Assembly: GCF_030586465.1 (NCBI RefSeq)
Contig: NZ_JAUQYP010000001.1
Location: 1,723,323 to 1,755,733 of the forward strand
Source of the DNA: Actinotalea lenta
GTDB lineage: Bacteria > Actinomycetota > Actinomycetes > Actinomycetales > Cellulomonadaceae
Length of the DNA stretch: 32,411 bases
Direction of reading: 5' to 3'
Shown: piece after piece, positions 1-32,411 of the stretch
Position numbering within the stretch: the first letter of the stretch is position 1
Layout: each line of letters begins with the position of its first letter
Program-made: the position numbers and the translations under genes
The notes under the pieces: generated by a model
What the model saw: only the letters and a program-made list of their open reading frames with translations
The model's database searches: none
What the model was told of the DNA's origin: nothing

Positions 1-267
1 GGTGCTCGGGTCGCGCCCACGGACCCCGTCGCGCGCGAGTCGTTCCTCGTGGTCCTCGGCGAGCGCGAGGTCGTGGCGCTCGTCGCCGCGCCCTCGGTCG
101 GCGAACCCGAGCTCGTGGACGTCGTGATCACGCAGGACCCGCGGCGGGTCCACCAGCTGGCCAGGTCGCTCTTCGGCCGTGTGCCGGGACCTCCGGACGG
201 CGCGGCCGAGCCGCCGGAAGCCCGCGACGACGAGGCCGACCCACGTCGCGGGCGGCTGCGGCGATGA
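1..267 (+). CDS. C-terminal part of an unidentified protein (truncated by window edge)
   Basis: An open frame runs from the first base to a TGA at 265-267, giving at least 88 residues, so the true start lies outside the window. The visible part has a hydrophobic alternating stretch (ESFLVVLGEREVVALVAAP) followed by VDVVITQDPRRVHQLARSLF and a charged, Pro/Arg-rich disordered tail. This could be the end of a small alpha/beta sensor-like domain, but I do not recognise the family. The next gene starts 82 bp downstream on the same strand with its own ribosome binding site, so an operon is possible but not shown. No function is proposed. Confidence 0.6.
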   Translation, partial: GARVAPTDPVARESFLVVLGEREVVALVAAPSVGEPELVDVVITQDPRRVHQLARSLFGRVPGPPDGAAEPPEARDDEADPRRGRLRR

Positions 268-349
268 GCGTGTGGGGCGGGGCACGCGCTGTGACGGCGG
301 CCCGTCCGGCAGACTCGTGCCGGCACGGGGCCGGCTAGCGAGGAGAGGC

Positions 350-589
350 ATGAGCGACGCGAGCAAGGCGCAGGCCGACCTGGATGCGGAGCTCAAGCGG
401 CTGCGCAGGCTGGCCGTGGCCGACTGGGTCGGAGCCGTGGTCATCCTCGCGGTCGAGGTCTGGCTGGTGGCCGACGGCGGCGACACCGCGCTCGCCTGGA
501 CGGTGCTGTCCGTCGCCCTGCTCGCCCTGGTCGGGTCCGCTGTGCGGGTGCAGCTCGCGATCGCCCGGCTGCGGCGCGCGCGCGGCTGA
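350..589 (+). CDS. small two-helix membrane protein, function unknown
   Basis: This 79-residue protein starts at the ATG at 350, which sits behind a clear AGGAGAG ribosome binding site at 341-347. The frame is open further upstream, but no start there has such a site. A charged amphipathic N-terminus (about 1-24, Lys/Arg/Asp-rich) is followed by two hydrophobic segments at about 25-43 and 49-68, then a short basic tail, so it is probably an inner-membrane hairpin with both ends in the cytoplasm. It lies 95 bp upstream of the flavoprotein gene on the same strand. No known family is recognised. Base composition and codon use match the neighbours. Confidence 0.75.
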   Translation: MSDASKAQADLDAELKRLRRLAVADWVGAVVILAVEVWLVADGGDTALAWTVLSVALLALVGSAVRVQLAIARLRRARG

Positions 590-684
590 CCTGCGGGCAG
601 TCGCCTCCCGTCTCCACGGGCGGTCGCCCGGCGTGCGGGCCCGGTCGCGCGCCCCGAGGATGGACGGGACCCGAGGGAGGCGCC

Positions 685-2118
685 ATGTCCGAGTCGCGAA
701 CCTACGACGTCGTCGTGCTGGGGGCCGGAGCCGTGGGCGAGAACGCCGCGGACCGGGCCGGCCGTACCGGGCTGTCGGTCGTGATCGTGGAGTCAGCCCT
801 GGTCGGGGGTGAGTGCTCGTACTGGGCGTGCATGCCGTCCAAGGCGCTCCTGCGGCCGGGGCAGGTGCTCGACACCGTGCGCGGGGTGGGCGGAGCCGCG
901 CAGGCGGTCACCGGACGGCAGGACGTGGGCGCGACGCTGGAGCGCCGCGACACCTTCACGCACGACTGGGACGACTCCAGCCAGGTCTCGTGGCTCCAGA
1001 GCGCCGGTATCGACCTGGTGCGCGGCGAGGCGCGGTTCACCGGGGAGCGCACCGTGGAGGTCAGCGGCGAGGACGGTGACGTGACGGTGACCGCCCGGCA
1101 CGCCGTGATCGCGGCGACGGGGAGCGAGCCCGTGATCCCGGCTGTGGACGGGCTCGCGCAGGCCGCACCGTGGACGAGCCGTGAGGCGACGTCGGCCCAG
1201 GAGGTGCCCCCGTCGCTGGTGATCCTCGGTGGAGGTGTGGTCGGTGCGGAGATGGCGGTGGCCTACGCCGACCTCGGCTCGAGCGTGACCCTGCTGCACC
1301 GCGGGGACCGGCTGCTGGCGAACACGGAGCCGTTCGCGTCCGACGCCGTGGCCGAGGGGCTCATGGGCATGGGTGTCGACCTGCGCCTCGGCACCACGGC
1401 GACCCGGGTGGAGCGCGATGGTGCGGGCGTCACCGTGCACCACGGCGAGGGGGAGCCGGTGCGGGCCGCCGAGATCCTCGTGGCGACCGGTCGGCGGCCG
1501 CGGACGGACGACCTCGGCCTGGAGACGATAGGGCTGACCCCCGGGGACCCCCTGACCGTGGACGACCAGCTGCAGGTCCGTGGCGTGGCCGGTGCGTGGC
1601 TGTACGCCGTCGGTGACGTGACCGGCCGGGTCGGCACCACGCACCAGGGCAAGTACGACGCACGGGTGGCGGGCGACGTGGTCGCCGCCCGGTTCGGCCA
1701 GGGCGAGGGCACGACGACGGACGCGGCACCGCTGTCCCGGTACTCGGCCGGCGCCGACCACGTCGCACAGACCCAGGTGGTGTTCACCCGCCCCGAGGTC
1801 GCATGGGTCGGACGTACGGAGGCGCAGGCCCGCGCCGCGGGGATCGACGTTCGGCTCCTGGACGTTCCGCTGTCCTCGGTGGCCGGTACCGCGCTGCACT
1901 CGGACCACGCCGACGGCCGGGCCCGCCTGGTGGTCGACGGTGCACGAGACGTGGTGGTCGGGGCGACGTTCGTCGGCCCGGACGTCGCCGAGCTGCTGCA
2001 CGCGGCGACCATCGCAGTGGTCGGCGAGGTCCCGCTGGACCGGCTGTGGCACGCGGTCCCTGCCTACCCGACGGTCAGCGAGGTCTGGCTCCGCCTCCTG
2101 GAGTCCGCCGGGCTGTAG
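685..2118 (+). CDS. NAD(P)/FAD-dependent pyridine nucleotide-disulfide oxidoreductase (dihydrolipoamide dehydrogenase-like)
   Basis: This 477-residue class I flavin disulfide reductase has the usual length for the family, and the ATG follows a GAGGGAGG site. An N-terminal FAD Rossmann motif (GAGAVG, about 13-18) leads to the redox-active pair Cys44-x4-Cys49 in GGECSYWACMPSKAL. A second Rossmann motif (LGGGVVGAEMA) binds NAD(P)H, and YAVGDVTGR is the second FAD contact. The family moves electrons between NAD(P)H and a disulfide or quinone through FAD. An oddity is that the C-terminal HPTxSE motif, whose His is the acid/base in true lipoamide dehydrogenases, reads YPTVSE (Tyr461, Glu466). That argues against a standard Lpd and fits quinone-reductase or mercuric-reductase-like relatives. 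No E1/E2 dehydrogenase genes are adjacent. Substrate unknown; cytosolic. Confidence 0.9.
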   Translation: MSESRTYDVVVLGAGAVGENAADRAGRTGLSVVIVESALVGGECSYWACMPSKALLRPGQVLDTVRGVGGAAQAVTGRQDVGATLERRDTFTHDWDDSSQVSWLQSAGIDLVRGEARFTGERTVEVSGEDGDVTVTARHAVIAATGSEPVIPAVDGLAQAAPWTSREATSAQEVPPSLVILGGGVVGAEMAVAYADLGSSVTLLHRGDRLLANTEPFASDAVAEGLMGMGVDLRLGTTATRVERDGAGVTVHHGEGEPVRAAEILVATGRRPRTDDLGLETIGLTPGDPLTVDDQLQVRGVAGAWLYAVGDVTGRVGTTHQGKYDARVAGDVVAARFGQGEGTTTDAAPLSRYSAGADHVAQTQVVFTRPEVAWVGRTEAQARAAGIDVRLLDVPLSSVAGTALHSDHADGRARLVVDGARDVVVGATFVGPDVAELLHAATIAVVGEVPLDRLWHAVPAYPTVSEVWLRLLESAGL

Positions 2119-2121
2119 CTC

Positions 2122-2154
2122 CGGACGACGGGGCGGCGGCGCCCCCGGTCGTCA
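2122..2154. terminator. hairpin between convergent genes
   Basis: GACGAC plus GGGGC (2124-2134) can pair with GCCCC and GTCGTC (2141-2153) with a small bulge, just after the stop of the plus-strand oxidoreductase and overlapping the stop of the convergent minus-strand gene. It is a plausible bidirectional terminator without a T-tract, as is common in actinobacteria. Confidence 0.45.
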
Positions 2155-2454
2155 CCGCTCCTTCTCGTCGAGCAGCCGCTCGACGCGTTCGACCTTCGCG
2201 GTGAGCTCTCCCGAGTGCCCGGGCCGGATGTCCGCCTTGAGCACGAGGCTGACCCGCTCGCCGTGCGCCGCGACGGCGTCGCAGGCCCGGCGCACCACGT
2301 CCATGCACTCGTCCCACTCGCCTTCGAGCTCGGTGAACATCGACGTCAACCGGTAGGGCAGCCCGGAGTCGCGCACCACGCGGACCGCGTCGGCGACCGC
2401 TGGGCTGACGGACTCCCCGCTGCCCAGCGGTGCCACGGAGAACGCGACGATCAC
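2152..2454 (-). CDS. MTH1187/YqgV-type thiamine-binding protein
   Basis: This 100-residue protein of the MTH1187 (DUF77/thiamine_BP) family is recognised by the N-terminal beta strand IVAFSVAPLGSGESVSPAVAD, the Y-RLTSMFTELEG segment and the C-terminal helix. Family members have a ferredoxin-like fold, oligomerise and bind thiamine or its pyrimidine part in the cytoplasm; some act with thiamine-precursor ABC transporters. The chosen GTG start leaves only 2 nt after the stop of the upstream binding protein; a CTG six bases earlier is an unlikely alternative. That spacing implies translational coupling with the osmolyte-type transporter. The pairing is odd, because compatible-solute transporters do not normally need a cytoplasmic thiamine binder. 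Confidence 0.85.
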   Translation of the reverse strand: MIVAFSVAPLGSGESVSPAVADAVRVVRDSGLPYRLTSMFTELEGEWDECMDVVRRACDAVAAHGERVSLVLKADIRPGHSGELTAKVERVERLLDEKER

Positions 2455-2456
2455 GG

Positions 2457-3488
2457 TCAGCCGGCCAGCGAGCCGTCGGAGGAGAACACCAGGCCGAGGG
2501 CGATCTTGCCCTGCTTGAGGGCGGCCTTGGTCAGCGGGCCACCCGCGTCCAGCGAGGTGAAGTCGGTGATGGTCATGTCGTAGACCTTCTTCAGCCCGAC
2601 CTCGCAGAAGTCGCGCTGCGGGCACTCCGGCGGCCCACCGAGCGTCACACCGCCGCCGCACGTGCTGGCCACGTCGGACAGCGAGGACACGCCGTACTTG
2701 TCGGCGAACGCCTGGGTCACGGCGAAGGCGTTCTGGTCCTGGGCCGCTGCCGGCGTGCCGAACACGAGCCCGACCTGCGCCCCGAGGTCGGTCAGGGCGG
2801 ACATCGTCTTGTTGAGGTCCCCGCTGGCCACGGGCTCGGCCTTGTCCCCGTTGACCTTGTTGTTGATGAACGTCGCCAGGGTGCCCACGTACTCCGGGAC
2901 GACCGACAGGTCGCCGTTCTCGAGCAGCGGGAGGTAGGTCTCCCGGTTGCCGATGGTCTGGGTCGAGGCGTCGAACCCGGCGGCCTTGAGGGTGTCGGCG
3001 TAGATCGCCGCGAGCGTGGCTCCTTCGGAGAAGTTGGGGGCGCCCACCACGACCGTGGTGCCCTTGCCCACCGACTTCTGCTGGTCGAGCCCCTTCGAGC
3101 TGACGAACCCCTGGGCGACCTCGCTGGAGGTCTTGCGGTCCACGTCCACGGACTTGTTCAGGCCGATGAGGGTCGGGGTGTCCAAGACCGTGGAGACGGA
3201 GTCGAGCACGCCGATGATGTCGGGGTTGTCCCCGGCGACCGTGGCGTTGACCGCGGGCACGATGTTGTCGACCTGCTGGAGGTGCTGGTCGTCGGTGAGG
3301 ACGACGAGCTTGTCCCCGGCCACGCCCTCGCACACGGTGCCCGAGGCCGTCGAGCTCATCGACGAGCCGGAAGGTGCCGAGCTGCTCGAGCCGTCGCCCG
3401 CGGAGGACGAGCCGGGTGAACCGCAGGCGGCCACGAGCATCGTGAGCCCGAGGGCGGGGGCAAGCAGCAGAGGTCGACGGGCACGCAT
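2457..3488 (-). CDS. glycine betaine/choline-type ABC transporter substrate-binding lipoprotein (OpuAC fold, apparently circularly permuted)
   Basis: This 343-residue extracellular lipoprotein starts at an ATG behind GAGGAG. Its signal peptide ends in a lipobox (MLVAAC, Cys about 24), followed by a Ser-rich linker. The mature part has OpuAC/ProX-family features: VVVGAPNFSEG, SVVPEYVGTL, the Cys-containing GGPPECPQRDFC loop, DFTSLDAGGPLT and ALKQGKIALGLVFSSDG. The segment LVVLTDDQ...VDNIVPAVNA...LNKSVDVDRKTSSEVA, which normally follows the DG motif at the C-terminus, lies here before the N-terminal lobe. The fold therefore appears circularly permuted. It should deliver betaine, choline or a related osmolyte to the two permeases encoded upstream, 173 bp away. 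Confidence 0.85.
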   Translation of the reverse strand: MRARRPLLLAPALGLTMLVAACGSPGSSSAGDGSSSSAPSGSSMSSTASGTVCEGVAGDKLVVLTDDQHLQQVDNIVPAVNATVAGDNPDIIGVLDSVSTVLDTPTLIGLNKSVDVDRKTSSEVAQGFVSSKGLDQQKSVGKGTTVVVGAPNFSEGATLAAIYADTLKAAGFDASTQTIGNRETYLPLLENGDLSVVPEYVGTLATFINNKVNGDKAEPVASGDLNKTMSALTDLGAQVGLVFGTPAAAQDQNAFAVTQAFADKYGVSSLSDVASTCGGGVTLGGPPECPQRDFCEVGLKKVYDMTITDFTSLDAGGPLTKAALKQGKIALGLVFSSDGSLAG

Positions 3489-3661
3489 GGGGTTCTCCTC
3501 GTCCGGTGCGGGCCCGACCGTCCGTCGGCTCGGGCCAGCGACCATTCGATCCCGACCTGCCGACACGGGCAACCGGTGCCGGTGGGCACCGCCGGTGATC
3601 GTGACCCGATCGTGATCGACATGGGTCCTTCGTCCTGCACTGTGGGCGTCGCGGGCGCAGG
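3489..3661 (-). promoter_or_regulatory. 173-bp gap upstream of the substrate-binding protein gene with an 11-bp-spaced direct repeat
   Basis: This gap separates the permease pair from the binding-protein gene, so the latter may have its own promoter. The octamer GATCGTGA occurs at 3597-3604 and 3608-3615, exactly one helical turn apart, which is the kind of spacing a regulator could use. I could not place a convincing -35/-10 pair. Confidence 0.3.
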
Positions 3662-4363
3662 TCAGCCGGCGTTCGCCCGCTCGCGGCTCGCCGCGTCCCG
3701 GGCCCGGATGGCCGGCGGCGTGGCGAGGCGCTGCACGATCGCCAGCACTGCCTCGGCCACCAGGCACAGCACGGCCACCAGGACGCCCCCGGCCAGCACC
3801 TCGCCGTAGCTCTGGAGGGCGAACCCGTTGTTGATGATGACCCCGAGGCCGCCGCCACCGACCAGCGCCGCGAGCGGGATGGTGGCGATGACCTGGATCG
3901 CCGACGTGCGCAGCCCGGCGCCCACCAGGGGCAGGGCCAGGGGAAGCTCGACCTGGAGCAGCGAGCGCATCGGGGACATGCCCATGCCGTTGGCCGCGTC
4001 CCGCGCCGCGGGGTCCACGTCCCGCAGCCCGGTGTAGGTGTTGGACAGGATGGGCGGGATCGCGAAGATCGCCGCCGCGATCACGGTCGGCCGGTTCCCG
4101 AACCCGATACCCGTGGTCGCGAAGATCAGCAGCAGGGCCAGCGTGGGCAGCGCTCGTGTCGCGTTGGCCACGACGACGGTGGCCGTCCCGCCGACCTGCC
4201 GGTGCCCGAGCCAGACGCCGATCGGCAGCGCGACGAGTGCCGCGAGCCCGACCGCCACCAGCGACATCGCCAGGTGCTCGACCGTGAGCGACACGATCCC
4301 CTGAGGACCCGACCAGTTCAGCGGGTCGTTCAGCCACACCAGGGCCTCGCGCACGGCGTCCAT
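3662..4363 (-). CDS. osmoprotectant ABC transporter permease (OpuCB/OpuCD/ProW family)
   Basis: This 233-residue integral membrane permease of the betaine/choline/carnitine type has about six hydrophobic segments. The cytoplasmic EAA loop that docks with the ATPase appears as RDAANGMGMSPMRSLLQVELPLALP. The ATG at 4363-4361 overlaps the stop of the upstream permease in an ATGA arrangement, which indicates translational coupling; a longer frame to 4411 would only add overlap with that gene. With the second permease it would form the membrane channel of an OpuC-type importer. The GGGGLG motif in ALVGGGGLGVIINNGF is typical for this family. Confidence 0.9.
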   Translation of the reverse strand: MDAVREALVWLNDPLNWSGPQGIVSLTVEHLAMSLVAVGLAALVALPIGVWLGHRQVGGTATVVVANATRALPTLALLLIFATTGIGFGNRPTVIAAAIFAIPPILSNTYTGLRDVDPAARDAANGMGMSPMRSLLQVELPLALPLVGAGLRTSAIQVIATIPLAALVGGGGLGVIINNGFALQSYGEVLAGGVLVAVLCLVAEAVLAIVQRLATPPAIRARDAASRERANAG

Positions 4364-5025
4364 CAGCGCAGCCCCCTCGTCCACGGGGTGGCCAGGCGCC
4401 CGACGCCCCACAGCACGACGTCCGCGACGACCGCGATCGCCACGGTGAGCAGGGTCGAGGTCAGGACCTCCGCGTGGTACTGGCTGCGGAACCCGCGGAA
4501 CATCAGCTGGCCCAGGCCCCCGTAGCCGACGATCACGCCGATGGTCACCAGGGCGACCGTGGTCACGGTCGCGAGCCTGATGCCCGTGATCACCGCGGGC
4601 AGTGCGTTGGGCAGCTCGACGGCGACCAGGATGCGCGTGCGTCCGTAGCCGAGGCCACGCGCGGCGTCGGTGATCGCCGGGTCCACCCCTTGCAGGCCCA
4701 CCAGGATGTTGCGCACCAGCACGAGCAAGGCGTACATCACCAGGCCCACGAGCACGGTCACCCGCCGGTCACGGACCAAGGGGAACAGGATCGCGAAGAG
4801 CGCCAGCGACGGGATGGTGTACAGCGCGCCGGACAGGCCGAGCACGGTGCCGCTCAACCGCGGGCGCAGGTGGGCGAGCGCCGCCAGCGGCAGCGCGATG
4901 GCCGTCGCCAGGGCGATGGCCTCGAGGGTCAGCGACACGTGCTGGGACAGGGCGGTGGCGATGTCGGACCAGTTGCGCTGGACGTACTCCCAGGACAGCC
5001 ACGGGTTGTCCGGTGCCGTGCTCAC
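4363..5025 (-). CDS. osmoprotectant ABC transporter permease (OpuCB/OpuCD/ProW family)
   Basis: This 220-residue permease is homologous to the next gene and first in the minus-strand transporter operon. It has about six transmembrane segments, an EAA loop (TDAARGLGYGRTRILVAVELP) and the family motif VGYGGLGQLMFRGF. GTG at 5025-5023 is taken as start because the product then begins STAPDNPWLSWEYVQRNW, the usual short N-terminus; no strong ribosome binding site precedes it. The stop overlaps the start of the second permease. It is divergent from the ATPase gene, with only 57 bp between the two starts, so the promoters for both halves of the transporter must share that gap. Confidence 0.9.
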   Translation of the reverse strand: MSTAPDNPWLSWEYVQRNWSDIATALSQHVSLTLEAIALATAIALPLAALAHLRPRLSGTVLGLSGALYTIPSLALFAILFPLVRDRRVTVLVGLVMYALLVLVRNILVGLQGVDPAITDAARGLGYGRTRILVAVELPNALPAVITGIRLATVTTVALVTIGVIVGYGGLGQLMFRGFRSQYHAEVLTSTLLTVAIAVVADVVLWGVGRLATPWTRGLR

Positions 5026-5082
5026 CGTCGGGAGGCTACCGTCCGGGGCGCACCCGCGCAGGGCCTCCGGTACGGTCGCAGG
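5026..5082. promoter_or_regulatory. 57-bp divergent promoter region of the OpuC-type transporter
   Basis: The two permeases (minus strand) and the ATPase (plus strand) start from opposite ends of this gap, so both promoters, or leaderless start points, must lie in it or in the flanking coding sequence. No clear -35/-10 pair was identified by eye. Shared control of both transcripts is an inference from the layout. Confidence 0.4.
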
Positions 5083-6114
5083 GTGGCAGACCCCGGAGAG
5101 CCGGTCATCCGGCTGCAGGCGGTGCGCAAGGAGTACGCCAACGGCACGGTCGCCGTGGACAGCCTCGACCTGGACGTCCACGAGCACGAGCTGATGGTGC
5201 TGGTCGGTCCGTCGGGCTGCGGCAAGTCCACGACGCTGCGGATGGTCAACCGCCTGGTCGAGCCCACGTCGGGCCGGGTCCTGGTCACCGGGGAGGACGT
5301 GCAGTCCATCGACCCCGTGGCCCTGCGGCGCCGGATCGGGTATGTCATCCAGCACGTCGGGCTGTTCCCGCACCGCACGGTCGCGCAGAACGTGGGGACC
5401 GTCCCTGCGCTGCTCGGCTGGGACGCGCGCCGCACGCGTGAGCGGTCCGCCGAGCTCCTCGACCTCGTGGGTCTGGACCACGCGACCTACGGCAAGCGCT
5501 ACCCGCACCAGCTCTCGGGTGGTGAGCAGCAGCGGGTCGGCGTGGCGCGGGCGCTCGCCGCCGACCCGCCGGTCCTGCTCATGGACGAGCCGTTCGGCGC
5601 CGTCGACCCCGCGGGCCGGCGGCACCTGCAGGCGGAGTTCTGGAAGATCCAGCGCGAGCTCGGCACGACCGTGATGCTCGTGACGCACGACATCGACGAG
5701 GCGGTCCGGTTGGGTGACCGGATCGCGGTGTTCTCTCAGGGCGGGCACCTGGAGCAGCTCGCCGACGCCGTGACGTTGCTGGCCAGGCCAGCGACCGACA
5801 TGGTGCGCGATTTCGTGGGCACGGGCCGGGCGGTGCGGTTGCTGGGGATCGGCGAGCTCGACGAGGGCGACCTGGAGCCGCTGCCCCGCGGGCGTGCCGA
5901 AGGGCCCGACGACGTGGCGCCGGACCTCGCGCCGCGGGACGCCCTCGAGCTGCATGGTCGCCTGGACGATGCGTTCGCGGCGTTGGCCGCGTCCGGCGGT
6001 GAGCCGGTCCCGGTCCTGGGGTCGGACGGGCGCCCGGTCGGCATGCTGTCGGTGACGGGCCTGCTGGGTGCGTTGCACCGGATCACCGGGGCGGCCGAGG
6101 CGGACGCAGCCTGA
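5083..6114 (+). CDS. osmoprotectant ABC transporter ATP-binding protein (OpuCA/ProV family)
   Basis: This 343-residue ATPase has Walker A GPSGCGKST (about 42-50), the Q-loop YVIQHVGLFPH, ABC signature LSGGEQQR, Walker B VLLMDEPFGAVDP and the switch His in VTHDIDEA. After the nucleotide domain comes about 100 residues containing one recognisable CBS-like unit (PVPVLGSDGRPVGMLSVTGLLGAL). OpuCA/ProV proteins often carry two CBS domains that sense ionic strength or c-di-AMP, so this one looks reduced. The GTG start gives MADPGEPVIRLQAV and leaves the short divergent gap to the permeases. The frame is open for 600 bp upstream, but that would overlap the permease gene antisense and is rejected. It energises the adjacent permeases. 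Confidence 0.92.
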   Translation: MADPGEPVIRLQAVRKEYANGTVAVDSLDLDVHEHELMVLVGPSGCGKSTTLRMVNRLVEPTSGRVLVTGEDVQSIDPVALRRRIGYVIQHVGLFPHRTVAQNVGTVPALLGWDARRTRERSAELLDLVGLDHATYGKRYPHQLSGGEQQRVGVARALAADPPVLLMDEPFGAVDPAGRRHLQAEFWKIQRELGTTVMLVTHDIDEAVRLGDRIAVFSQGGHLEQLADAVTLLARPATDMVRDFVGTGRAVRLLGIGELDEGDLEPLPRGRAEGPDDVAPDLAPRDALELHGRLDDAFAALAASGGEPVPVLGSDGRPVGMLSVTGLLGALHRITGAAEADAA

Positions 6115-6127
6115 CGGGTGCGGGACC

Positions 6128-7732
6128 TCAGGTCTCGAAAAGGCGCCGCAGGCTGGAGTCGGCGGCGTCCTGGAACGGTCTCAGCACCACGACGTCGTCT
6201 GCGGCGAGCACGCCGGCCTCCCGGACGCTGAGGGCGGTGACGGCCAGCGTCCCGCGGTATCCGGCGCGGCGCAGCGTGTCGGTGAGCGTCAGGTTGACCG
6301 CGAGATCCGGCACGGTGCACACGACCGTGGTCGAGTCCGCCAAGGGGAGGGCGGTGACCAGCTCAGGTTCGATGACATCCCCGTACACGGTGTCCACACC
6401 GCGCTCGCGCCACCAGCGCAGCGCCACCGGGTTGTGGTCCACCACCAGGACCCGACGGCCGTCCAGCCGCTCGACCACGGCGCTGCCGAACCGTCCGCCG
6501 CCGATCACCACGGCGTCGTAGTCCGCCGAAGGCTCGCCGGTCTGGTGCCGGTGCAGGGGACGCTCGAGCAGCCCGACGACCGGGGCGAGGCGGTCCGCCC
6601 ACCACTGCGACGACCCGATCTGGTACGTGGAGATGCCGATGGTCACCAGCGTCACCAGGGTGACCAGGCCCACCAGCTCGGCGTCGACGTGGCCGAGCTC
6701 GAGCCCGAGCGCGACCAGCAGCAGTGAGAACTCGCTGACCTGACCGGTCAGGATCCCGGTGCGGGCCGCGGCGCGCCTGCGGTAGCCCATCGAGGTCATG
6801 AGTGCGCCGACCAGCACCGGCTTGACGACGAGCACGAACGCGGAGAGCACCAGTGCGGCCAGGACCTGCGCGCCCATCGTGCCCAGCTCGAGCCCGGAGC
6901 CCAGGTCGATGAAGAAGAACAGCACGAGCACGTCGCGAAGGCTCACCAGGCGCGCTCCGATCGCCTCCCGGTAGGAGGTCGACGCGAGCGAGAGCCCGGC
7001 GAGGAACGCCCCGACCTCCATCGACAGCCCGACCGCCTGTGTCACCGCACCGATCGCCACTGCCCACGCGAGCCCGAACAGCACGACCAGCTCGGGAACC
7101 CGGGCGAGCCGGTCCAGCAGGGTGGGCAGCACGTGGTGCGCCAGCAGCCATACGACCACCACCAGCGCGGCCCCCCGCAGCCCGACCCCCACCATCCGCG
7201 GCCCCAGCCCCGCGGGAGACGAACCCACCGTGGTGATCACGATCAGCGCGACCACCACCATGAGGTCCTGCACCACGAGCAGGCCGACGGCGATACGGCC
7301 GTGCAGGGAGTCCAGCTCGTGCCGGTCGGACAGCAGCTTGACGATCACGATCGTCGAGGAGAACGCCAGCGCGAGACCCAGGTAGACGGCGGTCGTGGGG
7401 TCCTGGCCGAGCAGCAGGGCCAGGGCCGTCCCGAGGGCCGCCGTGAGCACCACCTGGCTCACGCCGACCGCGAGGGCCACGGGCCCGGTGGAACGGACCT
7501 GGTGCCAGTCGAGCTTGAGCCCGACCAGGAACAGCAGCAGCGCGATGCCGACCTCGGCCAGCAGCGCGACGTTCTCGTTGGCCACGACCAGCCCGAGCCC
7601 GGCCGGCCCCACCAGGACGCCGACGCCGACGTACGCGACGACCAGCGGCTGGCGCAGCAGCTGGGCGACGCCGCCGACCACCGCGGCGATCACCAGGATC
7701 GCCGCGATCTGGCCGAACTCGCTGTCCAGCAT
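6128..7732 (-). CDS. CPA2-family cation:proton antiporter with C-terminal TrkA-N domain (Kef/Ybal-like)
   Basis: This 534-residue protein has an N-terminal Na+/H+-exchanger membrane domain of about 12 hydrophobic segments (residues about 5-385) with the CPA2 motif LALAFSSTIVIVKLLSD. A cytoplasmic nucleotide-binding TrkA-N Rossmann domain follows (YDAVVIGGGRFGSAVVERL, from about 405), ending near the C-terminus. Relatives exchange K+ or Na+ for protons and are gated by nucleotides through the Rossmann domain. The gene is convergent with the ABC ATPase (13-bp gap) and lies 90 bp downstream of a K+ channel gene on the same strand. With the OpuC-type importer this suggests a local osmotic and K+ homeostasis group. 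The ATG start at 7732 gives MLDSEFGQIAAIL. Confidence 0.9.
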   Translation of the reverse strand: MLDSEFGQIAAILVIAAVVGGVAQLLRQPLVVAYVGVGVLVGPAGLGLVVANENVALLAEVGIALLLFLVGLKLDWHQVRSTGPVALAVGVSQVVLTAALGTALALLLGQDPTTAVYLGLALAFSSTIVIVKLLSDRHELDSLHGRIAVGLLVVQDLMVVVALIVITTVGSSPAGLGPRMVGVGLRGAALVVVVWLLAHHVLPTLLDRLARVPELVVLFGLAWAVAIGAVTQAVGLSMEVGAFLAGLSLASTSYREAIGARLVSLRDVLVLFFFIDLGSGLELGTMGAQVLAALVLSAFVLVVKPVLVGALMTSMGYRRRAAARTGILTGQVSEFSLLLVALGLELGHVDAELVGLVTLVTLVTIGISTYQIGSSQWWADRLAPVVGLLERPLHRHQTGEPSADYDAVVIGGGRFGSAVVERLDGRRVLVVDHNPVALRWWRERGVDTVYGDVIEPELVTALPLADSTTVVCTVPDLAVNLTLTDTLRRAGYRGTLAVTALSVREAGVLAADDVVVLRPFQDAADSSLRRLFET

Positions 7733-7822
7733 CGTGGGTCCTCGAGCCGTCGGGACCGCCTCGTCGCGACCCCTGCTCCGACCCTACGACGGGAGAGGTC
7801 TCCCGTGCCCGTACCCGCGGTG

Positions 7823-8620
7823 TCAGCCGGCCTCGGGCGGTTCCGCGGGCAGCCGGGCCACCGCCGCGGTGACCTCGTCGTCGGTGAGGACGCCTGCGCG
7901 CCGCAACGCCCCGAGCAGGGCGCGGGCATCGGTGTCCAGCAAGGCGGAGGGGCTCTGGGGCTCAGGCACCTCGGGGTGGCTCCCGCCCTCCTCGTCTGCC
8001 CCCTTGCGCGCCGACTCGGCCATGTCCACGAACCAGGCCGCGACGCTCGCGGTCACCACACCAAGGACGCTGATCCCGACGATCATCAGGGCCGACGCCA
8101 CGATCCGGCCCGGTGTGGTCACCGGGTAGAGATCCCCGTAGCCGACGGTCGTGACGGTCGCGAGCGCCCACCAGAGCGCATCGCCGATGTTCGTGATCAG
8201 GGACCCTGCCGCGTTCTTCTCGGCATCCAGCTCGGCCAGCGCCCCGACCAGGACGAGGATGCCTGCGGCCAGCAGGATCGCCTGACCGGTCTGCAGCAGG
8301 CTGCCTCGCCGCGACATCAGGTTCTGGCCCGCGCTGAAGATCCGCAGCGCACGCAGGGGGCGCAGCGCGGGCACCACGACGGAGGCCACGTCGACCGGAT
8401 GTCGCAGGATCCAGCGGACCTTGTTCTCGGCGAGCCAGAGGCGGACGGCGAGGTCCAACGCGAAGAGGACCCAGATCGCCAGGTTCAGTGCCGTCGCGAC
8501 ACTGACCACCCAGCGGGGGAACCCGGTCTGGATCACCACGACCGCGTACACCGCCAGGAACACCAGGGCCAGCGCGGTCATCGGGCCGGACGTGCGGGAT
8601 TCGTACCTGTCGAGTCTCAC
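7823..8620 (-). CDS. six-helix potassium channel (Kv-like) with C-terminal SHOCT-like segment
   Basis: This 265-residue ion channel carries the K+ selectivity filter TVGYGD (158-163) between the last two transmembrane helices. Upstream lie four more hydrophobic segments and a basic S4-like stretch with regularly spaced Arg (RPLRALRIF, about 87-95), the pattern of a voltage sensor. The C-terminus ends in LLGALRRAGVLTDDEVTAAVARL, which resembles a SHOCT oligomerisation motif. The GTG start at 8620 is chosen to include VRLDRYESRTSG before the first helix; an internal ATG at 8581 is possible. It lies upstream of the antiporter in the same direction and is divergent from the ATP-grasp gene. Together with the antiporter it probably controls K+ flux. 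Confidence 0.88.
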   Translation of the reverse strand: MRLDRYESRTSGPMTALALVFLAVYAVVVIQTGFPRWVVSVATALNLAIWVLFALDLAVRLWLAENKVRWILRHPVDVASVVVPALRPLRALRIFSAGQNLMSRRGSLLQTGQAILLAAGILVLVGALAELDAEKNAAGSLITNIGDALWWALATVTTVGYGDLYPVTTPGRIVASALMIVGISVLGVVTASVAAWFVDMAESARKGADEEGGSHPEVPEPQSPSALLDTDARALLGALRRAGVLTDDEVTAAVARLPAEPPEAG

Positions 8621-8707
8621 GCCCCACGATGGTGGCCCGTGCGGCACCGGTCCGCCACCCCTCGGTCCCCGCGTGGGGCCCGGCCACGGGGCCATTACGC
8701 TGGCCCG

Positions 8708-9658
8708 GTGAGGATCGCCCTGGCCACGTGCTCAGCCCTGCCCCACCTCGACCCCGACGACATACCGCTCGCAGCCGCGCTCGAGGCGCGCGGTGCGCAG
8801 GTCGACGTCGCGGTCTGGGACGACCCGGCGGTGCTGTGGGGTCGCTACGACCTCGTGGTGATCCGGTCGACCTGGGACTACGCGCCGCGGCGCTCCGAGT
8901 TCGTCGCCTGGGCCAGGGGCGTGTCGCAGATGACGCGGCTGTCCAACCCGTTCCCGGTGATCCGTTGGAACAGCGACAAGCACTACCTGCGTGAGCTGGA
9001 CGAGGCCGGAGTCCCCGTGGTGCCCACGATCTGGCTCGAGCCAGACCGCCACCTGTCCGGACGCGCCCTGCACACCCGGTTCCCTGCCGGGGGCGACTTC
9101 GTCATCAAGCCGGCCGTCTCGGCCGGGTCGCTGGACACGGGCCGCTACACCGCGATCGACGCCGAGTCGCGCGGGCTTGCCATCCAGCACGCGAAGCGGC
9201 TGCTGGGGGACGAGCGCACCGTCATGGTGCAGCGCTACCTCACCAGCGTCGACACCGCCGGCGAGCGGGCGCACATCTTCATCTCGGGGCAGTACTCCCA
9301 CTCGATCCGCAAGGGCGCCATGCTCGACGGTCCCGACGTCGCGGTGGACGGTACCTACCGGCCCGAGACGATCTCCTCGATCACCGCGGACGACGCGGAG
9401 ATCGAGGTCGCCCGGACCGTCGTGCGCACCGCCCGTCGGCTGCTCACCGAGGCCGCCGACGGCGTTCCGGTGGAGTCCGACCCTTTCCTGTACGCCCGGG
9501 TGGACCTCGTTCACGACGACGACGGGCGGCCCGTGCTGCTCGAGCTCGAGATGGTCGAGCCGTCGCTGTTCTTCGGCTACGGCGACGGCGCGCTGGACCG
9601 GTTCGCCGACGCGGTGGCCGTCCGGGCCGAGGGCGGGGCGGTGCGGTCGCAGGACTGA
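8708..9658 (+). CDS. ATP-grasp domain protein (RimK/glutathione-synthetase-like), substrate unknown
   Basis: This 316-residue cytosolic protein has a Rossmann-like N-terminal pre-ATP-grasp region (RIALATCSALPHLDPDD, then YDLVVIRSTWDY at about 57-68). An ATP-grasp fold follows, with the lysine-bearing strand GGDFVIKPAVSAGS and the Mg-binding end LVHDDDGRPVLLELEMVEPSLFF, where Asp and Glu residues typically hold the metals. Such enzymes ligate a carboxylate to an amine or thiol at the cost of ATP. The particular reaction cannot be read from the sequence. The GTG start at 8708 is chosen because the conserved domain begins directly there; the frame runs open far upstream, antisense to the channel and antiporter genes. 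It is monocistronic, 110 bp before tRNA-His. Confidence 0.85.
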   Translation: MRIALATCSALPHLDPDDIPLAAALEARGAQVDVAVWDDPAVLWGRYDLVVIRSTWDYAPRRSEFVAWARGVSQMTRLSNPFPVIRWNSDKHYLRELDEAGVPVVPTIWLEPDRHLSGRALHTRFPAGGDFVIKPAVSAGSLDTGRYTAIDAESRGLAIQHAKRLLGDERTVMVQRYLTSVDTAGERAHIFISGQYSHSIRKGAMLDGPDVAVDGTYRPETISSITADDAEIEVARTVVRTARRLLTEAADGVPVESDPFLYARVDLVHDDDGRPVLLELEMVEPSLFFGYGDGALDRFADAVAVRAEGGAVRSQD

Positions 9659-9729
9659 GCTGGGCGCGGTGCTCACGGCCGCACGTGGGCCGCGGCGCGG
9701 AGCCGCACGGTGCACCCCCCGCGAGCAGG

Positions 9730-9735
9730 TAGACT
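9730..9735 (+). promoter_or_regulatory. candidate -10 element for tRNA-His
   Basis: TAGACT at 9730-9735 matches the actinobacterial -10 pattern TAnnnT and lies about 35 bp before the tRNA. The -35 region about 17 bp upstream (around GTGCAC) is weak, so this is a tentative call. Confidence 0.35.
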
Positions 9736-9769
9736 TCTCGCCGGTCCGCGCGCAGCGGCGTCGGCCGTG

Positions 9770-9845
9770 GTGGCTGTAGCTCAGTTGGTAGAGCACCTGG
9801 TTGTGGTCCAGGGGGTCGCGGGTTCAAGTCCCGTCAGCCACCCCA
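9770..9845 (+). tRNA. tRNA-His(GTG)
   Basis: A full cloverleaf can be drawn. The acceptor stem GTGGCTG/CAGCCAC has C73, and a G at 9769 can serve as the His-specific G-1. The D arm is GCTCAGTTGGTAGAGC and the anticodon stem CCTGG/CCAGG with loop TTGTGGT carries anticodon GTG. The T arm contains GGTTCAAGTCC. The terminal CCA is encoded (9843-9845). It sits between the ATP-grasp gene and the convergent oligoribonuclease gene. Confidence 0.96.
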
Positions 9846-9863
9846 CACCGGCCGACGGCCTGG

Positions 9864-10508
9864 TCAGGACTCCTGGCTGACGTGGCCGGGCTGGTACCGG
9901 GTCGCGAGGATGTCCGCAGCGATCTGCTTGGCCTGCGTGGAGTCCGGGCCGGGTGGGGGGACCATCATCGCGGCGCGGTAGTAGCGCAGCTCGTCGATGC
10001 TCTCCAGGATGTCCGCCAGCGCCCGGTGGCCGCCCGCCTTCTCGGGCGAGGCGAAGTAGATCCGCGGGTACCAGCGCCGCGCGAGCTCCTTGATGGACGA
10101 CACGTCGATCACCCGGTAGTGCAGGTGCCCGACCACGTCGGGCATGTCCCGCTCGAGGAACGCCTTGTCCGTCCCCACGGAGTTGCCACCCAGCGGAGCC
10201 TTGCCGGGCTCGATGTGACCGCGCAGATAGGCGAGCACGGCGTCGGTCGCCTCGACCATCGTCATGCCGTCGGCGAGCTCGTCCAGCAGCCCGGACTTGG
10301 TGTGCATCTCCCGCACGAAGGGCACCATCTGCTCCAGCGCCGCCTGCGGCGGGCGGATCAGCACGTCGATGCCGCCGTCCAGCACGGTCAGCTGGGAGTC
10401 GGTGACCACGGCTGCGACCTCGATGAGGGCGTCGGCGGCCAGGTCGAGCCCGGTCATCTCGCAGTCGATCCAGACGATCCGGTCGTTCGGGCTCGGTGCA
10501 GGACTCAC
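9864..10508 (-). CDS. orn: oligoribonuclease (DEDDh 3'-5' exonuclease)
   Basis: This 214-residue Orn degrades short RNA oligonucleotides, including pGpG from c-di-GMP breakdown, to mononucleotides in the cytosol. Exonuclease motif I is IVWIDCEMTGLD with the catalytic Asp and Glu. Later motifs are visible as NSVGTDKAFLERDMP and YRVIDVSSIKELARRW, and the C-terminal motif III contains the catalytic His and Asp in GGHRALADILESI. Length is slightly above the usual 180-200 residues. The GTG at 10508 (start VSPAPSPNDRIVW) is preferred; another GTG lies 9 bases upstream. The upstream membrane-protein gene ends 5 nt before it, so they are probably co-transcribed. Confidence 0.95.
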   Translation of the reverse strand: MSPAPSPNDRIVWIDCEMTGLDLAADALIEVAAVVTDSQLTVLDGGIDVLIRPPQAALEQMVPFVREMHTKSGLLDELADGMTMVEATDAVLAYLRGHIEPGKAPLGGNSVGTDKAFLERDMPDVVGHLHYRVIDVSSIKELARRWYPRIYFASPEKAGGHRALADILESIDELRYYRAAMMVPPPGPDSTQAKQIAADILATRYQPGHVSQES

Positions 10509-10513
10509 CCGGG

Positions 10514-10816
10514 TCACTGTACGGGGTGCCGCCCGGTGACCGTGCGCGCGACCCACGCGGCGACCAGCACGACGACGACCGCGCCGCCCGCGACCAGCGC
10601 GGCGGTGGACGGCGGTTGCCCCGCCCACCACAGCACGCCGCCGGCGGCGGCGCCGGTTGCCAGACCTGCGATGAGGGAGCCCCACGGGCCCAGCACGGCC
10701 CGGGCCTCCGAGTGCCCGGGTGGCGCGAGCCCGGACCGCTCGGGCGCCGTCGGCCCGGGATTAGCGGCCGGGCTGTCCGGGGCGTCGGGCGGGCCGGGGG
10801 CCGCGTGTCGCCCCAT
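10514..10816 (-). CDS. small Pro-rich membrane protein upstream of orn
   Basis: This protein of about 100 residues has a disordered Pro/Ala/Gly-rich N-terminus (1-42) and two hydrophobic helices (about 46-66 and 71-91) before a short basic C-terminus. The ATG at 10816 (MGRHAAPGPP) is used; a GTG at 10888 would extend it through the hairpin at 10856-10886 and is less likely. It ends 5 nt before orn and probably shares its transcript. No family is recognised and no function is proposed; the position next to orn may reflect only local synteny. Confidence 0.55.
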   Translation of the reverse strand: MGRHAAPGPPDAPDSPAANPGPTAPERSGLAPPGHSEARAVLGPWGSLIAGLATGAAAGGVLWWAGQPPSTAALVAGGAVVVVLVAAWVARTVTGRHPVQ

Positions 10817-10855
10817 CAGCCGCGCCTCCCCATGGCGCCCATCGTCCCACGCGAC

Positions 10856-10886
10856 GAAGGCCCCGACCGCGGTGGTCGGGGCCTTC
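10856..10886. terminator. 13-bp perfect stem-loop
   Basis: GAAGGCCCCGACC (10856-10868) pairs perfectly with GGTCGGGGCCTTC (10874-10886) around the loop GCGGT. It lies 25 bp downstream of the small basic protein gene on the minus strand and just before the orn-upstream gene. It lacks a T-tract, as many actinobacterial terminators do. Confidence 0.75.
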
Positions 10887-10910
10887 ACGGCGGGTCGCGC
10901 CGCGCGCTGG

Positions 10911-11039
10911 TCACCGCGCGCGGTGGGCGCGCCGGGTCTGCGCGCGGTGCGGCGGGCGCCGTACCTGACGCAGGTGCGCGTCGTTCATGGTCTGGACGCG
11001 CTGCTGGGCAGCGAGCGACCAGGCGGTCTGCGGGTGCAT
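10911..11039 (-). CDS. 42-residue basic peptide, possible short gene
   Basis: This short ORF begins MHPQTAWSLAAQQRVQTM and ends with an Arg/His-rich tail. A TGGAG ribosome binding site precedes the ATG, and the strong hairpin at 10856-10886 follows the stop, so it looks like a complete small transcription unit. The N-terminal half could form an amphipathic helix (Ala/Gln/Arg), while the tail is basic and may bind nucleic acid or membranes. Small proteins of this general look occur in actinomycete genomes without assigned function; I recall the type only loosely. The evidence is the site and the terminator, not homology. Confidence 0.5.
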   Translation of the reverse strand: MHPQTAWSLAAQQRVQTMNDAHLRQVRRPPHRAQTRRAHRAR

Positions 11040-11194
11040 GGGAGTGCTCCAGGTGATGGTGCGGATCGGATGTCGGACGGGCCAGGTCCTCGCACCGGTG
11101 CGGCACCGACGATGCCAGCCTGGCCGGTCCCGGCGCACTCCCTTTTTCCCGTCCCGACCTGCGGCGGTCCCCGGGGCGCTGGGATGCTGTCGGG

Positions 11195-11893
11195 ATGCCG
11201 TCGTTGCCCAGGTCCCTGCGATCCCCGGCGAGTGTGGCCGCCGTGGTCGGGCTCGCCCTCGTCGTGCTGGGCCTGGTGGCTTTCGTCGCCGTCTACGACT
11301 GGGTGCAGAACAGGGAGGACCTGGCCCGGTACGACCAGCCGATCCTGGACGCCCTCGTCGCGGTCCGGAGCGCCCCCACGACCGCGATCCTCACGACGGT
11401 GACCACCGTGTCAGGGCCGGTGGTGCTCCCCATGCTGGTGGCGCTCGGTGCGCTGCTGTGGGGGTTCCGCGGCAGGCAGTGGTGGTCGGCCGGTCTGCTG
11501 GTGGGCGCGATGGTGGTCGCGGTGGGGTCCTCGACGGTCATCAAGATCGCCGTCGGGCGTGCGCGGCCCGACCAGACGCTGTGGGTCGTGCCCGGTGCAG
11601 AGTCCAGCGCGTCGTTCCCGTCGGGGCACACGATCGGCGCGGCCACGTTCCTGCTCGTGCTCGGGTACCTGGCGTGGGTGCGGAACCCCACGTGGCGCAC
11701 CGCGACGGCCTGGCTGGTCGCCGCGGTGCTCGGGATGGCACTGGTCGCGTTCTCCCGCCTGTACCTGGGCTACCACTTCGCCACCGACACCGTGGCGTCG
11801 ATGGCGCTGGCGCTCGCGGTGCTCGGCGGCGTCGTGATGCTGGATCGCCGGAGGGCCGCAGGCGCGGCGCGCGCGACCGTGGGGCGCGATTGA
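11195..11893 (+). CDS. PAP2-family membrane phosphatase (lipid phosphatase-like)
   Basis: This 232-residue protein has about six hydrophobic helices. The three phosphatase signature motifs are in order: KIAVGRARP (KxxxxxxRP), FPSGHT (PSGH) and SRLYLGYHFATD (SRxxxxxHxxxD). The His and Arg residues form the phosphohistidine active site at the outer membrane face. Relatives dephosphorylate undecaprenyl diphosphate, phosphatidate or similar lipid phosphates. It is convergent with the polyuronate operon (29-bp gap). A role in recycling the undecaprenyl carrier is possible but unsupported, and GT2 synthases of the neighbouring type do not need a lipid carrier. The ATG at 11195 fits the first helix well. 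Confidence 0.9.
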   Translation: MPSLPRSLRSPASVAAVVGLALVVLGLVAFVAVYDWVQNREDLARYDQPILDALVAVRSAPTTAILTTVTTVSGPVVLPMLVALGALLWGFRGRQWWSAGLLVGAMVVAVGSSTVIKIAVGRARPDQTLWVVPGAESSASFPSGHTIGAATFLLVLGYLAWVRNPTWRTATAWLVAAVLGMALVAFSRLYLGYHFATDTVASMALALAVLGGVVMLDRRRAAGAARATVGRD

Positions 11894-11910
11894 GCGGCCG
11901 ACGGCCGGTC

Positions 11911-11934
11911 CGCCCCTGACTGTCAGGACGGGGC
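11911..11934. terminator. short hairpin between convergent genes
   Basis: CCTGAC-T-GTCAGG (11915-11927) forms a tight inverted repeat, flanked by short GCCC and GGGG runs that could extend it imperfectly. It sits where the plus-strand phosphatase and the minus-strand lyase genes converge. This is a weak terminator candidate. Confidence 0.35.
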
Positions 11935-12768
11935 CTGCCCGCAACCCACGCGGTGATCGGTGGACAGCTCGAAGCCGGCGAAGTCGGTGTGCTGGTCCTG
12001 GGGGGACGCCCACTTCGGCTCGTGGCCGCCGAAGAACGTCGAGAAGAAGATCCCGTCGACGTGCAGGTCCTCCGTGGTGCGGTACTCGATGCTGCCGTCG
12101 GAGAAGACCTCATGACCGTCGATCCGGACGCTCACCAGGCCGTTCTCGTCGCCAGGGTGGTTGAGCCGCACGTGCTGCTGCACGCACGTCCATCGCCCGG
12201 GGCGGAACGTCCAGTCGCCGCGGCCCAGGCTGTCGCCGGCGCGGTCGCGGGCGTACAGATAGACCTCACCGCGGCCGCCCGAGCGCCACATCAGGCGCGT
12301 TGACAGGCCGTCCGTGCCGTCGGGCTTCTTGCCGCCGCTGACCTTCGTGCCCCCGTACAGCCCGGGCAGCTTGCCACCCCGGGCGAACTCGAAACCCGGC
12401 TGGAAGCGCACCCAGTAGCGCAGGTACGCCTCGTCCACGGGGCCGTCTGCCAGGGGCAGGTAGACCTGCATCCCCCCGAGGGGCGCGCCGTACGAGCGCG
12501 TCGCCGACGGGCTGACGGAGTTGCGGGGGTAGTCGACCCGCAGCACGTCCATGGATCGGCCCGGAGTCTTCTCGAGCACCTGCCCGCCGCCGAACGCGCC
12601 CTTGTCGCGCAGCCGCACCTGCGGGCCGAAGAAGTCGGCCAGCGTGGGGGCGGCGGGTGCCGGGCTCGCATCCCGCCCGGACAGCATCCGCGGCACGAAG
12701 ACCGCCCCCAGGAAGGCCACCGCCACCGCCACGACGACGGCCGGCACGAGGCGTCTACTGTCGCGCAT
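11923..12768 (-). CDS. membrane-anchored polysaccharide lyase-like protein (PL14-type fold)
   Basis: This 281-residue protein has one N-terminal signal-anchor helix (about 8-25) and an extracellular jelly-roll-type domain. Features seen in PL14-family alginate/glucuronan lyases are MQVYLPLADGPVDEAYLRYWVRF (split here as MQVYLPLA and YLRYWVRF), the GGKLPGLYGG motif (about 136-145) and GEVYLYARDRAG. Known PL14 enzymes cleave mannuronate or glucuronate chains by beta-elimination. The ATG overlaps the epimerase stop by 14 nt, so it is the last gene of the polyuronate operon. It could trim or release nascent polymer, as AlgL does in alginate producers, or act only as a binding module. Assignment is by motif memory, hence moderate confidence. 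Confidence 0.72.
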   Translation of the reverse strand: MRDSRRLVPAVVVAVAVAFLGAVFVPRMLSGRDASPAPAAPTLADFFGPQVRLRDKGAFGGGQVLEKTPGRSMDVLRVDYPRNSVSPSATRSYGAPLGGMQVYLPLADGPVDEAYLRYWVRFQPGFEFARGGKLPGLYGGTKVSGGKKPDGTDGLSTRLMWRSGGRGEVYLYARDRAGDSLGRGDWTFRPGRWTCVQQHVRLNHPGDENGLVSVRIDGHEVFSDGSIEYRTTEDLHVDGIFFSTFFGGHEPKWASPQDQHTDFAGFELSTDHRVGCGQAPS

Positions 12769-14365
12769 GGCTCAGTCCCGCGTGCCGGGGCGTGAGGTGT
12801 CGCCGCCCGCGCCGTGCGGGCAGCACCGCACGACCGCCGCGGACGAGTGCGACGATCAGGGGCACCCCGAAGACGACGGACCAGAGCATCAGGAGCGGGT
12901 GCCAGCGCACGTACCTGGCGACGGTCTGGAACCAGGACTCGTGGCGCACGATGGTGCCGTCCACGACCAGGTCGATCTGCTCGGGCGGAGACGCGTTGTC
13001 CTTCAAGGTCGCGACTCCTCGCTTGCCGACCGAGATGCCGGCCCAGCTGCGCGTGATGGTGTTGTCCGCGACGGTCACGTGCCGCGCGTTGGCGAACACG
13101 TCCACGCCGTAGAGCCGGTTGCCGCGCAGCGTGTTGTCGACCACCTTGGCCTGCGCGTCGTTCTTCACCCGCACGCCGACGTGGTTGTTGCGCACGACGT
13201 TGTCCCGCACGACGTTGCCGGTGCCACCCTCGATCTCGATGCCGGTCCCGGCGTTGTCGTAGGCGCGGTTGCCCACCAGCAGGTTGTCGTCCGAGGTCAG
13301 GACGCTGGACTTCGCGAAGTCGGTGGACTTCGACCGGCCGTCGTCCAGCATGAAGCCGTGCCCGGCGTTCGAGTACGACACGTTGTTGCGCATCACGTTC
13401 CCGGTGCAGCCACGGGAGAAGATGAACCCGTGCCGGCCGTTGTCGTGCGCGACGTTGTTCTGCACCAGGAAGTTGTTGCTCAGGTCGTGCGGGTCGAAGC
13501 CGTAGGCGTCGTTGTAGGCGAAGGTGTTGCCCTCCCAGTGCATGGCCTGTGCCTCGAAGGTGTACGAGCCGTACCAGTTGTGCTCGAACGTCGAGTCGAC
13601 GACCCGGCCGGTGGCCTTGACCGGCGTGTTCCCGGACGAGCCACGCCAGGCGATCCCGGACGTCGTGCCGATGCCGAAGCCCAGGTGCTCGATGGTGGTC
13701 TGGCTCAGGTCGATGCGGCCCCCGACGGTGAGCACGAAGGCGCGGCCGTCGTCGGTGTTCTCGTCAGGGCTCTTCGCGGTGGGGTTCCAGCTCGTGACGT
13801 CGACCGAGCCGTGCTGTCCGCCGATCATGTCGACCACGCCGCCGCGCGCGACGATCGACACGAACCCGGCAGGTGAGCTCGACAGCAGCACGCGCTGCGC
13901 GTGGTCACCGTCGATGACCAGGGTCGCGCCTCGCGGTATCTCGAGGTTGGCGAGCACCAGGACCGACGAACCCTCGCGCCGGAAGGCGTGCGGGTAGGCC
14001 GGGACCAGCTCGGCGAGCGTGTAGGGCGCGTCCCGCGGCGGCAGGACCAGGGTCGGCAGGCTGTCCGGGCCGGGCGCGGGCAGGACCGTGGGGGTCGTGA
14101 TCCCGGCGCTGTCGATCTTGTGCATGGCGGCCCGGCTGCGGCCGAGCTCCCTGGCCTGCATGTCGATCGCCGATGCGGGCTTGGTCAGCTTGAGCGGCGA
14201 GTACGGCTTGGGCGTGGGCGGCGCGCTGAAGTCGTGGTGCTGCAGGGCGGCGAGGCCGAGGCCCAGCGGGATCACGGCGAGCAGCGCCAGCCCGATGAGC
14301 AGACGGCGGCCGCTCAGCTCGCTGCGGACGTGCGGGGTGTGGTCGTGGGGGGTGTCAGCCGGCAT
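12755..14365 (-). CDS. membrane-bound right-handed beta-helix C5-epimerase (AlgG-like)
   Basis: This 536-residue protein has a transmembrane helix near the N-terminus (about 21-41) and another near the C-terminus (about 491-509), with a large extracytoplasmic domain between. From about 200 to 450 it shows repeated Asn-rich coils (VVDSTFEHNW, NNVAHDNGRHG, NNVSYSNAGHG, DNVVRNNHVG) typical of parallel beta-helix CASH domains. The motif YGFDPHD (DPHD at 291-294) followed by NGRHGFIFSRGC matches the catalytic DPHD and Arg-His region of mannuronan C5-epimerase AlgG. It should invert C5 of uronates in the polymer. A perfect AAGGAGGT site precedes the ATG, which overlaps the GT2 stop by 11 nt. The membrane anchors at both ends are unlike periplasmic AlgG and suit a Gram-positive cell. 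Confidence 0.82.
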   Translation of the reverse strand: MPADTPHDHTPHVRSELSGRRLLIGLALLAVIPLGLGLAALQHHDFSAPPTPKPYSPLKLTKPASAIDMQARELGRSRAAMHKIDSAGITTPTVLPAPGPDSLPTLVLPPRDAPYTLAELVPAYPHAFRREGSSVLVLANLEIPRGATLVIDGDHAQRVLLSSSPAGFVSIVARGGVVDMIGGQHGSVDVTSWNPTAKSPDENTDDGRAFVLTVGGRIDLSQTTIEHLGFGIGTTSGIAWRGSSGNTPVKATGRVVDSTFEHNWYGSYTFEAQAMHWEGNTFAYNDAYGFDPHDLSNNFLVQNNVAHDNGRHGFIFSRGCTGNVMRNNVSYSNAGHGFMLDDGRSKSTDFAKSSVLTSDDNLLVGNRAYDNAGTGIEIEGGTGNVVRDNVVRNNHVGVRVKNDAQAKVVDNTLRGNRLYGVDVFANARHVTVADNTITRSWAGISVGKRGVATLKDNASPPEQIDLVVDGTIVRHESWFQTVARYVRWHPLLMLWSVVFGVPLIVALVRGGRAVLPARRGRRHLTPRHAGLSHARQ

Positions 14366-15590
14366 GAGCGACCTCCTTCTCGGGCACGGCAGCGGGGGCG
14401 TCGGCCTCCGCGACCTCGCTCTGGCCCTGGACGCGGCTGTCGTCGGTCCGGGTGAGCCAGCCCTGCTTGTTCATCGTGATCGCTGCCCACACCTTGATCG
14501 GCAGGGCGATGACCAGGACCATCACGGCCACGACAGGGGCGATGAGCAGGTCCTTGGGCCGCTCCATCAGGTGGGAGAGGCCGCGCAGCGACCGGCCGAT
14601 CACGAACCAGGCCAGGACGGCCGCCAGCGCGACCAACTGGCCGCGCATCACCCAGATGGTTCCGTAGAACATCGCCGCGCCCATGGTGAACGGGGTGAGC
14701 AGGATCTGCAGGACGGTGACCTGGGTGATGAGGGGCTGTCGCCACAGCCAGCCCTGGGAGACCGCCGTGAGGTAGCAGCGGTAGGAGTTCCGGCTCCAGC
14801 GCACGCGCTGCTTGATGAAGGCCGCCAGCGACTCCGGGAACATCGAGTCCGCCTGGGCGTCCTCCTGGTGCACGGTGCGGTACCCGGCGGCCAGGGTGAG
14901 CCACGTCAGGCGCCCGTCGTCGCCCGCCACGCAGCGCCGGCCGACGAAGATCTCGTTCTCGAGCGCGGGCAGCAGCGGCAGGATGACCTCACGGCGGTAC
15001 GCCGCGGTGCGTCCGGACAGCACAGCCACTCCGCCGCGGCGGGACATCGCCGGGACGTAGTCGAGGTAGCGCGTGTTCAGCAGCCAGTACGCGACCCGTC
15101 GCAGGACGCTGCTCTCCGGGCGGTACACGTGCTGCCGGCTGCCCACGCCACCCACCTGCGGGTCGGCGAACGGCATCTGGAGGTGGGCGAGCAGGCCGTC
15201 GCGCCACTCGGTGTCGGAGTCCGAGAGCACCACGACGTCGTTGCGGGCGGCACGTATGCCGGCGGCGAGAGCGCCGCGCTTGCCGGTGTGGTGCCACTCG
15301 AGGACACGCACCTGCGGGACGTCGAGTCGGGCGAGGCGGTGCAGCATCAGCTCGTCCTCGTCGTCGACGACCAGGATGATCTCGTCCGGGCCCTCACGGA
15401 CCCAGGTCCACAGGCACCGCTCGAGGACGTCGGGGTCCTCCCGGTACACCGGGACGACGAGCGTCGTCGTCGTGCGGTAGTCGTTCACGATCGGGCGGTA
15501 GCGGTGCCGGGACAGGAAGCGGCGGACGAACCACAGCGACCAGGACAGCAGGCCGATGACGCCGATCGGCAGCCACGGGATGTCAGGCAT
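14355..15590 (-). CDS. membrane-embedded family 2 glycosyltransferase (processive, Alg8/hyaluronan-synthase-like)
   Basis: This 411-residue protein has an N-terminal helix (about 5-22), a cytosolic GT2 domain, and four to five C-terminal hydrophobic segments (about 288-372). The processive-synthase signatures are in order: VVDDEDE (74-80), SDSD (123-126), GDD (223-225) and QRVRW (261-265). Enzymes with this D,D,D,QxxRW layout polymerise and export beta-linked chains such as mannuronan, hyaluronan or cellulose from nucleotide sugars. No PilZ domain is fused or nearby, so c-di-GMP control as in Alg8/Alg44 is not evident. The ATG follows GAGGAG; a longer frame to 15761 overlaps the dehydrogenase gene and is rejected. 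It is the second gene of the operon. Confidence 0.88.
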   Translation of the reverse strand: MPDIPWLPIGVIGLLSWSLWFVRRFLSRHRYRPIVNDYRTTTTLVVPVYREDPDVLERCLWTWVREGPDEIILVVDDEDELMLHRLARLDVPQVRVLEWHHTGKRGALAAGIRAARNDVVVLSDSDTEWRDGLLAHLQMPFADPQVGGVGSRQHVYRPESSVLRRVAYWLLNTRYLDYVPAMSRRGGVAVLSGRTAAYRREVILPLLPALENEIFVGRRCVAGDDGRLTWLTLAAGYRTVHQEDAQADSMFPESLAAFIKQRVRWSRNSYRCYLTAVSQGWLWRQPLITQVTVLQILLTPFTMGAAMFYGTIWVMRGQLVALAAVLAWFVIGRSLRGLSHLMERPKDLLIAPVVAVMVLVIALPIKVWAAITMNKQGWLTRTDDSRVQGQSEVAEADAPAAVPEKEVAHAG

Positions 15591-15614
15591 AGGTCTCCTC
15601 AGGTCGGGCGCTGG

Positions 15615-15650
15615 GACGCCGGCCGGCTCCGGCGGGGGCCGGCCGGCGTC
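15615..15650 (-). terminator. 16-bp stem-loop inside the polyuronate operon
   Basis: GACGCCGGCCGGCTCC (15615-15630) can pair with GGGGCCGGCCGGCGTC (15635-15650) around a GGCG loop, with one T-G wobble. It lies between the stop of the dehydrogenase gene and the start of the GT2 gene on the same strand. It may be a partial terminator, attenuator or RNA-processing element setting the dehydrogenase:synthase ratio. Confidence 0.65.
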
Positions 15651-15669
15651 GGGGCGGGGCCGGTCTGGG

Positions 15670-16983
15670 TCAGCGGCGGCCGAGGCCGCGGTAGGTCCAG
15701 CCCGCCTCGCGCCACGCGGCGGGATCCAGGACGTTGCGGGCGTCGAGGATCCGGCGCTCACGCACGGCGGTGCCGAGCTTCGCCGGGTCGAGGTCCCGGA
15801 ACTGCTGCCACTCGGTCACCAGGACCACGAGGTCCGCACCGGTCGCGGCCGACTCGACCTCGTCCACGACGTCGAGCTCCGGCCACGCCTTGACGGCGTT
15901 GGCGTTGGCCTGCGGGTCGGTGACCACGACGGCGGCCCCGGCGCGCTGCAGGCGGAGGGCGACGTCCAGCGCGGGGGAGTCGCGCACGTCGTCGCTGTTG
16001 GGCTTGAAGGCAGCGCCGAGGACGGCGATGCGAGCTCCGTCGAAGGAGCCGCCGCACAGCTGGCGGGCGTGCTCGACGGTGCGCTCGCGGCTACGGGTGT
16101 TGATCGCGTCCACGTCGCTGAGGAAGGACAGTGCCTGGTCGGCGCCGACCTCGCCGGCCCGGACCTGGAACGCGCGGATGTCCTTGGGCAGGCAGCCACC
16201 ACCGAAGCCGAGGCCGGCCCGCAGGAACTTGTTGCCGATGCGGTCGTCGTGGCCGAGTGCCTCGGCCAGCGCCGTGACGTCGGACCCGGTGGCCTCGCAC
16301 ACCTCGGACATCGCGTTGATGAACGAGATCTTGGTGGCCAGGAAGGAGTTGGCGGCGACCTTGACCAGCTGGGCGGTGCCGTAGTCCGTCACGATCTGCG
16401 GGGTGCCGGCCTCGAGCGCCGTGGCGTACACCGAGTCGAGCGTTGCGGTCGCCTGGCGGCCGGGCTCGCCGTCCGGGACTCCGTAGACCAGGCGGTCGGG
16501 GCGAAGCGTGTCGTCCACGGCGAAGCCCTCGCGCAGGAACTCGGGGTTCCACGCCAGTCGCGCGCCGGTGCCCGAGGTCTCCAGGCGCCCGGCCATCCGC
16601 TCCGCCGTGCCGACGGGCACGGTGGACTTGCCGATCACCAGGTCGTGCTCGTCGAGATGGGGGAGCAGCGCCTCGAACGCGGCGTCGACGTGCCGCAGGT
16701 CAGCGGCGCCGTCCTCGTCCCGCTGCGGCGTTCCGACGCACAGGAAGTGCGCGTCGGAGTCGGCTGCCTCGGAGAAGTCGTCGGTGAAGCGCAGGCGCCC
16801 GGACTCGACGGCCTCGCGCAGCAGCTCGGGAAATCCGGGCTCGAAGAAGGGGGCCTGGCCGTCGCTGAGCGCGTCGACCTTGCGTCGGTCGGTGTCGATC
16901 CCGACCACGTCGTGACCGAGATGGGCCATGCAGGCGGCGTGGACGGCACCGAGGTAGCCGCAGCCGATGACAGAGATGTTCAT
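15670..16983 (-). CDS. ugd: UDP-glucose 6-dehydrogenase-like nucleotide-sugar dehydrogenase
   Basis: This 437-residue enzyme oxidises the C6 hydroxyl of a nucleotide sugar to a carboxylate with two NAD+. It has an N-terminal Rossmann motif (VIGCGYLGAVHA, 5-16), the substrate loop NPEFLREG (146-153) and the catalytic Cys264 in GFGGGCLPKD. The C-terminal UDP-binding domain has GAAFKPNSDDVRDSPAL. The GFGGGCLPKD form and overall length look like UDP-glucose dehydrogenases rather than GDP-mannose dehydrogenase (AlgD), so the product is probably UDP-glucuronate. The ATG at 16983 follows GGAGG. It is first in the operon and would feed the GT2 synthase downstream. An alternative is a general cell-wall sugar role. 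Confidence 0.9.
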   Translation of the reverse strand: MNISVIGCGYLGAVHAACMAHLGHDVVGIDTDRRKVDALSDGQAPFFEPGFPELLREAVESGRLRFTDDFSEAADSDAHFLCVGTPQRDEDGAADLRHVDAAFEALLPHLDEHDLVIGKSTVPVGTAERMAGRLETSGTGARLAWNPEFLREGFAVDDTLRPDRLVYGVPDGEPGRQATATLDSVYATALEAGTPQIVTDYGTAQLVKVAANSFLATKISFINAMSEVCEATGSDVTALAEALGHDDRIGNKFLRAGLGFGGGCLPKDIRAFQVRAGEVGADQALSFLSDVDAINTRSRERTVEHARQLCGGSFDGARIAVLGAAFKPNSDDVRDSPALDVALRLQRAGAAVVVTDPQANANAVKAWPELDVVDEVESAATGADLVVLVTEWQQFRDLDPAKLGTAVRERRILDARNVLDPAAWREAGWTYRGLGRR

Positions 16984-17220
16984 GGCAGCCTCCAAGAGGG
17001 GGTTGCGTGCAAGTCAGGGAAGTCGCCTCTCGACCTCAGGCGCCCCGTCTACCGGGCGCCGTGGGCGACTCAGCAACCGTCACATGCGCGTCCCTCGGAT
17101 GCCACCTGGGGTAACAAGTTAGGGCCTGACCTGCACCGATCCCCGGGCGTCGCGGGGCCGCATCAGGTCGCACCCTGAGGGTGGTGTGCCGGCGCGTGCC
17201 GGAGCGCTCGAACCGCTCGG
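16984..17220 (-). promoter_or_regulatory. 237-bp upstream region of the polyuronate operon
   Basis: No protein-coding gene is supported here. A 7-bp hairpin GGCGCCC/GGGCGCC (17039-17045 with 17054-17060) and a short inverted repeat TAAC-AA-GTTA at about 17112-17121 lie upstream of the dehydrogenase start. They could be leader or operator elements. A clear -35/-10 pair was not found by eye. Confidence 0.35.
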
Positions 17221-17293
17221 CGCCCCCGGCAGGATTCGAACCTGCGACCAACGGATTAGAAGTCCGACGCTCTATCCACTGAGCTACGGGGGC
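17221..17293 (-). tRNA. tRNA-Arg(TCT)
   Basis: On the minus strand the acceptor stem GCCCCCG/CGGGGGC, D arm GCTCAGTGGATAGAGC, anticodon loop CTTCTAA (anticodon TCT) and T arm AGGTTCGAATCCT form a complete cloverleaf of 73 nt ending in discriminator G. CCA is not encoded, because CCG follows. Its 5' end faces the transposase/recombinase-like genes; its 3' end faces the sugar-dehydrogenase gene. Confidence 0.96.
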
Positions 17294-17317
17294 GGGGGTT
17301 CCACCCTTTAGTCCACT

Positions 17318-17341
17318 GAACCCTCCACGGAACCCTCCACG
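17318..17341. repeat. tandem 12-bp repeat next to tRNA-Arg
   Basis: GAACCCTCCACG occurs twice head to tail (17318-17329 and 17330-17341), 24 bp from the tRNA 5' end and followed by a partial start of a third copy (GAA). It lies at the left border of the accessory genes and might mark a recombination junction. Confidence 0.7.
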
Positions 17342-17413
17342 GAAGTATCCCCTTCGGAGCGGTGAGTGGGACACCTCGCTTGCTGTGCCGAGGAGCCTAG
17401 CCCGGACAGCACG

Positions 17414-17444
17414 AGACCCCGGCCGCGCACGGCGACCGGGGTCT
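17414..17444 (-). terminator. 9-bp stem-loop after the recombinase-like gene
   Basis: AGACCCCGG (17414-17422) pairs with CCGGGGTCT (17436-17444) around a 13-nt loop, 27 bp beyond the stop of the minus-strand recombinase-like gene. It has no T-tract. It would end the left module's transcript before tRNA-Arg. Confidence 0.6.
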
Positions 17445-17471
17445 GGGCTCCTGACGCGAGTGGTGTTGGGG

Positions 17472-18389
17472 TCACGCTGCGCGGCTGAACTCCTGCAGCC
17501 TTGCGCGCAGCGCGTCCTTCGGGGCGTCGAGGCCCCGAATCTTGGCGGCGGCCTTCAGGCCGTGTACGCGCTTGGTCGTGGCGACGCGCCAGCGGACCAC
17601 GCTCATGGGGGTGACCGAGCGGTGGTCGATCCCGACCTCCCGGTAGAGCCGGTTGAGGTTGCCGGATGCGCTGGCGCTGGCTGCGTGTCCGCCGGCTTGC
17701 TTGGTGCCGCGGTAGGCGATGGGCGTGGTCTTGGCGCCGGCGTGGCGGGTCATGTGGAGCGTGAGCGCGAATCTGAGGGGAACCCGCCCCCACAGCGGGA
17801 TGTCGACCTTGCGCTTGGGAACGATGCCGTTGACGCCGGGGAGTTTGGCCTTGTTCGGAGACATCTCCGGGGTTAGCCGCTTGGGCGTGACGGTGGTCGC
17901 CTCGGAGGGGTTGGCACCTGCCTCGGTGAGTAGGTAGGTGATGGCGGGCTCGACTCGAGTGGCGGTTCGCATGAGGTGGGAGGTGTACACGCGCAGGACC
18001 AGCACCTCGTCGTCGGTCAGCGCCCGGCCGCGTCCGCCGGGGCGGGCGCCGCGGGCCGGGGCGAGTCGGGCGAGCAGGTCCCTGGGATCGACGTCGCCCA
18101 GGTCGGCCGCCAGTGCCACGATGGCGGCGAACACGTTCCGACAGCGGTGGGCCCTGTCGACGTCGGCCAGTTTGTGGAAGGCGCCGTCGGCCGGCACGCC
18201 GCTGGCCAGGGCGACGACCCTTGTGGTGAGCCGGAGCAGGTCGTCAACGTCCTTGGCCTCGACCACGTTCACTGCTGCAGTCACCCGTGCGATGGCGTCG
18301 TCGACTTGCAGGTCTTCGCACAGGTCCGCGGTCGAGATCGCCGATGCGGCGTCGACGATGTCTTCGAGCGTGAGGTTGGTGGGCTTCAT
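17472..18389 (-). CDS. degenerate tyrosine-recombinase-like protein (left module)
   Basis: This 305-residue protein is recognised mainly by comparison with the right-module protein at 20140-21042. Shared blocks are RALTDDEV/RPLTDEEI, the NPSE/VTSE turn, IAYRGTKQAGG/LTYRGSHNPGQ and VTPMSVVRW/VRPASVRNW. The order matches a tyrosine recombinase: an N-terminal helical core-binding domain (about 1-115), then the catalytic domain. Here the first Arg, the Gly-His/Trp and the nucleophilic Tyr are missing; only the HxxR-type Arg (VVRW) remains. It should therefore bind DNA but not cut it by the usual chemistry. The ATG follows GGAGC, and the gene lies 73 bp downstream of the DDE-like gene on the same strand, probably in one transcript. 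The integrase relationship is inferred from pattern. Confidence 0.6.
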   Translation of the reverse strand: MKPTNLTLEDIVDAASAISTADLCEDLQVDDAIARVTAAVNVVEAKDVDDLLRLTTRVVALASGVPADGAFHKLADVDRAHRCRNVFAAIVALAADLGDVDPRDLLARLAPARGARPGGRGRALTDDEVLVLRVYTSHLMRTATRVEPAITYLLTEAGANPSEATTVTPKRLTPEMSPNKAKLPGVNGIVPKRKVDIPLWGRVPLRFALTLHMTRHAGAKTTPIAYRGTKQAGGHAASASASGNLNRLYREVGIDHRSVTPMSVVRWRVATTKRVHGLKAAAKIRGLDAPKDALRARLQEFSRAA

Positions 18390-18462
18390 AGTGGGCTCCG
18401 GGTTCTAGTTCGGTACGTGTGCCCGAGCAATCGGCGTCCGAATCCACTGGGCCGTCGGGTGC

Positions 18463-19974
18463 CTAGATCTGGCGGGTGATCCGGTAGTAGGAGATCGCGT
18501 TGCGCAGCAGGCAGGCCCACAGGTGCTCGATCAGTTGGGCGTCTCCGTCCAGACGTGTCGCACGGCCGCGGTTTGCGGTGGTGCCCGTCCGCGCTTTGAA
18601 CCACGCGTGCAGGCTCTCGGTGGAGTTGCGGTCGCCATGGACCTCGGCGAATCGCTCGAGGCTTCGGGGGACGGGACGCAGGGCGGCGATCGCCTTGTCG
18701 TGCTTGCGCTGAGGGGCCTCCTCCAGGGGGTCCCAGACGGTGGTGAACTCGTGGCAGCGACCGTGGCTGCCGCATTCGAGGCGCCAACGCGTCTCCAGCG
18801 CCCAGGCCGTGCCGCGGTTGAGCCGTCGGGAAGTGATGGGCTTGACCTGCCGGAACTTGAAGAGGCCGGGCACGTCTGGGATCTGGATCGTGTCCCACAG
18901 GCCGCCGTCATCGACGTGCAGGTCATGCCAGCAGTCGGTGCCGGGCACCGGACCGAACTCGACATGCTTGCTCAAGACGACTTCGGCCCGACCTCCGGTG
19001 CGTGGGTACACCGAGATCCCGACGGGCAGCATCCCCTTGTAGTACATCTCGCGAGCCTTGTCCGCGGACACGAGCCTGGTGGCATCGCTCTTGTCGTCCT
19101 TGGTGGCACCGCTCTTGTTGCCGGGACGGGCGACGTCCTTGTTGATCACGAGCAGGCCGTGGTCACGCAGCAGATGGCCGATCTTCTTGCCGCTGATCGC
19201 CCGGTCCCACACCACGATGTGGGCGCGCGTGCCCAGTGCCCGACGCACCTCGGCCAGCAGCGTCAGCGCCTCGTTGACCTCGCCGCCCATGGACTGGTCG
19301 ACGGCCAGCACGAGGGAGCGTGCTCCGATCTTTGTGGAGACCGTGACGTGGTTGATGCCTCGTGAGGACTTTCCGTCCTGGGAGGCATCGGTCGACTTGG
19401 TCTGGAACCGTGGCGGGCGGACCTTCGCCCGGGTGTTGAAGTACCTGTAGACCTTTTCGTCTTCGTCGGGGTTCACGCACTCGCGCCGCACCTCGGAGTA
19501 CGTGCGATAGAACGTCCCGTCTCCGAGCAGGAGGTGGTGCTTGTCGGGATGGGCGTAGTCCGGCTCGCCGTCGGTGAACAGGCCGAAGCCGGTCGCGACC
19601 TGCAGCGAGGTGTTCATGAACGCCGTCCGCAGTTCCTGAGAGGCCTCGGGCGTGGCCAGGCTCTGCAGGAGCCGGTCCATGACGCGGGCCGTGGGCGGGA
19701 CGCTCGGAAGTGAGACGTCGCTACCGACCGCGGCGCGGTACCACTTGCAGACCTTGGGCCACAGCCCGCCGCGCAGTTCGGTCAGGGCGGCGTTCTGGCT
19801 GCCGTACACGCGGGCCAGGGCCGCGACCGCGATCAGCAAGTCGCGTGGGTACGCGCTGGGCCGCCCGGAGGTGGGGACGGCGCCGGCCAGGCCGTACAAC
19901 GCCGGGTAGGTCAGCAGCGCCTTGACCTCTTCACGCTTGGTCAGTTGCCGCTCCTTTACCCGTGCCTTGCCCAT
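18463..19974 (-). CDS. DDE/RNase H-fold transposase-like protein (left module)
   Basis: This 503-residue protein starts at an ATG behind a perfect AGGAGG. Candidate catalytic residues are Asp152 in LLLGDGTFYRTYSE, Asp257 in HIVVWDRAISGKK and Glu453 in STESLHAWFK, in the order and setting of IS4/IS1634-like DDE transposases, with a strand-rich insertion (about 320-415) between the second Asp and the Glu. A basic N-terminal part contains ALLTYPALYGLAG. It is homologous along its length to the right-module protein (ALLTYP/AVLTYP, GDGT, DRAISG/DGALRG, ESLHAWFK/ESNHAQFK). No terminal inverted repeats flank it, so it is not an ordinary insertion sequence. Its partner is the recombinase-like gene downstream. 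Confidence 0.72.
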   Translation of the reverse strand: MGKARVKERQLTKREEVKALLTYPALYGLAGAVPTSGRPSAYPRDLLIAVAALARVYGSQNAALTELRGGLWPKVCKWYRAAVGSDVSLPSVPPTARVMDRLLQSLATPEASQELRTAFMNTSLQVATGFGLFTDGEPDYAHPDKHHLLLGDGTFYRTYSEVRRECVNPDEDEKVYRYFNTRAKVRPPRFQTKSTDASQDGKSSRGINHVTVSTKIGARSLVLAVDQSMGGEVNEALTLLAEVRRALGTRAHIVVWDRAISGKKIGHLLRDHGLLVINKDVARPGNKSGATKDDKSDATRLVSADKAREMYYKGMLPVGISVYPRTGGRAEVVLSKHVEFGPVPGTDCWHDLHVDDGGLWDTIQIPDVPGLFKFRQVKPITSRRLNRGTAWALETRWRLECGSHGRCHEFTTVWDPLEEAPQRKHDKAIAALRPVPRSLERFAEVHGDRNSTESLHAWFKARTGTTANRGRATRLDGDAQLIEHLWACLLRNAISYYRITRQI

Positions 19975-19992
19975 CGTTCCTCCTAGGCGGCG

Positions 19993-20009
19993 CGCAGGAC
20001 GGTCCTGCG
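19993..20009. repeat. inverted repeat CGCAGGAC-G-GTCCTGCG
   Basis: Perfect 8-bp arms with a single-base centre lie 19 bp upstream of the left DDE-like gene start. This is the form of an operator for a dimeric regulator. Confidence 0.75.
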
Positions 20010-20023
20010 TCGCGGCGGCAAGG

Positions 20024-20041
20024 GGATCGGCGCCCCGATCC
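20024..20041. repeat. inverted repeat GGATCGG-CGCC-CCGATCC
   Basis: Perfect 7-bp arms surround a 4-bp centre, 14 bp from the previous inverted repeat. It could be a second operator or a small hairpin in the left transcript leader. Confidence 0.7.
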
Positions 20042-20058
20042 GGTCGCACGCCCGGCGG

Positions 20059-20089
20059 CGTTCTGCCCGGGGTGAGGGAGCGTTCTGCC
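20059..20089. repeat. 10-bp direct repeat GCGTTCTGCC with 21-bp period
   Basis: Copies lie at 20059-20068 and 20080-20089. The 21-bp spacing is two turns of the helix, so two protein copies would bind the same DNA face. Confidence 0.75.
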
Positions 20090-20103
20090 TGTTCACGGGC
20101 ATC

Positions 20104-20132
20104 TTCAAACCGGCGCGCTGGCGGCCTAGGGT
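20104..20132 (+). promoter_or_regulatory. candidate promoter of the right module, probably leaderless
   Basis: TTCAAA (20104-20109), a 17-bp spacer and TAGGGT (20127-20132) resemble an actinobacterial sigma-A promoter. The ATG follows 7 bp after the -10 box and there is no Shine-Dalgarno sequence, so transcription may begin at or next to the start codon. Confidence 0.5.
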
Positions 20133-20139
20133 CGGCGCC

Positions 20140-21042
20140 ATGAGCGAGTCCGGCTCCCAGCCGGCCGTCGTCGCCCAGGTCACGCAGGTCATGGACGCCT
20201 GGCGCGAGACCGGTGCGTTCTCCGAGCAGACCCTCGCGCGCACCGGGGAGACGCTGAGCCGGTTCGCGCTGCGGCTGACCGCGCAGGGGCTGACCAGCCT
20301 CGAGCAGGTTCAGCCGGTCCACTGCGCCGGGTTCGTCGACGCGCACACCCGCCACGGTCGGCCACCGGAACTAGCGACTCGCCACGCGCGGCGCACAGCC
20401 CTGCGAATGCTGTTCCGGGAACTGCGCTCGCGCGGCTACGACGTCGGTGACCCCACGCTGGACCTGGCGCTGCCGGCCCGCAGCACCCGCGCGGCTCGCC
20501 CGCTGACCGACGAGGAGATCGCCCTGGCACGGGCCGCCACTCGGCTGGGCGCCACAGGGACATCACTGCACCGCGCCGTGGCGTGGGCGCTGGCCGAGGC
20601 CACCGCGGTGACCAGCGAGATCTCCCAGGTGCGGCTAAGCGACCTGGACGACCCGCGCGAGCCGCGCTGGGTCACCCTGGCCGGGGCCCGCAGGGCCGAC
20701 CCACGCCTGGGCGAGTTGACACCGTGGGGCACCGCGATCATCGCGCGCCACGCGTCGTTGTTACGCCAGGCCGGTCTGCCGGGCTCGACGCTGCTGACCT
20801 ACCGCGGGTCCCACAACCCCGGTCAGGCCGCGGCCCAGGCTGCGGTGTGCAACGCGATCACCCACACGTTGCACGCCACCGGACTGGCCGCCGAGCCCGA
20901 CGTGCGCCCGGCCTCGGTCCGCAACTGGGCCGGGCGGCGCCTGTACGAGGGCGGTATGCCCGTGGAGCACGTCGCCAGACGCATGGGGCTGCGCTCCCTG
21001 GACGCGACGGCCGAGGACATCGCCCTGGAGTGGCGACCATGA
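20140..21042 (+). CDS. degenerate tyrosine-recombinase-like protein (right module)
   Basis: This 300-residue protein has an integrase layout. A SAM-like N-terminal core-binding domain spans about 10-110 (FSEQTLARTGETLSRFALRL, then TRHARRTALRMLFRELRSRG). A C-terminal domain spans about 118-300. Where active enzymes have GLRxSE it has AVTSE, lacking the first Arg. In the HxLRH box it keeps Arg261 (ASVRNW) but not the His. The end reads VARRMGLRSLDATAEDIALEW with no LGH and no Tyr nucleophile, so strand exchange by the normal route is not expected. The ATG has no ribosome binding site and sits just after a candidate -10 box. Its stop overlaps the DDE-like start (ATGA), so the two proteins are made together. 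Confidence 0.75.
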   Translation: MSESGSQPAVVAQVTQVMDAWRETGAFSEQTLARTGETLSRFALRLTAQGLTSLEQVQPVHCAGFVDAHTRHGRPPELATRHARRTALRMLFRELRSRGYDVGDPTLDLALPARSTRAARPLTDEEIALARAATRLGATGTSLHRAVAWALAEATAVTSEISQVRLSDLDDPREPRWVTLAGARRADPRLGELTPWGTAIIARHASLLRQAGLPGSTLLTYRGSHNPGQAAAQAAVCNAITHTLHATGLAAEPDVRPASVRNWAGRRLYEGGMPVEHVARRMGLRSLDATAEDIALEWRP

Positions 21043-22505
21043 CCCCATCCATCCGGTTCGCCGGAACCAGCGAACGCCTGCGCGCCGTCCTGACCTACCC
21101 CGCGATCTACCAGATCGGCGCCGAACTGGACCAGCGCTCCCTGATCGGACGCCCCCGCCTACACCCCCCGTACGTCCTGCTGATCTTCGCCTCCCTCGCG
21201 CGGATCACCCGCTCGACCGTGCGCACCGAGACCGACCTGGCTGTCCCGGGCGCCTGGGACCAGATCCGCGAGCAGATGCTGGCCACCATCGCCGAACACC
21301 GGCTCGACGTGCCGGCACCACCCACCACCCCGCCGGCATGGCACCACTGGCGACGCCTGCGCGACGAACACCTGTGCGACGACGCCGCCCTGGCCCAGAT
21401 CCGTCGCCTGCACCTGCCCCTGGCCCTCGACCTCGCCCACGACCTGGGGCTCCTGCGGACCGACGGCCCCGGCTCCCTGACCCACCCGGACCGGACCCGC
21501 GCCGTATACGGCGACGGCACCATCGTGCGGCCCATCTACGCCCCACCACGCGCCGTGCGCCTGGACCAGCCCACCGGCACCACCCTCTGGTACCCCGACC
21601 GGACCGGGCGACTGCGCGAGCGACCGAGCCAGCGCTACGACCCCGACATCGCCGAACACCACGGCCACAGCGGCCCGGTCCACGGCCACGGGTACGTCGC
21701 CTTCCACGCCCGCGGCCCCCACGTCTACCAGCGCGTCGTGCTGACCATCGACCACATCGACCGACCCGGCCAGGAAGCCAACACCGCCGTGCGACTTGTC
21801 GGGGAACTACGCGCCGCGGCCGGAGACGGCATCCAGGTCGTCGTCTACGACGGCGCCCTGCGCGGAACCCACATCGACAAGATCCAGACCCGGGACGGCT
21901 ACGTCGTGCTGGCCAAGCAACCCGAGTACACCGACGCCGCCCAGGCTCCCGCAGCGGTACGAACCGACCAAGGACGCCGCGCACCCTCCCTGCCCCTTGG
22001 CCTGGCCACCCACACCACGGCCGCGGGGCCCTGCAGCCACACCCTCGCCGCCGTCAAAGGCCGCGTGAGCCTCCTGGATCTGGACGACGCCGGCGACCCC
22101 GTCGTCGTGGCAACCCTCACCCGCGGGGCGGTCAAGCGCTCCCGGCGCAAGGACGGCACCCACCACTTCAACGTCGGCTACCGCATCCCCTGCCCCGCCG
22201 GAGACTTCACCACCTGGCTATCCCCCCACCCCACCGGCCCAGGCGACCCACGCCCAGAGCAACTGCGCATCCTGGCCGACGACGACCCCGACGCCATGGT
22301 CATCCGCGGCATCCGCTCCGACGCCGAGTCCAACCACGCCCAGTTCAAACGCACCCTGATCACCGAACGCGCCATGAGCCTGGGATGGCGACGCGGCCTG
22401 ATCGACTACTACGCCTTCGCCTGGTACTCCAACGCCCTCACCCACCACCGCGCCAACGAACTGGCTGCTGTCGAACAGCGCCGCCACGGTCGCGCCGGCG
22501 GATGA
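21039..22505 (+). CDS. DDE/RNase H-fold transposase-like protein (right module)
   Basis: This 488-residue protein is translationally coupled (ATGA) to the recombinase-like gene. The apparent catalytic triad is Asp159 in AVYGDGTIVRPIY, Asp271 in QVVVYDGALRGTHID and Glu430 in DAESNHAQFKRTL. Between them lies a strand-rich insertion containing YRIPCPAGDFTTWL, aligned with WRLECGSHGRCHEFTTVW of the left-module protein. The N-terminus (AVLTYPAIYQIGAEL, IGRPRLHPPYVLLIFASLARI) is also shared. The two proteins are diverged paralogues rather than a recent duplication. The gene ends 25 bp from the convergent hsdR stop, leaving almost no room for a transposon end on this side. An intact triad suggests active nuclease or transposase chemistry. 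Confidence 0.72.
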   Translation: MTPSIRFAGTSERLRAVLTYPAIYQIGAELDQRSLIGRPRLHPPYVLLIFASLARITRSTVRTETDLAVPGAWDQIREQMLATIAEHRLDVPAPPTTPPAWHHWRRLRDEHLCDDAALAQIRRLHLPLALDLAHDLGLLRTDGPGSLTHPDRTRAVYGDGTIVRPIYAPPRAVRLDQPTGTTLWYPDRTGRLRERPSQRYDPDIAEHHGHSGPVHGHGYVAFHARGPHVYQRVVLTIDHIDRPGQEANTAVRLVGELRAAAGDGIQVVVYDGALRGTHIDKIQTRDGYVVLAKQPEYTDAAQAPAAVRTDQGRRAPSLPLGLATHTTAAGPCSHTLAAVKGRVSLLDLDDAGDPVVVATLTRGAVKRSRRKDGTHHFNVGYRIPCPAGDFTTWLSPHPTGPGDPRPEQLRILADDDPDAMVIRGIRSDAESNHAQFKRTLITERAMSLGWRRGLIDYYAFAWYSNALTHHRANELAAVEQRRHGRAGG

Positions 22506-22530
22506 CGCCGGGATTTTGCGGAGGGCCGTG

Positions 22531-25500
22531 TCACTCCTGGGGCAGAGGTTGATCGGACTCGTGGACCGCGACGAAGAGCATCCTGCCGATCGACGCGATG
22601 ATCTTGTCCTGGGGCAGTCCGCTGTCGACCATGAACTCGGTGAACTTGTCGTGGACGTCGTTGTTCGAGAGCAGTGTCTGGAGGATCGCGGCTTGCAGGT
22701 TGGGTGAGTCGACGAACTGGTCGACACTGTTGGACTTGGCCTGCTCGATGAGGGCTTGGTTCTCGCTGAGCGCGCCTAGCAGCATCGCCACGATGCCCCG
22801 GGTCTGGGAGGGCTGGAAGTCGGCTCCGAACAGGGCGTTGATGTTGTCGATGACGTCCTGCATCGCAACCATGATCTTCTCGCGTGCTGATGCGGTGCCG
22901 GCTTCGGTGAAGCCGTGGAGGGGGTCGATGTCGCCCTTGCCGAGGCTGATGTCGACCCTTGCGCTCTTGGTGTGTTTGACCGCGAGTTCCATGCCGGTCA
23001 GGTCGATGCTCTGGCGCTGTGCGTCTTCGGCGATGACCTGGGCGAGCATCCGAAGGTAGATCGCGAGGGCTTCGAGGTAGGGGTCGGCGTAGTCGAACAC
23101 CTGGCTCATGAAGTCGTATACGCGCACGTAGGTGCCGGTGTCGCGCCGGAAGACGTCGCAGGCGTCGACTTCCTGCTGGTTGCCGGCCAGGACGGCGGCG
23201 TCGCGGCGTCGGAAGAACTCGTCGCGCGCGGGCTTCACGATCCCGGACAGGACGTTGTTGCCTTTGCCCGCCAGGTAGGCCTCGGCGGCGGCGTTGACGT
23301 CGGAGGTAGCGAAGATGCCGGCGTGTTCGAGTTTCTGGGCGATCTTCAACACGATCATCGGGTCGGTGCCCTGCTCGAGGTACGCGTCCTCGTAGTACGG
23401 CTCGAACGCCTTGCGGATGTCCTCGGGGTCGTTGACGAAGTCCAGCACGAAGGTCTTGGTCTTGGGCTCGCCGTTTGGGGTCCGGTAGGTCCGGTTCAAC
23501 CTGGACAGCGTCTGCACGGCCATCACACCCGACAGACGCTTGTTGACGTACATGGCCGACAGCAGCGGCTGGTCGAACCCTGTCTGGAACTTGTTGGCGA
23601 CGATCATCACTTGATAGGTCGGCCCGGCGAACGCATCGGCAAGGTTTGACCCGACGGTGGCGGGGTTCATCGAGGCCTCCGTGAACGGCTCCGGTGAGAC
23701 CTCCTCGTCGAGGACCTTTCCGGAGAACGCCACCAGGGTCTTCAGGGCGTAGTTCCTGGTGGTGATGTAGTCGTCCATCGCGGTCTTGAAGCGCACCGCT
23801 TCCTTGCGCGAGCCGGTGACGACCATGGCCTTGGCGTAGCCGCCGAGGAGCGGGGCGACGTTCTTGTTGAAGTGCTCGACGATGATCTTCACCTTGCCGC
23901 CGATGTTCGTCGGGTGCAGGTGCACCCACTGGAGCATCTGGATCGTGGCCTGCTGCTTGTCGACCACGAGATCCTGCTCACTAGCCTCGTGGGAGATGCG
24001 GAAGGCGGTGTCATAGGTCTGGTAGCCGCGCAGCACGTCGAGGATGAAACCCTCGTCGATGGCCTGCTTCATCGTGTACAGGTGGAACGCCCGGCGCCCG
24101 CCGCCCTCGGTGGCGGTGCCGAACATCTCCAGGGTCTTGGCCTTCGGGGTCGCGGTGAACGCCAGGAACGAGATGTTCGGGGTGTTCGCCTTCGCGTTTA
24201 CGAGCCCAGCGAGCACGTCCTGTGTCTCGAAGTCCTCGCTCTCGCCCTCCTCGGCTTCTTCGTGCTCGATCTTGGCGGCGGACAGGATCTGGCGCAGGGT
24301 TCCTGCGGCAGCACCGGACTGGGATGAGTGCGCCTCGTCAGCGATGACCGCGAAGTTCTTGCCCGCGAACGTCCCCAAGTCGGACATCACGTCCAACACG
24401 TACGGGAAGGTCTGCATCGTTACGACGATGATGTGCTTGGGGCTGTTCAGCGCCTCGTCGAGCGCCTTGGACTTCGACCCGGCAGCACGGACTGTCTTCT
24501 CGTCGATCGTCACCACCGGTGAGTCCGCGTCCTTGTCGCCGCGGAACGAAGGGTCGATCTGCCGCACGGCGGCCTGCAACTGGTCGTCCAGCACCGTCCG
24601 GTCGGTCACGACGATGACCTTGTCGAACACCTTGGTGTCGTTCGCGTCGAACAGGCGCGACAACTGGTGTGCGGTCCACGCGATGGTGTTGGTCTTGCCC
24701 GACCCGGCCGAGTGCTGAATCAGGTAGCGACGTCCCGGACCGTACTCGCGCACATCGGCGACGGTCTTCGTCACCGCGTCCCACTGGTGGTAGCGCGGGA
24801 ACAGCAGGGTGCGCTTCGCCGAGGACGTGCCGCTGATGGGGTCGTGCACGGTCTTGATCTCGAGATGGCAGAACTTGCCGATGATGTCCAGGAACGTTCC
24901 CCGCTCGAGCACTTCGGTCCACAGGTACGCGGTGGCGGACTCGCCTTCCCGCGGAGGGTTGCCCTTGCCGTGGCCGTGGCCCTTGTTGAACGGCAGGAAG
25001 TGGGTCTTGTCGCCGGCCAACTGGGTGGTCATGTAGACCTCCTCGTTGGACACCGCGAAGTGCACGAGCGCCCGGGTGGCGAACCCCAGGAGCGGGTGCG
25101 CGTGGCCGTTCTCCACTGGAAGGCGGGTGGTCTTGTACTGGGTGATTGCGTCGCCGACGGACTGCTTGAAGTCGGTCTTCAACTCCGCGGTCGCCACCGG
25201 CAGGCCGTTGATGAAGAAAACCAGGTCAATCGACCGCTCGTCACCCGGGACCGACGAGTAGTGCACCTGCCGCATCACACGCAGCCGCACGGCCTCGAAC
25301 GCTGCTGTCACCTTCGGGTTCAGAGAGTTGTTGGGGCGGAACTGGCACAGCGAGATTGGCTTCGGCGACCCCAGCACCCGCAGCGGCCTGCGCAGCAGCG
25401 ACAACATCCCGCCGCCCTGGTCGACGTCCGTGTCCAGGAAGTTGACAACCTGATCCAGCAGCCGGTCGACCTGCTTGTCGTGCTCCGGCGCCCCTGGGGC

Positions 25501-25680
25501 AGCCTTGACGGCCTTGGCCCATGCCTCCGGCTGCGTCTCCTGCAACCATGCGGTCAGGTCAGTCGGGAACAGGGCCCGCTTCGCGTCGTAGCCGTCGTCG
25601 TTCGGCGAGTACAGCCACCCGTGCGCAGCGAGGTGGGCGCAGAACTCGTCCTCGAACGACTTCTCGCTGTCCTTGGCCAT
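22531..25680 (-). CDS. hsdR: type I restriction enzyme R subunit
   Basis: This 1049-residue motor and nuclease subunit of a type I restriction system is of full length. The N-terminal endonuclease has the PD-(D/E)xK pattern with Asp152 and Glu166-x-Lys168 (VATAELKTDF). The SF2 translocase has Walker A QHSAGSGKTNT (about 322-332), DEAH in IADEAHSSQ (448-451), AFTATP and the later motifs FQTGFDQPLL and TLSRLNRT. The C-terminal helical part should dock on the methylase. It cuts unmodified DNA far from the recognition site after ATP-driven translocation. The ATG overlaps the hsdS stop (ATGA). It is the last gene of the operon and convergent with the right-module transposase-like gene. Confidence 0.95.
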   Translation of the reverse strand: MAKDSEKSFEDEFCAHLAAHGWLYSPNDDGYDAKRALFPTDLTAWLQETQPEAWAKAVKAAPGAPEHDKQVDRLLDQVVNFLDTDVDQGGGMLSLLRRPLRVLGSPKPISLCQFRPNNSLNPKVTAAFEAVRLRVMRQVHYSSVPGDERSIDLVFFINGLPVATAELKTDFKQSVGDAITQYKTTRLPVENGHAHPLLGFATRALVHFAVSNEEVYMTTQLAGDKTHFLPFNKGHGHGKGNPPREGESATAYLWTEVLERGTFLDIIGKFCHLEIKTVHDPISGTSSAKRTLLFPRYHQWDAVTKTVADVREYGPGRRYLIQHSAGSGKTNTIAWTAHQLSRLFDANDTKVFDKVIVVTDRTVLDDQLQAAVRQIDPSFRGDKDADSPVVTIDEKTVRAAGSKSKALDEALNSPKHIIVVTMQTFPYVLDVMSDLGTFAGKNFAVIADEAHSSQSGAAAGTLRQILSAAKIEHEEAEEGESEDFETQDVLAGLVNAKANTPNISFLAFTATPKAKTLEMFGTATEGGGRRAFHLYTMKQAIDEGFILDVLRGYQTYDTAFRISHEASEQDLVVDKQQATIQMLQWVHLHPTNIGGKVKIIVEHFNKNVAPLLGGYAKAMVVTGSRKEAVRFKTAMDDYITTRNYALKTLVAFSGKVLDEEVSPEPFTEASMNPATVGSNLADAFAGPTYQVMIVANKFQTGFDQPLLSAMYVNKRLSGVMAVQTLSRLNRTYRTPNGEPKTKTFVLDFVNDPEDIRKAFEPYYEDAYLEQGTDPMIVLKIAQKLEHAGIFATSDVNAAAEAYLAGKGNNVLSGIVKPARDEFFRRRDAAVLAGNQQEVDACDVFRRDTGTYVRVYDFMSQVFDYADPYLEALAIYLRMLAQVIAEDAQRQSIDLTGMELAVKHTKSARVDISLGKGDIDPLHGFTEAGTASAREKIMVAMQDVIDNINALFGADFQPSQTRGIVAMLLGALSENQALIEQAKSNSVDQFVDSPNLQAAILQTLLSNNDVHDKFTEFMVDSGLPQDKIIASIGRMLFVAVHESDQPLPQE

Positions 25681-26927
25681 CAGGCCATCACCTCCCGGGT
25701 CGCAGTCCGAACGTCGATCTGGCCCGTCACGGCCGCCGTGATCAACGCCGCGCGACGCTCCTGCGCCAGGGCGATGTGCTCGCGAGCCCTAGTGACGAGG
25801 GCGTCGATCTGAGCGGTCTCAGAGTCGAGGCGGTCGACTACCGCGATCTGCTCCGACGCTGGGATCAACGGCACTGGTAGGGCGCGTATGCGTGACACGT
25901 TGATGCGCCGGAACGTACTGCCAACCATCGCCGACTCGATCGCGAACTTGGTCGGGGAAGACTGGAGTCCGTAGCGAACGAACCTGGTGAGGATCGACCT
26001 GCTCGGCCGGATGAGGACGGTCTCTTGCCCGACCGCGAAGGGCTCGACCTCGGCGGGAACCTCCGACGCCAGCCCTACCGAAACGTTGCGAATGAAGAGA
26101 AGGTCGCCGGCCTGCGGTGCACGGTCACCGAACGTAAGGAGTCGGAAGAACTCTGCGGTCGTCCGAGGGGCCTGAGAGAGATCGACCTCGGGGCCCTGAC
26201 ACTGCCCGATGCTTGCGACTGGATAACCGGAGTCGTCATCAACGAACTCGGCCGTCACGTGCGCGCAGTCGATGACGTCTGCAAGATGCCCGAGCCGGGT
26301 CAGGCTCTGGCCGTCGCGCTGGACAACGTGCGTAATCGCCGCAACCCGCCGCTCGTCGAGCAGTCCGATCATCTCGTTCTGCTTCGCGATGAGGGCGTCG
26401 ATCTTCGCGGTCTGCTCGTCGAGGTAGTCCGCGATCGCGCGCTGCTCGTCAAGCGTTGGGACCCAAATGGGCACCGCGCGCATGACTGAGAACGGGACCT
26501 CCGTCGTTCGGACATTCGCTTTTGGCCCCGCGCCGATCCCTCGCTCGCGCGCAACCAGTTCGCCGATGAACCAGTCTGATTTCATCAGCATCGTCACGAA
26601 TCGGGGGTCGCTGTCGGCGAACGCTCGCATGACCTCGTAGTGGTACGTCACGAGTCCGTCTTCTTGAGCGACGCCTACCGCGCCCGCGCCAATGCTCATC
26701 TTGTTGAATACAATGTCGTGCTTTCGGCAGACTTTGTACGCATCGAGGCTGTCCGCGCGGGGCGGTGCATCGGAGATCTCGCTCCGGCGCACTACGCCCC
26801 GGGTCTGTGATACCGATAAGAGCGGCAGATCGACGCCGGGGAGGCGAACGTCAGTTCTCGCGACGAGGTGACCGAACCGCCCGTTGGCGGCCGCCCGACT
26901 GCCCCACCGCGGGGCCGTGCCCGTCAC
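25680..26927 (-). CDS. hsdS: type I restriction enzyme specificity subunit
   Basis: This 415-residue subunit has two target-recognition domains, each followed by a conserved helical spacer. The first half ends PTLDEQRAIADYLDEQTAKIDALI and the second PASEQIAVVDRLDSETAQIDALV (quoted spans shortened by family convention: LDEQRAIADYLDEQ and SEQIAVVDRLDSE). It should recognise a bipartite DNA sequence and direct both methylation and restriction. The GTG start overlaps the hsdM stop (GTGA), and its stop overlaps the hsdR start, so all three subunits are translationally linked. Part of the first recognition domain (roughly 26500-26750) looks lower in GC than its surroundings, consistent with domain exchange between strains. 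The exact recognition sequence cannot be read from the protein. Confidence 0.93.
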   Translation of the reverse strand: MTGTAPRWGSRAAANGRFGHLVARTDVRLPGVDLPLLSVSQTRGVVRRSEISDAPPRADSLDAYKVCRKHDIVFNKMSIGAGAVGVAQEDGLVTYHYEVMRAFADSDPRFVTMLMKSDWFIGELVARERGIGAGPKANVRTTEVPFSVMRAVPIWVPTLDEQRAIADYLDEQTAKIDALIAKQNEMIGLLDERRVAAITHVVQRDGQSLTRLGHLADVIDCAHVTAEFVDDDSGYPVASIGQCQGPEVDLSQAPRTTAEFFRLLTFGDRAPQAGDLLFIRNVSVGLASEVPAEVEPFAVGQETVLIRPSRSILTRFVRYGLQSSPTKFAIESAMVGSTFRRINVSRIRALPVPLIPASEQIAVVDRLDSETAQIDALVTRAREHIALAQERRAALITAAVTGQIDVRTATREVMA

Positions 26928-28915
26928 GCTTCGACCTCGCGCAGCATCTCGATGATCTCGGCAGCGACCTTCTCGAGGTCGGCGTCGATCTCGGCCAGTG
27001 GTCGCGGCGGGACGTAGGTGTAGAAGTGGCGGGTGAAGGGGATCTCGTAGCCGACCTTGGTCTTGTCGTGGTCGACCCATGCGCCGGGCACGTGCGGAAG
27101 GACCTCGGTCTTCATGTAGGCGTCGATGACTGCCTTGCGGGTGCCGTTGGCCTGGGCGTGCTTGTCGGTGCCGTTCCATCCGAATGGGATGTTCTCGGTG
27201 TCGCGCATCTTCGTGTCCGGCTCGATGGCTCCCCTGCGGTCGCGGCAGATCTCGGCGGTGTTGTCCCGCTCGCCCAGGAGGTCCTGCAGCGCCTTGTTCT
27301 GGGCCGCGGGGAACTTCAGCCCACGCGCATCCCCCTCGTGCTTGACCGCGGCGAGGAACGTGTCACGAGAGGTGTAGCGGGTGCCCTTGACCGCGCGAAG
27401 CGTGTCGGCGAGGGCGTCCGCATCGAGGCCCTTGAACTTCTTGTCCGCGACGACGGTCTCGACCTGCTCGTCGGTCACGTCGAACGCGAGCCGCAGGGGC
27501 CGTTCGACGGTGATGGTCCAGTAGCCGAAGTCCTGGTTGTCGAAGATCTTCGAGATGTCCGTGTCGGCGAAGGCTGCGTAGGTCTGGAGGATGGTGGCGC
27601 GGTCGGCGTCGGTGACTTCGACCCGCTTGGAGCCGAGCCCCTTGCGCATCTTGGTGCCGTAGCCGGTCGCGTCGATCAACTGGACTTTGCCGCGCCGCTC
27701 ATCGGCCTTGGTGTTGTCCAGCACCCAGATGTAGGTCGAGATGCCGGTGTTGAAGAACATGTCGGTCGGCAATGCGACGATCGCCTCGACCATGTCGGAC
27801 TCGAGCAGCCAGCGACGGATCTCCGACGGCCCGGACTCGGCACCGCCGGTAAACAGCGGGGAGCCGTTGAGGACCACGCCGACACGTCCGCCGCCGGTGC
27901 CGTCCATCTTCGCCGGGCGCATCTTGGACGCCATGTGGCACAGGAACAGCATCTGTCCGTCCGACACCGACGGGAGACCGTGCGAGAAGCGTCCTTGGGC
28001 GCCCTTGGCGGCCTCGTCGCGGACGGCCTTCTCGGACTTCTTCCAGTCCACGCCGTAGGGCGGGTTGGCGAGGACGAAGTCGAAGGTGCGGCCCTGGTGC
28101 TGGTCGTTGGCCAGGGTGTCGCCCCACTTGATGTTGTCGGCGTCGTGGCCCTTCATCAGCAGGTCGGACTTGCAGATCGCGTAGGACTCGGGGTTCAACT
28201 CTTGCCCGTACAAGGTCAGGGCGGCGTTGGGGTTTTGGGCGTGGATGTGCTCCTCGGCCAGCGACAGCATGCCGCCCGTTCCCGCGGCGGGGTCGTAGAT
28301 GGTGCGCACGGGCACGCCCTCGGCACCGAGTTTGTCGTCCTCCGCGATCGCCAGGTCGACCACGAGGCGTACCGCGTCGCGCGGGGTGTAGAACTCGCCG
28401 GCGGTTTCGTTGGACGCCTCGGAGAACCGGCGGATCAGGTCCTCGAACAGGTCGCCCATTTCGGAGTTGGACAGCGCATCGGGGTGCAGGTCCACCTCGG
28501 CGAAGCGGGAAGCGACGGCGTAGAGGATGTTCGCCTCGTCGAGTTCAGCGATCGAGTCGGCAAACTTGAACCTCTTGAACACGTCGATGTTGTCCGAGAA
28601 GCCCTCGACGTAGGCCAGTGTGTTCTCCGCCAGCGCGTCCGGATCCTCCATGAGGGAGGCGAAACTGTGGGGCGAGGAGTTGAACAGCCACAGGCGGGTT
28701 TGCTTGTGAGCCTCCATCAGTGCCAGGCGCGCAGCGAGGCGTCGTTCAGCGATGCTCTGCATCGCCGGGCGGTGGGGCTCCATGATGCAGTCCAGACGTC
28801 GCAGCACCGTGAAGGGCAAGATGATCGAGCCGTACTGGTGGGGCTTGAAGACGCCGCGCAACTGGTCCGCGATGGTCCACACGAACGCGGACATATTGGT
28901 CGTGCCCACTGTCAC
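26924..28915 (-). CDS. hsdM: type I restriction enzyme methylase subunit
   Basis: This 663-residue N6-adenine methyltransferase has an N-terminal helical HsdM_N region (MSAFVWTIADQLRGVF) and the SAM-binding motif I DPAAGTGGM (208-216). The catalytic motif IV is NPPYG (284-288) and EFYTPRDAV is the usual hinge. The C-terminal part beyond about 450 is longer than in small HsdM proteins. It methylates adenines in both half-sites together with HsdS, protecting host DNA. GTG at 28915 follows GGAA; an internal ATG at 28894 (MSAFVWT) is a fair alternative. It is first in the hsdM-hsdS-hsdR operon, and its stop overlaps the hsdS start. Confidence 0.95.
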   Translation of the reverse strand: MTVGTTNMSAFVWTIADQLRGVFKPHQYGSIILPFTVLRRLDCIMEPHRPAMQSIAERRLAARLALMEAHKQTRLWLFNSSPHSFASLMEDPDALAENTLAYVEGFSDNIDVFKRFKFADSIAELDEANILYAVASRFAEVDLHPDALSNSEMGDLFEDLIRRFSEASNETAGEFYTPRDAVRLVVDLAIAEDDKLGAEGVPVRTIYDPAAGTGGMLSLAEEHIHAQNPNAALTLYGQELNPESYAICKSDLLMKGHDADNIKWGDTLANDQHQGRTFDFVLANPPYGVDWKKSEKAVRDEAAKGAQGRFSHGLPSVSDGQMLFLCHMASKMRPAKMDGTGGGRVGVVLNGSPLFTGGAESGPSEIRRWLLESDMVEAIVALPTDMFFNTGISTYIWVLDNTKADERRGKVQLIDATGYGTKMRKGLGSKRVEVTDADRATILQTYAAFADTDISKIFDNQDFGYWTITVERPLRLAFDVTDEQVETVVADKKFKGLDADALADTLRAVKGTRYTSRDTFLAAVKHEGDARGLKFPAAQNKALQDLLGERDNTAEICRDRRGAIEPDTKMRDTENIPFGWNGTDKHAQANGTRKAVIDAYMKTEVLPHVPGAWVDHDKTKVGYEIPFTRHFYTYVPPRPLAEIDADLEKVAAEIIEMLREVEA

Positions 28916-29253
28916 TTCCGTTCTGCCGTGAGTCGGTCGCTGCGATGCGTCCGGGCCGAGTCTATGGAGGATGCCTCGCGGTTCGTGCCGGAGCGTGAGG
29001 CGAGATGCCCTCTCACCCGCGCTTCCGCCCGCGACCGAGCGTGCGAACCGCTAATCCGAGGGCGCCCTGCGCCGAACTGTGGGTGTGGGCGTCGACGAGT
29101 ACCTGTGCCACCGCGTGACCGCCGAGGTCCATGTCAGGGCCGACCTGGAGCGGTCGCGAGGCTGTGATCGACGCCTCCACAGCATGCTGGGAGCGTGGAC
29201 GAGATGACCGCGCTGCTTCAGGAGCAGAAGCACTGCGTGGTCGTGGGCCAGTG
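28916..29253. other. 338-bp intergenic region upstream of hsdM
   Basis: No convincing gene is visible. TAGACT on the minus strand (28959-28964) is a possible -10 for hsdM, but no good -35 is found. A 16-codon ORF (ATG at 29204, GGGAG upstream) ends with a TGA overlapping the next ATG and could be a leader peptide for the plus-strand gene; that is speculative. Confidence 0.4.
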
Positions 29254-30021
29254 ATGACCTCAGACCCCCAAAGTGCCGGGGGCATCCACGCCCCGGCTGG
29301 TACACGGGCACCTATGGCACAGCCCGCCACCGACGAAGCCCGCACGCCAGGCGTGTGGGAAGACGCCGCGGCCCTGGCGTGGGCTGAACTGGAGCGGCTC
29401 AACGTCGCCGACCCGAAGGCGCTGACCGGGGAGCGGCTGGCTGCCCTCGATCACATGGACGTGTCTGGGCCCGGCAGGCGGCTGATGGCCAACCGCGCTC
29501 AGGCGGTGCTGACGCGTGAACCGGGCGGTCCGTTGATCGGCTACCTCACCGACGACGACTTCGACCGGGCGGCGCATGAGCCCGGCGTCAACCCAGCCGA
29601 CCTGGCTGCGCGTTTCCACCTTCGGCCGGAAGCCGCCCGGGCGGCGGTGGCCGACCCGAGCGACGTGGCGTATCCGCATTCGGTGAGCGTGTTCAGGGAC
29701 GGGCGGGTGGTCGCCGCGGTGTACTCGTTCGATCCAGACGAGCCGGTGGACACGGACGCGCTGGACAGCGCGCGGGCGCTGACCGGGCGCGTGAACACTC
29801 TTGTGCTCTGCCCGTTCACTGCCGCGCCGGCGATCGACGCGCCCGTGTTGGTCGGCTGGGATGTGTGGCCCGCCATCTTCGGGGTGCAGTTCGGCGAGCG
29901 CGCGCACGCGGGCCTTCGCGCCTCGCTCGTGCGCGTGTGCGCCAACCAGGTGCTCGGACAGGTTCTACCGCGGGACGAGTACGTCTATGACGCGCAGCAG
30001 CGCGGTTATCGGCGCCGCTGA
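29254..30021 (+). CDS. uncharacterised protein of about 255 residues in the accessory island
   Basis: Start choice is uncertain. The ATG at 29254 overlaps the TGA of a tiny upstream ORF; an ATG at 29314 and one at 29131 are in the same frame. The N-terminus is Pro/Ala-rich and probably disordered. From about residue 30 the protein alternates helix-like segments (WEDAAALAWAELERL, ADLAARFHLRPEAARAAV) with strands (SVSVFRDGRVVAAVYSF, NTLVLCPFTAAP, PVLVGWDVWPAIFGVQF). The segment NPADLAARFHLRPEAARAAV resembles a small helix-turn-helix. There is no signal peptide or membrane segment. I do not recognise a family. Its place after a restriction system suggests accessory cargo, without indicating a function. 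Confidence 0.6.
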   Translation: MTSDPQSAGGIHAPAGTRAPMAQPATDEARTPGVWEDAAALAWAELERLNVADPKALTGERLAALDHMDVSGPGRRLMANRAQAVLTREPGGPLIGYLTDDDFDRAAHEPGVNPADLAARFHLRPEAARAAVADPSDVAYPHSVSVFRDGRVVAAVYSFDPDEPVDTDALDSARALTGRVNTLVLCPFTAAPAIDAPVLVGWDVWPAIFGVQFGERAHAGLRASLVRVCANQVLGQVLPRDEYVYDAQQRGYRRR

Positions 30022-30212
30022 GGGGCCGTCGCCCACCCGACCGGGTGAGCAGCCAGTAGGTGGGCGTGCACGTCGAGAGCGGTGGGCGTGAAGACGTCGT
30101 ACGCACCGTCACGGGCCCGCTCGTGGCCGCCCGCCGTACGTTCCGGACGAGACTCACCGGAGGTGCAAGCGCCGCTGAGCGCATCGCGGCTCACATGACC
30201 GGGTGAGCAGCC
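30012..30212. repeat. imperfect direct duplication with about 157-bp period
   Basis: GCGCCGCTGAG at 30012-30022 recurs at 30169-30179, and GACCGGGTGAGCAGCC at 30039-30054 recurs at 30197-30212, with a one-base length difference between the paired blocks. The first copy covers the stop codon of the preceding gene. Confidence 0.7.
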
Positions 30213-30367
30213 CGGGACGCCTCGCGGGTGCTCTCGTCTCGAACCCGCGCACACGCTCACGCAACCTCGAGCGCCCGTCCCTCGGCGTGCCAGGCTCGGA
30301 GCGCACTCCCGCCGAGGACAACACGGACTCCTAAAGCGCCGACACCCAGGGGCGCTATGGTCCGGCC
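30022..30367. other. 346-bp intergenic region
   Basis: Apart from the direct duplication, no gene is supported here. A minus-strand frame at 30006-30260 lacks a ribosome binding site and overlaps the end of the preceding gene. The promoter of the next gene should lie near its 3' end but was not pinpointed. Confidence 0.5.
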
Positions 30368-30808
30368 ATGATCTGGGATGCCCTCTCGGCGGTGGCCACG
30401 GGCGGGGCTGCGGTGACGGCTCTGGCGATCTGGCGCTGTGACATTCGACGTGCGCAGCGAGCGCGTGCTGGGCGCCTCACGGTGAGGTTGGAGACCCATC
30501 GGGGCGAGACACGACTCGTGGTTCGCAACGGTGCGGACGCTCCGGCCTACAACATCAACGTGCGCCATCCCGCCGGTGCTGCGGAGCCACGCCACATCAG
30601 CCTCCTGCCTCCAGGACGGAAGCACTCCGAGTCGGCGCCCGAGGAGTTCCTCCCGCCGTCGGCTCTTGACAGCGCCGCCCTCGACACCTGGTTCACGATG
30701 GACGAGCGACGATGGCACATCAGCCCTACTGGGAGCCTTGCTGGTGGTCACCGAGACGCCCCCAACCGTCCAGACCCGCCACCGCCCGCAACGCCAGTGA
30801 TGAAGTAG
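30368..30808 (+). CDS. membrane-anchored hypothetical protein with a small strand-rich domain
   Basis: This 146-residue protein has an N-terminal hydrophobic helix (WDALSAVATGGAAVTALAIW, about 3-22) and a basic segment. A compact domain follows (RLTVRLETHRGETRLVVRNGADAPAYNINV, quoted in part as RGETRLVVRNGADAPAYNI), then PPG and WFTMDERRWHIS and a Pro-rich tail. This helix plus short Ig-like domain is a pattern I know from many uncharacterised actinomycete and prophage proteins. The ATG at 30368 fits the helix. It ends 35 bp before the nuclease gene on the same strand, so they may be co-expressed. Function unknown. Confidence 0.65.
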   Translation: MIWDALSAVATGGAAVTALAIWRCDIRRAQRARAGRLTVRLETHRGETRLVVRNGADAPAYNINVRHPAGAAEPRHISLLPPGRKHSESAPEEFLPPSALDSAALDTWFTMDERRWHISPTGSLAGGHRDAPNRPDPPPPATPVMK

Positions 30809-30843
30809 CCCACGACGGGTGCGGCGGGCGATACGGTGCGCCC

Positions 30844-31914
30844 GTGAGGTGGCAAAGCAGGGGGCGACGGGCGGCGTACATAACGGTTGCCGCGGGCCTC
30901 GCACTCGCGGCAGGTGGATGCACCCCGGTTGCCGCAGGGAAGTCATCCGCGACGACACCGACGACCGTCTCGCAGTCGCCCGCTACGACGGCGCCGACCG
31001 CCACCGCGGAGCCCTCGAGCGCGTCGCCGACCGTCGATACGGCCGCGGCGGTGGAGTCTGCGGCGCCCGAGACCGCGTTGGCGGCGGTGGGCGAGTTGGT
31101 GGTCAAGGGTCGCGCACCCAAGACGGGGTACGACCGTGACCTGTTCGGGTCCGGGTGGGGCGATACGGACCACAACGGGTGCGACACCCGCAACGACATC
31201 CTGGCCAGGGACCTGACGGGCACGACGTTCAAGGCCGGCACCCACGACTGCGTGGTGCTGACCGGGACCTTGGCGGACCCGTACTCCGGTAAGACGATCA
31301 ACTTCGTGCGCGGCGAAGGCACCTCGACCGCGGTGCAGATCGACCACGTGGTGGCCTTGTCGGACGCCTGGCAGAAGGGCGCCCAGCAGTGGGAGGCCAC
31401 CAAGCGGGTGGCGTTCGCGAACGACCCGATGAACCTGCTGGCCGTGGACGGCCCGTTGAACGCGCAGAAGGGCGACGGGGACACCGCGACGTGGCTGCCG
31501 CCGAACAAGGCGTTCCGCTGCCAGTACGTGGCCCGCCAGGTCGGGGTGAAGGCCACCTACGGGGTGTGGGTCACCGTGGCCGAACGCGACGCCATGGTCC
31601 GGGTGCTGTCCACGTGCCCCAACGAGCCGCTACCTCCAGGAGCAGGCGCGGCGCCGTCTGCGAGCCCGACATCGACCCCGACACCGGAGACCACCCCCGC
31701 GCCACCGCCGCCCCCGGCTCCCGCGCCACCGGCACCACCGGCACCTGCGCCAGAGCCTGCGCCGGCGTGCGACCCCTCCTACCCAGACGTGTGCATCCCG
31801 CCCTACCCGCCGGACCTGAACTGCAAGGACGTCCCCTACAAGCGGTTCAAGGTCGTCGGCAGCGACCCGCACGGCTTCGACCGCGACCACGACGGCATCG
31901 GCTGCGAGAGTTAG
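30844..31914 (+). CDS. secreted DUF1524/HNH nuclease with C-terminal Excalibur-like domain
   Basis: This 356-residue protein begins with a hydrophobic signal (about 10-25) ending in an AAGGC lipobox-like site. A Ser/Thr/Ala-rich linker follows, then a DUF1524 HNH domain (about 80-260) with DHNGCDTRNDIL (109-120) and QIDHVVALSDAW (165-176); the Asp-His pair is the metal-binding core of the beta-beta-alpha fold. A Pro-rich linker (265-308) leads to a Cys-rich end, NCKDVPYKRF...DRDHDGIGCES, an Excalibur-type calcium-binding loop (DxDxDG). It should act outside the cell or at the surface on DNA. The GTG start at 30844 is chosen to place the signal at the N-terminus. Roles in nutrient DNA use, competition or defence cannot be separated. 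Confidence 0.85.
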   Translation: MRWQSRGRRAAYITVAAGLALAAGGCTPVAAGKSSATTPTTVSQSPATTAPTATAEPSSASPTVDTAAAVESAAPETALAAVGELVVKGRAPKTGYDRDLFGSGWGDTDHNGCDTRNDILARDLTGTTFKAGTHDCVVLTGTLADPYSGKTINFVRGEGTSTAVQIDHVVALSDAWQKGAQQWEATKRVAFANDPMNLLAVDGPLNAQKGDGDTATWLPPNKAFRCQYVARQVGVKATYGVWVTVAERDAMVRVLSTCPNEPLPPGAGAAPSASPTSTPTPETTPAPPPPPAPAPPAPPAPAPEPAPACDPSYPDVCIPPYPPDLNCKDVPYKRFKVVGSDPHGFDRDHDGIGCES

Positions 31915-31992
31915 CCCCGAGAACATACCGACTGCGGAAGGCGGCATGGGGACACTCGTCACTCCGTCGGACTTCACCCGTGAGCGCGCCCG

Positions 31993-32038
31993 TCAAGCGC
32001 CTTGAAGGGTGTGGACTTGAGTGGCTAGTTCGACTCAA
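31993..32038. promoter_or_regulatory. inverted repeats upstream of the DUF3892 gene
   Basis: TCAAG-CGC-CTTGA (31993-32005) and TTGAGT-N10-ACTCAA (32017-32022 with 32033-32038) lie in the 147-bp gap before the gene. They may be operators; no clear promoter boxes were identified. Confidence 0.4.
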
Positions 32039-32061
32039 CGACGAGACGAGGGGGCAGCAGC

Positions 32062-32322
32062 ATGGCTGACCGACGCGTGACGAACACCCACAAGGACGAC
32101 CAGGGCGACATCATGGCCCTGTGCGCCCCGGGGGCCGCCTGGTCGCCTCGGGGCAAGGGCGATGCCATCCGGGACATCGATAGCGGGGTGCACACGTACT
32201 ACGTGCAGTGGACCGACAAGCGCACCGAGATCACCGTGGTGAACGGGCCAACAGGCAAGTACCTGCGAACCGACTGGGACAACACGAGCAGGAACAATTT
32301 GGACGACCTGCCGGACTGCTGA
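32062..32322 (+). CDS. DUF3892-type small protein
   Basis: This 86-residue protein with the ATG behind GAGGGGG shows the DUF3892 pattern. It starts MADRRVTNTHKDDQGDI, then GAAWSPRGKGDAIRDIDSG, a strand-rich middle TYYVQWTDKRTEITVVNG and a C-terminal YLRTDWDN...NNLDDLPDC. The family is short, cytosolic and of unknown function, often found in accessory regions. It is followed by a very strong hairpin, so it is probably a single-gene transcript. The assignment rests on recalled family features and not on a search. Confidence 0.78.
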   Translation: MADRRVTNTHKDDQGDIMALCAPGAAWSPRGKGDAIRDIDSGVHTYYVQWTDKRTEITVVNGPTGKYLRTDWDNTSRNNLDDLPDC

Positions 32323-32328
32323 GGTGCG

Positions 32329-32372
32329 CCCGCAGGCCCGGCCAGAGCAGGGGCTCTGGTCGGGCCTGCGGG
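32329..32372. terminator. 20-bp stem-loop, probably a bidirectional terminator
   Basis: CCCGCAGGCCCGGCCAGAGC (32329-32348) pairs with 32353-32372 around the loop AGGG, with a single G-T wobble. It sits 6 bp after the DUF3892 stop and 7 bp before the stop of a likely convergent gene. Confidence 0.85.
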
Positions 32373-32379
32373 TGTGAGG

Positions 32380-32411
32380 TCAGAGGTTCTGCGTGAGGGC
32401 GTTGATGCCCC
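32380..32411 (-). CDS. last codons of a probable convergent gene (truncated by window edge)
   Basis: On the minus strand the frame reads GINALTQNL and stops at TGA (32382-32380), just before the bidirectional-looking hairpin. The stop-plus-terminator position suggests the end of a real gene, but nine residues cannot identify it. Confidence 0.35.
   Translation of the reverse strand, partial: GINALTQNL

Follow-up and report, generated by a model that had tools for sequence, protein, structure and literature searches.

Tn7-like transposons are site-directed DDE elements, and one report describes their cargo as enriched in defense genes (PMC8649781). A second report describes TnsF of Tn6022, in which an inactivated tyrosine-recombinase domain serves to target comM, and the CyCAST element, whose homing site is 30 to 33 nt past the end of a tRNA-Leu gene (PMC10293859). 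Here, we analyzed a 32,411-bp stretch of the Actinotalea lenta genome (the window), in which an earlier note had seen two gene pairs, each encoding a DDE transposase-like and a tyrosine-recombinase-like protein. We consider it likely, with a probability of roughly 0.8, that the locus is a transposon that carries cargo, targets the 5′ ends of tRNA genes, and combines a DDE transposase with a dead partner of recombinase fold. It would share with Tn7-like elements, especially Tn6022 with its TnsF, the site-directed DDE transposition and the defense genes in the cargo, and with TnsF itself the inactivated recombinase domain encoded beside transposition genes. However, its transposases match no family in Pfam or NCBIfam, its target is tRNA nucleotide +1, at the 5′ end of the gene rather than past the end as described for CyCAST, and its target duplication is 8 bp, compared to the 5 bp of Tn7.

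The four reading frames were found where the note had placed them, as two pairs diverging from a 165-bp center at positions 19975 to 20139 (Table 1). The abutment of the right pair on hsdR, with a gap of 25 bp, was also confirmed, as was the unlike gene order: dde then rec in the left pair (L-type), rec then dde in the right (R-type), with recR and ddeR overlapping by 4 bp.

Table 1. Features of the window, numbered from its first nucleotide, and elements with both ends located in other genomes
Feature	Position or length	Strand	Target tRNA	Basis or remark
tRNA-Arg (TCT), target gene, intact	17219..17293	-		ARAGORN
8-bp target-site duplication ACGGGGGC	17286..17293	.		First 8 tRNA nt on minus strand; second copy ~40667-40674, outside window
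tRNA-side terminal inverted repeat	17294..17318	-		Partner ~40642-40666, outside window; 19/24 positions
Tandem 12-bp repeats (GTGGA units), tRNA-side end	17294..17342	-		Lag-12 matches
Transposon part inside window	17294..32411	.		Whole element 17294 to ~40666, 23,373 bp
recL (305 aa), diverged recR paralogue	17472..18389	-		ORF call
ddeL (503 aa), second DDE transposase paralogue	18463..19974	-		ORF call
recR (300 aa), tyrosine-recombinase fold without catalytic residues, probable target selector	20140..21042	+
ddeR (488 aa), DDE transposase, Tn5-like predicted fold	21039..22505	+
hsdR, type I restriction, cargo	22531..25680	-		PADLOC REase_I
hsdS (specificity), cargo	25680..26792	-		Pfam Methylase_S; start uncertain, open ORF to 27179
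hsdM, cargo	26924..28894	-		Pfam N6_Mtase and HsdM_N
GmrSD_C protein (restriction endonuclease C-terminal domain), cargo	31051..31914	+
G425 element	34.7 kb		tRNA-Arg TCT	Both ends and duplication; within 613602-648336
G590 Nocardioides halotolerans element	38.5 kb		tRNA-Lys	Both ends and duplication
G589 Blastococcus element	20.6 kb		tRNA-Lys	Both ends and duplication
G584 Streptomyces ardesiacus element	25.2 kb		tRNA-Arg CCT	Both ends and duplication
G135 element	26.8 kb		tRNA-Arg CCT	Both ends and duplication
G593 Gordonia sputi element	9.0 kb			Weaker case; one-base offset
L124 element	4.2 kb			Weaker case; duplication 7/8

The note had seen no terminal inverted repeats; these do exist, at 17294 and, beyond the window, at ~40666, where the tRNA-side end recurs in inverted orientation and ACGGGGGC comes next. 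The ends form an imperfect inverted repeat starting GGG or GGTGG, and the DNA between them has a G+C content of 0.69, against 0.72 and 0.74 in the flanks. On the evidence of these ends, the element is inserted at tRNA nucleotide +1; the first 8 tRNA nucleotides are duplicated, and the mature tRNA is left intact. Far ends were found by seeking the first 8 tRNA nucleotides beside a repeat; this was accepted for the window, L209/210, L215, and L124 among 40 entries (some genomes being entered twice), and later scans added G584 and G135 (of six) and then G425 and G590. The eight elements run from 4.2 to 38.5 kb, and none is a short insertion sequence, a class without passenger genes and under about 3 kb. 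For Gordonia sputi, the unshifted score of 27.0 was below the maximum of the permuted patterns (33.5), and the score with a one-base offset was above 100 shuffles. Simple similarity to the tRNA-side end recovered no far end, and none was found in G284, G474, G591, and G592, despite 37 to 50 kb of upstream sequence, or in most loci with shorter upstream sequence. A 12/12 inverted-repeat-like match in L114 was rejected as an end; it sits inside an operon and has no target duplication.

Comparison of empty and occupied sites, which the note had suggested, yielded no clean empty site among same-genus loci around tRNA-Arg or among Streptomyces loci sharing the gene left of one element; synteny differs, and we therefore infer insertion from the ends and the duplication. 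One locus (L147) has an element end, then GCCTTCGT and, by eye, the apparent start of another element's end, which looks like what repeated insertion at one tRNA would leave.

The association with tRNA genes extends to the relatives. A same-strand tRNA starts 100 to 450 bp past the dde stop in 25 of the 45 full-length R-type loci, compared to only 2 of 413 other called genes (L096 to L161); within 600 bp, and with decayed copies included, the count is 38 of 63 loci. No tRNA follows closely in the remaining 20 of the 45, and in four of these (the window, L055, L118, and L140) the tRNA was located at the element end. Sixteen of the 45 loci are thus left without an assigned tRNA, a number that counts against the proposed explanation.

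Orientation was nearly invariant: of 42 tRNAs listed from either strand up to 1500 bp downstream of dde, 41 share its strand and turn their 5′ end toward it, the lone exception being a second copy in L138. The 38 counted target tRNAs belong to nine species (Arg CCT, TCT, and CCG; Thr TGT and CGT; Lys TTT; Phe GAA; Ala TGC; Gly CCC), and the D-arm sequence TAGCTCA is found in all 38. Their 5′ ends are abutted by two repeats of about 12 bp, mostly ending CCC or CCCC, and a leave-one-out matrix ranked the tRNA-abutting site first in 29 of 30 loci (the miss was L150). In the window, matches at lag 12 within the 60 bp before the tRNA are 12/12, against 7/12 at the far end, and GTGGA units every 12 bp reach the first tRNA-Arg nucleotide, though the nearest gene is recL. 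Repeat height was a weak signal (mean best of 8.8/12 in elements versus 7.6 in control tRNAs), the lag being clearer.

With up to 3 mismatches allowed, the exact end pattern is present in 2 of the 200 family genomes, the window's own and G399. In three genomes of the same genus, a window-like end precedes a tRNA-Lys gene, and the genes called over ~10 kb around it include neither dde nor rec; we take these for solo ends, though they may instead be a native leader. By eye, the 17 tRNA-Arg genes in the genus matches all lacked such an end, which speaks against a native leader.

The two proteins form a conserved pair. Among full-length R-type dde genes preceded by 1.3 kb or more of sequence, searched with family-built profiles that included the window's proteins, rec is directly upstream on the same strand in 43 of 45; only L143 and the truncated L147 lack it. 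The refuting condition given in the note, DDE proteins that usually occur alone as ordinary insertion sequences, thus does not hold. The neighborhood survey also found that twin modules recur. Of the two possibilities raised in the note, an undescribed mobile element that keeps both protein types together is supported, and a domesticated defense or rearrangement system is not supported.

The DDE-like proteins, ddeL and ddeR, are homologous along their full length, as had been claimed (26% identity; E value, 7e-17), and the apparent D-D-E triad is kept in all 45 aligned proteins (D159/D271/E430 in ddeR). The recombinase-like proteins are also homologous, weakly but detectably so (29% identity; E value, 4e-4). 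The profile searches and structure prediction proposed in the note gave a divided result: ddeL, ddeR, and recL had no family match in Pfam or NCBIfam, whereas folds could be assigned to recR and to the DDE protein. ddeL and ddeR also had no match among PDB sequences and none in Pfam or NCBIfam to the TnsB-type (rve) transposases. Foldseek alone gave no match for the DDE model at an E value of ≤0.001; a second look beyond Foldseek matched the predicted structure to an RNase-H DDE fold with a beta insertion, similar to Tn5. At the positions of the YREK signature, a mark of the Tn5/IS4 superfamily, the 45 proteins have Y in 31, R in 45, E in 45, and K in only 10, with D instead of K in 31. Beyond the predicted fold, the window element differs from Tn5/IS4 in having no profile match to a known family, a dedicated partner, large cargo, and tRNA targeting.

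recR resembles Xer and lambda Int in fold and profile. Its Pfam and NCBIfam matches to Phage_integrase and Xer were both below threshold; profile comparison gave E values of 5e-12 for XerA and 1.3e-11 for XerD, and fold and profile comparison together identify a tyrosine-recombinase fold. Active enzymes of this kind have the catalytic set R-H-R-H/W-Y. Among 43 aligned R-type proteins, not one has the His, the His/Trp, or the Tyr, and none has both Arg together; an active tyrosine recombinase is thus not supported for the R-type proteins. In recL, a C-terminal catalytic motif was not seen by eye. Of the eligible sequences, the alignments included 45 of 50 for DDE and 43 of 48 for rec.

It seems probable that recR is the target selector. 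We imagine that the dead recombinase-fold protein would recognize one or both of two sites, the tRNA gene, perhaps by the TAGCTCA of its D arm, and the tandem 12-bp repeats at the tRNA-side end, and would bring the transposase to the tRNA site; the transposase would then excise the element and join its two ends across a stagger of 8 bp. The element end might become the leader, perhaps the promoter, of the tRNA, and insertion would then do little harm. In all 18 Acidimicrobiia-type loci, the nearest TANNNT lies 57 to 80 bp ahead of the tRNA; it is at 31 bp or absent in 17 of 18 others, at 106 bp in the window, and at 17 to 84 bp before control tRNAs. This test gave no support for promoter replacement outside one group, and promoter replacement is thus a guess.

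A different division of labor within the same transposon, in which the DDE protein would recognize the tRNA by itself and its dead partner would act at the ends, binding the 12-bp repeats or serving an architectural role, seems to us unlikely, though it is the most serious competitor. Tandem repeats at the tRNA-side end are what a repeat-binding partner would need (the best lag is 12 in 31 of 39 element loci versus 4 of 21 control tRNAs, one of these, L078, being a solo end), but the far end shows them less distinctly, which limits what general end binding would account for, and the precedent of TnsF is that of a target selector (PMC10293859). TnsF has N-terminal zinc fingers and a TniQ partner; recR has no Pfam zinc-finger match, and no TniQ domain was found in the subset of neighbors scanned.

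Cargo varies from element to element. That of the window comprises a type I restriction-modification system, a GmrSD_C protein, and unknown genes; G425 carries type I restriction-modification, Mrr, a NACHT/HEAT-like protein (below Pfam cutoffs), an ABC-3C component, and an AAA helicase with a nuclease domain; G589, adenine methyltransferases, AAA, and McrBC; and G590, HsdR, GmrSD, and E1-E2. Streptomyces loci have an XRE regulator and an unknown protein of ~300 aa; L155 has an upstream gene for a TniB-like ATPase, and three more Streptomyces loci have relatives of that gene (one member scanned). No TnsC, TniQ, or TnsD domain was found among the scanned subset of the window element's cargo genes. 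Type I restriction-modification, GmrSD, McrBC-like, NACHT-like, and E1-E2 neighbors are what one might expect if the dde and rec genes were part of a domesticated immune or rearrangement system. We give this very little credence, since the defense neighbors vary among the elements examined while rec-dde, ends, and tRNA target stay constant, the four rec and dde proteins of the window gave no PADLOC match, and ends with target duplications are marks of insertion. The defense genes look like cargo and the four rec and dde genes like transposition genes. Least probable of all is an ordinary island that a tyrosine integrase placed at a tRNA 3′ end and that carries the dde genes as passengers: tRNA 3′ ends are classic sites of such islands, and several loci have a cluster c4 gene just past the tRNA (the one member scanned being Phage_integrase), but nearly every tRNA presents its 5′ end to dde (41/42), the duplication is of the first 8 tRNA nucleotides with no 3′ block, the R-type rec lacks the catalytic tyrosine, and 18-mers of the window's tRNA, sought in the window, L064, and L065, matched the tRNA alone.

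An additional DDE copy is found near the R-type pair in seven other loci or genomes (G425, G590, G596, G589, L121, L129, and G031); recL was not detected in G031, and the contig of G596 stops before its expected position. In all four twins with located ends (the window, G425, G590, and G589), both pairs are within one set of ends, and seven L-type DDE proteins form one group in the tree (support, 97/97), the backbone of which is poorly resolved; the second DDE of L028 had no clear grouping with them. A twin is thus one element with two paralogous machines. The second pair, a diverged paralogous copy, would work together with the first, for example, with one transposase per end or with two target choices; single-pair elements suggest that one pair can suffice.

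Judged from its genes and ends, the window element is neither Tn7-like nor an ordinary insertion sequence; its transposase is unrelated to that of Tn7, but it would work in the manner of a Tn7-type transposon that takes cargo to a chosen target. A broader proposal falls a little short of even odds: an undescribed transposon superfamily of Actinomycetota, with a Tn5-fold transposase and a dead guide derived from a recombinase, that inserts at +1 of many tRNA genes via their common D arm, replaces the tRNA promoter and leader with its own end (which may persist as a permanent footprint), ships defense islands, and in twins uses one transposase per end. A literature search, with most subscription journals and preprints outside its coverage, found no description of such an element. 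If the locus is such a tRNA-targeting transposon, the position of some defense genes beside actinobacterial tRNA genes could be explained without a tyrosine integrase, and new defense islands could be delimited precisely by these ends. It would also be a second case, after TnsF, of a dead tyrosine recombinase as probable target selector, and, if the partner selects the target, a compact protein-guided system for inserting large cargo at a universal site. Yeast Ty1 and Ty3 and casposons also insert at tRNA genes, but Ty elements insert upstream without duplicating the tRNA start, and their enzymes, like the Cas1 of casposons, are unrelated to those here; a bacterial transposon that lands harmlessly just at the start of tRNA genes would be comparable with the Ty elements.

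Relatives of ddeR occur in 15 of 396 genomes of a phylum sample, the window's own included. A scan of named genomes gave at least 66 loci (80 stretches matching the pattern, 69 of them relatives), all labeled actinobacterial except L109, labeled Acidobacteria. A first scan of genome contigs with one protein as the query gave 17 pattern matches and no relative, viral contigs gave 46 and none, and a phage search gave no match. Mycobacterium plasmids also carry relatives, annotated in one plasmid as "integrase" and "hypothetical protein."

Sequences resembling the tRNA-side end of the window element, the terminus with the inverted repeat and 12-bp tandem repeats, also precede tRNA-Lys(TTT) at loci L224, L225 and L226 of three genomes of the same genus (G399, G411 and G405, respectively), where the genes called within about 10 kb include neither dde nor rec. 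These may be solo ends, remnants once an element was lost. In the twin element of G425, recR is broken across two reading frames.

At tRNA-Arg, one Streptomyces locus carries two dde modules in facing orientation, and the order of sequences at locus L147 looks like stacked insertions. Two cargo proteins of the window element have similar starts and no Pfam match, and are possibly duplicate copies of an unknown gene.

Upstream of rec in Streptomyces, a conserved unknown protein recurs in a cluster spanning 19 loci, its scanned member having no Pfam or PHROG match. The TniB-like ATPase of L155, so called from one scanned member, has relatives at Streptomyces loci L130, L148 and L149 and might be an additional transposition component.

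Coordinates of the features discussed
Locus	Position	Feature
L055	16247-17199	recR, G425 twin element
Window	29314-30021	Cargo protein
Beyond window	33424-34092	Cargo protein
L138 (S. lushanensis)	5998-10175	tRNA-Arg flanked by two dde modules
L147	7700-7900	Element end, first 8 nt of tRNA-Arg, apparent beginning of another element's end
L138	3760-4656	Conserved unknown protein, 5' of rec
L155 (Streptomyces)	321-1022	TniB-like ATPase, upstream of c2-rec-dde
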